From the NCBI GenBank assembly GCA_028280815.1, contig JANQLC010000037.1, positions 1 to 62,612 on the forward strand: 62,612 nt of DNA. The letters run 5' to 3'. Positions 1 through 62,612 of this stretch are shown here, one piece after another. The stretch is from Flavobacteriales bacterium (GTDB taxonomy: Bacteria; Bacteroidota; Bacteroidia; Flavobacteriales; JANQLC01). Position numbers and translations under genes: made by a program. The notes under the pieces were generated by a model. That model made no database searches. It had not been told where the DNA came from and saw only the letters and a program-made list of their open reading frames with translations. How positions within the stretch are numbered: position 1 is the first letter of the stretch; each line of letters opens with the position of its first letter.

Positions 1-165
1 ACCCAAGATCTACCCACACCCATCGCAGAAAAGACAAGTGTGAAAACCCGACAGATGGCAACACAAGCCAAAGCCCATCCATGCCAACCGCAGAAAAGAC
101 CGATGCAAAAAACCTGACCAAGGACAAGGGCAAAAAATGAGAAGTCCAAAGCCCGTCTAAATCAA
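1..165 (-). repeat. GT-rich repeat family A, left-edge copy (inverted)
   Basis: Read on the minus strand, this stretch matches the plus strand at about 61,770-61,930 at roughly 90% by eye over about 155 bp. Shared blocks include TCTTTTCTGCGGTTGG, ATGGGCTTTGGCTTGTGTTG and TCTTTTCTGCGATGGGTG. It holds two to three units of about 65 bp, each running from a TTTTGCA.. block through a TCTTTTCTGCG block to a GGGCTTTGG block. It has no plausible coding content. The two copies are inverted relative to each other and about 62 kb apart. Confidence 0.85.
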
Positions 166-179
166 CTTAGATTATTAGA

Positions 180-256
180 TGAACAGACGTGAACAATGTT
201 ATTTATTCGCGCCGGACTACACTTGTTCCACAGGCCCCATTTTTGTCGTAACTTTG
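180..256 (+). promoter_or_regulatory. Probable promoter and operator region of the S24 repressor
   Basis: A Bacteroidota-type -7 element TAACTTTG lies at 249-256, with a TTG at 223-225 as a loose upstream element (spacing 23, not the ideal 19). Two direct TGAACA half-sites, at 180-185 and 190-195, are exactly one helical turn apart. An approximate inverted half-site TGTTCC lies at 224-229. Autoregulation by the downstream repressor is inferred from position only. Confidence 0.45.
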
Positions 257-307
257 TAGCTCGGCAGAGGCAGGTATAATAGATTTATTTCACCTATACA
301 AGTACCG

Positions 308-1042
308 GTGAAAAAAGATTCAATTATAAAGAAAAACATCTTGCAATACCTCGATATAAAAGGGATTAGCAAATATGAATGCTATAAGAAAACCGGTATC
401 TCCAATGGAATTTTATCGCAGCCCAATGGGATGAGCGAGCAAAACCTCATGAAATTTCTCTCGGCTTATCCGGCGGTAAACCCGGCCTGGCTGCTGACGG
501 GCAGGGGTGGGATGTGCCGAGAAGAAGCGCCACAGTGGGTGGAAGAAGAAGGTGAGACATCAAAACAGGCGGGGGCTTACCGCTGCACCTATACTAAGAG
601 ATACAAAACGTCACATACAGAATTTCCAGCGGTATTGACTGAGAAAGGCATCCCCTTGATACCGGTTGACGCCATGGCTGGCTGGGGCACAGGGGATGTT
701 CAAGTAATGGATTATGAAATGCAGAGGTATGTGGTACCCGAGTTTCACGAATCCAAAGCCGATTTTGTGATTCGAGTACAGGGCGAATCCATGTATCCCA
801 CCTATATGAGCGGCGATGTAGTCGCCTGTAAAAAATTGCCCTTGGATACCTTCTTTCAGTGGCATGCGGTCTACGTATTGGATACCGTACAAGGCGCTAT
901 GGTCAAGCGGATTGGGCCCTCTGACTCAGAGGCTCATATCCAGTGCATAAGCGACAATGCGGACTACAAGCCTTTTGACTTGCACTTGGAAGAGCTGTAC
1001 GCCTTAGCCATCGTGTTGGGCCTCATCCGCCTTACCAATTAG
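308..1042 (+). CDS. XRE/S24-family repressor (LexA/CI-like, self-cleaving type)
   Basis: 244 aa with a GTG start. The N-terminal 70 residues look like a helix-turn-helix DNA-binding domain (YECYKKTGISNGILSQ, then NPAWLLTGRG, typical of Bacteroidota XRE/S24 regulators). The C-terminal half is a peptidase S24 domain: a likely Ala-Gly cleavage site (DAMAGWG), the nucleophile Ser in RVQGESMYPT and the general-base Lys in GAMVKRIG. These proteins repress stress or prophage genes and inactivate themselves by autoproteolysis. The next ORF downstream is broken and no other phage gene is visible, so this may be a stand-alone regulator or a relic of an element. The family call is firm; the regulated genes are unknown. 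Confidence 0.85.
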   Translation: MKKDSIIKKNILQYLDIKGISKYECYKKTGISNGILSQPNGMSEQNLMKFLSAYPAVNPAWLLTGRGGMCREEAPQWVEEEGETSKQAGAYRCTYTKRYKTSHTEFPAVLTEKGIPLIPVDAMAGWGTGDVQVMDYEMQRYVVPEFHESKADFVIRVQGESMYPTYMSGDVVACKKLPLDTFFQWHAVYVLDTVQGAMVKRIGPSDSEAHIQCISDNADYKPFDLHLEELYALAIVLGLIRLTN

Positions 1043-1112
1043 CCGTCTCATATATTGCAAGCACACCAATCTGCAGAAAAATGAGAGAATTAGAAATAAT
1101 TTATAAATAAAA

Positions 1113-1470
1113 ATGACTATAGAACAAGCGCAACGATTGGATGAAATGCTATACGACTTTACAGATTCAGCACAGCCATCATATTAGAAGAGTTAAAGCT
1201 CGTTCGCATAGCGGAGGACGGAGAGAATCACATAACCGTACAGCTGTTGCAGAAAGGCGAGGTATATAGGAATAATTATAGTTTTGTAGCGCAAGAAGAA
1301 AAAAACTTCAAAGAGAGGAACGAGAAAAAGCAGATCATTTACTCACGATTAAACAAATAAAAGCAGCCAAAAGAGAGCCATACTACATCCTTTTTTGTAT
1401 CTTATCCACAATGATCAATATAATATTGGGCTACCTGAGTTTTTTAAAGCATAGCGGGCGAATGGAATAG
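1113..1470 (+). pseudogene. Small membrane-anchored protein gene broken by two frameshifts
   Basis: Three reading frames carry consecutive protein-like segments. The first, starting at ATG 1113, reads MTIEQAQRLDEMLYDF and would stop at 1185. The second, from about 1164, contains ILEELKLVRIAEDGENHITV and stops at 1360. The third, from about 1343, reads LTIKQIKAAKREPYY followed by a hydrophobic helix and stops at 1470. Joined, they give about 115 residues: a soluble charged part and one C-terminal membrane segment, like small proteins carried by Bacteroidota mobile elements. No function is assigned. It lies directly downstream of the S24 repressor on the same strand and may have belonged to the same element. 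Confidence 0.6.
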
Positions 1471-1700
1471 CTGTGATCAAATGGGATCCTCGTTATTACT
1501 GCGTTTTAGCTCATCTTCATCTTTTCTTTGTCCTATAAAATTCATTTTAATGAAACTTATACATAGTATGACATATGTCGGTAGTGTATATTGTTTTACG
1601 CGTTGCAGTTCCGACCGCTCGGAATAAATGCATTGCGCTGGGAGCGGCCGGTTATTCACCGGATGTGCGGCCTGACGGGTTGACGTCGGTGTGAATGTGG

Positions 1701-4103
1701 CTACTGGGATTCCACAGTTGGTGAGACCCGTTGCTGTACGCTTTGGAACGCATGCATCAAATCGTGTAGCGAAAGGATGGCACGTCGGGTGTTCAACAGT
1801 ATGCCAAAGTTGGTGTGGCTGTTTTTTATGCCGTATTTCCCCTTCATCATGCCCAACACCTGTTCTTCGATTTGATCGCGGATCGGCGTGACGACTCGTT
1901 CCCGTTGCTCCGCCAGCACTGAAGGGGCATTCGCATTCCAATGCTGCAGGATGTGCTGCATGGATTTCACATAGTTTGCAAAGGCGGTTTTGATCTGGTT
2001 CAGCCTGTGCTTTTGCTTTCCTTTAAGCGGTTTGTGGTTGTTTTTAACGTGTTCATAGCAGGTATTGGAAACCGCTCGGACGGACTGTATCACAGCTGAA
2101 AAGTGGTCGTACACCTCGATGTAAAAGTCACCGGCTGTCGGGTCATCCGTTTTGGCTCTCTTGATCCATCTGTAGATTCCATGGTGGATCACGTCGAAGT
2201 CCTGTTCCAGCTCCTTGAGTTTTTTGTGTGCTCTTTTTAGGTCTCTTTCGCGTTCATCGAATAAGCCCGATAGGGACAGGGCATAACCCGATTCGACTGA
2301 GGCGGCGTACGAGCTGATGTTTTCCGCCGCACCTTCGATGGCGAGCGATAGGGTCAGGCCATCGACACCGTGTATCACCGCTTGCAACTGCCGTTCGTGC
2401 GCCGCCTTCCTGCGGTGGAATGTCGCACTCTGGTAGAGCGCGAAAAATGCTAGGGCGGTTAAGCCGAGCATCGCCCAGATGTGGAGGTAATAAATCAGGA
2501 CGGCAAACAAGCCGGCCGTAAAAAAGGCGATGAAAGCTGTGAAAAACCACCCGCTGATCACCTGCATCACCCCGGAAACCCGATATACGGCGCTCTCCCT
2601 ATCCCAGGCCCGGTCTGATAGGGAAGTGCCCATCGCCACCATAAAAGACACGTAGGTAGTCGATAAGGGCAGTTTATACGCGGTGGCCAGCGCGATCAAA
2701 ATGCTCGCAACTGTCAGGTTGACCGAGGCGCGAACCAGGTCGAAAGCCACAGCCGGATCGCTGTGTGCCCTCGGTTTGAAGTTTTGCTCCACACCGACCA
2801 GAAAGCGTTTGGGAAACAGCCTGAAAAGACCGCGCCCCAAACGGCGTATCGACTTTACGATATTTTGTGCCGCCGCGTTGGAACTGAATCGCTCTTCGGC
2901 TTCGTTTTGATGCGCCAGGTTTACCTCTGTGTCCGTTACGCTTCGGGCTTTTTTGGAGAACCAAAGCGTCAGGATCATCACCATGGCGGCGAGTGCCAAA
3001 AAGGATAGGGGTGTGGGGACGCTGTGGGACAAGCCCGCCATTGAATAGGTGTCTGCCGATAGGCCGCTGGCCGACCACAGGTGATAGGACTGGTAGCCCG
3101 CGATGGGGATGCCGATAAAGTTGACCAGGTCGTTGCCCGCAAAGGCCATGGCGAGACAAAACGTGCCGAAGAGGACGACCACACGCAGCATATCGATTTT
3201 CAAGGCGATTAAAATCGACAGGACGACCGACCAAAAGAGCAGCAGCCCGATCAAGACCAAAACGAAGTGCGCGCGTATCCAGCGGGTGGCTTGGTAAAGC
3301 GCCAGGCTTCCGGCGATGTATTGGGACGACCCGTCGGCCTGCGGCAATTCGCGATACGCGATGTGATCGACAACCCAGGTTTTACGGCCGTTTTCCATCC
3401 GCTCATCCGGGTTTTTGCCGTTGGTGATATGCGTTTGAAATTCCTTTTGGTCAACTATTTTGTAGGTGCCCTTTACCCCTTTGTAAAGCAGGAAATAGCA
3501 CATGGCTGTCAGGGCGAGGCCGGCCCAGAGCAGCCCGGCGAAACGGTAGCGCTTTTCGTAGTGGAAGCTAAAGACGATGCGCGAAAAGTACTGCACCAAA
3601 GCGCCGACTGCAAAGGCGATTACGACTGAGAGCAGAATGCCCGAGATGATGACCAAAGCCTTGCCCGTGTTGACGTATTGCCCGAGTTGATCAATCGTCT
3701 CACCCGCGCCGATGAGTTTTAAAACCGATACGAATACAGCCGCACCAAACAACTCAAAAACCACGGAAACCGTGGTAGAAGTGGGCATGGCAATGGTGTT
3801 GAAAAAGTCGAGCAGCAGTATGTCGGCCAGCATGACGGCCGTGAGTATGACGGTGATCTCAGAGAGGTAAAAGTGCGCTGGATTGAAGATGCCCTTTCGC
3901 ACGACCTCCATCATCCCCGTCGATAGGACAGCCCCTGCAAAAATCCCCAGGCTGGCGACCAACAGGATGATCCGGCGCGAAGCGACCCTAGAGCCGATGG
4001 CCGAGTTTAAAAAGTTTACCGCATCGTTGCTCACCCCGACGAAGAGGTCGACGACGGCAAAGACGAAGAGCAAAACAAGGGCTGTGACGTAAAAGGACTG
4101 CAT
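1701..4103 (-). CDS. PiT-family inorganic phosphate transporter, long Bacteroidota form
   Basis: 800 aa. Cation-coupled phosphate permease of the inner membrane. Both PiT signature repeats are visible: GVSNDAVNFLNSAIGS near residue 24 and AGNDLVNFIGIPI near residue 325. Between them a non-membrane insertion of about 60 residues (about 215-275, rich in charged residues) lies between membrane helices. A second cluster of helices covers about 455-570. The last 230 residues (about 570-800) are soluble and alpha-helical, with the look of a fused PhoU-like regulatory domain. At 800 aa it is longer than the roughly 500 aa E. coli PitA, but similar long proteins are usual in Bacteroidota. It stands alone, with sufE about 230 bp upstream on the same strand. 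Confidence 0.88.
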   Translation of the reverse strand: MQSFYVTALVLLFVFAVVDLFVGVSNDAVNFLNSAIGSRVASRRIILLVASLGIFAGAVLSTGMMEVVRKGIFNPAHFYLSEITVILTAVMLADILLLDFFNTIAMPTSTTVSVVFELFGAAVFVSVLKLIGAGETIDQLGQYVNTGKALVIISGILLSVVIAFAVGALVQYFSRIVFSFHYEKRYRFAGLLWAGLALTAMCYFLLYKGVKGTYKIVDQKEFQTHITNGKNPDERMENGRKTWVVDHIAYRELPQADGSSQYIAGSLALYQATRWIRAHFVLVLIGLLLFWSVVLSILIALKIDMLRVVVLFGTFCLAMAFAGNDLVNFIGIPIAGYQSYHLWSASGLSADTYSMAGLSHSVPTPLSFLALAAMVMILTLWFSKKARSVTDTEVNLAHQNEAEERFSSNAAAQNIVKSIRRLGRGLFRLFPKRFLVGVEQNFKPRAHSDPAVAFDLVRASVNLTVASILIALATAYKLPLSTTYVSFMVAMGTSLSDRAWDRESAVYRVSGVMQVISGWFFTAFIAFFTAGLFAVLIYYLHIWAMLGLTALAFFALYQSATFHRRKAAHERQLQAVIHGVDGLTLSLAIEGAAENISSYAASVESGYALSLSGLFDERERDLKRAHKKLKELEQDFDVIHHGIYRWIKRAKTDDPTAGDFYIEVYDHFSAVIQSVRAVSNTCYEHVKNNHKPLKGKQKHRLNQIKTAFANYVKSMQHILQHWNANAPSVLAEQRERVVTPIRDQIEEQVLGMMKGKYGIKNSHTNFGILLNTRRAILSLHDLMHAFQSVQQRVSPTVESQ

Positions 4104-4332
4104 TTTTTGGGCGATTTTCCAATTGCTAAAAAAGGAACAAATCAGCAGAAGCGCATTAACTCAGTGTTAAGTATAAGGCCATGGGCTGTCCCTTATCGAA
4201 AAAACCCTAGGATTACAGTTAGTCCGCGCCTAAAGGATATCGGCCTTAGCATTTGTACGGTTTGGCACAGCTATCGATGGGATGCCCCTTTTATCAGCCT
4301 CTTATTGGAGAGCCAATCGGTGTACTGCTCTA

Positions 4333-4761
4333 TCAAGGCTGTTCGGCACGCGCCTGGTAAGCCAAGGCGTAAAGCTTGATCTGACTGAGCATAGCCGATA
4401 GGCCGTTGCTTCGCATGGGCGATAAGAACTGCCGCAACCCGATCGAATCGAGAAAGCCGGTGTCCGCCTCGGCTATGTCCTGGGGCTTGTGTCCGGAGAA
4501 GATGCGGATTAACAATCCCGCAATCCCCTTGGGGATGAGGGCATCGCTGTCGGCGTAAAAGTAGAGCACACCATCCTTCCACTCGGGTTTGAGCCACACC
4601 TTGGATTGACAACCCTCGATCAACAGGCTGTCGTTCTTTTCCCCTTCCGGGATGCCGGGAGACGACTTTCCCATATCGATGAGCATTTCGTACCGCTCCT
4701 GCCAATCTGCAAAGCTTAAAAATTCCTCGGTGATCGCGCGCTGCTTTTCCGATATCGTCAT
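4333..4761 (-). CDS. sufE: Cysteine desulfuration protein SufE
   Basis: 142 aa, the usual SufE length. SufE accepts persulfide sulfur from the cysteine desulfurase SufS and passes it to the SUF Fe-S cluster scaffold. The acceptor cysteine sits in LIEGCQSKVWL at about residue 50. Other family blocks follow: ALIPKGIAGLLIRIFSG and LSPMRSNGLSAML near the C-terminus. The rest of the SUF operon is not in this window. It follows the CNNM gene on the same strand with a gap of about 60 bp, so the two could be co-transcribed. Confidence 0.92.
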   Translation of the reverse strand: MTISEKQRAITEEFLSFADWQERYEMLIDMGKSSPGIPEGEKNDSLLIEGCQSKVWLKPEWKDGVLYFYADSDALIPKGIAGLLIRIFSGHKPQDIAEADTGFLDSIGLRQFLSPMRSNGLSAMLSQIKLYALAYQARAEQP

Positions 4762-4823
4762 CTTCCGTCTCCTTCACATCGATTGCCAAAGGCGTGGCTA
4801 AACGCCGTTCAAATATAAGCCTT

Positions 4824-5912
4824 CTATCGGCTCGAGGCTTGTGCACCCTTTTCCGGCTCGTCGGGGATGCCGAGTTTTTTGGCTCGCTTTTGCCAGTTTT
4901 CCCTGGCCAAGAGCTGCAAATCGGTCACCTGGTCACTCTCGTCCATGATTTCGAGTCCCAATAGGGTTTCGATGATGTCTTCCATGGTGACCACACCGCT
5001 CACCGAACCGAACTCATCCACGACTATGGCCAGGTGTTCGCGCAGGTCTATGAATTTTTCAAATAAATCCGGTATGGGTACATCTTCGTCGACCATTACG
5101 ATATCGCGTTTGATATCGCTCAGGCATTTTCCCCCTTCACCGTGTGCCAGGTGCTCGAGCAACTCGTCTCTCAAAAAGTAGCCGGTTACGTTGTCGAGCT
5201 CTTCCCTATAAACCGGTATCCGGGAAAACCGGCTCTCCGGATGGGCTTCAAAGTAGTCCTGTAAACGCTCCGATTCCGCAGCGCTTTGAATGACCGTGCG
5301 CGGCGTCATGATATTCTTGGCAAAGATATTTTTGAACCGCAGCAAGTTCTTGATCACCTTGGTCTCCGATTCCTGAAACACCCCCGTTTCGCCCGCCTCA
5401 TCCGTCATGATTTCAAAGTATTCTCGGCTCATGATGCGCTCCTTCTCACCTTTGGAGATCAGGCGCGTAAACAAGCGCAAAGCCCAAAGCACACCGCTTA
5501 TGCGCAGCGATCCCAAGATAATGGCAATCGCCCGCGCTGAAAAATGGGCTAAGCGCTTCCAATAGAGGGCCCCAATCGTCTTTGGGATGATCTCGGATGC
5601 GATGAGAATGCTCAGGGTCATCGCGATAGAAACCACCGGCATCACATAGGAGTGAGTTCCAAAAGCCTCGTTGGCGGTGGCCCCCACACCCAAGCTGCCC
5701 ACCGTGTGGGCAAGGGTGTTGAGTGTCAAAATCGCGATGAGCGGTTGATCGATATCGCCCTTTAACCTTTCTAATGTGGAAGCGTATTTTTTCCCCTCGC
5801 CTTTTTTCAGCTTTAAAAAGATGGGCGTTACGCTCAGCAAAACGGCTTCCAGTAGGGAGCACAAAGAGGATAGGAAAATAGCGCTGAGGAAAAAAGTGAG
5901 CAACAAAGCCAT
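4824..5912 (-). CDS. CNNM/HlyC-family membrane protein with CBS domains
   Basis: 362 aa. An N-terminal DUF21/CNNM membrane domain (about residues 1-170, starting with a long hydrophobic helix) is followed by a CBS pair (about 190-330; KNIMTPRTVIQ and VVDEFGSVSGVVTMEDIIE are typical CBS-pair sequences). The protein stops just after the CBS pair and lacks the C-terminal CorC/HlyC domain of longer relatives, as in many Bacteroidota homologues of about 350 aa. The family is linked to divalent metal (magnesium or cobalt) efflux or homeostasis; the older name hemolysin is misleading. mgtE, a magnesium channel, is at 9.9 kb, but the two are not in one operon. Confidence 0.85.
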   Translation of the reverse strand: MALLLTFFLSAIFLSSLCSLLEAVLLSVTPIFLKLKKGEGKKYASTLERLKGDIDQPLIAILTLNTLAHTVGSLGVGATANEAFGTHSYVMPVVSIAMTLSILIASEIIPKTIGALYWKRLAHFSARAIAIILGSLRISGVLWALRLFTRLISKGEKERIMSREYFEIMTDEAGETGVFQESETKVIKNLLRFKNIFAKNIMTPRTVIQSAAESERLQDYFEAHPESRFSRIPVYREELDNVTGYFLRDELLEHLAHGEGGKCLSDIKRDIVMVDEDVPIPDLFEKFIDLREHLAIVVDEFGSVSGVVTMEDIIETLLGLEIMDESDQVTDLQLLARENWQKRAKKLGIPDEPEKGAQASSR

Positions 5913-6672
5913 TCGGGTCTGTCTTTTGTGCTAAATTACGGATTTATTTCGCATTGCGCCCTGTGCTTTGGTGTGACGAGATAGGGGTGTTTGAAGCCAA
6001 GCGATGCGTTAACGCTTTTTTGGGGCGGTATCCACGTGTTAATCGAGCGGACAGACAAAGTTAACCCCAAGTCGGATTATTTGTGAAAGGAGCCCTTTGC
6101 ACCTAAGCTGAAAAAGAGACAGCACGCTTGGGATGGGACAGTTTTTGTCTGTCTATTCGCTTCTTTATGAGGAGCCGCCTAAGGGGTTAGTTTGGGCTTT
6201 TTCCCCTATCCCTGCATCTTTTACGGTTTTTAATTCTTTTTATTGGGTTTTTAAGCACGCCGCCTTTATCGCTTACGGTTGTAAGCGGCTACTGGAATCT
6301 CACGCTTACGCAGCAGGGACAAATTCCCTTTCTCTTCTAAGTTTCACCCGCGTTCTGTGATTCCACACCTATCGTCGAGTGGGCATCTGCACTACGCCAG
6401 AGGTTATCCCTGTTTACAGTCGCCTTGGTTTGACCCTGCGGATGAATCCCATTACATGCTATTTTCTCGTTCTCTTTTGTGGTGTATCATACCCGGCTAA
6501 CCGCAAGCACAGTGTAAAGCGGTATAAAAGCACCTCCGCCAGTTTTTTAAAGGCCTTATCGCTTCCATCGACCGGCTGACCGCCTGTACGGGTCTTCTTA
6601 TGAATCGACGCACAACACGATATGTAACAGGTCTGATGTATAGCGGATTATTTTTAGTGCGCGGAATTCTAT
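5913..6672. other. 760-bp region without a convincing gene
   Basis: It lies between the starts of the CNNM gene and the end of ahcY. Two plus-strand ORFs (6133-6360 and 6379-6579) look like chance frames: no family motif, odd composition and no promoter. Parts of 6180-6260 are T-rich with runs like GGGCTTTTTCCCC and resemble the intergenic repeat arrays elsewhere in the window, but I could not align them to a unit with confidence. No tRNA or clear terminator was seen. Confidence 0.5.
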
Positions 6673-7989
6673 CTAGTACCTATAATAATCGGGCTTAAAG
6701 GGGCCCCGAACTGGGACTTTTATGTAAGCCGCTTGTGCTGGGGTGAGCGTCTCCAACTCTGCGCCCAATTTCTCAAGGTGCAGTTCGGCTACCCTTTCGT
6801 CCAAGTGCTTGGGCAATGTATATACCTTGTTTTCGTATGTATCGCTGTGATTCCAGAGCTCGATTTGCGCCAGGACTTGATTGGTAAAGGAGTGGCTCAT
6901 CACGAGGCTCGGGTGTCCGGTGGCCAAGGCCAAATTGACCAACCGCCCTTTGGCGAGCAGGATGATATCCTTCCCATTGAGGTGGTACTTGTCCACCTGG
7001 GGTTTGATCGCCACTCGGGTAGGCCCATAATTTTCTTCCAACCACTTCACGTCGATCTCATTGTCAAAGTGGCCGATGTTGCACACGACGACCTTGTCTT
7101 TCATCTTTTCAAAGTGGCGACCCACCAAGACATCCCGGTTTCCCGTAGCGGTAATCGCGATATCGGCTCTTCCAATGGCATCGTCCATCCGCTTGACTTC
7201 GTAACCGTCCATAGCGGCTTGCAAGGCGCATATGGGATCGATCTCCGTGACGGTTACGAGGGCGCCAGCACCTCGAAATGAAGCGGCTGTCCCCTTGCCC
7301 ACATCGCCGTAACCCGCTACGACCACGCGCTTTCCTGCGATCATCAAATCCGTAGCTCGGCGAATGGCGTCTACCGCACTCTCGCGACAACCGTACTTGT
7401 TATCGAATTTCGACTTGGTGACCGAATCATTGACATCGATTGCCGGCAGGGGCAGGGTACCCGCCTTCATCCTTTCGTACAGGCGGTGTACGCCGGTGGT
7501 AGTCTCCTCTGAAATGCCCTTGATGCCGGCGACCAATTCGGGGTAGCGATCCAAAACCAGATGGGTCAAATCCCCCCCATCGTCCAAGATCATATTGAGG
7601 GGCTCGCGGCTTTCCCCAAAGAACAGGGTTTGCTCGATACACCGATCGAATTCCGATTCGCTCATCCCCTTCCAGGCATAGACCGGTATGCCCGCCGCCG
7701 CAATCGCCGCCGCCGCGTGGTCTTGGGTCGAAAAGATGTTGCACGAACTCCAGTTCACCTCGGCTCCGAGGGCGACCAAAGCCTCGATTAAAACCGCTGT
7801 CTGGATGGTCATGTGCAAGCAACCGGCAATGCGCGCCCCCTTGAGGGGCTGCTGTGCGGCATAGGATTCGCGCAGCGCCATCAGGCCGGGCATTTCAGCT
7901 TCTGCCAATCCGATTTCCCTTCTGCCCCAATCCGCTAAGGATATGTCTTTTATCTCGTAAGGTATGCGCCTTACATCTTTGGTTTGCAT
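6673..7989 (-). CDS. ahcY: Adenosylhomocysteinase (S-adenosylhomocysteine hydrolase)
   Basis: 438 aa, full length. It hydrolyses S-adenosylhomocysteine to adenosine and homocysteine with bound NAD, relieving product inhibition of methyltransferases. Visible blocks: [20 protein letters not shown] near the N-terminus, [36 protein letters not shown], the catalytic-region [18 protein letters not shown], the Rossmann NAD-binding loop [13 protein letters not shown], and a C-terminus ending FKPDYYRY, the conserved tail with the Lys and Tyr that contact NAD of the neighbouring subunit. It is transcribed divergently from the phosphopantetheinyl transferase gene from overlapping promoters. Confidence 0.97.
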
Positions 7990-8002
7990 AGCTGCGGTTT
8001 TT

Positions 8003-8018
8003 TAACTTTGCAAAGTTA
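8003..8018. promoter_or_regulatory. Palindromic back-to-back -7 promoter elements (ahcY / phosphopantetheinyl transferase)
   Basis: The 16-bp perfect palindrome TAACTTTGCAAAGTTA presents the Bacteroidota -7 element TAACTTTG on each strand, head to head with no spacer. The plus-strand element would serve the transferase (ATG 8040) and the minus-strand one ahcY (ATG ending at 7989). Two polymerases could not occupy it at once, so the two transcripts would be mutually exclusive initiation events. A dimeric regulator site is the alternative reading. Confidence 0.65.
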
Positions 8019-8039
8019 GTGTTTCGCCGCGATCCAAGC

Positions 8040-8675
8040 ATGCCCATCCTACACCATCTCAAACCCGATACAGGCACTGAAATCGCGATTTGGGATGTGG
8101 TGGAAAGCGAAGCCGAGCTGATGGGCTACCTGAAACCCAGCCCAGGGGAAGTCGATCGATTCGAGGCGATGGGCGAAAAGCGCAGGCGTGAATACCTCGG
8201 GATTCGCTGCTGTTTAAAACACTTGGGCATTCGCGAAAAAATCTGCTATACGAGCCGTGGAAAACCCTGCTTGAAGAGCCGAGGACACATCAGTATTTCA
8301 CACGCTTGCAGCCAGGTGGCACTCATCGTCAGCCGAGACCAGCGCGTGGGGATCGACATTGAAAAAATACGGGGAAAAATAGCTGAGGTGGCATCTAAAT
8401 TTGTAAACGAAGCCGAGCAAAACTTTATCCCCAACTCCAAAAAATTGGATTATTTGCACATCATCTGGGGCGCCAAGGAGGGCCTCTACAAAATAGGGGG
8501 TGGGCGGCGCTTTGTCAGCTTTAGAAACCATATGTTTGTAAAGCCCTTTGCACTGGATGAAAAAGGCCGGTTCCAATGCTGGATCAAAGACGGGGCGCGC
8601 AGCGCCTGCTTCGATGGTTTTTACCGGCGGATCGAAGATGTTTATGTGGTGTATTGCAAAACTGTGGAGCGGTGA
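8040..8675 (+). CDS. 4'-phosphopantetheinyl transferase superfamily protein
   Basis: About 211 aa from ATG 8040. A GTG at 8019 would add seven residues, but it lies inside the promoter region. Enzymes of this family transfer phosphopantetheine from coenzyme A to a serine on carrier proteins. Sfp-type motifs: VGIDIEKIRGKI (magnesium-binding Asp and Glu, about residue 103) and the later IWGAKEGLYK (the W-x-x-K-E-x-x-x-K block, about residue 147). The N-terminal part reads like Bacteroidota homologues (LAIWxxxES-type block: IAIWDVVESE). The stop codon overlaps the GTG start of pnuC by 4 nt (GTGA), implying translational coupling. Target carrier proteins are not in the window. Confidence 0.85.
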   Translation: MPILHHLKPDTGTEIAIWDVVESEAELMGYLKPSPGEVDRFEAMGEKRRREYLGIRCCLKHLGIREKICYTSRGKPCLKSRGHISISHACSQVALIVSRDQRVGIDIEKIRGKIAEVASKFVNEAEQNFIPNSKKLDYLHIIWGAKEGLYKIGGGRRFVSFRNHMFVKPFALDEKGRFQCWIKDGARSACFDGFYRRIEDVYVVYCKTVER

Positions 8676-9307
8676 ATGAGATCGCCTCATTTTTTATAGC
8701 CCCCTACGAGCGAGCGAGTTTGTGGGCTATCGCACTGGAGGTCACCGCCGCGCTCTTTGGGGTGCTGAGCGTTTTTTACGCCCGGTGCGAAGACATAAAG
8801 GTGTATCCGACCGGTATCGTTTCCATCCTGATTTACGTTTACATCACCTATACAGCCGTGCTTTATGGAGACATGTTGATCAACATATACTATACGGCTA
8901 TGAGCCTTTACGGTTGGTATCGGTGGACGTATCCCAAAGCAGACCGAGATGCGGTACCCATCACTTATGCTTTGCGGAAAGACTGGGTCGTGGTCGGGGT
9001 GGTATTCTCGCTAACGCTTTTGTTTGTCGTGGCGGTTTATCTCTATTTTCACAAGTTCAACCACTACACCAATTACATCGACACGCTGACCACGGCGCTG
9101 TTTTTTGTCGGTATGTGGCTGATGGTCAATAAGAAAATTGAAAACTGGTACTTTTGGATCTTTGGAAATGTGATCTCCGTCCCCCTGTATTTTGTAAAAG
9201 GGTTGGGCTTTACGGCTTTGCAGTTCAGCGTTTTTTTAATCTTGGCCCTATATGGCTTAAGGGATTGGAAAAAGACTTACGAGCGGGAGCGGTTACCGGC
9301 CAACTGA
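8672..9307 (+). CDS. pnuC: Nicotinamide mononucleotide transporter PnuC
   Basis: About 211 aa starting at GTG 8672, which overlaps the previous stop; upstream in-frame codons read as shadow of the transferase gene. Seven or so membrane helices. PnuC features: an early helix with FGVLSVFYAR, TGIVSILIYVYITY, INIYYTAMSLYGWYRW (the W-x-x-W region that lines the substrate path) and the late NWYFWIFGNVISVPLYF. Relatives import nicotinamide riboside or related vitamin precursors; substrate here is not certain. Operon with the phosphopantetheinyl transferase. Immediately downstream lies GT-rich repeat DNA. Confidence 0.9.
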   Translation: MNEIASFFIAPYERASLWAIALEVTAALFGVLSVFYARCEDIKVYPTGIVSILIYVYITYTAVLYGDMLINIYYTAMSLYGWYRWTYPKADRDAVPITYALRKDWVVVGVVFSLTLLFVVAVYLYFHKFNHYTNYIDTLTTALFFVGMWLMVNKKIENWYFWIFGNVISVPLYFVKGLGFTALQFSVFLILALYGLRDWKKTYERERLPAN

Positions 9308-9886
9308 AAAGGCGACTTGGGTCTGTGGCATGGCGGATTAATGGCAAAGGGCTGGTCATTTTTTTAAAGAGCGCATTGGCGTTGGGGATCGGGTTCTTTG
9401 GTTCGGATTGGTGGCGGGGGATGGGTTGTGTTGGTTGGTTGGGTTGTTTGATTGAGTTGTCTCTTGTGGGGTTTTTGAATGGGTTTTTCTACGGTTGGCA
9501 TAGACGGGTTTTGGGTTGCTCGATTTATTGGTGAGCGGGTGCGTGAGTCCGTGGGTTGGATTGCACGGCTTGAATTGGATCGGTTGGTTAATTGGATTGG
9601 CACAAAGTGTTTGCAAGATGTCTTTGCCACTGAGAAGAGGCGAGCTCGTTGTTGAATGCGGGTCAGCGACTTTTTTATCTAAGCGGCTTTGAGTCGGCGG
9701 TTTTTGTGTTGATAAGGATTTGTGTGGGTTTGGTTTTGGCTTGTCGTGGGGACGGGTCTTTTTAAATGCGGATTGACGCGGGCTCGTAGCGCCTCCTAGT
9801 GCCATGATGGGCTTGAAGCCCTGCATTTCTCCACATTCGCTCCCGCAATGGGCATGTACCACACCCCCTGGCACAGCAGAAAGTCC
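9308..9886 (+). repeat. GT-rich intergenic tract with a family A repeat unit
   Basis: The plus strand is dominated by GGTTGG, GGGTTG and TTGGATTGG motifs at about 9,400-9,620. Within it, 9481-9519 is identical to 61,981-62,019 except for one base (39 bp, mismatch at position 24 of the block). No credible protein is encoded on either strand: the minus-strand ORFs here are Pro/Thr/Asn-rich translations of the repeat. The remainder (9,620-9,886) shows no gene. Confidence 0.8.
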
Positions 9887-9894
9887 TACATTTG
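9887..9894 (+). promoter_or_regulatory. -7 promoter element of mgtE
   Basis: TACATTTG fits the Bacteroidota TAnnTTTG element and lies 21 bp before the GTG start of mgtE. An A-rich AAAAAGGA follows just before the start and could act as a weak ribosome-binding site. Confidence 0.55.
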
Positions 9895-9915
9895 CGGGTG
9901 TAAAAAGGACGGATC

Positions 9916-11238
9916 GTGAACCGTGAAGCGCTCGCAAACAAGGACCCCCACGACATAGCCGATGCACTCGAAGGGATGCCCCCCCGCGAGCGGACGGTCG
10001 CATTTATGCTGTTACCCGGGGTCTTACAAGCTGAGGTTTTCACTTTTTTGGAGCGAGATCTGCAGTCTGATTTACTCAAGAGTCTGGGTAACAGAGAGAT
10101 CGCCGAGGTGTTGGAAAATATGTCGCCCGACGATCGAACCGAGTTTTTTGAGGATTTTCCCGACCAACTGATCAAAGGTGTCATCAACTTGCTCTCAGAG
10201 GAGGAGCGACAGGTAGCGCTTACCCTAATCGGATACAGGGAAGACTCGGTCGGTCGCATCATGACGCCTTACTACATACAGGTGCGGAAGGATTGGACGG
10301 TTTCCCATACGCTGAAGCACATCAAGAGATACGGTAGCAAAGCGGAAACGCTGAATTTTATCTATGTCGTTGATGCCGATCAAAAGCTCATCGACGACAT
10401 CAAGATCGGGAAACTCCTACTCGCCGATGACGACGCGAGGTTGGAAAGCCTCATGGATTTTAAATTCGTCGCCGTCTCCACCTTGCAAACGCGCGAAGAG
10501 GCGACGACGGTATTCGAGAAGTACGATCGGGCTGCCTTACCGGTCATCTCCAGCAGTGGGGTTTTGGTCGGAATCGTAACCTTTGACGACATGCTGGATG
10601 AAATTGAAAGACGGGATACGGAGGACATTCAAAAATTCGGTGGCTTAGAGGCTTTGGAAATGCCCTATGTAAAGACTTCCCTGTTCAAAATGGTTCAAAA
10701 GCGAGCGGGCTGGCTCGTCGTCCTGTTTTTGAGCGAGATGCTCACCGCCTCTGCCATGGGCTACTTTGAAGGGGAGATCGCGGAAGCCGTCGTACTCGCC
10801 TTGTTCATACCGCTCATCATTTCCAGCGGCGGTAACAGCGGTTCGCAAGCGGCTACGCTGATCATTCGCGCCATGGCGCTAAACGAAATCCGCTTGCGCG
10901 ATTGGTGGTTTGTCATGCGCAAAGAGATCTCATCCGGTTTGCTGCTCGGTAGCGTTTTGGGCGCCATGGGCTTTATCCGGGTCGCGATTTGGCAAAAAGC
11001 GGGTCTTCACGATTACGGATTTCATTGGCTTTCAGTTGGGTTGACCATAGCCGTATCGCTCTTGGGCATCGTCCTGTGGGGTACCTTAACCGGCAGTATG
11101 GTTCCATTTGTCCTGAAGAAGCTCAAACTCGACCCCGCTACTTCTTCGGCCCCCTTTGTGGCCACTTTGGTCGACGTCACCGGACTGATCATCTATTTCA
11201 GCATTGCAGCGCTGTTTTTAAGGGGCGAACTGTTGTAA
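9916..11238 (+). CDS. mgtE: Magnesium transporter MgtE
   Basis: 440 aa with a GTG start. Dimeric inner-membrane magnesium channel gated by intracellular magnesium. Domain order: MgtE N domain (about 1-115, helical repeats such as DDRTEFFEDFPDQL), a CBS pair (about 115-245; GRIMTPYYIQV opens the first CBS, ALPVISSSGVLVGIVTFDDM closes the second), then five membrane helices from about residue 265. The pore signature is visible in LFIPLIISSGGNSGSQAATL. Length matches the family. A single gene with its own promoter, between repeat DNA and the ribosomal operon. Confidence 0.95.
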   Translation: MNREALANKDPHDIADALEGMPPRERTVAFMLLPGVLQAEVFTFLERDLQSDLLKSLGNREIAEVLENMSPDDRTEFFEDFPDQLIKGVINLLSEEERQVALTLIGYREDSVGRIMTPYYIQVRKDWTVSHTLKHIKRYGSKAETLNFIYVVDADQKLIDDIKIGKLLLADDDARLESLMDFKFVAVSTLQTREEATTVFEKYDRAALPVISSSGVLVGIVTFDDMLDEIERRDTEDIQKFGGLEALEMPYVKTSLFKMVQKRAGWLVVLFLSEMLTASAMGYFEGEIAEAVVLALFIPLIISSGGNSGSQAATLIIRAMALNEIRLRDWWFVMRKEISSGLLLGSVLGAMGFIRVAIWQKAGLHDYGFHWLSVGLTIAVSLLGIVLWGTLTGSMVPFVLKKLKLDPATSSAPFVATLVDVTGLIIYFSIAALFLRGELL

Positions 11239-11464
11239 GTCATCTTGTTTTAACATTTGGATTCTGGATTTTAAGGCCGGGGAAGCGGTGCGCGGAAAAG
11301 GCGAACTCAAAAGCCGAGCGCTTTGCCGGATGACTTGCTGCTATGTCGCGCTTAGAAGTGGGCGTATTGACTTCTAAACCGATTGTGAAGGCTCCAAACA
11401 TCTCAGTTCGGGCTTAAAAGCGCTGCATACGAAAAATGCCAGCTGTCAAAAATCCATCCGCAAC

Positions 11465-11496
11465 TTTTGCTAAGCCACAAAACTTTTGTAAGTTTG
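11465..11496 (+). promoter_or_regulatory. Promoter of the rplM-rpsI-rpsB-tsf cluster
   Basis: A near-perfect Bacteroidota vegetative promoter: TTTTG at 11465-11469, a 19-bp spacer, then TAAGTTTG at 11489-11496. The rplM start lies 25 bp further on. This is the clearest consensus promoter in the window. Confidence 0.75.
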
Positions 11497-11521
11497 CAGC
11501 CCCCAAATCAAGGGGTGTCGC

Positions 11522-11998
11522 ATGAATGACCTGACAATTGGTAGCGTGGATACGACGACTTACAAGACGATCTCAGCCAATCGCCAAAGCGCAGATAAGC
11601 GATGGGTATTGGTCGATGCAACGGGGCAAACGCTGGGTCGGTTTGCGTCAAAGGTCGCTCGCATCATCCGGGGAAAGCACAAACCCAACTTCACCCCACA
11701 CGTGGATTGTGGTGATAACGTGGTGGTGATCCATGCTGAAAAGATACGGCTGAGCGGGAATAAGTGGGCGGATAAGAAATACATTCGTCACACGGGTTAC
11801 CCCGGCGGCCAACGCCTCATGTCGGTCCGGCATCTCGCTGAAAAATGCCCAGCGCGGATCTTAGAAAGGGCGGTAAAAGGCATGTTGCCTAAAAACCGCT
11901 TGGGCGCCCGCTTATTTAAGAATCTATACGTGTACGTAGGCCCTCAGCACGACAAGGCGGCGCAAAAACCCCAACCCATCGATTTGAGGGAGTTCTAA
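11522..11998 (+). CDS. rplM: 50S ribosomal protein L13
   Basis: 158 aa from ATG 11522; the GTG at 11546 would give a 150-aa protein closer to the usual length and also fits homologues that begin just before the TxxYKTISA block. Family blocks: RWVLVDATGQTLGRFASKVA, the RGKHKPNFTPHVDCGDNVVV stretch, KYIRHTGYPGG and VKGMLPKNRLGARLFKNLYV. First gene of a conserved cluster; rpsI follows after 3 bp. Confidence 0.96.
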   Translation: MNDLTIGSVDTTTYKTISANRQSADKRWVLVDATGQTLGRFASKVARIIRGKHKPNFTPHVDCGDNVVVIHAEKIRLSGNKWADKKYIRHTGYPGGQRLMSVRHLAEKCPARILERAVKGMLPKNRLGARLFKNLYVYVGPQHDKAAQKPQPIDLREF

Positions 11999-12001
11999 GC
12001 C

Positions 12002-12388
12002 ATGTCAGCCATTCACAAAATAGGACGGAGAAAAACAGCTGTGGCGCGTCTCTTCCTCACAGCGGGAAAGGGAAATATCACCGTTAACGACCGCGACTGC
12101 GGGGATTACTTTCCCACGAGCATTTTGCAGTACAAGGTGCAACAAGCCTTTGCGCTTACCAAAACCGGTGGAAAATACGATGTAGAGGTAAGCGTAAAGG
12201 GGGGGGGATACACCGGGCAAGTAGAGGCCATTCGCTTGGCCATCGTCCGGGCTTTGGTGGAACTGGATGAAAGCCATCGCGAGGCTTTAAAACCCCAAGG
12301 CTTGCTCACCCGTGACCCCAGAATGGTGGAACGCAAGCGGTACGGACAAAAGAAAGCGCGCAAGAACTTCCAATTCTCCAAGCGCTGA
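12002..12388 (+). CDS. rpsI: 30S ribosomal protein S9
   Basis: 128 aa, normal length. N-terminal IGRRKTAVARLFLTAGKGN and C-terminal RDPRMVERKRYGQKKARKNF are diagnostic; the basic C-terminal tail ending in KR reaches the ribosomal P site in known structures. Three bases downstream of rplM, so co-transcribed; the rplM-rpsI pair is nearly universal in bacteria. Confidence 0.97.
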   Translation: MSAIHKIGRRKTAVARLFLTAGKGNITVNDRDCGDYFPTSILQYKVQQAFALTKTGGKYDVEVSVKGGGYTGQVEAIRLAIVRALVELDESHREALKPQGLLTRDPRMVERKRYGQKKARKNFQFSKR

Positions 12389-12456
12389 TTCAAAGTACGA
12401 GGTTGTCGGTTGCGCAGGTCAAGCGTGTAACGCAAAGGATGTGAAAATGAGTGCAG

Positions 12457-13215
12457 ATGGCAAAATCCAGTAGAGCAGAAATCAAGCGATTCTTAGACGC
12501 AGCGGTACATTTTGGCCACCTCAAAAGGAAGTGGAATCCCAATATGGCGCCTTACATATTTATGGAGCGAGACGGCATTCACATCATCGATTTATACAAG
12601 ACTCGAATAAAATTGGATCAGGCTCGGAAAGCCCTTGCACAGCTCGCCACTTCGGGCCGAAAAATTCTATACGTATCGACTAAAAAGCAGGCGAAAGAGG
12701 CGATCGCTGAAAATGCTGAACGCGTCAACATGCCTTATATCACAGCGCGTTGGCCCGGTGGCATGTTGACCAATTTTGCCACCATTCGCAAAGCGGTCAA
12801 AAAGATGGCTGCCATCGATCGAATGAAGCGAGACGGTACCTTTGAAACCCTATCTAAAAGAGAGCGGTTGCAGGTTGATCGGCAAAGGGAGAAGCTAGAG
12901 AAAAACCTGGGCTCCATCGCCGATATGAATCGACTGCCCGCTGCCCTGTTTGTGGTGGATATCGTAAAAGAGCGCATTGCTGTTGACGAGGCCCGAAAGT
13001 TGAACATTCCCATCTTTGCCATGGTCGATACCAATTCAGATCCCCGTTTGGTAGCCTATGCGATCCCTGCCAATGATGATGCTTCCAAATCCATCGAGTT
13101 GATCACCGCTGAAATCACAGATGCCATAGTAGAAGGCCTCCGCATTCGCAAGGCGCAGAGAGAAGAGAAGGCTGCTGAGGCAGCGGCAACACAAACCGAA
13201 AAAGCGGAGGGTTAG
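12457..13215 (+). CDS. rpsB: 30S ribosomal protein S2
   Basis: 252 aa from ATG 12457 (MAKSSRAEIKRFLDAAVHFG); the GTG at 12451 two codons upstream is less likely because homologues start MAK. S2 blocks: HFGHLKRKWNPNMAPYIF, RWPGGMLTNFATIRKAVKKM and PIFAMVDTNSDPRLVAYAIP. Third gene of the translation cluster, about 70 bp after rpsI and about 45 bp before tsf. Confidence 0.97.
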   Translation: MAKSSRAEIKRFLDAAVHFGHLKRKWNPNMAPYIFMERDGIHIIDLYKTRIKLDQARKALAQLATSGRKILYVSTKKQAKEAIAENAERVNMPYITARWPGGMLTNFATIRKAVKKMAAIDRMKRDGTFETLSKRERLQVDRQREKLEKNLGSIADMNRLPAALFVVDIVKERIAVDEARKLNIPIFAMVDTNSDPRLVAYAIPANDDASKSIELITAEITDAIVEGLRIRKAQREEKAAEAAATQTEKAEG

Positions 13216-13260
13216 CATGCTGGGGCGACTCCAAAAGCGCACTAAAAAAACAGAATCGAT

Positions 13261-14097
13261 ATGCAAACCGATAAAGTATCCACCGCCGATGTCGCCAAGC
13301 TCAGAAAGATGACCGGTGCCGGCGTGATGGACAGCAAAAAAGCCCTTAAACAAGCCCGGGGTGATTTTGAGAAAGCCATCGATATATTGCGGAAAGGTGG
13401 GAAAAAGCTGGCTGCGAGGCGCGCTGATAGCGCGGGTACCGAAGGGGTGGTAGTCGCCCAAACGACCCGCGGAGAAACCCTAGGGTTTATGTTATCCTTA
13501 AACTGCGAGACGGATTTCGTAGCCAAAACGGAAGATTTTAGGCGTCTATCCCGTGATATATTGGAAGTTGCTGTGCAAAAAAACACGCTGAGCACAGCAG
13601 CGCTATGGGATGAAAAGCTCGGCGATGTCCCCATCCGAGAGAAATTGATCGCGCAAACCGGTGTGGTCGGCGAGAAGATCAGCGTGGATCACTTCAGCCG
13701 CTTGGAAGCGCCTTACGTGGGCTATTACGTCCATTCCAATGATAAAATCGGCGCCTTGGTGGGTTTGTCTAAGCGCGTTTCCGCTGTGCGAGAAGTCGCC
13801 AAAAACATCGCCATGCAAGTAGTCGCCATGAGTCCGATCGCCTTAAACGAGGCAGGCGTCGATCGGGAACGGGTCGCGCGCGAGCTGGAAATAGGGCGGG
13901 AATCGGCTATCAGAGCTGGCAAGCCCGCCGAGTTGGCCGACTCGATCGCACAGGGGCGCTTGCGCAAATTCTTCAAAGAAAATGCGCTGCTCTCCCAAGC
14001 CTATATTAAGGACAACGCGTTGAGCGTTGAAAAATACCTGCAATCGATGGACGGGGATTTGAAAATCGTCGCCTTCAAAAAAATCGCCTTGGGTTAG
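13261..14097 (+). CDS. tsf: Elongation factor Ts
   Basis: 278 aa. It recycles EF-Tu by exchanging GDP for GTP. N-terminal UBA-like segment with [20 protein letters not shown], then the [15 protein letters not shown] motif that contacts EF-Tu, the central two-domain core and the C-terminal [12 protein letters not shown] block. Follows rpsB as in most bacteria. The start has weak ribosome-binding signal, usual for this phylum. Confidence 0.96.
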
Positions 14098-14162
14098 AAA
14101 TGACCCGCTCATGGCATTGGGTTACAGGTGGTGCCATCGGTTGAATCCTCGGCGAAAGCCCT

Positions 14163-14170
14163 TATATTTG
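14163..14170 (+). promoter_or_regulatory. -7 promoter element of pyrH
   Basis: TATATTTG, a full match to TAnnTTTG, lies 15 bp before the ATG of pyrH. It suggests that pyrH-frr can be transcribed separately from the ribosomal protein genes with a very short leader. Confidence 0.6.
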
Positions 14171-14185
14171 CTCTGTTTTTCGGGT

Positions 14186-14893
14186 ATGGCTTACAAGAGA
14201 ATTCTGCTCAAACTCAGCGGTGAGGCTTTGATGGGCAAGCGGGATCACGGCATAGACCCCGAGCGCCTATCGGATTATGCAAAGGATATCAAAGCCGTTG
14301 TGGATACAGGAGTAGCCGTTGCCATCACCATCGGCGGTGGAAACATCTTTAGGGGATTGGCTGGGGCTGCTGACGGCATGGATCGCGTGCAAGCCGATTA
14401 CATGGGTATGCTCGCCACCGTCTTGAACGGATTGGCACTTCAAGCGGCTTTGGAAAACGAAGGGGTTTACACGCGTTTGCTCACCGCCATCAAAATGGAT
14501 CAAATCGCTGAGCCTTTTATCCGCCGGCGGGCTATTCGACATATGGAAAAGGGGCGGGTCGTCATATTCGGTGCCGGTACGGGGAATCCCTATTTTACCA
14601 CCGACACGGCCGCTGTACTGCGCGCCATAGAAGTGGGTGCGACGGTCATTTTAAAGGGCACGCGGGTCGATGGCATCTACAGTGCAGACCCCGAGAAAGC
14701 CCCGGATGCGACCAAGTTCCACTCCATTTCTTTTGATGAATTGTATCAAAGAGGCTTAAAGGTGATGGATATGACAGCCATTACCCTGAGCGAGGAAAAC
14801 AGGCTGCCGGTCATCATTTTCGATATGAACAAAAGGGGTAATTTACAAAGGGTGGTTCAGGGTGAAAAGCTCGGCACAATCGTTACGGTTTAA
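14186..14893 (+). CDS. pyrH: Uridylate kinase (UMP kinase)
   Basis: 235 aa from ATG 14186; the longer frame back to 14111 runs through the promoter and lacks homologue-like sequence. It phosphorylates UMP to UDP. Amino-acid-kinase fold: [15 protein letters not shown] (phosphate-binding Lys and Gly), [32 protein letters not shown] (family signature), the [20 protein letters not shown] segment and the C-terminal [16 protein letters not shown]. Followed by frr after about 30 bp, a common pairing. Confidence 0.96.
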
Positions 14894-14925
14894 TCATTTT
14901 AAGCCTTTGGAAAGAGCATATCGAC

Positions 14926-15489
14926 ATGGGTGAAGAAGTAGATCGGATTTTAGATGGGGCTGAGGAGGCTATGGACAGCGCCTTGCAACACCTCAAAAGG
15001 GAATTGAGTAGAATACGCGCTGGAAGGGCCAGTCCAGTTATGTTGAGCGGCGTTTATGTGGATTGTTACGGTTCGCGGATGCCCCTTTCACAGTTGTCGA
15101 ATATCCATACACCCGATGCGCGTACGATCAGCGTGCAGCCTTGGGAGAAGAATCTGATCGATGTGATCGAGAAGGCGATTGCCGATTCCGACCTGGGTTT
15201 GAATCCCAATAACAAGGGTGATGTCATTATCATCAGCCTTCCGACACTGACCGAAGAGCGCCGCAAGGCGTTGATCAAGCAGGTGAAAAAGGAGGCTGAA
15301 GAAGCCAAGGTGAGCATTCGAAATGCGCGAAAAGCGGCAAACGCTGAGGTAAAAGCGCTGGTGCAAAGCGGACTCTCAGCGGATAGGGGTAGGCGTGCCG
15401 CAGCTGATATTCAAGCGCGCACCGATATACACATCGAACGGGTCAATGGTGTTTCTGCGCGTAAGGAATCCGATATCATGAAAGTCTGA
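14926..15489 (+). CDS. frr: Ribosome recycling factor
   Basis: 187 aa, normal length. Dissociates post-termination ribosomes together with EF-G. Visible blocks: LKRELSRIRAGRASPVML, the hinge and beta domain containing YGSRMPLSQLSNIHTPDA and ISVQPWEK, then IIISLPTLTEERRKALIKQV in the long helical arm. Last gene of the translation cluster; a dead transporter fragment follows directly. Confidence 0.96.
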   Translation: MGEEVDRILDGAEEAMDSALQHLKRELSRIRAGRASPVMLSGVYVDCYGSRMPLSQLSNIHTPDARTISVQPWEKNLIDVIEKAIADSDLGLNPNNKGDVIIISLPTLTEERRKALIKQVKKEAEEAKVSIRNARKAANAEVKALVQSGLSADRGRRAAADIQARTDIHIERVNGVSARKESDIMKV

Positions 15490-15517
15490 GGGGGATTCTC
15501 CCACGGATCGGGCTTAG

Positions 15518-15833
15518 GCGTTTGAAATCCATGTCGACCATCAAAATTTCCGAAACCCCTTTGGTCAGGGAGACGATCTAATCGTCTTAGGCGTTCGAGG
15601 CGATTCGCTGTTTACGCCCTGAGAACTGCGGGTATGGGAAGGCCTAGCCGACCGAATTAAAAGGCAGAAATACGTCGACTGGGTTCTTCAGTATCGGGGA
15701 TTTAAAAGTTTTGGAAAGGGACGCCGCTGAGCGGAGATTCACCTGGCGACCGCTGATCCTCGCATGGCTCAGAACACAATTCCAAGCCGATTCGCTGCGC
15801 GATAAATTGTTGCGATTTCCGCTTTGCGGATGA
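15518..15833 (+). pseudogene. Fragment of an RND/MMPL-type transporter (porter domain)
   Basis: Two frames carry a continuous piece of a Bacteroidota MMPL/RND transporter. The first frame (15518 to the TGA at 15620-15622) ends NPFGQGDDLIVLGVRGDSLF; the same frame after the TGA gives ELRVWEGLADRIKRQKYVDW. Near 15690 it shifts to a frame reading GDLKVLERDAAERRFTWRPL and RDKLLRFPLCG, stopping at 15833. This matches the family layout in which a gap-side FG(S/Q)DDxLxVLGV block is followed by W..LAD.IK...V.WV and LKVLE.D....RF. Only about 105 of the expected 750 or more residues remain. Family recognition is from memory; the decay is plain from the sequence. Confidence 0.6.
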
Positions 15834-15896
15834 GATGAGCATCAAAGAGTTTGAGGACAGGCCTGTGCTGAGTGCATGAGCAATGGGAAAAGATGG

Positions 15897-15904
15897 TATT
15901 TTTG
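15897..15904 (+). promoter_or_regulatory. -7 promoter element of asnS
   Basis: TATTTTTG, matching TAnnTTTG, lies 29 bp before the GTG start of asnS and just after the decayed transporter fragment. Confidence 0.5.
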
Positions 15905-15933
15905 TAACGGTCTAATTTGAAAAGCTGGCAATC

Positions 15934-17382
15934 GTGCTCGAGAAGTCCATTGCAGCGCTGCTTGAAGAAGGGAGAAAAAACACGGGCGAGGAGGTAAGGG
16001 TAAGGGGCTGGGTCCGCAGCTTTCGAAGCAATCGGTTTGTAGCCCTCAACGACGGCAGTGCGCTGGACAGCATACAGGCGGTGATCGATCGGGAGCGCGT
16101 CGACCTCCAGACTCTAAGAGGTGTCACCACGGCAGCTGCGCTAATGGTTTCAGGCACGATTGTCGAAAGTCGAGGGCGTGAACAAGATATAGAAATACGG
16201 GTGCGCGAGCTCGCCGTGTTGGGGCGGGCGGATCTCCGAGCGCTCGAGCAGACCATTTTACAGCCTAAGTCGCATAGCTTGGAGAGGTTGCGCGAACAAG
16301 CCCATTTGCGCCTGCGCACCCATACCTTTGGCGCCGTATTTCGCATTCGACATGCCACTTCTTTTGCGACCCACCGCTTTTTTCACGAAAACGGGTTTTT
16401 CTACTTACACACGCCCATCATCACGGGAGCGGATGCAGAAGGCGCTGGCGCTCTGTTCAACGTCAGCACCTTGGACAAAAAGAATGCGCCGCTGACCCGG
16501 GGCGGCGAAGTCGATTACCGCCGTGATTTTTTTGGCAGAGAGACCCACCTCAGCGTTTCCGGGCAATTGGAAGCCGAGTCGGGCGCTTTGGCCTTGGGAA
16601 AGGTATATACTTTTGGCCCCTGCTTTCGCGCTGAAAATTCAAATACCTCGCGCCACCTAGCTGAATTTTGGATGGTGGAGCCCGAAATGGCTTTTTGCGA
16701 TTTGGTCGGTGATATGGATTGGGCCGAGCGTTTCATAAAATATGTCATCCGATATGTAAGAGATAATTGTCAACGGGATTTAGCCTTTTTGGATGCGCGA
16801 CAGGCCCGGGCACAAAGCAAAAAACCGGCTCGGGCAGGAAGCGAGATGGGCCTGCTCCAGCGATTGGATTTTGTGCTGGAAAACGACTTTGAGCGCGTGA
16901 GTTATACAGAGGCTATTGAAATCTTGAAGCGCTCCCAGCCCAATAAGCAGAAGAGGTTTCAGTACACCATCGACGGATGGGGAGCGGATTTGCAAGGTGA
17001 ACACGAGCGTTATTTGGTCGAGGTGCACTACAGCGCACCTGTGATTGTATTTGATTACCCAGCTCGCATCAAGGCTTTTTACATGCGTTTGAACGATGAC
17101 GGAAAAACGGTCCGCGCCATGGATATTCTATTTCCCGAAGTGGGTGAAATCGCAGGCGGTTCGCAGCGCGAAGAGCGTTTTGAACCCCTGTTGCGCCGAA
17201 TGGCGGAATTCGGCATAGACCCACGAGAATTGGATTGGTATTTGGATACCCGAAAGTTCGGGTCAGTCGTACACAGTGGCTTTGGCCTAGGCTTAGAACG
17301 CTTACTCATGTTCGTGACGGGTATGGGCAACATCCGAGATGTGATCCCCTTTCCGCGAACACCTAAAAATGCAGCCTTCTAA
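15934..17382 (+). CDS. asnS: Asparaginyl-tRNA synthetase
   Basis: 482 aa with a GTG start. Class II synthetase that charges tRNA-Asn. N-terminal OB-fold anticodon-binding domain (about 1-110; VRVRGWVRSFRSNRFVALND, then SIQAVID), followed by the catalytic domain: motif 1 region THRFFHENGFFYLHTPIITG, the asparagine-type EGAGALFNVS segment, motif 2 around TFGPCFRAENSNTSRHLAEF, and motif 3 SGFGLGLERLLMFVTGMGN with the conserved Arg. The ending IPFPRTPKNAAF is typical. The asnS-rpoN neighbourhood recurs in Bacteroidota; rpoN starts 3 bp downstream. Confidence 0.97.
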   Translation: MLEKSIAALLEEGRKNTGEEVRVRGWVRSFRSNRFVALNDGSALDSIQAVIDRERVDLQTLRGVTTAAALMVSGTIVESRGREQDIEIRVRELAVLGRADLRALEQTILQPKSHSLERLREQAHLRLRTHTFGAVFRIRHATSFATHRFFHENGFFYLHTPIITGADAEGAGALFNVSTLDKKNAPLTRGGEVDYRRDFFGRETHLSVSGQLEAESGALALGKVYTFGPCFRAENSNTSRHLAEFWMVEPEMAFCDLVGDMDWAERFIKYVIRYVRDNCQRDLAFLDARQARAQSKKPARAGSEMGLLQRLDFVLENDFERVSYTEAIEILKRSQPNKQKRFQYTIDGWGADLQGEHERYLVEVHYSAPVIVFDYPARIKAFYMRLNDDGKTVRAMDILFPEVGEIAGGSQREERFEPLLRRMAEFGIDPRELDWYLDTRKFGSVVHSGFGLGLERLLMFVTGMGNIRDVIPFPRTPKNAAF

Positions 17383-17385
17383 CTC

Positions 17386-18819
17386 ATGTTGAAACAGTCG
17401 TTAAGTCAGAGATTACAACAAAAGCTCTCCCCGCAACAGATTCAACTCATGAAGCTGATTCAGTTTCCCACCCTTTTGTTTGAGCAAAGGGTAAAACAGG
17501 AGTTGGAAGAGAACCCAGCGCTCGAAGATGTCGGCTTGGCGGGGAAAGGTGAAGGGAACGCCGACGACTACCCGGAAGACAGCGATGAAATCGATCTAAG
17601 CGATTACCTCACCGACGATGATATGCCAGATTACCGCCTGAGATCAAACAACTATAGGTCGGAATCGGAGGACAAAACCCTTCCCTTTGCCAGCGACACG
17701 AGCTTTACGCAGTGCTTGCTCAGCCAATTGCACACCTTTACCCTAGGAGGAGCGGACTTGAAGGTTGCTGAATACCTGATCGGCTGTGTGGATGAAGACG
17801 GCTACATCCGTCGCGAATTGGCCGCCATCATAGATGATTTGGCCTTTAATTTGGGTATCCACACGACGGAGGAAAAATTGGTATTCCTCTTAAAAAATTT
17901 CATACAAAAACTCGATCCGGTAGGCGTGGGTGCCCGCAATTTGCAGGAGTGCTTGGTGATTCAATTGAAAAATAAAAAACAGCGTCCACAGGTTGAATTG
18001 GCTCGCCAAATCTTGGAGATGCAATTCGATGCGTTCGTAAAAAAGCATTACAAAAAGATCTTGCATCGCTTTGGCGTTTCTGAGGGTGCGCTGCGCAAAG
18101 CCGTTGTGGAGATCGAGCGGTTAACCCCCAAACCGGGTAAATCCCATTCGGGAAACGACAAAACCGTCGAGCACATCACGCCCGATTTCATCATCCAGAT
18201 CACCAATGGGGCCTTAGAACTCAAGTTAAACGGCAGAAATGCGCCTGATTTGCGGGTTTCAGACACATATGCTGAAATGCTCAATGCCTACAGGGATGCC
18301 AAGAAGAAGAGCGCTGAACAAAAGAAAGCTGTGTTCTTCGTAAAACAAAAGTTAGATGCGGCGCGCTGGTTTGTAGATGCGGTGAAACAAAGGCAACACA
18401 CCTTGTACGCTACGATGTCTGCCATTGTGGAAATTCAAAGCGCGTATTTCCTGACCGGCGATGAGCGCAAGATCAATCCGATGATTTTAAAAGATGTAGC
18501 TGAAAAAATAGGCTTGGATATATCGACGGTATCACGCGTGGCCAATAGCAAGTATGTCAGCACGCCGTATGGCACTTTTTTGGTCAAGGATTTCTTTTCT
18601 GAGAGCATGACAAATGCCGAAGGGGAGGAGGTCTCTACGCGGGAGATTAAGAAGATTTTAGAAGCTACCTTAGCGGCTGAGGATAAGAAGGCTCCCCTTA
18701 CGGATAGCGCTTTGGCTGCTGCATTAACCCAGAAAGGCTACCCCATTGCACGGCGTACCATCGCCAAATACCGTGAACAGTTGCATGTCCCCGTAGCGCG
18801 TTTGCGAAAGAAACTGTAG
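17386..18819 (+). CDS. rpoN: RNA polymerase sigma-54 factor
   Basis: 477 aa. Alternative sigma factor that needs an AAA+ activator to open promoters with -24/-12 elements. Region I (about 1-50) is glutamine- and leucine-rich: QKLSPQQIQLMKLIQFP, then ELEENPALED. An acidic region II follows (about 55-95). The core-binding domain covers about 100-300, and the C-terminal DNA-binding part ends with the RpoN box ARRTIAKYREQLHVPVARLR. Complete. No sigma-54 activator is in the window. Located 3 bp after asnS, so co-transcribed. Confidence 0.96.
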   Translation: MLKQSLSQRLQQKLSPQQIQLMKLIQFPTLLFEQRVKQELEENPALEDVGLAGKGEGNADDYPEDSDEIDLSDYLTDDDMPDYRLRSNNYRSESEDKTLPFASDTSFTQCLLSQLHTFTLGGADLKVAEYLIGCVDEDGYIRRELAAIIDDLAFNLGIHTTEEKLVFLLKNFIQKLDPVGVGARNLQECLVIQLKNKKQRPQVELARQILEMQFDAFVKKHYKKILHRFGVSEGALRKAVVEIERLTPKPGKSHSGNDKTVEHITPDFIIQITNGALELKLNGRNAPDLRVSDTYAEMLNAYRDAKKKSAEQKKAVFFVKQKLDAARWFVDAVKQRQHTLYATMSAIVEIQSAYFLTGDERKINPMILKDVAEKIGLDISTVSRVANSKYVSTPYGTFLVKDFFSESMTNAEGEEVSTREIKKILEATLAAEDKKAPLTDSALAAALTQKGYPIARRTIAKYREQLHVPVARLRKKL

Positions 18820-19181
18820 GCCGGGTTACAGGCTTGAGAAAGCGGCGCCTCGAGAGGTTCGACCTCCGATAAGGTACCCAGATCGTGCGATCGTCCGTAT
18901 TCCAGTTTGGTTTATCGGAAAAGAGTTAAAACGAAAAATGCTGTGATTTGTCCTTTGTGGTTATTGTATATAAATTTGAAAAATGATTGCTACCCATTTG
19001 ATTTTGAATGATGGGGGATAAAAGAATAACCCATCCATTTAGGCGGGCCAAAAACAGCGCAAAAGGGCTGAACCGATTCATAGAATTCGCAAAGCCACCC
19101 GTATAAAAAATACAAACTGCAAAACTTCTATCCCGACAAAGTGGTCGCTTAGCATCTCATTGATCTATACAATCAAATGGT
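18820..19181. other. 360-bp region without a recognisable gene
   Basis: Between rpoN and the aldehyde dehydrogenase pseudogene. It is AT-richer than its surroundings in 18,900-19,150. No ORF, tRNA or strong terminator was seen. The segment TTTGTCCTTTGTGGTT at about 18,948 resembles the conserved block of repeat family B but stands alone. Confidence 0.5.
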
Positions 19182-20626
19182 ATGATAGCACGAGAGACGT
19201 TCCATCAATTAGACGCAAAAAAGTGGGCTGCCACCTCAGCTCAAAGGAAACTTCAGCTCTTGGTAGCAGTTCGCGACAATTTGAAAAGATATGCGGTGGA
19301 ATTGGCTCGCTCCGAGGGCGAGATGAAGGATGCCCTGATGGGCGAGGTGCTGTTTTCCGATCCGGAGTCTATGCTATCCACAGCCGTGCTCCTCACCAAT
19401 ACCCTTTCGGCTTGTATCCGACTGTACCGATCTTTGGCAAAGGGTAAAATGCTCAAACCGAGCGGTATTGGGTGCTGGAAATTACAGTTCCGCATTGGAA
19501 ATGGTAAAGGCCCTGTTTTTGGATAATTGTGCGGTCATTCACAAGCCCCATCATTTGAATGAGAAGACAGATGCCATTTGGGCAAGGGTATTTCAACCCT
19601 TGGTAGATTCGGGCGCATTGCGTTTCTGTGCGGCAAACCAAGGAAGAGACCTCACGCGGTTAGAAGGGCTATACAACATATACTTCACCGGCGGAACGGG
19701 AACCGCCAAAGCGATAATGGATGGTACGGACACCTCTTTAGTCTCCGAATGCGGCGGCAACAACCCCTGTATTATCGTGCCCGGAGACAGGCCTTGGACC
19801 CAGCGGGAAATGCACCACCAAGCCTTGCAACTAGCCACCGTTTCAAAACTGAACGGCGGTGCGGTCTGCGGCCGTCCTCAGACATTGATCACTTCAAAGC
19901 ATTGGCATCAGCGAGAAGCCTTCTTGGCTGAGTTGAAAAGGGCTATCGTCAGAGATACCCCGTGCCGGCACCTATTATCCCGGTTCCGATAAGGTGTTTG
20001 AAGGCTTTAAAGCCCATTATCCCGATGCCGAAGTCTTAAAACCCGAAAACGCAAAGTATAAAAGCGCCGATTATTTGTTTACAACGGGTGTAACAGCAGA
20101 TGGCTATGCCGTAAAGCATGAAGCGTTTTGCCAAATCACCGATGAAGTACCCTTAGACGTCCCTGCGAATGCCGATGATTTTTTGCCGAAGGCCGTCGCG
20201 TTTTGCAACACCCGATTACTGGGCACGCTTAGCGGCTGCATGCTGATAGATGGAAACACCAGGAAAAATCACAAACAGACGCTGGCGCAAGCCATAACCG
20301 ATATGGAATACGGGGGGATAGCGATTGACACCATGCCGCCTTTTATCTTCCTGAGCCCCTACCTGACGTGGGGCGGCAATGAAGAAGCTAAGGAGCTCGT
20401 GCCCGGAGCCGGAAATTTTGGCAACCTGCTGTGTTTTGAGAACGTCGAAAAGTCTATTCTGTACGACAAATTCACTTCGGCGGGACATACGCTGCGCAGC
20501 AATCAAAGGGCATTTGACCGCCTCTCGAGGAATATGACGCGCTACGCAATAGCCCCTACTTGGATGAATTTGACCCGATTGGTGGCCGGGGCAGTTCCCG
20601 CTGGCTTTAGTCGAAGGGATTTTTGA
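19182..20626 (+). pseudogene. Aldehyde dehydrogenase, broken by two frameshifts
   Basis: Three frames in succession encode one NAD-dependent aldehyde dehydrogenase. The segment from ATG 19182 (IARETFHQLDAKKWAATSAQ) is lost at about 19,470; the next frame carries the family core with NIYFTGGTGTAKAIM, the catalytic-glutamate region SECGGNNPCIIVPG and the catalytic-cysteine region NGGAVCGRPQTL, and is lost at about 19,965; the third runs from GTYYPGSDKVFEGFK to 20626. Both shifts look like single-base events next to short homopolymers (an extra G near GGG, a missing C near CCCC), so sequencing error is possible. Catalytic residues are intact. It resembles a roughly 570-residue Bacteroidota aldehyde dehydrogenase group; the substrate is not known. 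Confidence 0.8.
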
Positions 20627-20677
20627 ATTTTTTTGACATATAAGCGGAGACCCGGCCCGCTGACCTCATCCGTTACC

Positions 20678-20945
20678 CTAGGCGCCATCACTGTCCAAGG
20701 GGTGATTTTGTCTAAGCGCTGGATTTTGAATGGTCGTCAAAACCTCAGATCCCAGCAAAGTGACAACCCCGCAACAAACGATGAATACAGCATGCGCATC
20801 CCTTCCAAACGGGGTGCGCAGATAACAGCCGAGAACGCCTATCGAATAGATCGGTGGTAAAGGGGGATGTCCTCGTTTGTTCTTGCGGGTTAGCCGAGTT
20901 TTCTCCATGCGTTGCGCGTAAAAGAGAAGACTCAAACCGATTCCT
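20678..20945 (-). pseudogene. Decayed copy of the membrane-protein gene at 23,928-24,359
   Basis: The minus-strand reading contains LLFYAQRMEKTRLTRKNKRG, IYSIGVLGCY and FGRDAHAV followed by CCGVVTL, matching LFYTQLMEKTRLIRSNKW, IYSIDVLSYY, FVRDAHAV and IYYGVVTL of the intact gene in the same order. DNA similarity is around 75% by eye. The N-terminal 50 or so residues are missing and about 20 residues between AHAV and GVVTL are deleted. The two copies lie on the same strand on either side of the TonB receptor. Confidence 0.7.
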
Positions 20946-21186
20946 TTAACTCAGCTCGTGTGGCCCCCTTCGTCGAAAAGGGCTGCTGAACCCCATCCCG
21001 TGAACGCACTGTAACTTTGCCGAGCGATCGGTCACGGGTAAATACATTGTGTGTGATTTTGTGCTTCATTTGACAGCTGTACACCCCCTGGGGCTAAAAA
21101 TTATATGTCCATCCGATTTGTTAACGATGGCTTAACCTTGATCAGCTTGAGATGGGTGATATTTGTCGTGAATTAAGTTCACAGAT
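20946..21186. other. Upstream region of the TonB receptor
   Basis: A TAACTTTG element is present at 21012-21019 and a weaker ATATTTG at about 21,158-21,164, 23 bp before the receptor start. No Fur-like palindrome was recognised. There is no coding sequence. Confidence 0.4.
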
Positions 21187-23895
21187 ATGAGAGATGTATC
21201 AAAGGGTTTTTTAGCCACTTTTTCTTTTTTGTTCACAGCGTCTGCCGTTATGGCACAAGGCGTTATCAGTGGAACGGTGGTAGACGAAACCGACAACGGG
21301 CCTTTGCCAGGCGCCAGTGTCGTTGTAGAAGGAACACAAACCGGCACGATGACGGATTCCAACGGTCGGTTTCGCCTGCGAACGGATCGAGATAGTGGCG
21401 CACTGACCATCGGCTTTGTCGGCTACGATACCCAAAGGGTTCGCTTTTCCACCTCAGGTGGCACAACCTATGTGGGCTTGATCGCCTTGCATCCCCTTGC
21501 AGTTGCTTTGAAAGAGGTGGTAGTCGTCGGGCACGGCGTAATCGATATGGCGGATGAGCGCAAAACACCGGTTGCCGTCTCTACGGTAACCGCTGTCCAG
21601 ATGCAAGAAGCCTCGGCCAACGCCTCATTTCCGACTCTCTTGGCCGAGACGCCTTCCATTTACGTGAACGGCGGTGGCGGGGGTCAAGGTGATGCCCAAA
21701 TTTACGTCCGCGGTTTTGACCAAGTAAACACAGCCGTTTTGGTCAACGGACAACCCGTAAACGGCATGGAGGATGGGAAGGTGTATTGGTCGAATTGGAG
21801 TGGCATTCGCGATGTGGCCTCGTCCGTTCAAGTGCAGCGCGGATTGGGGGCCTCCAAACTCGCCATTTCTTCTGTCGGAGGGTCTATCAATATCGTGACC
21901 AAAGCGACGGAGAAAAAGGAGGGCGGGTCGCTGCGCTACGATATGGGAAACGACGAGCTGCAAAAGATGACCGCGAGTTACAGCTCTGGATTAAATGAAA
22001 GGGGCTGGGGATTTTCAACGCTTATCTCCCGTGTACAGGGCGATGGTTATTTCGATGGAACCCGATTTAAATCTTTCGCCTATTTTTTATCCGTAGGTTA
22101 TAAACCCAGCGCTGAACACCAGTTCAATTTCATGATTTTTGGGGATGCTCAGCAGCACGACCAAAACTTTACACAACCCATAGGGACACTGTTGAAGTAC
22201 GGGCGAAAACACAATGGGAATTACGGCTACTGGAACGGGCGGTATCTCACCGAAAGGCGAAACTTTTACAACAAGCCGGTGGCCAACTTCAACTGGGATT
22301 GGAACATCGATAAAAATTTCAGCCTATCCAACGTTTTATACGCCTCCTGGGGCCGTGGTGGCGGTACGGGACCCTATGGGGCATATGCGCTGAGAGATGC
22401 CGAAACAGGTCTTAAAGATTGGGACGCTACGGTTGAGAGAAACCGGAAAATAGCCCCTACTGCGATAAGCGGTAGGGACTACATCATCGGAGATAAAAAA
22501 AGCCATGCGTATCTCCTTCGATCTTCGATTAACTGCCACGATTGGTATGGCTTGCTCTCTAGCTTAAACTATGGCGATGCGAACTGGTCGATCAACGGTG
22601 GGGTGGACTTAAGGGCCTATACGGGATACCACTTTCGAGCTGTAAAGGACTTTTTGGGTTTGGATGCTTGGCGTGAAAGCACGGCCGCCCGTCCCGATGG
22701 ATTCTATGTGTTTCAGACCTACAAATCCAATGCATTTGATACGCGTGTAAGGGCTACCGATCGGATTAACTACGATTACAAAGAACAGATCAATTACGGC
22801 GGTTTGTTCGGCCAGGCGGAGTACAGCAACGGTGTTTTCTCTGCTTTTGTCCAAGCTGCAGGCTCCAATCAAAGCTATGCGAGATGGGATTACGCCAACT
22901 ACCTAACCCCCGATGCGCAAAAATCCGATCGGCTAGACCATTGGGGCTATGACCTGAAAGGGGGCTTGAACCTTAAGCTGGCCAGCCCACACAGCGTATT
23001 TGCCAACGTCGGCTATTATTCCCGTCAACCCTTTCAAGACAACCTGTTCTTGAACTACAGAAACGATGTCAACCCCTTGGCTAAAAATGAAAAGATCAGT
23101 GGCATGGAGTTGGGCTATCGATTTAAAAGCCGCTATTTTAGAGCGCATGCAAACCTATACAACACGACTTGGGAAGACCGAACCATCACCAAGTGGTCTC
23201 ACCTCGATCAAAGGGTTCAATCGGCGGATGGCTCGATAAAAAAGACCGAGGTGCTGACCAACCAATCGGGAATCGGCCAGACCCATAGGGGTGCAGAGTT
23301 CGACTTCAGGGCTTATCCCAGGCGGGGCCTAAGCCTCAATGGGTTTTTCTCATATGGCCATTGGAAGTACGATAAAAATGTGCAGAGCCAGACCTTTGAT
23401 GCGGATTTAAAGCCGGTAAAACTGGTTGACAAACAAGATGAGGTAATCAGTGACAACATCCTTTACTTAAAGGGAAAAAAAGCGCCCAACGCCGCCCAAC
23501 TCAGCTTGGGGATGGGGCTTGACTACAACATCTTCAAGGGACTGCACGCCTTGGCCAACTGGCGGTACTACGGGAAGCTGTACGCCGATTACAGTCCTTC
23601 CGATTTCCTCGGCGCAGACCACAGGGATAAGGCGCAGATCGAATTGCCCGACTACAATCTATTAGATGCCGCCTTGTACTACGACTTCCATTTGGAAGGG
23701 GGAAAGTCTTTGCGGCTTCAATTCAACGTGGACAACGTATGGGACGCCTCTTATTTCTCGAAGATGTCGGATAACAATCCTGTGGGAACCACCGATAAGG
23801 AAGCGGTTACCACATACAAGGGGATAGATGTGAGCAACCGCGTATATTGGGGCCTGGGCCGCACCTGGAGTGCAGGCCTGTCCCTTCGGTTTTAA
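21187..23895 (+). CDS. TonB-dependent outer-membrane receptor
   Basis: 902 aa. Signal peptide of about 23 residues ending AVMAQ; a carboxypeptidase-regulatory-like domain (about 25-105; GVISGTVVDETDNGPLPGAS, MTDSNGRFRLRT); a plug domain (about 115-240; TPSIYVNGGGGGQGDAQIYV, LVNGQPVNGMEDG, SVGGSINIVTK); then a beta-barrel with alternating aromatic strands, ending with the outer-membrane signal pattern SAGLSLRF (terminal Phe). These receptors import iron complexes, vitamins or glycans using TonB energy. There is no SusD partner or transport gene beside it, so the ligand cannot be inferred; the barrel is not of the roughly 1000-residue SusC length. It is flanked by an intact and a decayed copy of one small membrane gene. 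Confidence 0.9.
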   Translation: MRDVSKGFLATFSFLFTASAVMAQGVISGTVVDETDNGPLPGASVVVEGTQTGTMTDSNGRFRLRTDRDSGALTIGFVGYDTQRVRFSTSGGTTYVGLIALHPLAVALKEVVVVGHGVIDMADERKTPVAVSTVTAVQMQEASANASFPTLLAETPSIYVNGGGGGQGDAQIYVRGFDQVNTAVLVNGQPVNGMEDGKVYWSNWSGIRDVASSVQVQRGLGASKLAISSVGGSINIVTKATEKKEGGSLRYDMGNDELQKMTASYSSGLNERGWGFSTLISRVQGDGYFDGTRFKSFAYFLSVGYKPSAEHQFNFMIFGDAQQHDQNFTQPIGTLLKYGRKHNGNYGYWNGRYLTERRNFYNKPVANFNWDWNIDKNFSLSNVLYASWGRGGGTGPYGAYALRDAETGLKDWDATVERNRKIAPTAISGRDYIIGDKKSHAYLLRSSINCHDWYGLLSSLNYGDANWSINGGVDLRAYTGYHFRAVKDFLGLDAWRESTAARPDGFYVFQTYKSNAFDTRVRATDRINYDYKEQINYGGLFGQAEYSNGVFSAFVQAAGSNQSYARWDYANYLTPDAQKSDRLDHWGYDLKGGLNLKLASPHSVFANVGYYSRQPFQDNLFLNYRNDVNPLAKNEKISGMELGYRFKSRYFRAHANLYNTTWEDRTITKWSHLDQRVQSADGSIKKTEVLTNQSGIGQTHRGAEFDFRAYPRRGLSLNGFFSYGHWKYDKNVQSQTFDADLKPVKLVDKQDEVISDNILYLKGKKAPNAAQLSLGMGLDYNIFKGLHALANWRYYGKLYADYSPSDFLGADHRDKAQIELPDYNLLDAALYYDFHLEGGKSLRLQFNVDNVWDASYFSKMSDNNPVGTTDKEAVTTYKGIDVSNRVYWGLGRTWSAGLSLRF

Positions 23896-23927
23896 CGCGG
23901 CGATTTTTGTCTGAGTCTTCGATAGGG

Positions 23928-24359
23928 TCAAACCCTCGAATCCCCGCTGGGAAGGCCCTTTGCATGGATTTTCCGCAGCGTGACCACCCCGTAGTAGATG
24001 ATAAATGCGGCGAAGAGCCAGACAAATGTTTGGATCGCGATGTTCTCGCTCGACCTGACGGCATGTGCATCCCTTACGAACAAGGTAACTGAGTAGTAGC
24101 TGAGCACATCTATCGAATAGATCAGTAACAAAAGGGGGAGCACCCATTTGTTGCTGCGTATCAGTCGCGTTTTCTCCATGAGTTGCGTGTAGAAAAGGAA
24201 ACTCAAACCGATGTGGGAAAAGACGCATCCAAAATCTATAGTGTGAAAAAATGGATTGCTGACGTTGGGTACATAGACCGCTTTATATAGAAACAATACG
24301 CTGATCACCATGCTGCAAATGAGTGCAGTGAGCCATATACCTTTTCGCTGTGGGATCAT
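23928..24359 (-). CDS. Small four-helix membrane protein (possibly DUF4293-like)
   Basis: 143 aa with about four membrane helices (approx. 8-28, 45-62, 74-95, 112-130). The N-terminus MIPQRKGIWLTALICSMVIS and the basic loop MEKTRLIRSNKW between helices 2 and 3 resemble the small Bacteroidota DUF4293 family, but the match is loose. Function unknown. Convergent with the TonB receptor (33 bp between the stops). A decayed paralogue lies upstream of that receptor, so this pair may mark an old duplication. Confidence 0.6.
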   Translation of the reverse strand: MIPQRKGIWLTALICSMVISVLFLYKAVYVPNVSNPFFHTIDFGCVFSHIGLSFLFYTQLMEKTRLIRSNKWVLPLLLLIYSIDVLSYYSVTLFVRDAHAVRSSENIAIQTFVWLFAAFIIYYGVVTLRKIHAKGLPSGDSRV

Positions 24360-24407
24360 GTAATCTGATTTTAAATCGGGATGCTTAAAAGCTAATCTAA
24401 GCGCAAC

Positions 24408-25082
24408 CTATGGGCAAGAACCGAATAGAGCCGCATACGACAAGAGCTTGCCTACTACAGCCGCTTCGCAACCCAAACCGCCGTTTCGACGCAGGTTAAA
24501 AGTCCTACGGTTGCTGCCGCATTTCCCGCAATGGATACAGCACACCAAATACTGAAATCTTCCGCTATTTTCAATACTTTTACGCAACCAATCACAGGCC
24601 CAATCCACATAGGTCTTCATGAAAAATATATCATCGATTAGGAGTTGCTTTTCTTCAATTGAAATACCGGAATTCCCGATTTTGTAATCTAAATCTGTCA
24701 AGTGTTTTTTATATGATTCCTTCGAAGAGAAGGATCTCATTTCCATTATTTCAGAAGAAAAAGATTGGAATGTAGAACTATAGGAGTTAATCTGATTTAA
24801 ACTGTTCTTTGTCTTGGAGTCCTCTCCCCCTATCGGTAAACTTGGGAGTTTATCAATATTATTATTCGGATGAACACTTCCTGCTATCGATTCTTTTTTC
24901 ATCAATTCGTCAAACCATGCGATTAATCTACTTATCTTCGCCTTATTTGGCTTCAGTATTTTAACCTCTTCGTTCTTTTTAACAGAATCTATCATTGAGA
25001 GCGTCTCATCTCCGTTACAACTCCAAAAGTTGCTCGACAGCAATAGAACAGCCAATAGGCCCAGCTTACCCGTTCTTTTCAT
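24408..25082 (-). CDS. Predicted lipoprotein of unknown function, possible C-terminal frameshift
   Basis: About 224 aa from ATG 25082, chosen because it gives a clean lipoprotein signal (KRTGKLGLLAVLLLSSN with the lipobox ending in SC); an ATG at 25124 adds 14 residues. The middle is polar and Ser/Asn-rich, and AT-rich relative to neighbours. In the final 40 codons the annotated frame becomes Cys/Arg-rich (CCIHCGKCGSNRRTFNLRRN), whereas the +1 frame reads DFSIWCAVSIAGNAAATVGL and ends TAVWVAKRL at 24455, a far more protein-like small-residue helix. A frameshift near 24,570 is likely. No function assigned. Confidence 0.6.
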   Translation of the reverse strand: MKRTGKLGLLAVLLLSSNFWSCNGDETLSMIDSVKKNEEVKILKPNKAKISRLIAWFDELMKKESIAGSVHPNNNIDKLPSLPIGGEDSKTKNSLNQINSYSSTFQSFSSEIMEMRSFSSKESYKKHLTDLDYKIGNSGISIEEKQLLIDDIFFMKTYVDWACDWLRKSIENSGRFQYLVCCIHCGKCGSNRRTFNLRRNGGLGCEAAVVGKLLSYAALFGSCP

Positions 25083-25354
25083 TCTACCGAATGAATTCAC
25101 TACATTTTCTCTTATCTGTTCCATGGTACTTAGTTTGAGATGTACAAACGCAAATCATAAGGCAAAAATGGATTAAAACGATCACCGCTGATTGTCGTGT
25201 GGTCCGATGGTCGGTTTCAATAGACCGGCGACTCGTCAAGGCTTGTGATTTCCTTTGATCGCCTCGCTACGCACTGCTGAACCCATTACCCGCGGGCTGT
25301 TGTATCTCTTAGACAACGGTCATAAGGCGATTTGGCTCAGATGGTCTGAAATGC

Positions 25355-25579
25355 CTACCGAAATCTGATGGGCCTGTCCGTCACAGGTGAAGGGCGAATA
25401 ACGCGCTTTTTATCGAGAATTTTGATCAGTAGCCGGCTCATCCGGAGTTGGGGGAACCGCCATTCCAATAAAAGATGTACAAAACCGATGGTCAGACCGA
25501 TTTTACTCGATAGGTAAAAGGATAGAATAAGGAGAAACAGCAATACCCGCCACACTTCTTTGGATAGACTTTTCATCAT
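25355..25579 (-). CDS. Small membrane protein, unknown
   Basis: About 74 aa from ATG 25579 (MMKSLSKEVWRVLLFLLILS). One or two hydrophobic helices (about 10-45) followed by a basic tail. The upstream in-frame extension to 25648 overlaps the preceding lipoprotein gene and is unlikely to be used. It sits 20 bp after that gene on the same strand and could be co-transcribed with it. No family recognised. Confidence 0.45.
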   Translation of the reverse strand: MMKSLSKEVWRVLLFLLILSFYLSSKIGLTIGFVHLLLEWRFPQLRMSRLLIKILDKKRVIRPSPVTDRPIRFR

Positions 25580-25599
25580 ATCTCGTTTTATTGATGGGG

Positions 25600-26067
25600 T
25601 CAATCTGCAGATTTGTACCAGTAAGCGAGCATAACAGCTGCGGAACAAGCGTCATCAATTCCCCATGGGTATTTATCACATTCTGCTAACACCGCATCTC
25701 GTATTTTTAAGAGTTTTTCACAATCGACTTTTTCCGGGTTAGCATTCACCGGTATTTTATCGACCTTTTGCAGTGCGGTTACATCTAAATCTTTAGATAT
25801 ATTTAAGATTCGCAACATTTTCAGTATGGACTGCTCATCCAGCTAGTCTCTCGCTGCCTTTTTTAAAAAGCGGTCTACGAAAGCGCGGTTTTTCTCCATA
25901 CTCATTTCAACCGCACTGATGAATTTATCGAAGTTCTGTGCAGTTAACTTAACTATTGGGTTCTGTTCTGCAGCTTGACTATTTCCGCTAAGCGATCCGG
26001 AATCGGAACAGGATAAGCACGACAACACCGAGAACGCCAATAAAAATGTCGTATTTTTCACCGTCAC
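25600..26067 (-). pseudogene. Small lipoprotein gene interrupted by an in-frame TAG
   Basis: ATG 26067 begins a lipoprotein signal (NTTFLLAFSVLSCLSC) followed by a helical domain that stops at the TAG at 25843-25845, after 74 codons. The same frame continues without a break as LDEQSILKMLRILNISKDLD and onwards to 25600, another 80 codons of protein-like sequence ending in AVMLAYWYKSAD. Removal of the single stop gives about 155 residues. One substitution (for example CAG or GAG to TAG) explains it. Stop-codon recoding is unlikely, since TAG ends other intact genes here. Function unknown. Confidence 0.65.
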
Positions 26068-26250
26068 AATCCATTTGGAATGAGTCTACAGCCGTATATA
26101 TGACAGATGCAAGTTAACACCTTAAATATAAGGTGTCAAGTTTATGTTGAGGTTTAACTAAATCTTAACCTTTTTAGCCGGGCACTGAAGTCCCAGGAAC
26201 AAGGGCAGCGCCATTGCGGCTCAGCGGGTTGTAAATGGCTACCAGAACCT

Positions 26251-26258
26251 TATATTTG
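26251..26258 (+). promoter_or_regulatory. -7 promoter element of the cytochrome-b-like gene
   Basis: TATATTTG fits TAnnTTTG and lies 26 bp before ATG 26285. No clear -33 TTTG at the expected spacing. Confidence 0.5.
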
Positions 26259-26284
26259 CCCGGCAGTCACAGCTCAATACAGTT

Positions 26285-26725
26285 ATGTATAATTTTGTGC
26301 GTCACCTACACAGCGGTTGGGCCTATGGGGTCGTATTGCTAACCCTTGTGGGATTCGCTTATTTTTTGGTGCAATTCTTCCGCAAAAATCCTCTGTCCGG
26401 CACGGCGAGAAAGGTAGCATTGCTCAGCATGACAGCCGTGCACATTCAGTTTTTGATCGGCTTGATCCTATACGCGCTTTCCACGGTTGTGCGCAGTGCC
26501 TTTCAGCATTTTGGCGCGGCGATGAAAGACCGTGAATTGCGATTGATCGCCGTAGAACATCCCTTGGCGATGTTAACGGCTGCTGTATTCGTGACGATTG
26601 CTTACCGAATCGTCAAGAAAAAGATCCAGCGAAGCAAACCCGTGGGCATGGGCGCAGTCGTGCTGTTCTTACTGACTTTTCTCATCATCCTCGGCCGCAT
26701 ACCCTGGGCGCAGTGGTTTTCGTAA
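26285..26725 (+). CDS. Four-helix membrane protein of the Bacteroidota cytochrome-b-like family
   Basis: 146 aa with four membrane helices. Conserved family features: HLHSGWAYGVVLLTL in helix 1, MTAVHIQFLIGLILYALS in helix 2, VEHPLAMLTAAVFVTIAYR in helix 3 and FLLTFLIILGRIPWAQW in helix 4. Regularly placed His residues (in LHSGW, VHIQF and EHPLAM) are consistent with haem binding, hence the cytochrome B label often given to relatives, but no function has been shown. It is monocistronic. Confidence 0.7.
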   Translation: MYNFVRHLHSGWAYGVVLLTLVGFAYFLVQFFRKNPLSGTARKVALLSMTAVHIQFLIGLILYALSTVVRSAFQHFGAAMKDRELRLIAVEHPLAMLTAAVFVTIAYRIVKKKIQRSKPVGMGAVVLFLLTFLIILGRIPWAQWFS

Positions 26726-26806
26726 TGCCCATACGGCCCGAGCAGCTCCCTTTCGTTCCACTACTGCCTGAGCCGATGACTGAATCAATCTACATGCAGT
26801 CCTGTT

Positions 26807-28003
26807 CTAAGTCTGCTGTGCCCGCTCAATCAGGTATAGGTATACGGGCAGGTGATCCGAATATCCCCCTTGGTAGCGCCCGCGTACATAGGTGCGATAG
26901 GGATAGCCTTTAAAAGCACCCGCGGGCGTTCTCAGGTATTTTTTGTCAAATATGGCCGCCTTGTAAAACCGGTAGCTGCTGTAATCCCTGCCCAACAGTT
27001 CGGGACTCGTAATCATTTGGTCGAATAGATACCAGCTGTCGCGCCAGGCTAGGGTGCCCAAACCGCGTCGATGCATGACTGCCATAGGGTTGTGCAATTG
27101 GTCGCTTCGGCGGGCGAGCCGTTTCTTACCTATGGCACCCAGGCCTTGGGTTAGGCTGCGGTCGCTGGGGTCGTCATTGAAATCGCCCATGATGATGATT
27201 TTGGGATCGGGGTCTAACAGCTCGATATCCGGGACGATGCGTTTACGGATCAGCACGGCTGCGCTCATCCGAAACGGCCGGCTGCGCGCCTCCCCACCGT
27301 AGCGGCTGGGCCAGTGGTTGACGATTAAATAGAGCGTTTCACCATCTAACTCACCGCGTACCAAGAGTATGTCGCGCGTGTACTTCCGCCTTTTCTTTTC
27401 ATCGAACAGATAAAGGGTATAGGGCTTTGTGAATGTGGGCACAAACCGGCTCTTCTGGTAGAGCAGGGCGACGTCGATCCCACGGGGGTCGAAGGAGTTA
27501 AAGTGGATTTTCTCATAGCGATAGGGTGCCAAGGCTTTCGCGTGGATCAAATCGTTCAACACATTTTCGTTTTCAACCTCAGCCAATCCGATGAGCACCG
27601 GTGCCATATGGGTCAGATCGCGACCGATGGCCGCGAGGGTTTGGGATAGGTGGTCGATTTTTTGCGCATAGCGCGCAGCCGTGTATCGATACTTGCCCGA
27701 AGGCGTAAAATCCAAATCCATCACCCGGCGCAACGCTTTCTTCCCCTTTAAGTTTTTAAAGGAATAGGCCTTTTTCAAAAAGGGCGTCCGCTTTGCCAAG
27801 GCACTTTGGGCTGGAATACTCCGGTGAAAAAAGGGATCCCCCGGCCTTTTCGTGCCATCGATATAGTCCACCGAAGGGACGGTGTCAAATAGGTTTTCCA
27901 CATTGTAAAAGGCGACTGTAACCACCCGATAATTCTGTTTTTGTGAAAAACCGAGGCAGACAAAAAACAATGAACAGAGCAGGGAAAACAACCGCTTTTT
28001 CAT
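26807..28003 (-). CDS. Secreted endonuclease/exonuclease/phosphatase family protein
   Basis: About 398 aa from ATG 28003 (MKKRLFSLLCSLFFVCLGFS, a clear signal peptide); an ATG five codons upstream would weaken the signal. EEP-fold motifs: VAFYNVENLFDTV (first metal-ligand region), LIGLAEVENENVLNDL (catalytic Glu), YLIVNHWPSRYGG, IIMGDFNDDPSDRSL (catalytic Asp and Asn) and YSDHLPVYLYL (terminal Asp-His pair). All catalytic blocks are present. It probably cleaves nucleic acid or phosphodiesters in the periplasm or outside the cell. It is divergent from the second TonB receptor. Confidence 0.88.
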   Translation of the reverse strand: MKKRLFSLLCSLFFVCLGFSQKQNYRVVTVAFYNVENLFDTVPSVDYIDGTKRPGDPFFHRSIPAQSALAKRTPFLKKAYSFKNLKGKKALRRVMDLDFTPSGKYRYTAARYAQKIDHLSQTLAAIGRDLTHMAPVLIGLAEVENENVLNDLIHAKALAPYRYEKIHFNSFDPRGIDVALLYQKSRFVPTFTKPYTLYLFDEKKRRKYTRDILLVRGELDGETLYLIVNHWPSRYGGEARSRPFRMSAAVLIRKRIVPDIELLDPDPKIIIMGDFNDDPSDRSLTQGLGAIGKKRLARRSDQLHNPMAVMHRRGLGTLAWRDSWYLFDQMITSPELLGRDYSSYRFYKAAIFDKKYLRTPAGAFKGYPYRTYVRGRYQGGYSDHLPVYLYLIERAQQT

Positions 28004-28143
28004 CGTGCAGGCTTTCAAATGCTAAGTTTCTGTTGAAATACGACGGGTTTATCGTCGCCAGTCGGTAAAGTTAAGCACAAAATTTGTGAGATAAAAAGTC
28101 TATATTTACCCTAGCGTTGTAGGGCTTGAAACGTCACAAACCC

Positions 28144-30981
28144 ATGGCTTGTCGCACGGTTTTCCGACCCCTAAGAGTGAGCTGTACAGCCGCTGTATTC
28201 GCGGCGATCTGTCCCATTTTAAACGCGCAGCCGAGCGGCGAACTATCCGGCCATGTCACGGATGGGCGCAAAGGCATATCAGGTGTGAAGGTTCAAATGG
28301 TAGCATTGGCTCGGTCGTCCTTTACCGATACAAACGGGGACTTCGTCTTAAAAAATGTCCCCTATGGCTCCTATACATTGGTACTGACCGGAGCGGGCTG
28401 GGAGCCTCAGCAGCTGCCCGTAAGCCTGCACAGCCCCGAGCAGCACCTGGGCGATATCGAGCTATTGCCGGCGGATTACCTAAGGCTTTCCGATGCGGAT
28501 TTATCCGCTGATGAGGGTGCAAACCAAAGGGTTTCTGCACGGCTCCAGGCTTCGCGTGACGTATTTCTGCGCACGGTAGCCTACCAGTTTCGGCCCTATT
28601 GGTTTGCCCTCCGTGGCTACGACTCCCGATTCAATACCGTTTTGTTGAACGGCGTGGTGATGAACGACCCCTATGACGGCCGTCCCAACTGGACGAATTG
28701 GGGCGGATTAAATGACGTGACACGCCACCCTGAGGAGATAAAATACGCCTTGCAACCCTCGGATTACACATTTTCCAGCTTGGGGACGGTAACCGCCATC
28801 GACACACGGGCGGCAGACTACCCTGAGCAGCTGAGTCTGAGTTTTTCCATATGCGACTACGCATATCGCCAGCGCGTGATGGTGACCTACAGCTCGGGTC
28901 TGCTCGAAGATGGCTGGGCGCTTATCCTCTCCGGTTCGCGCCGCTGGGCCCAGAAAGGCCGCGTTGAGGGGACTTCGTACGATGCCTGGGCGTATTTCCT
29001 AGGTCTGGAGAAGCGATTTACGCCTGACCACAGTGTAAGCCTAGCCGCGATGGGATCGCCGACCCAACGCTCGGGCGACAGCCCCAATACCCGGGCGGTA
29101 TGGGATTTAAAGGGAAAGGGCTACAACGCCTATTGGGGTTGGCAAAACGGCTTCAGACGGAACGCCCGCATGCGAAGCGATCATGCGCCCATCCTCCAGC
29201 TGACCGATTACTGGTGCCCTTCAAAAAATTTGAAGTGGATGAACACCCTGTCCTACCGGTTTGGATACGAGAGCCGAAGTCGTTTGGAAACCTACAAAGC
29301 ACCAAACCCCGCACCGACTTATTACCGCCGTATGCCGGCTTATTTTCTGTCTGTGGGGAACCCGCGTGCCGCAGAATCCGTTAGAGCATGCTTCCGGTAT
29401 GACCAACGCTGCGCACAAATCGATTGGCGTGCGCTATACCGGAGAAATCAAGGCAATTGGCAAACGATTGGCAACCCAAGTGGCTGGCCCGGTGCGCGCT
29501 ATACCGGGCTCCAAGCGGCCTATTACCTAGCCGAGGACCGGCGAGATGTCGAAGACTGCAACTGGAATTCCCGTATTTCGTATGAGATCAGCGAACCGCT
29601 CGGTTTACAAGCCGGGTTTTCGCAGCGCTATATGCGATCGGAAAGCTATCGAAAAGCCGCCGATTTGCTCGGTGCCGATTTCATTTTGGATAGAGATGCT
29701 TACGCCGACACGCCCCAAGAGGCAGACAACGATTTGCGCAGGCCCAACCGTATCGTCTTTAAAAATGACGAGATGGCCTACGACTATGTCATTCACCATG
29801 CTGAATCCAAAGCCTTTGCTAGGTTGTGCGCTTCGATTCACCACTGTGATTGGTTCGCTGGCATAGCCGCATCCCACATGCGTATGTATCGCATTGGAAA
29901 GTATCAAAACGGGCGCTATCCAAACCGATCTGCAGGACGGAGCAAAACCATTCACTTTACCGATTATGGCTTACAGGGCGGCGTTACACTAAAGTTCGAT
30001 GGGCGGCATTACGCGACGGCGGCTGGCCTGTATCAGAGCTTAGCCCCTACCATAGCACAGGGCTTTCCCGATGCGCGGAGCGATGATTTCGTCACGCCCA
30101 ACTTGCAATCCACTCGGGTGTATAGTGGAAACCTGCGCTATGATTACCGCTCCTCCCTTGCAAGGGCAAAGGCTTCTTTGTATTATACGAAATTTCAAGA
30201 TAGGGTTGTCGTCAATCGCTATTATGTGCAAGGGCTTTCCAATGGGCGTGATCAGACCTATGACGAGGCTTTTAGCGATTTTGTCACAGCGGTCATACCC
30301 GATTTGCAAACCCAACACCTGGGTCTGGAGGTCGGCATAGAGGCCCGGCTTTCCGACCTGTTTTCCACTTCATTTGTAGCCTCAGTCGGGCAATACACCT
30401 ATGCGAATACGCCCGATCTATATCTGATCTCCGATTCGTTGAAAGGCTTTCAGAAACAGGGGAAGGCATACATCGAGCACTACAAACTGAGCGGTACGCC
30501 TCAGCAAGCCTATGCTCTGGGCTTTTCCTATGAGTCAGCTGCGCATGGCTGGATCGGCATTTTTGGCGATTATTTGTCCCATGGCTACATAGCCATTGCA
30601 CCTGTTTTGCGCAGCCGCGCCTTTGTAATCAATCCCGCAACCCAACTGCCTTACAGAGGTTTGAGCGATGCCGCACTCAAAAAAGCGCTGAGACAAGAGC
30701 GGTTTCCCGATGCTTTTGTGCTCAACCTCAGTGCGGGTAAGACCTGGCGCTTTCGCGATTACTACCTGGGGATCACGTTATCCGTACACAATGCGCTCAA
30801 CAACCGAAATTATATAACGGGGGGCTTTGAAAGCGCGCGCGACGTGAACTACCCATCCCGCCTTGCAGACCAAGGGCGGCGGTATCCCGTCTTCGGTCCT
30901 GCGTATTGGTACGACCGAGGCACGGCTTTCTTTTTAAATGCGTTCATCCGATTGCAAGGCCTAAGGCGACACGCCGAGTAA
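28144..30981 (+). CDS. TonB-dependent receptor, second copy
   Basis: About 945 aa from ATG 28144; a TTG at 28126 would add six residues with extra basic charge. Signal peptide ending about PILNAQ; carboxypeptidase-regulatory-like domain (GELSGHVTDGRKGISGVKVQ, FTDTNGDFVLKNVPYGSYTL); plug domain with FALRGYDSRFNTVLLNGVVM and NWTNWGGLNDVTRHPEEIKY; then a long barrel of alternating strands. The C-terminus ends LQGLRRHAE rather than in a terminal aromatic residue; a FFLNAFIRLQGL strand lies just before, so the barrel looks complete with a short tail. It shares plug wording with the first receptor (NGxxVN/MND, W.NW.G). Ligand unknown. Confidence 0.85.
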   Translation: MACRTVFRPLRVSCTAAVFAAICPILNAQPSGELSGHVTDGRKGISGVKVQMVALARSSFTDTNGDFVLKNVPYGSYTLVLTGAGWEPQQLPVSLHSPEQHLGDIELLPADYLRLSDADLSADEGANQRVSARLQASRDVFLRTVAYQFRPYWFALRGYDSRFNTVLLNGVVMNDPYDGRPNWTNWGGLNDVTRHPEEIKYALQPSDYTFSSLGTVTAIDTRAADYPEQLSLSFSICDYAYRQRVMVTYSSGLLEDGWALILSGSRRWAQKGRVEGTSYDAWAYFLGLEKRFTPDHSVSLAAMGSPTQRSGDSPNTRAVWDLKGKGYNAYWGWQNGFRRNARMRSDHAPILQLTDYWCPSKNLKWMNTLSYRFGYESRSRLETYKAPNPAPTYYRRMPAYFLSVGNPRAAESVRACFRYDQRCAQIDWRALYRRNQGNWQTIGNPSGWPGARYTGLQAAYYLAEDRRDVEDCNWNSRISYEISEPLGLQAGFSQRYMRSESYRKAADLLGADFILDRDAYADTPQEADNDLRRPNRIVFKNDEMAYDYVIHHAESKAFARLCASIHHCDWFAGIAASHMRMYRIGKYQNGRYPNRSAGRSKTIHFTDYGLQGGVTLKFDGRHYATAAGLYQSLAPTIAQGFPDARSDDFVTPNLQSTRVYSGNLRYDYRSSLARAKASLYYTKFQDRVVVNRYYVQGLSNGRDQTYDEAFSDFVTAVIPDLQTQHLGLEVGIEARLSDLFSTSFVASVGQYTYANTPDLYLISDSLKGFQKQGKAYIEHYKLSGTPQQAYALGFSYESAAHGWIGIFGDYLSHGYIAIAPVLRSRAFVINPATQLPYRGLSDAALKKALRQERFPDAFVLNLSAGKTWRFRDYYLGITLSVHNALNNRNYITGGFESARDVNYPSRLADQGRRYPVFGPAYWYDRGTAFFLNAFIRLQGLRRHAE

Positions 30982-31226
30982 ATGGGGTGTAACGTGGGAA
31001 ATCGTTGACTGATGCGACCAGGGCGCCGCTCGAAGGCTTGGGTTTTTGAGCGTGAACCCATGAGATGACGATCGGGAAGAAACCGCGCCTATGGCACAAT
31101 TCGGATTTGTGCAAGGGATAAAGACAAGCCGCCATCCTACACACCGAAAAGGCCAGAGGAGGAAATGACGAGAGATGGGCTTTTAAAGGCTATTGGTCTC
31201 TTATAATTTTTTATGTCATATCGTTT
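30982..31226. other. Intergenic region after the second TonB receptor
   Basis: No gene supported. On the minus strand, around 31,080-31,130, GGCGGCTTGTCTTTATCCC resembles the repeat families but a unit could not be fixed. A plus-strand ORF at 31213-31428 is antisense to the coiled-coil-like remnant and is rejected. Confidence 0.4.
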
Positions 31227-31520
31227 TCAGTACAATACTTTTTTATTATCTCCAACCCAACTGTTGCGCCCTCTAAACCGGTACGCATACGCAATGGCTT
31301 TATCACGCATGCTATACAGGTGTTTTTTTACCCTGTCATTTTGCTTTTTGAGCTGTGTTATTCGTTTATTTTTAGACTCCCTTTTCCTGAGTTCTTTCAG
31401 GGGGTTAATAACCTCCTCAAGCGTATAAAGTGTTGTAAACCCTATTTTTAGTTGTACGTAAATTCCTACTTTCTCACTCGATACGCCCCGCTCTGCCCGC
31501 CAGGCGGGCTGCCTATCTTC
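31227..31520 (-). pseudogene. Open frame without a start codon, coiled-coil-like, overlapping a lipoprotein end
   Basis: From the TGA at 31521-31523 to the stop at 31227 the minus strand stays open for 97 codons. The downstream two thirds look coding: LYTLEEVINPLKELRKRESK, RITQLKKQNDRVKKHL and YSMRDKAIAYAYRFRG, highly charged with heptad-like spacing. No ATG, GTG or TTG lies before this part; the only Met is late. It overlaps the last 55 bp of the lipoprotein gene in another frame. It may be the tail of a truncated gene, or the true C-terminus of the lipoprotein before a frameshift. No family recognised. Confidence 0.35.
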
Positions 31521-32104
31521 TCAAAAGAGACCGAGCCGTTGTATTCAATTGTGCAACGACCCTCAGGGGACACCCTCCCCCATGCCAGCCATAAACTAAC
31601 TATATCCCCGTTTTTCGCTTGCAGGTCTACTGGATGGCTCGTCTTTACCGCGTCTCCTCTTTTGGCTAACGCATAAGTATATATCTCAGAGAGATGCGCG
31701 CCTTGGGTTTTATACGGATCATCAGCTTTTTTGTGTCCTACAAGTAGACTTAATCCGCTTACAAGCCCTTCTTCATCACAATCCCCTGAAAAACGGATAG
31801 ACAACTCAATATTAATCCTTAATCCCCCATCAAAGTGTATGTCAATGGCTGGGTTGGTATGGGGTGTTTGCCCCAAATCAAAAGTAATATCTCCTGTGTA
31901 TGGGTAATCCCCTCCCGTTTTTTTGGTAAAAGTAAGGTACCAAAATGGTGCATCTCCCACGACAGCGCAGGCTATCGTTTTGGCTGGGTCTTTTATCACT
32001 GAGTCGTCAAAGGCGTAAGCCTTGGGTTCAGGAGTAGGTGTATCGCCATCGTCTGAACAGCTTGCCAGCAGGGCTAACAAGGCTAAGCAGAGGGTCTTTT
32101 TCAC
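31466..32104 (-). CDS. Predicted lipoprotein of unknown function
   Basis: 212 aa. Lipoprotein signal MKKTLCLALLALLASC with the lipobox Cys at 16, followed by a short Asp/Thr/Pro linker (SDDGDTPTPEPK). The rest is predicted beta-rich (FWYLTFTKKTGGDYPYTGDI, RINIELSIRFSGDCDEEG), like a beta-sandwich surface protein. The last codons contain the 15-bp palindrome GCCCGCCAGGCGGGC (31495-31509), which encodes SPPGGQ and looks like an inserted palindromic unit, so the natural C-terminus may have been different. It is monocistronic, with a highly charged open frame just downstream. Confidence 0.7.
   Translation of the reverse strand: MKKTLCLALLALLASCSDDGDTPTPEPKAYAFDDSVIKDPAKTIACAVVGDAPFWYLTFTKKTGGDYPYTGDITFDLGQTPHTNPAIDIHFDGGLRINIELSIRFSGDCDEEGLVSGLSLLVGHKKADDPYKTQGAHLSEIYTYALAKRGDAVKTSHPVDLQAKNGDIVSLWLAWGRVSPEGRCTIEYNGSVSFEKIGSPPGGQSGAYRVRK
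31495..31509. repeat. 15-bp GC palindrome inside a coding 3' end
   Basis: GCCCGCCAGGCGGGC: 7-bp perfect arms around one central A. Similar GC-rich palindromes occur as dispersed REP-like units in bacterial genomes. It lies 30 bp before the lipoprotein stop and could form a strong hairpin, but no T-run follows, so it is not a typical terminator. No second copy was seen in this window. Confidence 0.5.
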
Positions 32105-32172
32105 AGGTGAGCTGTTTTGTATACACTTATCTTTTGTCTGTCGTAATTTGCAAAGTTATGGACAAAGAGCAA

Positions 32173-32601
32173 TCATTTGTCACAGCTCATGATAAAAGCT
32201 TCCAAAGCCTGTAATTCTCGTTTGCTCATCTTTTGGGTGATCACAAAATTCGTCTTCATAATACCGTACTGCGCAGGCACGACCAGAGCTTTTTCCGTTC
32301 CTCGTAGGAACTTGACTATATCGCCCTTTTTCTCTCTGTAAACGCCTGCGATTCGCACCAGACTCGGCCCGATGTGTACAGCATGTATCTCGTGGCAAGC
32401 TATGCAACTCCCCTTGCCCGCAAACAGTTTCTTTCCGAGCTCAATTAGCTCACCTCGGGACAGTTTCCTCACCGGCCTTTCCCGTTTGGGGGGCTGATTC
32501 CGGATCACACCACGTTGCTTTGGACCCCGTTCTCTTCTCTGTGGGCTGCACGACACCAGCCATGCGACGATAACCACAGTAGTTAGCGCTATCCTTCTCA
32601 T
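32173..32601 (-). CDS. c-type cytochrome lipoprotein
   Basis: About 142 aa from ATG 32601 (MRRIALTTVVIVAWLVSCSP, a lipoprotein signal with Cys as acceptor). One haem c site CIACH at about residue 77 within GKKLFAGKGSCIACHEIHAV. A distal Met ligand is plausible in YGIMKTNFVI or QKMSKRELQ; TQKMSKRELQALEAFIMS is the usual last helix of class I cytochromes c. It is a periplasmic electron carrier anchored to the outer leaflet of a membrane. It lies about 45 bp after hemB on the same strand, so haem synthesis and a haem protein may share a transcript. Confidence 0.85.
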   Translation of the reverse strand: MRRIALTTVVIVAWLVSCSPQRRERGPKQRGVIRNQPPKRERPVRKLSRGELIELGKKLFAGKGSCIACHEIHAVHIGPSLVRIAGVYREKKGDIVKFLRGTEKALVVPAQYGIMKTNFVITQKMSKRELQALEAFIMSCDK

Positions 32602-32646
32602 ATTCCAGAAATTGCGATCTATGCTTCTCAATCAACTGATCGATTC

Positions 32647-33618
32647 TCAGAGCCACTGCGCTGCTCTTTTTGCAAAGTATGTGGCTATCACGGTAGCGCC
32701 GGCCCGTTTAAACCCGATCAGAGACTCCATCACCGCCGCCCTTTCGTCGATCCATCCCCTTTGCGCTGCCGCTTTGAGCATGCTGTATTCACCGCTTACT
32801 TGGTAGACGGCCAGCGGTACTTCTAAGGCTTGTTTCAATCGAAAGAGTATGTCGAGATAGGATAACCCCGGCTTGACCATCACAATGTCGGCGCCTTCAT
32901 CGATGTCCAATCGCGCTTCGCGGAGCGCTTCTACCGCATTGGCCGAGTCCATCTGATAGGTCTTCTTGTCTCCAAAGCCGGGGGTGGAAACCAGTGCATG
33001 GCGAAAAGGTCCGTAAAACGAACTGGCGTACTTGGCGCTATAGCTCATGATAGCGGTATCTACAAATCCCTTTTCCTCTAGTATTTTGCGAATGGCAGCC
33101 ACCCTTCCATCCATCATGTCCGATGGGGCTACCACATGGGCGCCAGCCCGGGCATGGCTCAACGCCATTTCTGCCAAAACCGCAACGCTCTTGTCGTTCA
33201 CGATACGCTGATCCACTACTATTCCATCGTGTCCATAGATGGAATAGGGGTCTAGGGCCACATCGGTCATCACCAGCATTTCAGGCTGCGCTCGCCTAAC
33301 CGTCTGAATCGCTCGTTGAATCAATCCATCGGGGTTTAGCGCTTCTGTGCCTGTCTTATCCTTTAGGTCGTCCGCTATTTTTGCGAAGAGCAAAACGGAA
33401 CGAATCCCCAAGGCGTACAAAATCTGGACCTCCTCGGCCAACACATCCAGCGTGAACCGGTAACAATCGGGCATAAAGGCGATTTCCTCGCGTTTGTCTT
33501 CGCCCTCGATGATGAATAAAGGCGCGATGAAGTCAGCGGGGCTCATACGGTTTTCGGCGACTAGGCTGCGCAGCGCGGGCGTGCTGCGCAAACGCCTCAA
33601 GCGGGTGCGTGGAAACAT
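32647..33618 (-). CDS. hemB: Delta-aminolevulinic acid dehydratase (porphobilinogen synthase)
   Basis: About 323 aa from ATG 33618 (MFPRTRLRRLRSTPALRSLV); the longer frame from 33651 is not homologue-like. It condenses two 5-aminolevulinate molecules to porphobilinogen. Active-site lysines in SYSAKYASSFYGPFR and ADIVMVKPGLSYLDI; substrate-binding YQVSGEYSM. The metal site reads TDVALDPYSIYGHDG, i.e. the Asp-containing magnesium-dependent type instead of the Cys-rich zinc type. It belongs to a haem gene group with hemF and hemE upstream on the same strand, separated by 580 bp of repeat-like DNA. Confidence 0.96.
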   Translation of the reverse strand: MFPRTRLRRLRSTPALRSLVAENRMSPADFIAPLFIIEGEDKREEIAFMPDCYRFTLDVLAEEVQILYALGIRSVLLFAKIADDLKDKTGTEALNPDGLIQRAIQTVRRAQPEMLVMTDVALDPYSIYGHDGIVVDQRIVNDKSVAVLAEMALSHARAGAHVVAPSDMMDGRVAAIRKILEEKGFVDTAIMSYSAKYASSFYGPFRHALVSTPGFGDKKTYQMDSANAVEALREARLDIDEGADIVMVKPGLSYLDILFRLKQALEVPLAVYQVSGEYSMLKAAAQRGWIDERAAVMESLIGFKRAGATVIATYFAKRAAQWL

Positions 33619-33648
33619 GCGTTTGTCTTTACAACGGCAAGTATCCCG

Positions 33649-33656
33649 CAAATGTA
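33649..33656 (-). promoter_or_regulatory. -7 promoter element of hemB
   Basis: On the minus strand the sequence is TACATTTG, matching TAnnTTTG, 30 bp before the hemB ATG. This gives hemB-cytochrome c a start separate from hemE-hemF. Confidence 0.55.
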
Positions 33657-33699
33657 CGGGTTTGTATGCGTAAAAACCGGCAGATCAGAGCGGTTGATA

Positions 33700-34165
33700 C
33701 ATGTGGTGCGCCCTCGCTTTTAGCGCTGCGATGTGCGTGGTGAGGATGACAGAAAATGAGCCCCCTTTTTCAAAACGAACCACTATGGATGCGCACTTAG
33801 AGATGGATTCAGCCTGACTCATAGGAGCGAACACCGGCGACAAGCCCTTCTTTTTAGGCTATACCCATGCGATTTATGTCGTGATTGGGGTTTTGTGATT
33901 AGAACACAGCACAGAGACAAGTCTGCTTCTTAAGTCACCGTAAAGCGATAAGATCAAAAAATGTCCTTTTGGATTCACCACAGGGGAAAAACCAAAAAAA
34001 TGAGCGCTTTTTAAGCGGTCAATAGGGTCGAAACAAAAAGATGAGTTCCCTTGAGCCACATAGGATAAACACTGGCGACAAGCCCTCCTTTTCAGAGCGA
34101 TACAAAAGGTTAAAAGCAAAGACGGGCGCCTTTTAAGCGGTTGATCAGATCAAATGGGGTCTACC
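33700..34165 (-). repeat. Degenerate repeat family B, apparently in reverse orientation
   Basis: Between hemF and hemB. Read on the minus strand it gives blocks such as TTTTTGTTTCGACCCTATTG and GCTTAAAAAGCGCTCATTTT, which resemble family B units at 46.5-47 kb on the plus strand. An internal direct repeat is visible: 33820-33855 and 34059-34095 (ACTGGCGACAAGCCC-type block, about 90% by eye, 240 bp apart). A second pair, TTTTAAGCGGT, occurs at about 34,006 and 34,132. The 81-codon minus-strand ORF at 33874-34119 is made of this repeat and not supported as a gene. Confidence 0.55.
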
Positions 34166-34196
34166 TGCTGATCCAAGACCGATCTAAGCCGTGCGC

Positions 34197-35099
34197 TTAG
34201 ACCCATTCCCTCGGCTTTTTGAGTACTTTTACCAGCTTTTCCTCGTCGGAATTCGGCAGGGGGTTGCAATCGTAGCGCCACTGCACATAGGGGGGCAAAC
34301 TCATCAAAATGCTCTCCGCCCGACCCCGGGTTTTCAAGCCAAATAGGGTTCCCCTATCGTACACCAGGTTATACTCCACGTAGCGCCCGCGCCGGACTGC
34401 TTGCCAATCGCGGTGCCGCTGCGAATATTCGGTGCGCTTTCTCCTTTGGACGATGGGCAGGTAACCCCTTAGAAAATGGTCGCCCAGCTCGGTGACAAAA
34501 GCGTACCCATCCGCTGTGGAGAACGCTTGTGTAGGACGCAGGTAATCGAAGAACAAACCGCCTATGCCGCGTGCTTCGTCCCGGTGTGCGATCCAAAAAT
34601 ACGCATCACAGCACTTTTTGTAGCGGGCGTAGAAATCCGGATGGAACTTGTCGCAACTGCGCTTGCAGGCCCTGTGAAAGTGCCTTGCATCTTCTTCGAA
34701 TAAGTAATAAGGCGTCAAGTCCTGTCCACCGCCAAACCATCGATCGATTGTCTTCCCAGCTGAGTCGTATAGCTCAAAGTAGCGCCAATTCGCATGGGCA
34801 GTCGGCACAAAGGGATTTTTGGGATGAATGACGAGAGACAATCCGCAAGCGGAGAACCGCGTTGCGGTCACACCGAATTTCTCGCGCATGGACTCGGGCA
34901 GTATGCCGTGCACCGAAGAAATGTTGACGCCAGCCTTTTCAAAAACACGGCCGTCACTCATGACACGCGTACGCCCGCCTCCGCCGCCCGGGCGTTTCCA
35001 GCTGTCTTCTTCAAACGCTGCTGCACCCTCCTCCTGCGTCAATGCAGCACAGATATCGTCTTGCAAGCCTCGTATATAGTGGTAAAATTTTTTGCGCAT
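34197..35099 (-). CDS. hemF: Oxygen-dependent coproporphyrinogen III oxidase
   Basis: 300 aa, full length. It converts coproporphyrinogen III to protoporphyrinogen IX using O2, so the haem pathway here works aerobically. Signature blocks: GRVFEKAGVNISSVHG, ARFSACG-type region TRFSACGLSLVIHPKNPFVP, HANWRYFE, RWFGGGQDLTPYYLFEEDAR, IGGLFFDYL and EYNLVYDRGTLFGLKTRGR. All are intact. It starts 9 bp after hemE, so it is in the same operon. Confidence 0.97.
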   Translation of the reverse strand: MRKKFYHYIRGLQDDICAALTQEEGAAAFEEDSWKRPGGGGGRTRVMSDGRVFEKAGVNISSVHGILPESMREKFGVTATRFSACGLSLVIHPKNPFVPTAHANWRYFELYDSAGKTIDRWFGGGQDLTPYYLFEEDARHFHRACKRSCDKFHPDFYARYKKCCDAYFWIAHRDEARGIGGLFFDYLRPTQAFSTADGYAFVTELGDHFLRGYLPIVQRRKRTEYSQRHRDWQAVRRGRYVEYNLVYDRGTLFGLKTRGRAESILMSLPPYVQWRYDCNPLPNSDEEKLVKVLKKPREWV

Positions 35100-35108
35100 C
35101 CGATGGAT

Positions 35109-36146
35109 TTAGCCCTGATTGGGATATGCTTTCACGGCCTCTACAAAGGCCTTGGCGTGCTCTACGGGTGTATGGGGCAAAATGCCGTGTCCGAGGTTGG
35201 CGATGTATCGATGGGTCCCAAAGCGGTTGATCATCTCCTCGACGTCCTTTTTAATCTTTGGGATGGGAGACAGCAGACGTGCTGGGTCGTAATTTCCTTG
35301 TACCACCTTTTTGTTTCCCGTCAGCGATCTACCCAACTCGGGGGACACCGTCCAATCCAAGCCGATAGCCGTCGCATTGGAGTCGGCCATTTCACCGTAA
35401 GCAAACCAACAGCCCTTGCCGAAGATGATCACGGGTACTTCATCCTTCAAGGCTTCGATGATCGGGTTGATATAGGACCAGGAGAATTCCCTGTAGTCCC
35501 ATGGGCTTAACAGCCCCCCCCAGCTGTCGAAGAGTTGGATGACATCTGCGCCGGCTTTTACTTTCTCCCTTAGGTAGAGAATCGTGGTGTCGGTAATCTT
35601 TTGCAGCAGGGCATGTGCGGCTTTGGGCTGTGAAAAGCAAAATCCCTTTGCCACATCAAAGGTCTTGGATCCCTTGCCTTCTACCACGTAGCACAACAGC
35701 GTCCAAGGGGAGCCGGCAAAGCCGATGAGTGGCACCCGGTCACCCAGCGCCCTTTTGGTGAGTGCGATGGCGTCCATCACGTAGTTCAGGGATTCCCCCA
35801 CATCGGGAATCGGCAGTTTTTTGACGGCCGAAGCGCTTCGAATGGGGCTGGATAGGTAGGGCCCTGTGCCGGGCCTCATCCCCACTTGAATGCCCATAGC
35901 CCGGGGCACGATTAGAATATCTGAAAATAAAATGGCTGCGTCTAAGCCGAGCTGGTCCACGGGCATCAGGGTGAGGGTTGTGGCGAGTTCAGGGGTTTGG
36001 CAACGGGTAAAGAAGTCGTATTTGGCGCTCAATTTCATGAAATCCGGCAGGTATCGCCCGGCTTGTCGCATGATCCAGACCGGCGGACGGCTTGGGTTTT
36101 CACCCCGTAAGGTTCGCAACAACAAATCGTTTTGATAAGGCCCCAT
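35109..36146 (-). CDS. hemE: Uroporphyrinogen decarboxylase
   Basis: About 345 aa from ATG 36146 ([16 protein letters not shown]); an upstream in-frame ATG at 36191 lies inside the preceding gene. It decarboxylates the four acetates of uroporphyrinogen III. Blocks: [17 protein letters not shown] (substrate-binding N-terminal signature), [17 protein letters not shown] with the catalytic Asp, [17 protein letters not shown] and the C-terminal [15 protein letters not shown]. It begins 1 bp after the trkA-like stop codon, so the haem genes follow the potassium genes in one transcript. Confidence 0.97.
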
Positions 36147-36147
36147 A

Positions 36148-36834
36148 TCAGTTGTGCTCGCAAAATTTAGCCATGTCGTCGTTGGAACCAAATACGATTA
36201 GGATGTCGTCAGCCTTTAGCCTCGTATTGCGATTGGGCATGTTTTGCACCTTTCGCTTGCTGCGCTCATGCCCCAGCAAGTCCTTCTCTGTCACCGCGCT
36301 CAATACGCCTATGATATTGAGGTTGTACGCGTCTCTAAAATTCAATTCCCCCAGGGTCTTGCCTTCGAATGAAGGCTTGGATTGGATCTCCGATATGGCG
36401 TAGTCCTGTCCGACTTCAAAGGAATTGATCGCGTTCTTGAGGTTGATCTTTTTCGTCAAGCGATCAGCCGCTTCTTTTTCAGGATGAACGATGTTTTCAA
36501 TTCCCATCGCCTGGAGCACATTATCGTGTATGGGCGATAGGGAACGGCCTATAATTTTAGTAGGGGTCAGTTTCTTGAGGATGGCACTGGTGATGATGGC
36601 TGCCCCTTCATCCTCTCCAATGGCTACGATGGCCACGTCGACATCTTTGAGCGGGATAGCGGAATAGGCCAATTCATTGGTGGAGTCCAATTGTATGGCG
36701 TAGGCGATTTTATCCTTCAGCAAGTTTACCCGATCCATTCTTATGTCGATGCCGATTACCTCATTTCCCGACTCTGTGAGGCTTAACGCGAGGGATTGCC
36801 CAAAATTCCCCAAACCAAAAATGATGATTTTCAC
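36148..36834 (-). CDS. Potassium uptake regulatory subunit TrkA/KtrA (RCK protein)
   Basis: 228 aa. Cytoplasmic ring subunit that gates the TrkH/KtrB channel in response to nucleotides. N-terminal Rossmann RCK_N domain with [20 protein letters not shown] and [16 protein letters not shown]; a C-terminal RCK_C domain (about 135-228) with [20 protein letters not shown] and [16 protein letters not shown]. The 228-residue single-module size matches KtrA more than the double-length E. coli TrkA. Adjacent (11 bp) to the membrane subunit gene. Confidence 0.92.
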
Positions 36835-36845
36835 CCTTGTACACT

Positions 36846-38564
36846 TTAGTTGATCAAGATATTTTCTTCCGGATACCGATGGAATTTGGTTTGCGCTTGA
36901 CGCAAAACCGCTATCAATATATTCAAAAAGCCCACCCTGCCGATCAACATCACAGCGATGAGGACGTACTTACTGGCTTCGCTGAGCGATGGAGTGATAC
37001 CCAAACTGAGCCCTACCGTTCCATAGGCGGAGAAACACTCGAAGACGATGCTGATCAGATTTTTGCTCGGCTCGAGGAGCAACAGCAAAAGGCTTGCCAT
37101 TCCAATGATGATAAGCGAAACGCATATAATGGCGAAGGCCCGGTTTACCGTGGTATCGGAGAGCTCTCGTCTGCCTAGTTCAATATGTCTTTTCCCCCGT
37201 GCTATAGCGAGTACGTTAAGTCCAGCAATGGCAAATGTACTGGTTTTTATGCCGCCACCTGTAGAAGCGGGTGAGGCGCCAATCCACATCAACAAGATGA
37301 CAAACAGCAGGGTCGACACGTTTAAGCGGGCGAAATCAATGGTACTAAAACCCGCTGTACGCGGGGTAACCGAACAAAACATAGCTGTGGTAAGCTTTCC
37401 AAACCAGCTGTCGTGCGCCATCAATACATTGGTCTTTTCGGCTAGGTAAATATAACTGAATCCCAGCAAGAGCAGGGCTGAAGTGGTGTAGAGTACAATT
37501 CGGGTATTGTGCGTGATAATCCGCTTGACAAAGCGCTTTTTGCCCTTCCCGCCAAAGAGATTTTTCAGATGAGTCTTGAAATAGGTATAGGAGTTAGACG
37601 CGATCCCATAGCCCAAGCCTCCAAAGACGACCAAAGCCATGATCAGCCATTGCATGAAGTAATTATAGCGCAAGCTATGGGCGTACAAGCCTTGTGAGGA
37701 GACGGAAAAACCCGCGTTGCAATACGCCGAAATCGCGTGGAAAATCGAGAAAAAGCCCTTGTTTGCAATGCTCGGATCGCCGAGTATCGAATCGAAGATG
37801 AAAAGGGCACCTATCAATTCGACGGTCAAGCTGAACACCACGATGCGCATGGCCATTTTCAATACTTCGTTTACGTTGTCCTTAGAGATAAAATCCTTTA
37901 CGTAAAGCGCCTCTTTAAAGGAACTCGTCTTGAAAAAGTAAGCGAAAAAAGAGGTGAAAGTCAAGATGCCCAAGCCCCCCAGCTGTATCAAAACCAAGAT
38001 GATGGTCTGCCCCAAAGCCGTAAAATCCCTGGCGGTATCCAAAACGATCAAACCGGTGACGCATACCGCGCTGAAAGCGGTAAACAAAGCATCGGTAAAG
38101 CGAATGCCGTGTACGGTCGCCTTGGGCAACATCAGCAACAGGGCACCGGTAAAAGCCAAGATCAAAAAACTGCCCACAAACAGGGCCGCTGGGTTGGCAG
38201 AGATAGCGTACATATAACTGACGAGGGTCACCAGCCGAACGACAAAATAAAAGATCAGGCCGATTTCCAGGACGTGTCTCGTCATATCGGGTCCTTTGGC
38301 GAGGTAGAGGATCGGTGAAAGCGATGCGGTAAGGCTGAGAATCCCGATGTTGATAGGCGTCAGGTTGCGCGTGAGGCGCTCATGTCTGAGCGCGTACTTC
38401 ATTACGTTACAGGCCGACAAAACAACTGTGAGTACAAACAAGCCCCCCGGCTCTAAAAGCCTGATCTCATCGCCTACTATGAAGCCAAAGTCAAAAATCA
38501 GAGCGCTGAGGGTGAGGATGTCTATGAGCCAATAGGGGATTCCGGTTGGAAATTTTGTACGCAA
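36846..38564 (-). CDS. Potassium transporter membrane subunit (TrkH/KtrB family)
   Basis: 572 aa with about ten membrane helices; the first 100 residues add two helices before the conserved core, as in other Bacteroidota homologues. Four pore-loop filter regions with central Gly are visible: [34 protein letters not shown] and [33 protein letters not shown] marks the intramembrane gating loop. Paired with the RCK subunit 11 bp downstream. Together they take up K+ for osmotic and turgor control. Confidence 0.93.
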
Positions 38565-38744
38565 GGCCTATCCCTTTTTAGAAAAATGCAGCACAAAGTT
38601 ACCCAAACTTCGAGAAACCCGATGATTTTCTCAGAAAAAGAGCTGTGTCGTCCCACGAGAATTCACCGATTTTCGCCACATTATTTTTTTCTTTTCCCTA
38701 TCTTTATGGAAATTTGGCCTGTAATATGTGATCAACAGCCGTTT

Positions 38745-40697
38745 ATGAAATACGGGCGCATCTGGTTATTCACCGCGCTGCTAGGCCTTGTATCGAGCCT
38801 TAGGGCGAGCGCGCAGGAGAAAAAGTCCATTTACGATCCACGCGAATTGTGGGCCCCTTTCTTTTACGCGCATGGCGGAAACGGCTTCCGAAGCGCAGCG
38901 GGCAAGCCAGGGCCCGACTACTGGCAAAACCGTTCGGATTGTAAAATTACAGCTGTACTCGACACGCTGACCCATACGGTAAGGGGCATTGCGAAAATAC
39001 GTTACAAAAACAACAGCCCGGATGCACTGCATTTCCTATGGTTGCAACTCGACCAAAACATTTACCGAGAGGATTCGCGTGCCACAGCGACAACGCCAAT
39101 CGCAGGGGGGCGATTTGCAAATGAAGATTTCACCCAAGGCTATGTGCTCATCGGGGTCGAGGTCAATGGCAAAAAGGCCGATTACGTCACGAGCGATACG
39201 CGCATGCGGGTTCGACTAACTGAGCCCCTTTCGGGAAAGGGTGGGGTCGCCGATCTAAAAATCCAATTCCGGTTTACCGTTCCGAGAAAGGGAAGTGACC
39301 GCATGGGACGGCTGGCCACGCCAAACGGGGAAATCTATCAAATGGGTCAATGGTATCCGAGGATGTGTGTATATGATGACGTAAGAGGTTGGAACACATT
39401 GCCTTATCTGGGAGCGGGTGAATTTTACCTCGAGTACGGTGATATCGAATACACCATCGACGCCCCGGCGGGTATGGTCGTGGTCGGATCGGGCGTACTC
39501 CAAAACCCAAAGCAGGTCTTGACGAAAACCGAACGGAGACGGCTGGCCAAGGCTCAGCGCAGCGATCAAATCGTCGTGATTCGCAGTGCCAGCGACGTAA
39601 GAGACCCTCAATCGCGGCCCCGAATCGGTATGCTGACCTGGAGGTTTAGATGTGAACAAACCCGTGATGTAGCCTGGGCCGCCTCTCGAGCCTTTACCTG
39701 GGATGCCGCAAAAATAAATCTGCCCAACGGTGCGCACGGCCTCGCCCAGTCCTTGTATCCCATAGAAAGTCAGCAAGCCTGGAAGCGCGCTACCGAATAC
39801 ACCAAGCACAGCATCGAATTTTACGCCGACTACCTGTATCCCTACACCTATACCGTAGCGACCAACGTGGCGGGTCGGGTCAGCGGCATGGAATACCCAG
39901 GGATCGTCTTCTGCGATTATAAATGCAAAGGCCAATCTCTGTGGTTTACCACCACCCATGAATTCGGGCACAACTGGTTTCCCATGGTTGTGGGGAGCGA
40001 CGAGCGGCGGTACGCCTGGATGGACGAAGGCTTCAATACCTTCATCAATGGCTTGTGCACCGCCGATTTTAACGGAGGAGAATACGACACACCCGCCCAA
40101 GACTACGCGGTCAATTATTGTTTTAACCCCGATGGGGCGTGCATCATGACGATCCCCGATGTGCAACGCGGGCAAAACCTCGCCGCTGACGCCTACTACA
40201 AGCCCGCCATGGGATTGCGCCTACTGCGAGATGTAATCCTGGGTAGAGACCGATTCGATCAAGCCTTTAAGACTTACGTACACCGTTGGGCCTTTAAGCA
40301 CCCGACCCCTTGGGACTTCTTTCACAGCATGGAAAATGTAGCCGGCGAAGACCTGAGTTGGTTCTGGCGGGCGTGGTTTTTCAAAAATTACGCGCTCGAC
40401 CAAGCCGTGAAAGGGGTGGATTACATCGACGGTAAGCCGGCCAAAGGGGCTTTGATAACGGTGGAGAACCGGGGTAAAATGGCCTTACCGGTCATCGCGG
40501 CGATCACTGAATCCAATGGGGAAACCACTGTGGTAAAACTGTCGGTGGAAATTTGGCAGCGGGGCCCTACCTGGACTTTCCGATTCGATTCCCACTCGAA
40601 GATCGAACGGGTGGAATTAGATCCCGAACACCAGTTGCCCGACGCGAATCGCGCGAACAACATCTATGTAACAACCTATGGGACAAGTGAGAAATAG
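38745..40697 (+). CDS. Secreted M1-family metallopeptidase (aminopeptidase N type)
   Basis: About 650 aa from ATG 38745, which starts a signal peptide ([20 protein letters not shown], cleavage about SAQ); the longer frame from 38586 overlaps upstream DNA. Zinc-binding HEFGH in [17 protein letters not shown], with the third ligand Glu in [12 protein letters not shown] 18-19 residues later. The substrate-binding GxMEN motif appears as [10 protein letters not shown]. It has an N-terminal beta-domain, a thermolysin-like core and a C-terminal beta segment, and removes N-terminal residues from peptides in the periplasm or outside. It has no operon partner. Confidence 0.92.
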
Positions 40698-40982
40698 GCA
40701 AATGGTGCAGACGAATCGCCTTGAAATGGTCAAAGACGGCATGGCCCAGCGATTGCATGAATCGGGCGAAGAATGGATAAAAGTGGAAGGGTCTCGGCTC
40801 GCTGGCAGGCAAAAAGCCATACTTGGTGGCGATTAGGGGCGGCAACCTGGGTATTTTAAATTGCTGGAGTGCGCCCACTGGCATCAAATTAAGATCGACA
40901 AAACCGATAAAAGGAGCAGGTTTCACGGGGAGAGACACACCTCTGTACAGCGACTGGCATTCGGTTTAGAGCATTGATTTCC
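40698..40982. other. Region after the M1 peptidase; no firm gene
   Basis: A 44-codon plus-strand ORF (40702-40836; starts MVQTNRLEMVKDGMAQRLHE) continues in frame past its TAG for 47 more codons. It looks mildly protein-like but matches no family. The antisense frame 40567-40938 is about equally plausible. Neither is annotated as a gene. Confidence 0.3.
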
Positions 40983-41174
40983 CTAGGGTTTTTCACCGGC
41001 CTGTGCGAGAAAGTGCTGCAATTTTGCTGCGCTGTCTATCCCAAAATCCGCACCATATCGGTTAATCAAGTCGACCGCTTGTTTTAACTGGGTCGAACTG
41101 GTATTCGGAAACACTTCCTGCAAGTTCGATACGGTGGTTTTACAGGGCTTAGATTCTGCACAATTTAAACAGTC
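40983..41174 (-). pseudogene. Remnant resembling the start of a GH19 (chitinase/lysozyme-like) domain
   Basis: 63 open codons between in-frame stops on the minus strand, without a start codon. The text reads DCLNCAESKPCKTTVSNLQE, VFPNTSSTQLKQAVDLINRY, GADFGIDSAAKLQHFLAQAG. The pattern L.xVFPNTS...L..A...LN.Y...F.I.....L.HFLAQ.. is how GH19 lysozyme-like domains begin, and the next residues should be HE; here the frame instead ends EKP and stop. A Cys-rich lead is common in toxin-like Bacteroidota proteins carrying such domains. Probably the relic of a cell-wall-degrading effector or phage lysin. Confidence 0.45.
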
Positions 41175-41189
41175 TTATCCTTTGAAATA

Positions 41190-41650
41190 TCAGTTAAACA
41201 CAATATAACTTATCTTTTTTATTCTATCATTGGAATCGAAATAAATGCTTATATCTTCGGCGTCGCATGTCTCGCAACTAAAAGATACAGTCTTTGTACC
41301 GTCATAGATATAGGTTTTAACTTTACCCAGTTTTCCAATGGGATCGCCAATGGTCAGTGTCGTGCCCTTAATCGTTATGTTAGCCGTTTTTTCGTAAATA
41401 GTAAAGCCTACTAAACCATAGTTATTTCCCATATCGGTTCTGTCTTCAAAGTGAAAGGAAATTGCACCATAACAAAGGTAAATGTACAAACACGGTTCTG
41501 TTCCTTTTTTAGTTAATCAGAAGTGAGTGCTGGGCTTTGACCCGAGGCGCGTATATCCCAATCGTCATCGCGGACACAGCTGCTAATAAGCCCTAAACAG
41601 ACTGAGATAAGAACACGCTGCCCAACTGCAGATAAGCTTTGACCGAGCAT
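41190..41650 (-). pseudogene. Lipoprotein gene split by one frameshift
   Basis: The first frame begins at ATG 41650 with a lipoprotein signal (QRVLISVCLGLISSC) and stops at 41513. The second frame takes over at about 41,512 with TKKGTEPCLYIYLCYGAISF, continues through HFEDRTDMGNNYGLVGFTIY and TYIYDGTKTVSFSCETCD and stops at 41190. Joining them needs a shift of one base (or minus two) just before the TAA and gives about 150 residues. The C-terminal part is AT-rich with a beta-sandwich look and two Cys pairs. The family is unknown; the lipobox in one frame and a coherent domain in the other support a single original gene. Confidence 0.6.
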
Positions 41651-42257
41651 TTCTCAATTGTTTGGCTCAACGACTGTTAAGTTATTAAAAAAAATCAATA
41701 AAAGGCTAGGATTAATTTCTTATAACGTGACCAAGAGGATAGAACGCGCCCTGAAGCTGGTAATTTATGGCCCGCCAGATGGAATCAACTCGATGCCAGC
41801 TGATCGTTTACTTTTGCTGTGCCAGCGGACCCGGTTTTCGTTTGGATCGTCGTTTCTCGGGGCTTTATTTGAAGTGAGAAACGAGCGGGTTGCACAACCG
41901 GCGAGAAGTACTGATGAGCAGATTAAAACGGAGATGGAAAACGATTAAAAAACCAAGCGAAAAACGCAAGTCCTATACGGGCGGAAAGCGAAGAGAAGAG
42001 GCCGATTCACCTTTCGGATTATCCATGGGATCGAGTTCTTTTAATAGAATCAAAGGGCGGTACTGAAAATTCTATGACATGGAATTCACTGCTGCCATTC
42101 ACAGAAATGCTTTGAACGGGTCATGCAGAACCCAATACTTTGCTCCTGCTCTTTGTCTTCCTCAAAAAGGGCATAAAAAGCGCTTCTTATACTAGGTTGA
42201 TGAATATGCGAAAACACTAACCCCACAACGACCTTGAGGTCCACCGGCTGGAATCGA
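41651..42257. other. 600-bp region without a supported gene
   Basis: The 96-codon plus-strand ORF 41658-41948 has no recognisable domain, no promoter of the local type and low-quality composition, so it is not called. The rest (41,950-42,257) shows no ORF, tRNA or repeat that I could align. Confidence 0.4.
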
Positions 42258-43334
42258 CTATTCGGCTTTACCGGCTTTTTTCCCCTGCCCCGATTTCAGC
42301 GCATCCCAACCCTGTGCCTGTAGGGGAATGGCCCCCCCGTCACGGCTGATCAGATAGGCGCCTTTGTCTTTTTCCGCGATGTGGCCGATGACCGATAAGT
42401 TTGGATGATCCTTGATTTTGTCGTAGTCCTGGGCCTTGAGGGTGAAGAGCAGCTCATAATCTTCACCGCCGTTTAGCGCGGCTGTGATGGGGTTCAAATT
42501 CAGTTCTTCGGCTGCGCGAATCGCCTGCGGATCCAAGGGGATTTTATCTTCGTACAAGCGTGCGCCTACGTCCGATTGATCGCAGAGGTGCAAGATTTCA
42601 GAGGACAAACCGTCGGAAATGTCGATCATGGCTGTGGGTTTGACACCCAATTTCGCCAAGCGCGGTGGGATGTCTTGGCGCGCCTCGGGTTTGAGTTGGC
42701 GTTCCAACAAATAGGCATAAGGTGATAAATCTGGTTGTGTATGGGGGTTGACTTTGAAGACTTCATTTTCGCGTTCCAAAATCTGCAGGCCGAGGTAAGC
42801 GGCGCCCAAATCGCCGCTGACCACCAGCAAATCCATCGGTTTAGTCCCTTTTCGATACACGACTTCTTCCCTTTTGGCATAGCCTACAGCCGTAACGCCG
42901 ATGAGTAAGCCGGAAGCAGACGAGGTGGTATCACCACCTACGACATCGATATTATAATGTCGGCCAGCCATGCGGATTCCAGCGTAAAGCGCCTCGATCG
43001 CCTCTAGGGTAAAGCGGTTGGAGACCCCGAGAGAGACGAGGATTTGCGAGGCTTGGGCATTCATCGCATAGATGTCGCTCAGGTTGACGACCACCGCTTT
43101 GTATCCCAGGTGCTCAAGCGGTGTGTAAGCCAGGTTAAAGTGTACGCCCTCTACCAGCAGATCGGTAGAGACCAAGGTGTCTGCGTCCTCGAAGTGCAGC
43201 ACCGCTGCGTCGTCTCCCACGCCTTTGCGGGTGGATGGGTCTCGGAGCTGAATCCGCTCGGTGAGCGCTTTGATCAAGTCGAATTCCCCCAGCTCGGTGA
43301 GTGGGGTCGAATTTTGGTCTTTGTCCGCCAGCAT
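42258..43334 (-). CDS. thiL: Thiamine-monophosphate kinase
   Basis: 358 aa. It phosphorylates thiamine monophosphate to thiamine diphosphate with ATP. PurM/ThiL fold: N-terminal LTELGEFDLIKALTERI, nucleotide and metal residues in GVGDDAAVLHFEDADTLVST and DLLVEGVHFNL, NLSDIYAMNAQASQILVSLG, VGGDTTSS, and later TAMIDISDGLSSEILHLCDQ and LNGGEDYELLFTL. The C-terminus has a short Lys-rich tail. No thiamine riboswitch or other thi gene is in the window. Divergent from dinB, with 80 bp between starts. Confidence 0.95.
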   Translation of the reverse strand: MLADKDQNSTPLTELGEFDLIKALTERIQLRDPSTRKGVGDDAAVLHFEDADTLVSTDLLVEGVHFNLAYTPLEHLGYKAVVVNLSDIYAMNAQASQILVSLGVSNRFTLEAIEALYAGIRMAGRHYNIDVVGGDTTSSASGLLIGVTAVGYAKREEVVYRKGTKPMDLLVVSGDLGAAYLGLQILERENEVFKVNPHTQPDLSPYAYLLERQLKPEARQDIPPRLAKLGVKPTAMIDISDGLSSEILHLCDQSDVGARLYEDKIPLDPQAIRAAEELNLNPITAALNGGEDYELLFTLKAQDYDKIKDHPNLSVIGHIAEKDKGAYLISRDGGAIPLQAQGWDALKSGQGKKAGKAE

Positions 43335-43403
43335 CTCGCAAAGGTATGGCTTTTGGATCGAGTCATTCGCGTAGGCACCCGAGTAAAAGCCGTTTGATTT
43401 TCC

Positions 43404-43411
43404 TATCTTTA
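43404..43411 (+). promoter_or_regulatory. -7-like element just upstream of dinB
   Basis: TATCTTTA differs from TAnnTTTG only in the last base and sits 4 bp before the dinB ATG, which would give a leaderless or near-leaderless mRNA. No LexA-type palindrome was recognised. Confidence 0.35.
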
Positions 43412-43414
43412 CCC

Positions 43415-44506
43415 ATGGTGAAAGAAGTAAAAAAAAGACGTCAGATCATTCACATCGATATGGATGCCTTTTACGCCTCGGTGGAACAGCGCGATAGCCC
43501 CGAGTGGCGGGGCAAACCCATTGCCGTAGGGGGTGTTTCAGCGCGGTCTGTGGTCGCTGCTGCGAGTTATGAAGCGCGTAGATTGGGTGTGCGGAGCGCC
43601 ATGTCTGTAAAACAGGCTCGGGCGTGCTGTCCAGGGCTCATCTTCGTAAGGCCGCGCTTTGATGATTACCGCGAGATCTCTATGCAAATCCGGAAAATCT
43701 TTTTTCAATACACCGATGCGGTCGAACCCCTCGCTTTGGATGAGGCTTACTTAGACATCACGGCTGATGACAAAAGCGGGGTCTCAGCGGCGAAAGTAGC
43801 ACGAGACATTCGAAAGGAAATCTTCGAAAAAACGGGGCTCACAGCCTCGGCGGGTATATCCGTAAACAAGTTCCTAGCGAAACTCGCATCAGAGCTGGGC
43901 AAGCCCAATGGGCAAAGCGTAATCGCACCCGACCAAATCGATTCCTTTTTGGGGCGCCTGCCGATAGAAAGGTTTTACGGCATTGGAAGGGTCACGGCTC
44001 GCAAGATGAAAGACGAGGGAATTTTTACGGGAAAAGAGCTCAAGGCACAACGGCTCTCAGCCCTGGTGGAAGCCTTTGGCAAACGAGGCTACTACTATTA
44101 CCAGCTGGCGCGCGGCATTCACAACAGCCCGGTGAGGTCTGACCGCAAGCGGAAATCGATGAGCGTGGAAAACACCTTTTCCGAGGATAAGGTCGGCTTA
44201 GAAGCCTTGGAAAGTGAATTGGAAAAACGAATCGTGGAATTGGCCTCTCGCTTAGAGAGAGATGGATCGGCCGGCAGGACGGTCGTCCTAAAGCTAAAAT
44301 TTTCAAACTTCCAAACCCAAACGCGCAGTCGTACCACTTCGGGCTTTGTCTGTACCTTTGAGGAAATTTATCCGATTGCCAGGTCCTTGCTAGAGCGCAG
44401 CCGTTCATCGGAGGGCGTACGCCTTTTGGGGGTCGGCGTATCGAACCTCAAGCACGATCGAGAAGGGATGAGCCGCTTGCCCAGACAATTAAAAATATCT
44501 TTTTGA
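43415..44506 (+). CDS. dinB: DNA polymerase IV (Y-family)
   Basis: 363 aa from ATG 43415; the longer frame back to 43301 is antisense to thiL. Error-prone translesion polymerase. Catalytic carboxylates in HIDMDAFYASVEQR and VEPLALDEAYLDIT; fingers motif SYEARRLGVRSAMS; helix-hairpin-helix region GIGRVTARKM; little-finger domain about 240-355. It ends LPRQLKISF, which resembles the beta-clamp-binding motif (QL.LF-like). Followed after 3 bp by rfbC, an unusual operon partner. Confidence 0.95.
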   Translation: MVKEVKKRRQIIHIDMDAFYASVEQRDSPEWRGKPIAVGGVSARSVVAAASYEARRLGVRSAMSVKQARACCPGLIFVRPRFDDYREISMQIRKIFFQYTDAVEPLALDEAYLDITADDKSGVSAAKVARDIRKEIFEKTGLTASAGISVNKFLAKLASELGKPNGQSVIAPDQIDSFLGRLPIERFYGIGRVTARKMKDEGIFTGKELKAQRLSALVEAFGKRGYYYYQLARGIHNSPVRSDRKRKSMSVENTFSEDKVGLEALESELEKRIVELASRLERDGSAGRTVVLKLKFSNFQTQTRSRTTSGFVCTFEEIYPIARSLLERSRSSEGVRLLGVGVSNLKHDREGMSRLPRQLKISF

Positions 44507-44509
44507 CCC

Positions 44510-45064
44510 ATGCGCGTTACCGCAACCCCCCTCGATGGCTGCTTCGTGATCGAGCCCGAACTGATCGAAGACGAGCGCGGCTATTTCTTCGAGAGCTTTC
44601 ACCGAGAAAAATTCCGGGCCGCAACCCGGGTGAACGCCATCTTTGTGCAAGACAACCAGTCGGCTTCCAAATATGGCGTATTGCGGGGTTTGCATATGCA
44701 GAATCGCGATTGCGCACAAGCGAAGTTGGTACGGGCACTCAGCGGAAAAATATTGGATGTAGCGGTTGACCTGCGACCGGATTCCAAGACCTATGCGCGG
44801 TACTTTTCCATTGAGCTGTCCGGTGAAAACCGCAAACAACTGTTTATTCCCCGCGGTTTTGCACATGGCTTTGTCACCCTGAGCGAGGGCGCTGAGGTGT
44901 TTTACAAATGCGATGACTATTACGACAGAGACAGCGAGACCGGCATCCGTTACGACGATCCGCAATTGAACATCGATTGGCAAATCCAAAGGGACGCGAT
45001 CACCCTTTCTAAACGAGATGCTGCGCGCCAGAGTTTGAGCGAATGGGAAAGCGGGGTGCACTAA
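44510..45064 (+). CDS. rfbC: dTDP-4-dehydrorhamnose 3,5-epimerase
   Basis: 184 aa, normal length. Third step of dTDP-L-rhamnose synthesis for surface polysaccharide. Cupin fold: GYFFESFHREKFR, IFVQDNQSASKYGVLRGLHM with the catalytic His, VAVDLRPDSKTYARYF, and LFIPRGFAHGFVTLSEGAEV. The Tyr that usually follows LRGLH is Met here (LRGLHMQ), a small difference from most homologues. The 3' end overlaps rfbD by 22 bp. rfbA and rfbB are not in the window. Confidence 0.95.
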   Translation: MRVTATPLDGCFVIEPELIEDERGYFFESFHREKFRAATRVNAIFVQDNQSASKYGVLRGLHMQNRDCAQAKLVRALSGKILDVAVDLRPDSKTYARYFSIELSGENRKQLFIPRGFAHGFVTLSEGAEVFYKCDDYYDRDSETGIRYDDPQLNIDWQIQRDAITLSKRDAARQSLSEWESGVH

Positions 45065-45858
45065 AAGTGCTGATAACCGGTGCCGACGGCCAGCTGGGAA
45101 GGAGTTTCCGTCAGATCAGCCCGGGGTTTGGCCGATTTGATTTTTTCTTTGCGAGCCGCGGGGATTTAGATCTGAGCAACTGGCGCAGCGTAGCCTCTTT
45201 TTTCAAAGAAAAATCCTTTGACTTCGCGATCAATTGCGCCGCCTACACAGCTGTGGATCGGGCTGAAACTGAAAGGGAAGCCGCCTATGTGGGCAATGTG
45301 GCCACCGTAAAACACCTGGTGAAAGCCTGTGAGAAGTATGCTGTGATCCCAATACACTACTCCACCGATTACGTATTTGATGGCAAAAAAGACCAACCCT
45401 ATCGCGAAACCGATATCCCCAACCCGATCAATTATTACGGTTACAGCAAATGGCTGGGTGAAGGGGTGATTCAGCAATCCGGAATCGACTTTTACCTGTT
45501 TCGAACTTCATGGCTCTACAGCGACTACGGCAAAAATTTTATTAAAACCCTCATCCAAAAGGTCAAAACTCAGGCGGAGCTACAGGTCGTAAACGACCAA
45601 AGGGGGTGCTTGACGGCGGCCAGCTGGTTGGCCGCACAAACGCTAAAGGCGCTGCAGTGGGGACTTCCCTTTGGGTTGTATCACCTCTGCAGCCGGAGGT
45701 CGCAGACCCGATATGAAATCGCACGGGAAATCGCAGCCGAAGTAAATCCCAGATGCCGTGTAAAACCCATTGAGACCAAGGACTTAAACCCAGTGGCAAA
45801 ACGCCCCGGATACAGTGTATTGGATACGGCGAAGTACGATGCCTCTTTGCGCGACTAA
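45043..45858 (+). CDS. rfbD: dTDP-4-dehydrorhamnose reductase, short at the C-terminus
   Basis: 271 aa from ATG 45043 (a GTG at 45067 would avoid the overlap with rfbC). It reduces dTDP-4-keto-L-rhamnose to dTDP-L-rhamnose with NAD(P)H. Short-chain dehydrogenase features: LITGADGQLGRSF (nucleotide-binding Gly-rich loop), NCAAYTAVDRAE, HYSTDYVFDG, and the active-site YYGYSKWLGE. The C-terminal RPGYSVLDTAKYDASLRD stops where homologues (285-300 aa) continue with a final helix containing Pro-x-Trp. The stop at 45858 is about 100 bp before repeat array B, so the end may have been lost when the array expanded. Activity uncertain. Confidence 0.88.
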   Translation: MGKRGALKVLITGADGQLGRSFRQISPGFGRFDFFFASRGDLDLSNWRSVASFFKEKSFDFAINCAAYTAVDRAETEREAAYVGNVATVKHLVKACEKYAVIPIHYSTDYVFDGKKDQPYRETDIPNPINYYGYSKWLGEGVIQQSGIDFYLFRTSWLYSDYGKNFIKTLIQKVKTQAELQVVNDQRGCLTAASWLAAQTLKALQWGLPFGLYHLCSRRSQTRYEIAREIAAEVNPRCRVKPIETKDLNPVAKRPGYSVLDTAKYDASLRD

Positions 45859-46349
45859 CCTTCCAGTCGATGATGTGGTCCCGCTGATTGGGCAGAGCTA
45901 AATCCTCAGCCCATTCGAGTAATCGATTGCATACCGAGCGGTGGCTGTTGTTTGATCTCCCGACTCTTTTGATGACTTGAAAGGGAAGTATTTGTTTTTT
46001 ATTCCTGTGGCTCGGTTTGGAAGGGCGAATTATTTTTTGGTTTTTTACCTCAATCGCTGATCCGACATGCGGTCTTTGGTAAGAGATGCCCATCTAACTG
46101 GGTTGACGCTGTGATTTTTGTCGCTTATTCTAATCCGGAGTAGTCTGAAAAGACGATCTTATTTTTTGTCCTGTGCGCGTCGGTTTGAAAGCGCGGACTT
46201 GTTTTTTGGTGTTTGTCTTTTCGTCACAGTTTAAAAAGTGGGCCTATTTTTCTCGTTCTCATTTGAGGGTCTGAAAAACGGGTCGTGATTCTTTGTGTTT
46301 GTCTCTATGCGTGCGACCCTGGGTTTTCTGTCGCCTATTTATTCTGTGG

Positions 46350-46364
46350 TCAGCTGCGCTGACT
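46350..46364 (+). repeat. Hairpin element GTCAGC-TGC-GCTGAC with T-rich tail
   Basis: Perfect 6-bp stem, 3-base loop, followed by TTTTGTT. Same element as at 47392, 58120, 58517 and 58742. Terminator-like in shape, although the stem is short. Confidence 0.65.
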
Positions 46365-46619
46365 TTTGTTGGTTAGTCGAACGAGGTCGCGTCTGAGAAT
46401 GGGAACGGCTTGTTTTTTGATTTTTACCACATGGCGGTTGCAGCCTTACAGTGCATTGGGTGGATGGATACAGGCGTAGTGGGTCGATCTGGAAGGCGAG
46501 GGGTATTTTTTGGTTTCGTCTCTGAAGGAGACTGTTTAAAAGGGGCTATTTTTTGTTTTGATCCTGTTGACGGTTTAAAGAGGGACTTGGCTTTTGTCCT
46601 TTTGGAGCGTTTGAGCAGT

Positions 46620-46975
46620 CGGGTTGGGTTGCTGTTGGTTGGATTGGTGGTTCGCCGGTGAGCTTGTCGTGTGTTACACTGGTTTTCTGTCTCGCTTTTC
46701 TACTGTGGACTTGTCTTTTGCGGGTTGCTCGTCACTATTGTATTGGCTTGGCGTTAGCTCAGTTGGTTTGGTTGAGCTGGTTGGTTGCTTTGCATGGCAT
46801 GGGTTGGGTTCGTGGTGATTGGTTTGTTTGGTGCAGTTGCCTTGCTGGTCTGCTGGGTTGATTGGCTCATTGGGTTGGATTGAGTGGCTTGGATTGGCTG
46901 GGTTGCTCTGTCGCTGGTGTGCTGTGGCGTGGGTTGTTGTCGGGTTGATTGGATTGCGCTGATGCATTGCTAACT
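46620..46975 (+). repeat. GT-rich tract inside repeat array B
   Basis: The plus strand is built of GGTTGG, TTGGATTGG and GGTTGGTTG motifs and resembles the tracts at 9.4-9.6 kb and from 61.44 kb. It interrupts the 38-48 bp family B units. The plus-strand ORFs (for example 46658-46861) are Leu/Val/Trp-rich chance frames. Confidence 0.75.
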
Positions 46976-47391
46976 TATCGCTCTGTTCTCTGTGCTGCCT
47001 GAATCGGTTTGAAAAAGGGGCTTACTCTTTTGCTTTTGAGCTTTTGTGGACGATTGAGAATTCAATCTTACTCTTTTTGTCCTGTTGGGTAACGTTTGAA
47101 AAGCACAACTTTTTCTTGTATCCAATCTCTTTGCGACGGTTTGGAAAAGGGCGTTTATTCTTTTGCGCTCAGCTCCCTTTGGGTGCTCCAGCCGCAAAGG
47201 TCCAATCCAGCGTGTCATATAGCTTTGCTGTGACAGGTTGAAAGCGCAGCTTTGCTCTTTTGATTTTAATGTATTCTGGGCTTTGGTGTGAGCTGAGTTG
47301 CAAGGGGTCTGGTGTATTATGGGCTTTCGACGGCTTTATTTTTGGCCTCTTATGGCGCCTGGAAAATCCTGCTTTCATCTTTGTTCCTGTG

Positions 47392-47406
47392 GTCAGCCTC
47401 GCTGAC
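47392..47406 (+). repeat. Hairpin element GTCAGC-CTC-GCTGAC with T-rich tail
   Basis: Second copy of the family B hairpin; the stem is identical to that at 46350 and two of three loop bases differ. It is followed by TTTTGTTGGTTAGTCGAACG, as in the first copy. Confidence 0.65.
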
Positions 47407-47574
47407 TTTTGTTGGTTAGTCGAACGTAAAACCAATCTCATTTTGCTGTGCTTATCCCAATGGCGACAGCCTGAGCGGGTGGGCTTTTTGGTGTTCGTCC
47501 CTTTGTGGTGATTTGAAAATTGCGGTGTTTTTGCTCTCAATCCGAGTGTTAGAGCTTAAGATGAGATAGCAATT

Positions 47575-47722
47575 GCTCTGCGCCCCGAGCAGGCTCAGGA
47601 TCCAACCGCCGACGATGCCCCAGCACGACATTCCGCAGTATGCCGAAACCACCGCCGCGCATAACTAGGCCGGCGAGCCATCCGGCGATTCCTCCGATTA
47701 ACAGCGTCCAAATGAATTCCGT
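47575..47722 (-). pseudogene. GlsB/YeaQ/YmgE-like (transglycosylase-associated) membrane protein, broken
   Basis: Minus strand, too short for most ORF finders. One frame reads EFIWTLLIGGIAGWLAGLVM then RGGGFGILRNVVLG; one base later the next frame continues GIVGGWILSLLGAQ. This is the Gly-rich small membrane protein family (GxIAGWLAGxxMRGxGFG...NxxxGIVG). The shift looks like one extra G in GGGG near 47,621. The codon at the expected Met (47722-47720) is ACG, so the start also seems lost. After SLLGAQ the frame runs into repeat array B, which has replaced the natural end. It lies about 90 bp downstream of hsp20 on the same strand; both families are often stress-induced. Confidence 0.65.
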
Positions 47723-47762
47723 ATTGTATAGGTTTTTGTGATTTAAACGGCTAATATAAACA

Positions 47763-47787
47763 AAAAGGCGGGAACCTGCCGCCTTTT
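47763..47787. terminator. Bidirectional rho-independent terminator after hsp20
   Basis: AAAAGGCGG (47763-47771), a 7-base loop and CCGCCTTTT (47779-47787): a perfect 9-bp stem whose A/T ends act as T-runs in both directions. It lies 26 bp past the hsp20 stop. Confidence 0.75.
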
Positions 47788-47812
47788 CATCGGGTTATTT
47801 AAATCACGTGGG

Positions 47813-48247
47813 TCAACTCACCGTTATCACTTTGGGCTTGTCGTCCTGAATCACCTTCTTTTTCGGTAGGGAGACCGTTAAAATGCCATCCCTATAGGAA
47901 GCCTTAACCGAATCGGGATCAACGCCCTGTTCAGGCAGCGAAAAGCTGCGCTTAAACGAGGTGGATCGAAATTCCCTGCAGGTGTAATCTGCTCCTTTGG
48001 CTTCCGTGTGCTTTTCGTTTTCCAACTCGGCACCGATGGTCAATACATTGTCCGCTACCGCTACGTTAAAATCCTCCTTCTTCAAGCCGGGTGCGGCTAC
48101 TTCTATCTGGTACACATCCGCTTTCTCGCGTATGTTCACAGGCGGTACGTCCAAGCCTTTGCGAAAGCCCCTGGGATTGAACCCGAAATCGTCGTCAAAA
48201 TACCCGAAGTCGTCCAGAAATCTGAAAGGTTTTCTACTGATTAACAT
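47813..48247 (-). CDS. Small heat-shock protein Hsp20 (alpha-crystallin family)
   Basis: 144 aa. ATP-independent holdase chaperone that binds unfolding proteins. Alpha-crystallin domain from about residue 38 (PPVNIREKADVYQIEVAAPG, then LKKEDFNVAVADNVLTIGAE), with the conserved FKRSFSLPEQGVDPDSVKAS, and the GILTVSLPKK segment near the end. The Phe- and Asp-rich N-terminal arm (FLDDFGYFDDDFGFN) is typical of Bacteroidota members. It has its own terminator; divergent from plsC, with an operator-like inverted repeat between them. Confidence 0.95.
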   Translation of the reverse strand: MLISRKPFRFLDDFGYFDDDFGFNPRGFRKGLDVPPVNIREKADVYQIEVAAPGLKKEDFNVAVADNVLTIGAELENEKHTEAKGADYTCREFRSTSFKRSFSLPEQGVDPDSVKASYRDGILTVSLPKKKVIQDDKPKVITVS

Positions 48248-48353
48248 CGCTCTATTTTTAGGTTATACAACAGTTTGCAATTAGGCTGCTGCAATTGCTG
48301 CGCCATCGAGAAATAGAGGCCGAAAGGCGACAAAGTGTCCGATTTTTGTTTAA

Positions 48354-48373
48354 TAGTCAAAATATAATGACTA
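48354..48373. promoter_or_regulatory. Operator-like inverted repeat between hsp20 and plsC
   Basis: TAGTCA (48354-48359), 8 AT bases, TGACTA (48368-48373). Perfect 6-bp arms, dyad centre 44 bp from the plsC start region and about 117 bp from hsp20. It is not a CIRCE element. Candidate binding site for a dimeric regulator; no assignment possible. Confidence 0.4.
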
Positions 48374-48405
48374 AATGTCGCTCGATTCTGAGCTTCAAAT
48401 TCCTT

Positions 48406-48412
48406 TACTTTG
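48406..48412 (+). promoter_or_regulatory. -7 promoter element of the acyltransferase gene
   Basis: TACTTTG, a one-base-shorter form of TAnnTTTG, ends 4 bp before the ATG at 48417, so the message would be leaderless or nearly so. Confidence 0.45.
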
Positions 48413-48416
48413 CGAT

Positions 48417-49175
48417 ATGAAGATCGTTTACAAGCTCTTTGTCACCGTCTGGAAACTGTGGTGTTACCTGGTCACAGCTGGGTCGACCATACTGTTGTCT
48501 CCCGTTTTATTCCTTTCGCTCGCCATGGATCGCTACGGCTGGTTTTACAAATTTGCCCGGCTTTGGGCAAGGCTCATCTGCTGTGGTTCGGGTTTTCGTA
48601 TCGAGCGAACGGATGAAAATGTCATCAGCGGGGCGAGCCATATGGTCGTATGCAACCACGGCTCCCTGATGGACATCCCGATCATCATGCTTTTGGTCGA
48701 GCGACCGCTCGTCTTCGTGGGCAAGAGCGAATTGGCTAAAATCCCGATTTTCGGATTCCTGTACAAGAAGGCCAGCATTTTGGTCGATCGCAGCAGTTTG
48801 AGAAGCCGTAGGCAAGTCTATGAGCAAGTGGGTGACAAGGTCAAACGAGGCCGGAGCATTTTTATGGCTCCAGAGGGTGGCAGACCCGATCGCGAAGTGA
48901 AGTTGGCCCGTTTCAAAGACGGTGCCTTTACCCTAGCCATCAAGCATCGGCTTCCCGTCCTGCCCATCACCATTGCCAATGCCAAGCAAAGGTTTCCGCC
49001 TATTTTTTGTGGGGGCGCCCCTGGGGTGATTTACGTGTACGTACATCCAGCCGTCGAAACCCAGGGCTACGACTTGAAAACGCGTGCCGAGTTGCGAGAT
49101 CAAACCCAAAAAATCATCGAACGACAGCTCGATGTGTTTTGCAAAACCCTATCCCGCAAAGCCTTTCTCCGGTGA
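48417..49175 (+). CDS. plsC: 1-acyl-sn-glycerol-3-phosphate acyltransferase
   Basis: About 252 aa from ATG 48417 (MKIVYKLFVTVWKLWCYLVT, an N-terminal membrane helix). It acylates lysophosphatidic acid to phosphatidic acid in phospholipid synthesis. Acyltransferase block I is VVCNHGSLMDIPIIM, where the usual HxxxxD reads H-G-S-L-M-D; block II region FGFLYKKASILVDR; block III MAPEGGRPDR (usual FPEGTR reads APEGGR); block IV LPVLPITIANA. The Gly for Thr in block III is a mild departure from the consensus. Complete length. Monocistronic. Confidence 0.9.
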   Translation: MKIVYKLFVTVWKLWCYLVTAGSTILLSPVLFLSLAMDRYGWFYKFARLWARLICCGSGFRIERTDENVISGASHMVVCNHGSLMDIPIIMLLVERPLVFVGKSELAKIPIFGFLYKKASILVDRSSLRSRRQVYEQVGDKVKRGRSIFMAPEGGRPDREVKLARFKDGAFTLAIKHRLPVLPITIANAKQRFPPIFCGGAPGVIYVYVHPAVETQGYDLKTRAELRDQTQKIIERQLDVFCKTLSRKAFLR

Positions 49176-49528
49176 GCAATCCGCATAATTTCGTAGTTTT
49201 GCAAGCCACTCGCTCAATAGACTACCCGATGAGATTGGCGCAAAAAAAACTTGTGTAAGGGTTAAAAAATCGGCGTTGACACAGGTTGGGTCTGGGCGAA
49301 AGACAGGGGTGAGACAAAGCGCCAGAATTTCGGAATATCCAAGGGGGCATGTACGTCTGAGTCATCAAATGTTATATACGTCGAAGCCTTGGGATTTGAG
49401 AGGATGGGATTTAAAATAGTAAAAGGTGAGGGTATCCAAAAGCCACAGGCGAAAGAAGAGTCGCTTTGGTGAGCGGTGCTTGTTTCCAAACTCGGGATTC
49501 GTCTTTTGGATCGTAGATTGACAGCGCG
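49176..49528. other. 350-bp region with a promoter-like element but no gene
   Basis: TAGTTTTG at 49194-49201 fits the -7 consensus, and 28 bp later an ATG (49229) opens only a nine-codon frame. The remaining bases up to the U32 gene show no protein-like frame. It may be a short RNA, a leader, or the promoter of a lost gene. The U32 gene itself uses GTG 49529. Confidence 0.4.
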
Positions 49529-50773
49529 GTGAGAGCTGGGGGAAAAATAGAGCTCATGGCGCCTGCGGGGAATTTTGAATCCCTGCAAGCCGCCATTGAC
49601 AATGGTGCTGATTCGGTGTATTTCGGTGTGGCCCAGCTCAATATGCGCGCCCGTGCCGCCATCAACTTCACCGTGGATGACTTGCCGGAAATCGCTGCGC
49701 GCTGCGAGTCTAAAGGGATTCGCAGCTACCTGACGCTCAACACCATCATTTACGACCACGATTTGTCCCTGGTCCAAGCGCTGTTGAAAAAAGCCAAAGC
49801 AGCGGGTGTTACGGCCGTTATTGCCATGGATCAAGCGGTGATTGCAGCGGCTCGGCAATTGGGTTTGGCGGTTCACATCTCCACGCAGTTGAATGTGACC
49901 AATATTGAAACCCTTCGCTTTTATGCGCACTTTGCCGATACGATGGTCTTGAGCCGGGAGTTGAGTTTGTCCCAGGTGAGGAAAATCGCCGATCGAGTAG
50001 AAAGAGATCGAATCACCGGCCCGGGTGGCGCGCTGGTCCGAATTGAGATTTTCGGCCACGGTGCCCTGTGCATGGCGGTTTCCGGTAAGTGCTACCTGAG
50101 TCTGCACGCTTACAACGCCTCAGCCAACCGCGGTGCTTGCAAGCAAAACTGCAGAAAAAAATATAGGGTAATCGATCGGGAAACCGGCTTTGAGATCGAA
50201 TTGGACAACGATTACATGATGTCGCCCAAGGATTTGTGCACCATTGATTTTTTGGATGAGATTCAAGCGGCTGGCATAAGCATCCTAAAGGTAGAAGGCC
50301 GGGGGCGCGCGCCGGAATACGTAGCAGAGACTACGCGTTGCTACCGAGAGGCCCTCGACAGCCTCTGTGATGGCTCCTATTCCAAGGCGCGTATAGCGGG
50401 TTGGATTCAGCGCTTGCAGGCGGTTTACAACCGCGGGTTCTGGTCTGGGTACTACCTGGGTCAAAAACTCGGCGAATGGTCGCCGGGAAGCGGCTCACAG
50501 GCTCGACAAAAAAAAGTCTATCTCGGCAAAGGCCGACACTATTACCCCGAAGCGGGGATCGGCGAATTTTCAATCGATGCTTACGATGTCAAAGTCGGGG
50601 ATAAGATACTGATCACGGGCCCCACTACTGGCGCCAAAGAAACCCGAGTGAAGTCCATCATGATCGACGATGTAAAAGCCGGCTCAGCCCAAAAAGGGGA
50701 TATCTGTACATTGCCGGTCGATTTCAAGATACGCCCTTCGGATAAGTTGTACAAACTGGTGTCCATCCGATGA
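49529..50773 (+). CDS. U32-family protein (RlhA/TrhP-like, RNA hydroxylation type)
   Basis: 414 aa with a GTG start. N-terminal TIM-barrel-like part with IELMAPAGNFESLQAAIDNG and ADSVYFGVAQLNMRAR; family Cys motif in GHGALCMAVSGKCYLSLHAY plus NRGACKQNC, giving four cysteines that in YegQ/RlhA/TrhP-type proteins are thought to hold an Fe-S cluster. DLCTIDFLDEIQAAGISILK is the usual barrel end; a C-terminal beta domain follows (about 330-414). Named peptidase U32, but characterised relatives hydroxylate tRNA or 23S rRNA using prephenate-derived chemistry. The stop overlaps the ferredoxin start (ATGA). Confidence 0.9.
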   Translation: MRAGGKIELMAPAGNFESLQAAIDNGADSVYFGVAQLNMRARAAINFTVDDLPEIAARCESKGIRSYLTLNTIIYDHDLSLVQALLKKAKAAGVTAVIAMDQAVIAAARQLGLAVHISTQLNVTNIETLRFYAHFADTMVLSRELSLSQVRKIADRVERDRITGPGGALVRIEIFGHGALCMAVSGKCYLSLHAYNASANRGACKQNCRKKYRVIDRETGFEIELDNDYMMSPKDLCTIDFLDEIQAAGISILKVEGRGRAPEYVAETTRCYREALDSLCDGSYSKARIAGWIQRLQAVYNRGFWSGYYLGQKLGEWSPGSGSQARQKKVYLGKGRHYYPEAGIGEFSIDAYDVKVGDKILITGPTTGAKETRVKSIMIDDVKAGSAQKGDICTLPVDFKIRPSDKLYKLVSIR

Positions 50774-51000
50774 TCGTCGTCACGCTGCAACGCGATAAAT
50801 GCATCGGTTGTAACTACTGCGCTGAGCTAGCCCCCGCGGCATTTCGCATGTCGAGAAGAGATGGTAAGTCGGTACTGCTCCGATCGGTGCGCAAAAAGGG
50901 TTTTTACACCTGGAAATCCACCGATGACGCGAGCTGTCAAAGCCTGGAAAAGGCGGCCGATTCCTGCCCTGTGAGAATCATCCGCGTAAAGCGGGTGTAA
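50770..51000 (+). CDS. Small ferredoxin, translationally coupled to the U32 gene
   Basis: 76 aa. A single cluster of the 4Fe-4S or 3Fe-4S type: CIGCNYCAELAPAAFRMS supplies the N-terminal Cys residues and ADSCPVRIIRV the distal Cys-Pro. The second position of the usual C..C..C motif is present (C-I-G-C-N-Y-C). Single-cluster ferredoxins of this size act as one-electron carriers. The ATG lies within the U32 stop (4-nt overlap), so the two proteins are probably made in matched amounts; it is a good candidate electron donor for the U32 protein's Fe-S centre, though that is inference. Confidence 0.88.
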   Translation: MIVVTLQRDKCIGCNYCAELAPAAFRMSRRDGKSVLLRSVRKKGFYTWKSTDDASCQSLEKAADSCPVRIIRVKRV

Positions 51001-51022
51001 AACACTTGTGGGCTAAAAGTCG

Positions 51023-51030
51023 TACATTTG
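51023..51030 (+). promoter_or_regulatory. -7 promoter element of ricT-gldH-PBP1A
   Basis: TACATTTG fits TAnnTTTG and lies 18 bp before the ricT ATG at 51048. Confidence 0.5.
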
Positions 51031-51047
51031 GCGCAGAAAGGAGAGCG

Positions 51048-52166
51048 ATGGGATGCGGCACATGCCGCCCAGGCGGGAAGCCTGCTGGATGTGAGAACAG
51101 GGGCTACTGCAGCACAGGGGGGTGTAGAAAAATGGAGGTCTTTGACTGGTTGGACAATATGAAATCCCCAAGCCGGGCGGGGCAATCGGATGTCGTAGAA
51201 GTACGGTTTAAAAACGGGCGCAAGGGATTTTATAAAAACGCTAAGGGGGGGGCGCTGTGTGTGGGCGAAGCGGTTGTCGTAGCGGGGGATCCCGGCTGTG
51301 ATGTCGGCCAGGTGTCGCTTACGGGGGAGCTGGTTCGAATCCAAATGCGAAAGAAAGGAGTGTCTCTCGGTGATTCAGGCATCCGAAAAATCTATCGAAG
51401 AGCTGCGGAAAGGGATTTGGAAATCTATGATCGCGCCCGGGCGCGGGAACGGGAAACCATGCTCAAGAGCAGGGTGATAGCGAGCGAGCTCGGATTGGAG
51501 ATGAAAATTTCCGATGTGGAATACCAAGGCGACGGCACCAAGGCCACTTTTTACTACACAGCGGCAGGCCGGGTGGACTTCCGGGCGTTGATCAAAGAGC
51601 TGGTCGCGCGTTTTGGCGTCCGAGTAGAGATGAGGCAAGTCGGCTACCGCCAGGAGGCGGCGCGTTTGGGCGGCCTGGGCTCCTGCGGCCGCGAATTGTG
51701 CTGCAGCACTTGGCTCGGCGATTTTCGATCCGTTACAACAGCCGCGGCGCTTTATCAACAGCTGTCGATCAATCCGCAAAAGCTGGCCGGCCAGTGTGGT
51801 AAGTTGAAGTGCTGCTTAAATTACGAATTGGACGCTTATCTCGATGTGCTCAAAAAACTGCCGGACACCAATGTCGTGCTGCAGACGCAAAAGGGGAATG
51901 CCATCATTCAAAAATTGGATGTCTTTCGAGAACTGTTTTGGTATGCTTATGAAGACGAACCGCTCAACTGGGTAAAGCTCACCGCTGCTGCGGTGAATGC
52001 AATTATATCCCGCAATGAAAAGGGTAAAAAAACGGTCTCCTTGGAGGAATTTGCTGTGGATGAAACAGCTGAGATCAAAGCGATTCAAAATGCGGTTGGC
52101 TTAGACGAACTCGCCCCACCCTTTAAGAGGAAGGACAGGCGCCCAAGGGGTCGGACCCACCGCTGA
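51048..52166 (+). CDS. ricT: PSP1-domain protein RicT/YaaT
   Basis: About 372 aa from ATG 51048 (MGCGTCRPGGKPAGC), the usual Cys-rich start in Bacteroidota; the frame from 51006 includes the promoter. PSP1 core (about 50-270): VEVRFKNGRKGFYKNAKGG, ERETMLKSRVIASELGLEMK, DFRALIKELVARFGVRVEMR, and the Cys motif GGLGSCGRELCCSTWLGDF then AGQCGKLKCCLNYEL, which coordinates Fe-S clusters in Bacillus YaaT with YlbF and YmcA. The Bacillus complex affects RNase Y and development; in Bacteroidota the role is unclear. The order ricT-gldH-PBP1A recurs in the phylum. Confidence 0.9.
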   Translation: MGCGTCRPGGKPAGCENRGYCSTGGCRKMEVFDWLDNMKSPSRAGQSDVVEVRFKNGRKGFYKNAKGGALCVGEAVVVAGDPGCDVGQVSLTGELVRIQMRKKGVSLGDSGIRKIYRRAAERDLEIYDRARARERETMLKSRVIASELGLEMKISDVEYQGDGTKATFYYTAAGRVDFRALIKELVARFGVRVEMRQVGYRQEAARLGGLGSCGRELCCSTWLGDFRSVTTAAALYQQLSINPQKLAGQCGKLKCCLNYELDAYLDVLKKLPDTNVVLQTQKGNAIIQKLDVFRELFWYAYEDEPLNWVKLTAAAVNAIISRNEKGKKTVSLEEFAVDETAEIKAIQNAVGLDELAPPFKRKDRRPRGRTHR

Positions 52167-52185
52167 AATAAGTCCAATTCCAGAA

Positions 52186-52656
52186 ATGCTAAGAGCGGAT
52201 AAACGCATCCTCTTCTACTTGTTGGTAAGCGGCTTTTTCTCATGCGGTAAAGCGCTGGAGTCAGCCGCGGACAGGCGTTTTACCACAGCTTGGTACAAAG
52301 GGGATACAGTGGATTTCACATTTGAAAACAGGGATACAACCCAGGCGAAAGATCTGTATTTGGTCGTGCGCAACGACGACGCATACCCCTTTCGCAACCT
52401 ATACCTCTTCGTCACTTTGCACACGCCAAGCGGTGGGATTTTAAGCGATACATTGGAATACTTGATGGCCGATATCCGAGGCAACTGGTTGGGCACGGGG
52501 ATCGGCGCGGAGAAAGAGAACATGCTCGCCTATCGGTTGAACCGAGTTTTTGGTGAAACCGGTACCTATCACTTGCGGATCACACAAGGCATGCGGTGCG
52601 ATAGTTTACGCGGGATTACCAGCCTGGGTTACCTGTTGGAGGCTTCAAAAAGGTGA
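52186..52656 (+). CDS. gldH: Gliding-motility lipoprotein GldH
   Basis: 156 aa. Lipoprotein signal ILFYLLVSGFFSCGK with the lipobox Cys near residue 20. GldH-family features: FTTAWYKGDTVDFTFENRDT, the NLYLFVTLHTPSGGILSDTL stretch, IRGNWLGTGIGAEKENMLAY, and GTYHLRITQGMRCDSLRGI. In Flavobacterium GldH is needed for gliding and type IX secretion, but it is also found in non-gliding Bacteroidota. It overlaps the PBP1A start by 4 bp (GTGA), so the two are coupled. No other gld gene is here. Confidence 0.9.
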   Translation: MLRADKRILFYLLVSGFFSCGKALESAADRRFTTAWYKGDTVDFTFENRDTTQAKDLYLVVRNDDAYPFRNLYLFVTLHTPSGGILSDTLEYLMADIRGNWLGTGIGAEKENMLAYRLNRVFGETGTYHLRITQGMRCDSLRGITSLGYLLEASKR

Positions 52657-54908
52657 AGAGGACCCGATCCCGACAAAGGCTGCGATCAAATCGGAATCGA
52701 AGTCACAGGCCTTATGCGATTGGGTTTTGGGTTGTTTACTTCCTAGGCCTGGGCGGCGTCGCGCTCATCTTTTATTTGGGCGCCACGGGTGTACTGGGTC
52801 AGATTCCCAGTTTTGAGCAGATCGAAAACCCCAAGAGCAACCTAGCTAGCGAGTTGTACAGCAGTGATGGCGTCTTGTTGGGAAAGTACTACTATCAGAA
52901 TCGTTCAGCAGTTGGCTTTGATCAACTCTCACCCCAGCTCGTCAATGCTTTGATCGCTACGGAAGACAAGCGTTTTTACCAGCATGCCGGCATCGACTTT
53001 ATAGGTACCCTGCGCGCCATCCTCTTTCTCGGTACGCATGGCGGAGGCAGTACCATCACACAGCAATTGGCCAAAAACCTGTACACCGGGCCACCCGCGC
53101 ACAACAAATTGGAGCGCTTACGCGAGAAGGTTATCGAATGGGTTACCGCCGTAAAACTCGAAAAATACTACACCAAACGAGAGATCATCGCCATGTATTT
53201 CAATATCTATGATTTCTTGTACCAAGCGGTAGGCATTAAATCGGCCGCTCGCATCTACTTCAACACCACGCCCGACAGCCTGAAGACGGAGGAAGCTGCT
53301 GTGCTGGCCGGCATGGCGAAGAATCCCTATTTATACAATCCGAAAAAGTTCCCCGAAAAGGCTTTGGCGCGGAGAAATATCGTATTGAAGCAGATGGAAA
53401 AAAACGCTTACCTCACAGCCGCGCAATACGACTCGCTCAAGGCCACACCGCTACAGCTGCGGTCTGACGAAGTCGTGACCCAGCACAAAGCGGGCATCGC
53501 ACCTTACTTCAGGGCGTATATTCGCAAGCGCGTCAGCAAAATTCTACAGGGAATCAGCAAGCCCAATGGGGAGAGATACAGTTTGTATCGCGATGGTTTG
53601 CGCATCTACACCACCTTGGACTCGCGTATGCAAATGCATGCAGAACGAGCTGTGGCCGAGCACCTAGCGGAACTGCAAGCCGAGTTTGATCAAAGTCAGA
53701 AAGACAATGAAACCGCTCCCTTTTACGGGCTTACCGCTGCGGCGATCCAAGGCATTATGAGGCGCGCTGTGCAGCGTTCTGCACGCTATAAGGCGATGAA
53801 AGACAGCGGTGCGACAGACTTGGAAATCAAACGCGCTTTTGAGACACCGACTCAGATGAAGATGTTCAGCTGGCAGGGTGAAATCGATACCGTGATGACA
53901 CCTATGGACAGCATTCGTTACTACAAATCCTTCCTACAAGCCGGTTTGCTCTCCATCGATCCACACGATGGTTTTATCAAAGCCTGGGTCGGGGGAATCG
54001 ACTTCGATTACTTTCAATTCGACCACGTTAAAACAGCTGCCAGGCAAACCGGATCAGCATTCAAACCCTTTGTCTATGCGACTGCCATCGATCAATTGAA
54101 ATACTCGCCTTGCTATCGATTGCCGAATACAAAAATCACCATAGGGGATTGGACCCCTAGAAATACCGAAGATCGATATGGCGGCATGCTCAATCTGAAA
54201 GAAGCGCTGGCCAGATCGGTAAACGTGGTCACAGCCCGTTTGATCGACGAAACGGGTTTTAAAGCCGTCCGGCGGCTGGCTTACAGCATGGGCATTGTGC
54301 ACGACATTCCAAAAGACTACACCATCGCTTTGGGTACGGCGGACCTGTCCCTGTATGAGATGACCGAGGCTTTTACCACTTTTGCCAACAAGGGGATCCA
54401 CAATCGGCCTTTGGCGATATTGCGGATTGAAGATAAGAATGGATATAACATTTATGAGGCAAAACCCCAAACTCGAGAAGTGATGAGTGAAGAAACCGCT
54501 TATGTCATGATCAATTTATTGGAGGGGGTCACCCAATACGGCACGGGTGTTCGCCTGCGCCGCACATACAAATTGGATAACCCGATTGCGGGGAAGACCG
54601 GGACGACGCAAAACCAGTCCGATGGTTGGTTCATAGGGCTCACCCCTGATTTGGTCACCGGCCTTTGGGTCGGCAATGAAGACCGAGCCGCCCATTTTAA
54701 GAGCCTGCGCTTGGGACAGGGAGCCAACACGGCGCTACCCATATGGGCGTTGTATATGAAAGCCCTCTACGCCGATCCAAAGCTCGACCTAAGCCGAGGT
54801 GACTTTGACAAACCCGAAGGCGAACTGAGCATTGAACTCAATTGTGAGCGGTACGATTCGGAAAAGCTGCCTGCAGCTGGCCGGAGTAAAATAAGCGAAG
54901 ACTTCTGA
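52653..54908 (+). CDS. Class A penicillin-binding protein 1A
   Basis: 751 aa with a GTG start inside the gldH stop. Bifunctional peptidoglycan synthase. Cytoplasmic basic tail, one membrane helix (about 24-50), then a GT51 glycosyltransferase domain with ATEDKRFYQHAGIDFIGTLR (catalytic Glu) and GGGSTITQQLAKNLY; a linker (about 250-440); and a transpeptidase domain with the active-site Ser in ARQTGSAFKPFVYA, the SxN-type ALARSVNVVTARL, and KTGTTQNQSDGWFIG. All catalytic motifs are intact. Last gene of the ricT-gldH operon. Confidence 0.95.
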   Translation: MKRTRSRQRLRSNRNRSHRPYAIGFWVVYFLGLGGVALIFYLGATGVLGQIPSFEQIENPKSNLASELYSSDGVLLGKYYYQNRSAVGFDQLSPQLVNALIATEDKRFYQHAGIDFIGTLRAILFLGTHGGGSTITQQLAKNLYTGPPAHNKLERLREKVIEWVTAVKLEKYYTKREIIAMYFNIYDFLYQAVGIKSAARIYFNTTPDSLKTEEAAVLAGMAKNPYLYNPKKFPEKALARRNIVLKQMEKNAYLTAAQYDSLKATPLQLRSDEVVTQHKAGIAPYFRAYIRKRVSKILQGISKPNGERYSLYRDGLRIYTTLDSRMQMHAERAVAEHLAELQAEFDQSQKDNETAPFYGLTAAAIQGIMRRAVQRSARYKAMKDSGATDLEIKRAFETPTQMKMFSWQGEIDTVMTPMDSIRYYKSFLQAGLLSIDPHDGFIKAWVGGIDFDYFQFDHVKTAARQTGSAFKPFVYATAIDQLKYSPCYRLPNTKITIGDWTPRNTEDRYGGMLNLKEALARSVNVVTARLIDETGFKAVRRLAYSMGIVHDIPKDYTIALGTADLSLYEMTEAFTTFANKGIHNRPLAILRIEDKNGYNIYEAKPQTREVMSEETAYVMINLLEGVTQYGTGVRLRRTYKLDNPIAGKTGTTQNQSDGWFIGLTPDLVTGLWVGNEDRAAHFKSLRLGQGANTALPIWALYMKALYADPKLDLSRGDFDKPEGELSIELNCERYDSEKLPAAGRSKISEDF

Positions 54909-54978
54909 ATACACCTTTCGCACCTGGCTAAGCGCAAGAACTCGATCACCCACCCGATCCCTGTGCTCTGCGGCGGCG

Positions 54979-55686
54979 TTATGTCGATTGTTCGCACGCC
55001 AATAGGGGTTCTAAGCGATAACGGCGCATCAACTGCGCTACCGTCAGCACATCTCGTTCGCAATATTCGACAATGCGCCTCAGATTTTTTTCTCGGTAAT
55101 ACACCGCTGCTACCTCGCTGCCATCGATGTCCGATTTGGGTGTGGGAATGTCAAAAATCGCTGCGAGCAATGCCAGGGATGTAAAGCTCTTTCGATCGCC
55201 GAACCGCCACAAGACCAGGGTGTCCAAATGCGCGATCTCCCAGGGTTTTTTCCCCGCTGTATCCAATTGGGGTGGCAGTTCTATGCCGTTGATCAACAAC
55301 CTTCTCGATAAATAGGGGAAATCAAACTCCTGACCGTTATGTGCACACAACACCGGAAGTGATGCTGCGTTTTGAGATAGGAGCACAGCGAAGCGCTCGA
55401 GCAAATCTCGTTCATCGTCACCGAAAAACGACTTTACCCGAAATTTCTCCTCAGCCGTAATCAACCCACAACTCACACAGATTATTTTGCCGAACTCGGC
55501 ATAGATTCCCGCTCGACTCTCATAGCATGGGCCGGGAGAAATTTTGGCTTGCGCATCCTGTAACTGTGCCGCTTTGCGCGTCCAGAGGGCCTTTTTTGTG
55601 GCGCTGAGCGCTTCGTAGTGGGAGGCTTGGGGCACCGTCTCTATATCGAGGAACAGGATTTTTTGGAGGCTGATGTCCTTGCGCAT
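54979..55686 (-). CDS. 3'-5' exonuclease (RNase H-like, PolB-type)
   Basis: 235 aa. DEDD-type exonuclease fold: ILFLDIETVPQASHYEALSA (motif I with Asp and Glu), PVLCAHNGQEFDFPYLSRRL (motif II), then HLDTLVLWRFGDRKSFTSLA and IVEYCERDVLTVAQLMRRY (motif III with Asp). Members resemble the proofreading domain of family B DNA polymerases but act alone; the substrate is not known. The ATG overlaps the stop of the upstream serine hydrolase gene by one base (TGATG), so they are coupled. Convergent with PBP1A. Confidence 0.88.
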   Translation of the reverse strand: MRKDISLQKILFLDIETVPQASHYEALSATKKALWTRKAAQLQDAQAKISPGPCYESRAGIYAEFGKIICVSCGLITAEEKFRVKSFFGDDERDLLERFAVLLSQNAASLPVLCAHNGQEFDFPYLSRRLLINGIELPPQLDTAGKKPWEIAHLDTLVLWRFGDRKSFTSLALLAAIFDIPTPKSDIDGSEVAAVYYREKNLRRIVEYCERDVLTVAQLMRRYRLEPLLACEQST

Positions 55687-56840
55687 CAGAACTGGGATTG
55701 GAGTGTTTGCAAAGCCCCGTCCACGTACGGGTACACCTCATTTTTGGGCTGGTTTTTTAACCGGGGGTCACAGGGGTAAAAACCGAGACGCACGACTACC
55801 ATATCGCATGTCGGGATGGCGGTTACGTATTGCCCACCGTGTCCGATCATCGCATAGAACGGGGGGTTATTTTGGTAGTCCATCCACAAGCCGTAACCGT
55901 ATTGGGGCGAATCCGCGGCAGCCGGATGGGTCATCTGCTTTACAAAGGCGCTATCCACCAATTGCGCACCGTCCCAATTGCCATTTTGCAAGAGCAGTTG
56001 ACCGAATTTCGCGAGGTTGCGCGCATGGGTATTCACGCAGCAAAAGGCCTTTTCCACGCCACCCGCCCGATCCAAAGACCACAGGCCATCCCCGTTCATG
56101 CCCAAGGGCTTCCAAAAATTTTCACTCAGATAAGCGGACAGCGTCTGTCCACTAGCTTTTCGGATCACCATAGCCAACAATTGGGTGGCACAGCTCACAT
56201 AGTCAAACCGCTGCCCTGGTTTTTCCACCACCTTTAATCTCAGCACCAAAGAATCCAATCCGCTGTCGTAGTAGGCTTTCGTCATGGCGGTAAACGGGGC
56301 GTAATAACTCTCCTTCCATTTCAACCCAGTCCGCATATTCGACAAGTCGCCCACGGTCAATTCCGAAGCCAAGCCCCTGCGGAATGGGGGGAGGAAATCA
56401 CCCACCTTTTGGTCTAGACCCTGGATGCAACCCGATTCGATAGCCTTTCCGAGCAGGAGCGTTACCAGGGTCTTGGCCATGGAAAAGGAGTTGCACAGAT
56501 GCTTATCGTCGTAGCCACCCCAATATTCCTCATACTCGATTTTACCCCCTTTGATGATTAGATAGGCCACGGTCTGATAGCGCGCTAAGTATTTCCTGAA
56601 ATCACCTGGCAATTCATATCGGTTGTAGTGCTCTGACTGCGCCCAGGGCTGCGGCCTGCCAGCGAGGATGACGCGGTTGCTGAAAAATTTGTAGTCGTCG
56701 AGTTCGGCCGTCCCATAGCCCCGAAGGTAGGTTTGCCTAAGGGCATCAATCAGATAACCGCGGCCGGTCGCATAAGCCAGGAGGACGGCTGACAGGATGA
56801 GAATCAAAACCGCATAGCCGATCCATTTGACGGATTCCAA
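55686..56840 (-). CDS. Beta-lactamase-family serine hydrolase (membrane-anchored)
   Basis: 384 aa. N-terminal membrane helix (VKWIGYAVLILILSAVLLAY), then a class C beta-lactamase/esterase fold: nucleophile SMAK in CNSFSMAKTLVTLLLGKAIE, the second motif in RFDYVSCATQLLAMVI (YxS in place of YxN), and HGGQYVTAIP (HxG third motif). Family members include D-amino-acid peptidases and esterases; this size and fold do not imply drug resistance. Faces the periplasm. Co-transcribed with the exonuclease that overlaps its stop. Confidence 0.88.
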   Translation of the reverse strand: MESVKWIGYAVLILILSAVLLAYATGRGYLIDALRQTYLRGYGTAELDDYKFFSNRVILAGRPQPWAQSEHYNRYELPGDFRKYLARYQTVAYLIIKGGKIEYEEYWGGYDDKHLCNSFSMAKTLVTLLLGKAIESGCIQGLDQKVGDFLPPFRRGLASELTVGDLSNMRTGLKWKESYYAPFTAMTKAYYDSGLDSLVLRLKVVEKPGQRFDYVSCATQLLAMVIRKASGQTLSAYLSENFWKPLGMNGDGLWSLDRAGGVEKAFCCVNTHARNLAKFGQLLLQNGNWDGAQLVDSAFVKQMTHPAAADSPQYGYGLWMDYQNNPPFYAMIGHGGQYVTAIPTCDMVVVRLGFYPCDPRLKNQPKNEVYPYVDGALQTLQSQF

Positions 56841-57068
56841 AACAGCTGAGAATTTCGCCTAAAAGTACAAAATCCTTTTAAAGAACCGCGATTTTATCCC
56901 TTATCGCGCATAGCTGTTTGTCGAGTGGTGCACGACAGCTGTGAATCGGCGTAAAAATAAGGGATGTGTATGCCTATATCAGATTTGGTGATATACAAAC
57001 CCGATTGCATTCGATTTATTTTACTACTTTTATCGAGAAAATGTTTAACCCTTACAATTTGTGTTGAG

Positions 57069-57680
57069 ATGGCTTTTGAAATAGATAATTTGCCCTATGC
57101 TTACGATGCGCTAGAGCCCTATATCGACGAGCAGACCATGCGGTTGCACCACGACAAGCACTACGCGGGTTACACCAACAAACTCAACAGCGCCATCGAA
57201 GGGACGGCCTTGGCCGGTCAATCCATAGTGGATATATTCAGCGACTTGGATATGGATCAGGCTGCTGTGCGCAACAACGGTGGTGGTTATTATAACCACA
57301 GCCTGTTTTGGAAGGTGATGGGGCCGGGGAAAGGCGGTGAACCGACGGGGGCATTGAGGGGTGCTATCGATAGGGCTTTTGGTTCGTTTCGCGGATTCAG
57401 AGGAGAATTTTCCCAAGCGGCTGCTACGCGATTCGGATCGGGTTGGGCATGGCTTTGCGTGCGAAACGGTGGTGCCCTCTGCATTTGCAGCACACCAAAC
57501 CAGGATAACCCTTTGATGCCGGGCGGTTGCGAGGGCATGCCCATCCTGGGCTTAGACGTTTGGGAACACTCGTATTATCTAAAATACCAAAACCGCCGTC
57601 TGGAGTATATAGAGAATTTCTTTAACGTGATCAACTGGGATTGCGTATCCCAACTATACGAGGAGAATAAGCAGGCTTAG
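57069..57680 (+). CDS. Superoxide dismutase (Fe/Mn type)
   Basis: 203 aa from ATG 57069 ([20 protein letters not shown]); the longer frame from 56964 lacks homologue-like sequence. It converts superoxide to O2 and H2O2. Metal ligands in [32 protein letters not shown], and [19 protein letters not shown] (Asp and His). The residues around the second His (NHSLFWK) fit Fe/Mn cambialistic enzymes; the metal cannot be assigned from sequence. Monocistronic. Repeat-type DNA follows directly. Confidence 0.95.
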
Positions 57681-57959
57681 GTCGCGCAGCAGGTCTTTGC
57701 TAAGTACGGGTGCATCGAGCGTTTTTTTAACGCGGTTTTTGGCTGGGTGTGCGAGCGATTTGGAGCCCCGTGTTTCGGCTCTGTCGGCTGCTTTTTGTCG
57801 TAGGCTGATGCAGGCTTCGAATCCAAATTGTGGGGTGGTCGTGTCCTTATTTTTTAGCCCATCGATGGGGCGCTAACCGCAGTGGAGTAGGGTCGTTAAT
57901 CCCGTCGTGCCGCAGGAGCGGGCCTGGGGATCCACCCGAACAGAACCGAGGCTAAGAGA
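57681..57959. other. Intergenic region after SOD, before repeat array B
   Basis: A weak hairpin GCGTTTTTTTAACGC (about 57,719) could serve as the SOD terminator. A GTGTCCTTATTTTTTAGCCC stretch at about 57,850 already looks like a family B unit. No gene is supported. Confidence 0.45.
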
Positions 57960-58119
57960 TGGGTAACTGGGATTCGGAGCCCTTATTTTTTTGCGTTTGT
58001 CCCTGTGGTCGGGTCTCTCTGACTTTTGTCATCATATCGTTTACCCCTGCTGTGAATCACCTTAGAGGCCCGGCAGCTCTGGTTTGACGTTTAAAAAGGG
58101 GGGGTGTTTTTGTCTTGTG

Positions 58120-58134
58120 GTCAGCTGTGCTGAT
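58120..58134 (+). repeat. Hairpin element GTCAGC-TGT-GCTGAT
   Basis: Third copy. The last base of the stem gives a G-T wobble; TTTTATA follows. Confidence 0.6.
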
Positions 58135-58516
58135 TTTTATATATCCCAACTTGCGTAGGGGCAGGAGATCTGGTCTATTTTTTTATCCTTTGGGGGAGGG
58201 TTTGAAAGGTGCGGTCTTATCCTTTTGTGGTTGTCTCGCATGGGACGGTTTGAAAACGCGAACCCATTTTTTGGTTTTGCCCTTTTGCGGGTTTGAAGAG
58301 CTGGACTTATTCTTTTGCCTTCCTCTCTGTAGGGTTTTCTGAAAGCCTGGATCTGTTTTTTTGCTTCGTCCGTCTGTAGCACTTTAAGGTGGCTGGGGGA
58401 GACAGTTTGAAAGCCTGAAATTATTTTTCTTCCCGATTGACGGTGTTAAAAAGCAGTCCTTGTTTCTTGCTCTCGGTTGGTAATTTGGTAAGCCAGCCTT
58501 ATTTTTCGCCCCTTTG

Positions 58517-58531
58517 ATCAGCTGTGCTGAC
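58517..58531 (+). repeat. Hairpin element ATCAGC-TGT-GCTGAC
   Basis: Fourth copy. The first base of the stem is unpaired; TTTTGTTACAGTCCCAAC follows, similar to the sequence after the 58120 copy. Confidence 0.6.
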
Positions 58532-58741
58532 TTTTGTTACAGTCCCAACTTGGGGGGCGTCTAAAAGGCGACTCTTATGTATTCGTCTGGCGTGTTGTTT
58601 TAAAAAAGGACTTATTTTATTGGAACGCCTGCCCTTATTTTTTTGGTGTTTGTCTGTGCATGTCGTTTTAAAATAGGGATTTATCTTCTCGTTTTTGGCC
58701 TTTTTGGTGCTTTGAAAGAAAGACTTGTTTTTGTCCCTGTG

Positions 58742-58756
58742 ATCAGCTGTGCTGAC
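58742..58756 (+). repeat. Hairpin element ATCAGC-TGT-GCTGAC
   Basis: Fifth copy, identical to the fourth over 15 bp; TTTTATACACTCG follows. Confidence 0.6.
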
Positions 58757-59058
58757 TTTTATACACTCGTCCTATGGGTCAATCCAAAAGTCAACTTTGT
58801 TTTTGTCCCCGTTTTTGCGGTCTGAAAATGAGGGATTTTTTCTGTTTGATCTGTGGGGCGCGTTTGAGCCCCAGCCTTGTGTATCCGTTCTCGCGGTAGG
58901 TCTCAAGCGCTAAAACTCCCGATCGATTGGCGTTTTGAGGTGAGAAACAAGCGCTTTTTGCCATGGACTGGGTTCCATTGACTGCCTCATAACAGAGCTA
59001 TGCACCCTATGGCTTGGGATTTGAGGGGTACAAGCCCGCTCACCTCGAATGATCGGTG

Positions 59059-59085
59059 GCGCAGTGGGGTGCTGCGCATTTTTTA
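59059..59085 (+). terminator. Rho-independent terminator just upstream of trpS
   Basis: GCGCAG (59059-59064), loop TGGGGTG, CTGCGC (59072-59077), then ATTTTTTA. It shields trpS from transcription of the repeat array, or acts as an attenuator. The following -7 element of trpS lies inside the T-rich tail. Confidence 0.65.
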
Positions 59086-59091
59086 CTTTTG
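59084..59091 (+). promoter_or_regulatory. -7 promoter element of trpS
   Basis: TACTTTTG (TAnnTTTG) 17 bp before the trpS ATG, immediately following the terminator hairpin. Confidence 0.5.
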
Positions 59092-59107
59092 AAAAAAATC
59101 CAGCTCG

Positions 59108-60076
59108 ATGAAGCGCATCCTCACCGGCATACAAGCCACAGGTATCCCCCACTTGGGCAATATTTTGGGGGCGATCAAGCCCGCCTTGCGGCTCGCTGCG
59201 GAGCCCGATACCGAATGCTTTTTCTTCATCGCAGACCTGCACGCTCTGACCACCGTAAGGGATGCGGCTACCCTCAAACAAAACACCTACAACACAGCTG
59301 TGGCCTGGCTGGCCAATGGCTTAGATGTGGATAAAGTGCTGTTTTACCGGCAGTCCGATGTGCCACAGGTTGCCGAGCTCAGCTGGTATTTGAACTGCCT
59401 GGCACCCTATCCGATGCTCGCCAATGCGCATGCCTTTAAGGATAAGTCCGGCCGCCTGGCCGACGTGAACGCCGGCCTCTTCGACTACCCGGTATTGATG
59501 GCTGCGGATATATTGCTGTACGATGCCCAATGGGTGCCGATGGGAAAAGACCAGACACAACACCTCGAGATGACACGCGACATCGCCCAGGCTTTTAACA
59601 ACTGCTATGGTCGTACCTTTGTGCTGCCAGAGTTGCGTATGGCGGAACGCCTCATGCGCATACCGGGAACGGACGGCAAAAAGATGAGCAAGTCCTATGG
59701 GAATTATATCGACATCTTTCTGCCCGAGGCGCAGCTGCGCAAGCAGATCATGGGAATCGTAACCGATAGCCGTCCGCTCGAAGCGCCCAAAGAACCGGAT
59801 ACGGTTTTCACCCTGTACGAGCTGCTCGCCAGTCCTGAGCAGACGGCGGCCATGCGCCAGAATTACCGGGCGGGAAACTACGGCTATGGCCAGGCTAAGC
59901 AAGCCCTCTTTGAATTAATACTCGAAAGATTTAAATCGGAACGCAAAAGATTTGACTATTATTGCAAGCGGCCCGACGAGGTGGAGTCCCTATTGGCCCA
60001 AGGTGCTGCCAAGGTGCGTGCAAGGGCCGATAAAAAGCTGAAAGCGGTGCGAAAAAAAATGGGGTTTACTCGGTAA
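59108..60076 (+). CDS. trpS: Tryptophanyl-tRNA synthetase
   Basis: 322 aa, normal length. Class I synthetase charging tRNA-Trp. HIGH-type motif in TGIQATGIPHLGNILGAIKP (here PHLGN), FFFIADLHALTT, ADVNAGLFDYPVLMAADILL, YDAQWVPMGKDQTQHLEM, and the KMSKS loop GTDGKKMSKSYGNYIDIF. Basic C-terminal tail. The start sits directly after a terminator and -7 element, so it is a single-gene transcript. Confidence 0.97.
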   Translation: MKRILTGIQATGIPHLGNILGAIKPALRLAAEPDTECFFFIADLHALTTVRDAATLKQNTYNTAVAWLANGLDVDKVLFYRQSDVPQVAELSWYLNCLAPYPMLANAHAFKDKSGRLADVNAGLFDYPVLMAADILLYDAQWVPMGKDQTQHLEMTRDIAQAFNNCYGRTFVLPELRMAERLMRIPGTDGKKMSKSYGNYIDIFLPEAQLRKQIMGIVTDSRPLEAPKEPDTVFTLYELLASPEQTAAMRQNYRAGNYGYGQAKQALFELILERFKSERKRFDYYCKRPDEVESLLAQGAAKVRARADKKLKAVRKKMGFTR

Positions 60077-60204
60077 AAGTCGCTTAGACGAGGCTTTTGG
60101 CTTGGGAAGTCCATCCAAAAGCTTTCTAATTTCAGATGGGAAGGTCAAATCATTTCTTTATATTAGCGGTTAATTGTGATGTTTAATCGAAAAGCTCATG
60201 AAAA

Positions 60205-60480
60205 ATGAAAGCTTTAAAAATTTTGCTGTTAACGCTTTCTGTTGGCGCCCTAGCGCTCGTAGGCTATGGTTCTTTCATCGGGAGCAGTGTAAAGATGCAG
60301 CTATCAGGGATAGAAACCGCTGGCATGGGTGTGGAAAATAGAAGCACCATTACGACTACTAAGACAACTACCACATCAGGCGGGAGGCACAGACATCGGG
60401 AACGCATTAAAAGGAAAACGCGTACAACAGGAGGAAATGAGCCACTTGAGAAATGGGTAAAAGATGAGGAACAAGGATAA
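60205..60480 (+). CDS. Small secreted protein, unknown
   Basis: 91 aa. Hydrophobic N-terminal signal (LKILLLTLSVGALALVGYGS), then a Thr-rich stretch (RSTITTTKTTTTSGG) and a basic segment (GRHRHRERIKRKTRT). No family recognised. It lies about 130 bp after trpS, with an AT-rich TATATTAG upstream that may be its -7 element. Could be a small surface or periplasmic protein. Confidence 0.45.
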   Translation: MKALKILLLTLSVGALALVGYGSFIGSSVKMQLSGIETAGMGVENRSTITTTKTTTTSGGRHRHRERIKRKTRTTGGNEPLEKWVKDEEQG

Positions 60481-60567
60481 AATATGCGGCGATAGGGAGG
60501 TTTGAAAATTATAGAAAGGATGGCAAGTCAGCCTCAGTCTCGATTTGTGTGACGTTGCTTTTAATTC

Positions 60568-61013
60568 GTGAAACCCAAGTTTTTCAGGCTGTGCATACAG
60601 CTGGTACTGCTCCTCCACTTTGGTATTATCATACTGACGCAATGCCCGCAGCAAAAATGGCCACTTTTCGATTGTCGGATATTGCAAAAGCTAGAATCGA
60701 CCTATGTCATGCCGTTCTTCGAGCAGAACTGGTCGATGTTTGCCCCCAATCCGCCGAGGGGAAAGCGGTATATCGCGGTAAAATTTCAAATTTTGAACAG
60801 TCGCTTGATATTTCTTTGACCGTTAGTGATGTTTTAAACACTTATAAAGCGATTCATACCTTACACACGACAAGAGAGATGCTGCGCTTCGATCAAAACT
60901 TCGACAACCGGTGGCTGCAGTTGCGTTTGACCTATAGCTTTCAAAAAGGGCTTCAAAAATCAAGGCTCAAAGCCGATAAAAGCCTCGATGAAATCAAACA
61001 GAGAGTCCAGTAA
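60568..61013 (+). pseudogene. Membrane-anchored protein with a QNWSMFAPNPP motif (DUF5819-like), frameshifted
   Basis: The frame from ATG 60568 encodes an N-terminal membrane helix (LCIQLVLLLHFGIIILTQCP) and the motif VMPFFEQNWSMFAPNPPRGK, then is lost near 60,790. The next frame (from an overlapping ORF ending at 61013) carries FEQSLDISLTVSDVLN, TREMLRFDQNFDNRWLQLRL and a basic C-terminal helix. The QNWxxFAPNPP motif just after a membrane helix is typical of DUF5819-like proteins found beside HTTM genes. The frameshift lies in an AAATTTCAAATTTTG stretch and could be a sequencing error. The product role is unknown. Confidence 0.6.
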
Positions 61014-61440
61014 AGCGGTATCCGCATAAGGCTGCTACAAGACTCGCTCAAGGGTCGCTGAAAGACTAAGGGAGGTAAGGGGAAAAATGGGTTTAGTCGG
61101 CAAGAGTTCCCTCGGTGCGGTCTTTGGCTTGGAAAGGCTAGATCAGCTAATTTTTTGTAGTACGACCTGGGGCTAGGTAGAAAGACTTGGCTTGCCCTCA
61201 CCGGGGGCGATTTAATATTTTGCTATCATTCGAAATCGATTGAAATTGCTATAAATTTATCTGATTGACCCAAGAAACCTAAAAGCTTAGTGCTTACCCG
61301 ACGGACTATGTGGTTTCATCGTAAGTCGAATCCAAATAGCTGTTCTGCTGTAGATTAAGTCGTCCTTGAAAATATTCGCTTTTTGGATGATCCTTCAGTA
61401 TTAAATTCTGATTATAAACAATTTATAAGTTTTTAGATCA
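61014..61440. other. 430-bp region without a gene
   Basis: No ORF, tRNA or repeat unit could be supported. It grades into the GT-rich repeats from about 61,440. Confidence 0.4.
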
Positions 61441-62612
61441 TCCACACCCCTTAGCGGATTCAGCGCGGGTTTGGTGGGCTTGGATGGGTTGCTTTGTGTG
61501 GGTTGGCCGGCGATTTTGAGTTGGCGACCTTGGGCTGTTGCATGGGTTTGAGCTGTTGCGTCGTTGCTTTGTTTGATTGGTGTTTTGGCGAGCTGTTTTG
61601 TCGGTGGGTTAGTCGGTTGGGTTGCGCTGAGTTGTTTAGTTGGATTAAGTGGTTGGGTTAGCTTAGGTGGGGCTTAGTTTGGGCTGCATGGATTGGGTTG
61701 AGTGGTTGGACGGGTTGGATTGAGTTGCCATCTGTCGGATTTTTTGCACTTGTCTTTCCGCGGGTAGGGTAGGCGGGCTTTGGATTTCTCATTCTTTTGC
61801 TCCTTGTCCTTCGTCAGGTTTTTTGCATTGGTCTTTTCTGCGGTTGGTATGGATGGGCTTTGGCTTGTGTTGCCATCTGTTGGGTTTTCACATTTGTCTT
61901 TTCTGCGATGGGTGTGGGTAAATCTTGGATTGGTTGGATGGGTTGAGTTGTTGGACTGTTCATAGTCGAGTCCTTTGCACGGGTTTTTCTACGGTTGGCA
62001 TAGGCGGGTTTTGGGTTGCGTGGGTTGGACCGCTCGATTTGTTCAGTGGGTTGGTGCGTTGGGTGTGGTTGGTGCGCTTCGACTGAGTTGTTTGTTGCAT
62101 GGGCTGGATTGTTTTCTCGGCTTTTTCTTTTGTGTTGACTTGGGTTGCACGCTTTGGTTTTATTTTTTCGGAGCCTTTGTGGGTTCAGGGCTGTTTTCCC
62201 GTGTTGTGTTCCAGTTGTAAACGTCTAACCTGGGCTTAGGTCGTATCAGCTTCGCACTTTTGCTCTTTGTGTTTTTGTCTTTGACCCTTTGTGCGCGTTT
62301 GGGTGGTCGGGATTGTTTTGTGGGTTGCTTTGTGTTGGTTGGGTTGAGCGGTTGGATTGCATGGATTGGATTGGTTGGGTTAGCTTAGGCGGGGCTTAGT
62401 TTGGGTTGGTGGTTTTGGGCTGCATGGATTGGGCTGGCGATTCTAGGCTGTTGCGTGGCTTGACCTGTCCCCCGTCGAGTCTTTTGCACGGGCTTTTGTA
62501 GTTGATGTAGGCAGGTTTTGGACTTCTCGTCTTTTCCCCTTGTCCCTCGTTGAGCTTTGGGCTGGTTTGTCGGTGTGGTTGGTTGTGTTGTTGCTGCTGC
62601 GTTGACTGGATT
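61440..62612 (+). repeat. Right-edge GT-rich repeat array, family A
   Basis: About 1.2 kb up to the window end. The array has units of about 65 bp (TTTTGCA.., TCTTTTCTGCGGTTGG, GGGCTTTGG, then GTGTTGCC or TTCTCGTCTTTTGC), e.g. near 61,734, 61,815, 61,882, 61,975 and 62,468. A second module, GGTTGGGTTAGCTTAGG followed by GGGGCTTAGTTT, occurs at 61651-61680 and 62373-62402. The unit at 61981-62019 matches 9481-9519; the segment 61,770-61,930 matches the window's left edge in reverse. ORFs 61780-61965 and 61975-62220 are Leu/Phe/Trp-rich repeat translations. The array continues beyond the window. Confidence 0.85.

Follow-up and report, generated by a model that had tools for sequence, protein, structure and literature searches.

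Two gaps of the locus are filled with a worn 42-bp repeat

We analyzed a 62,612-nt stretch of DNA (the window) from an uncultured flavobacterium with a 1.6-Mb draft genome of 92% completeness. Two large intergenic gaps in the window hold arrays of an imperfect repeat, the B unit (Table 1). One gap is convergent, lying between an RmlD-like gene and an HSP20 gene, and the other is co-directional, lying between a superoxide dismutase gene and a gene for a W/Y-type class I tRNA synthetase. The B unit is about 42 bp long, reads GTTTGAAAAGCGGGnCTTATTTTTTTG...TTTTGTCCCTGTGGGTCG, and is made up of the core GTTTGAAAA, a loose stretch rich in G, a tract of CTTATTTTTT and the tail TTTTGTCCCTGTGGGTCG. The original prediction, that imperfect units fill both gaps and that the gap between hemB and hemF carries them reversed, was borne out by profile matches on the plus strand in the first two gaps and on the minus strand in the third. 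The hemB-hemF array runs in the same direction as both flanking genes, whose identities were upheld by Pfam. An extra match of 8.0 bits at 27974-28002, inside a called gene, is probably due to chance. With a minimum score of 30, Tandem Repeats Finder reported none of the arrays in the window, and in these gaps found only a 5-bp period at 46869-46897.

Table 1. Repeat arrays, individual modules and flanking genes in the window.
Feature	Positions	Strand	Basis	Remarks
B-unit array	33744..34105	-	nhmmer profile	4 matches of at least 8 bits; hemB-hemF gap
B-unit array	45970..47265	+	nhmmer profile	13 matches of at least 8 bits; convergent gap
B-unit array	58088..58845	+	nhmmer profile	10 matches of at least 8 bits; co-directional gap
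B unit, top-scoring	58241..58283	+	nhmmer profile	23.2 bits
B unit, second-ranked	47000..47041	+	nhmmer profile	23.1 bits
Module H (hairpin), TGTGGTCAGCTGCGCTGACTTTT	46345..46367	+	pattern search	3 substitutions allowed
Module H, other copies	start at 47388, 58004 (worn), 58116, 58513, 58738		pattern search
Module E	46055..46130	+		about 75 nt; 9/9 sample copies on array strand
Module F, partial copy	46444..46495	+		8/8 sample copies on array strand
GGTTGG-rich stretch	46600..46960	+	limits by eye	G/T-rich strand of array gap
RmlD-like gene	45043..45858	+	Pfam
HSP20 gene	47813..48247	-	Pfam
Superoxide dismutase gene	56964..57680	+	Pfam
Class I tRNA synthetase gene (W/Y type)	59108..60076	+	Pfam

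The unit recurs between genes and exceeds composition controls

We built a profile HMM from 17 units of the window, with no iteration, and searched five other contigs. The profile matched 65 B units of at least 10 bits in 139 noncoding gaps (95,210 bp) and none at that threshold in the 273,222 bp of called coding sequence of the same contigs. When each gap was shuffled with its dinucleotides kept (n = 20), the mean fell to 0.15 matches with a maximum of 1. The repeat therefore survived the comparison with composition-matched shuffles by which it might have been dismissed as a composition effect. Similarly, the first 433 kb gave 147 matches of at least 10 bits versus 1 in order-3 Markov sequence. 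Extrapolation from these 433 kb yields about 540 B units per genome, which is likely an overestimate because the six underlying contigs, like the five used for the profile test, all came from a list of contigs with a BLAST match to a window array. Our complete sample covers 738,885 bp, 46% of the genome, and was chosen in part for arrays. It contains 328 B units of at least 10 bits, none of them in called genes; at 8 bits or more, 11 of 429 were in genes. The scan of this sample revealed many intergenic arrays with few units in genes, the pattern that had been named as support for the repeat.

Array gaps are mosaics of a single polarity

The array gaps are mosaics, in which B units occur alongside GGTTGG-rich stretches, the hairpin module H and three or more longer modules. 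Successive B units are separated by a short linker or by a longer module (H, C, E, F or a GGTTGG stretch), on the array strand throughout. All 52 gaps holding at least two B units had them on one strand, with no mixing. Module H was on the array strand in 18/18 copies near arrays, the other 3 of its 21 matches being far from arrays; the same was true of 12/12 copies of module C and 5/5 of the GGTTGG type. Array gaps are enriched in GGTTGG-type 8-mers, and the GGTTGG-rich stretch in Table 1 is presumably what the original prediction called family A. A further candidate, module D, was rejected as a recurring module after its profile matched its source copy alone.

We also compared 76 array gaps with one another by BLAST. 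Nearly all matches (946/948) were plus/plus, and 157 of these covered at least 100 columns, as in a segment of 315 columns at 71% shared between contigs C37 and C14. An origin of the arrays from base composition alone, or from simple slippage in G/T-rich spacers, could appeal to the strong G/T skew of the spacer strand and to how worn the B units are. We give this explanation almost no credence, since its composition part is refuted by the shuffles above, and the single polarity of the modules and between-contig matches of such length count against the whole of it.

Spacing is regular and divergence is star-like

The distance between successive B units was 36-47 bp in 84 of 257 intervals, compared with 40.1 ± 5.6 and a maximum of 60 when placement was randomized 500 times under a 28-bp minimum. 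The original proposal that the units are copied sequence is borne out by the excess over shuffles. Among 60 aligned high-scoring units, column identity averaged 64%, in line with the predicted high divergence, unlike that of CRISPR or a recent satellite. The similarity score was 8.90 for adjacent units (n = 105), 9.06 for units of the same gap (n = 921) and 9.26 for units of different gaps (n = 2572 sampled). Because adjacent units are no closer than those far apart, a young minisatellite is ruled out, and simple slippage, one of the roles originally suggested, is not supported by the same comparison. Divergence among the units is star-like; local duplication does occur to some extent, as in an internal match of 88 columns at 95% in one gap.

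Wear is uneven along the unit. In paralogous segments aligned from seeds outside the core, TRAAA (positions 14-18) was 81% identical versus 52% at positions 21-26. Core A at positions 16-18 was 88% identical versus 55% for ordinary linker A. An alternative explanation, in line with the nucleoid-protein binding originally suggested, is that the arrays consist of protein-binding sites, for example for a nucleoid-structuring or boundary protein, with putative contacts at the TTTGAAAA core and the T-tract that recur every ~42 bp and lie between genes, away from promoters. Such sites would account for the conserved core, for spacing far above random, for array orientations independent of gene direction (see below), and for B units that behave nearly as independent draws from one motif, with no local similarity and few linked columns. 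Four column pairs did carry more mutual information than the maximum reached in 20 column shuffles, so independence of the columns is approximate only. However, A's of linker runs unlike the B unit were also 79% kept, and core conservation may therefore partly reflect base context. In addition, intervals of 36-47 bp span a full helical turn, so the sites are not all on one face of the DNA, and no candidate protein was found. We consider binding sites possible, though improbable. It is doubtful that the units amount to a genome-wide set of several hundred putative binding sites, kept as a motif rather than as copies, by which one lineage marks or packages the spaces without promoters that separate its transcription units; if they do, the set would be comparable, in a bacterium, to boundary elements or satellite arrays, each array having its own polarity.

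Arrays avoid divergent gaps, and flanking genes do not set their orientation

B-unit matches occurred in 30/56 convergent, 30/148 co-directional and 3/56 divergent gaps, where assignment of some gap classes may be wrong because our purpose-made codon-usage gene caller missed at least one gene, for a reverse transcriptase. The first six contigs alone gave 18/36, 12/80 and 1/35, respectively. A sense orientation to the upstream gene had been hinted at by 27/34 arrays, a count that is uninformative because such orientation is automatic in convergent gaps. Counts from co-directional gaps (8:4, 12:14 and finally 13 sense to 17 antisense arrays) led us to reject it, and we conclude that the flanking genes do not set array orientation.

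The preference for convergent over divergent gaps would also be expected of transcribed 3' elements, such as terminators, mRNA-stability elements or Rho-loading arrays. Module H, a 6-bp stem followed by T's on the array strand, fits this explanation. So does the antisense strand of the B unit, which is C/A-rich and weakly folded (mean -3.76); Rho-loading sites are C/A-rich. Nonetheless, we judge 3' elements unlikely. Besides the near balance of sense and antisense arrays, genes with a terminator no more than 150 nt from the stop were equally rare before sense arrays (4/23), before antisense arrays (2/20) and without arrays (7/91). The B unit folded no better than its shuffles (mean -6.62 versus -6.64). 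Module H had 91% of its cells paired, which did not exceed shuffled controls either, and its two pairs changed on both sides were equalled by shuffles.

The original suggestion of a structural RNA is not supported for the unit itself. No consensus structure or pairs were found in the B unit, a hairpin between its R-tract and Y-tract was rejected for want of covariation, and Rfam 15 gave no match above gathering score in the window and none at E <= 0.5 in 45859-47812. Among the longer modules, the alifold value was -1.14 for module E, versus -0.23 ± 0.47 for column shuffles, and 0.00 for module F.

Replication polarity of the arrays is weak at best. Array direction agreed with local TA skew in 22/33 arrays at first and later in 32/51 (p = 0.09), and with GC skew in 27/51, among arrays with enough context (those of 12 short stretches were left out). 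The expectation of a consistent orientation to replication was thus not upheld. Where TA skew exceeded 0.08 either way, 25/36 arrays followed the strand presumed to be leading (p = 0.03), as might a replication-oriented polar sequence of the FtsK-guiding or recombination hot-spot type, or a product of lagging-strand slippage. Against this, the complete set gave the weaker agreement above, and the arrays of contig C37 alternate as -,+,-,+,-,+ when single weak matches are left out. We therefore regard a replication-oriented sequence as very unlikely.

The arrays appear confined to one lineage

Among 245 further genomes from the order, nine had one match and none had more; a comparable array was absent from these searched genomes. 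The sets of 29 and 245 genomes that were searched contained no second strain and no member of the host's family. The Y1 transposase domain (PF01797, Y1_Tnp) had no match in the 92% complete host genome, while 5/14 control genomes were positive, and we rejected mobilization of the arrays by a RAYT. A reverse-transcriptase domain lies at C37:4673-5146, in a gap without B units. Two exact patterns had no match in viral contigs, a search that worn copies would escape. No description of such a repeat was found among the literature matches listed.

A proposed old repeat family spread by recombination

Taken together, we favor, at a probability of roughly one half, the explanation that the arrays are an old, lineage-specific, non-palindromic and polar family of intergenic repeats that spread by recombination and is mostly tolerated away from promoters. 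Segments of existing arrays may have been copied into further gaps and rearranged as arrays of the same orientation recombined with one another. Such exchange would keep the modules in one polarity and leave the units about equally distant genome-wide. Selection would mainly have purged copies from genes and promoter-bearing gaps, so that arrays would persist in convergent gaps and on 3' sides, tolerated rather than needed for the most part. Several observations speak against this explanation: the uneven wear of the unit, which plain decay does not predict, the four linked column pairs, the local duplication in one gap, and the lack of a mobilizing enzyme tied to the arrays. The arrays raise the question of what maintains the identity of the motif, selection for binding or genome-wide recombination.

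A lean layout is expected for small bacterial genomes. This small genome retains long spacers (convergent gaps average 1061 bp with the codon-usage caller), many of them full of one-way, worn mosaics that Tandem Repeats Finder missed in the window.

Comparison with known repeat systems

Repeats of the CRISPR type are spaced with a similar period, but they are near-identical and separated by unique spacers, whereas the units here are much diverged, have recurring modules between them and occupy dozens of loci. By Pfam, nine of ten proteins around the window arrays matched families other than cas and one was unmatched. The likeness to intrinsic terminators is limited to module H with its stem and T's; the B unit has no stem beyond that of shuffles, and its arrays lie in both sense and antisense directions.

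Mycobacterial interspersed repetitive units (MIRUs) and other minisatellites are direct repeats of comparable unit length arrayed between genes, and our arrays resemble them in these respects. MIRUs are reported to insert at start codons with a coupled ORF (PMC12548453), whereas here divergent gaps seldom hold arrays and flanking genes do not set orientation. The tandem expansion that characterizes minisatellites and VNTRs is not seen, given the similarity scores of adjacent and distant units and the silence of Tandem Repeats Finder.

Repetitive extragenic palindromes (REPs) are reported to be 20-40 bp in length, mostly intergenic and mainly between convergent and co-directional genes, with a GTAG type tied to RAYT transposases (PMC3733652). 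Our arrays share with REPs and BIMEs the short unit, the many copies and the intergenic placement, including the gap classes favored. In contrast to those palindromes, the B unit does not fold beyond shuffles, with module H alone having a stem; the B units of one gap share one direction; and the Y1 transposase domain that would correspond to the RAYT of GTAG-class REPs was not found in the 92% complete host genome. The absence of local similarity, the preferred spacing and the polarity together set these arrays apart from REPs and minisatellites.

The repeat is real

We analysed 738,885 bp of non-overlapping sequence, including the window (contig C32), or 46% of a 92% complete draft genome (1,593,684 bases, 42 contigs). 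Six contigs, the first to be analysed, were read completely (433 kb: the window, C37, C10, C1, C14 and C29 up to base 40,000); apart from the window, they were chosen among those that the 58-kb window array matched by BLAST, and further stretches were selected for the presence of arrays. By one crude measure, coding cover was 0.78-0.86 on those six contigs; in relatives, 20 stretches gave 0.83-0.97, with a mean of 0.89. HemF of the window is 62-67% identical to the best 80 relatives listed, nearly all carrying flavobacterial labels.

A seed profile, an alignment of 17 window units without iteration, was applied to the five other contigs. In 139 noncoding gaps (95,210 bp) it gave 144, 98, 65, 44 and 19 matches at 6, 8, 10, 12 and 15 bits, against means of 3.5, 1.05, 0.15, 0.05 and 0 in gap-by-gap dinucleotide shuffles, while 273,222 bp of called coding sequence gave 12, 1, 0, 0 and 0. 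From the composition-preserving comparison at 10 bits, we conclude that the degenerate repeat originally noted is real and not a composition effect. The final model, iterated on the 433 kb, found 147 matches of at least 10 bits, and one in order-3 Markov sequence. A sequence-only covariance model of 60 units yielded at least 200 matches genome-wide at E <= 1 (150 of 1,875 candidates scored), and the matches listed span 27 of the 42 contigs.

Among 29 other genomes, every one related at the level of the same order only, seven had a single match at E <= 0.01, compared with 151 here; no more than 150 candidates were scored in any genome. A more stringently filtered search, scoring 26 candidates in each genome, covered 245 other genomes of the order: nine had a single match at E <= 0.001, and the present genome had 31.

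Unit anatomy and modules

Profile and alignment give the unit order TGTGGGTCG-GTTTGAAAAGCGGGn-CTTATTTTTTTG-TTTTTGTCC, the tail TTTTTGTCC being taken by eye and from enriched 8-mers. The commonest spacing between successive called units is 36-47 bp (84 of 257 intervals; 40.1 expected), and we infer that extra peaks near 80-92 and 120-132 bp reflect intervening units too worn for calling. Units are separated by short linkers or by longer modules (H, C, E, F or GGTTGG-rich; see table). Three of the 21 matches to the module H pattern are far from arrays; shuffled sequence yields two. Module E alone among the longer modules hints, weakly, at RNA structure: inspection by eye shows it to retain a short GGTAAGAGATGNGCATCT motif in which some copies carry paired changes. 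GGTTGG-type stretches also occur within array gaps of C14 and C37, and the C14 tandem is clearly a local duplication.

Arrays, modules and neighbouring features
Feature	Position	Strand	Remarks
Array	window 45970-47265	+	
Array	window 58088-58845	+	
Array	window 33744-34105	-	between hemB and hemF
Module H		unit strand, 18/18 copies near arrays	6-bp stem + T's
Module E	window 46055-46130	unit strand, 9/9	also C29, C37, C10, C14
Module F		unit strand, 8/8	
Module C		unit strand, 12/12	
GGTTGG-type stretches		unit strand, 5/5	
GGTTGG/GGATTGG-rich run	window 61460-62612	G/T-rich strand as in arrays	long; reaches contig end
GGTTGG-type tandem	C14:26820-27061 (L116:6820-7061)		three closely similar copies, ~75 bp each
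Hairpin	window 47763-47790		strong, -15.1 kcal/mol; A's and T's either side; adjoins HSP20 gene end, far side of array gap
Reverse-transcriptase protein	C37, L099:4043-5599	-	518 aa; overlooked by codon-based caller
Skew sign change	C10, ~15-35 kb		+ to -, four-fold-site TA and GC skew

No sign of RNA or of a known mobile element

A structural RNA had been suggested as one role, and this was not supported: the predicted folding of the unit is no stronger than that of shuffles, it has no consensus pairs, and Rfam gave no match in the window. No Y1 transposase domain was found in the 92% complete genome, and its single reverse-transcriptase domain lies away from units. By these tests, the unit is neither RNA nor a known mobile element. 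The C37 protein is, we presume, similar to phage-defence reverse transcriptases. Terminators like the window hairpin are rare (at -7 or below in 7 of 91 genes without arrays).

Polarity and placement

None of the 52 gaps with at least two matches of at least 10 bits mixes strands. With 76 array gaps oriented by the sense of their units, BLAST among them gave 948 matches, of which 946 were plus/plus; 57 of the 948 fell within a single gap and 157 spanned at least 100 columns. Across the 738,885 bp, called genes held 0 of 328 matches at 10 bits or more and 11 of 429 at 8 or more. Under gap classes resting on a codon-usage caller that missed at least one gene, matches occurred in 30/56 convergent, 30/148 co-directional and 3/56 divergent gaps of at least 100 bp (2.66, 1.53 and 0.32 per kb), and in 18/36, 12/80 and 1/35 in the first six contigs alone. 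Within co-directional gaps, 13 arrays run sense and 17 antisense. Array orientation agreed with four-fold-site TA skew in 32 of 51 (p = 0.09; 25 of 36 where that skew is clear, p = 0.03) and with GC skew in 27 of 51. A skew change from + to -, as on C10, is expected at a replication terminus.

Relatedness of units and core conservation

Neighbouring units were not closer to each other (similarity score 8.90) than units of different gaps (9.26). Unit columns are nearly independent, four pairs exceeding the largest value from 20 shuffles. Longer segments common to different gaps are 66-89% identical among the top between-gap matches listed; all shared-segment matches together hold 675 transitions and 581 transversions.

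The main rival reading, which stands, is that units are a set of DNA-binding sites. Alignments seeded outside the core (112 matches, 92 query units) showed 81% identity in TRAAA, 52% at positions 21-26, 74% in the T-tract and 71% in flanks. In a separate comparison, A's were kept at 88% in the core, 55% in ordinary linker and 77% in unit-like linker context. On these figures, the core may be under constraint. However, A's in linker runs unlike the unit are also 79% kept, which removes part of that case.

These results are in keeping with an old family of polar intergenic repeats. In such a family, like-oriented arrays would recombine with one another and might persist where promoters escape damage. 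The units differ from REPs in having no palindrome, and no Y1 transposase was found in the genome, but the placement of the units resembles that of REPs as described in PMC3733652.
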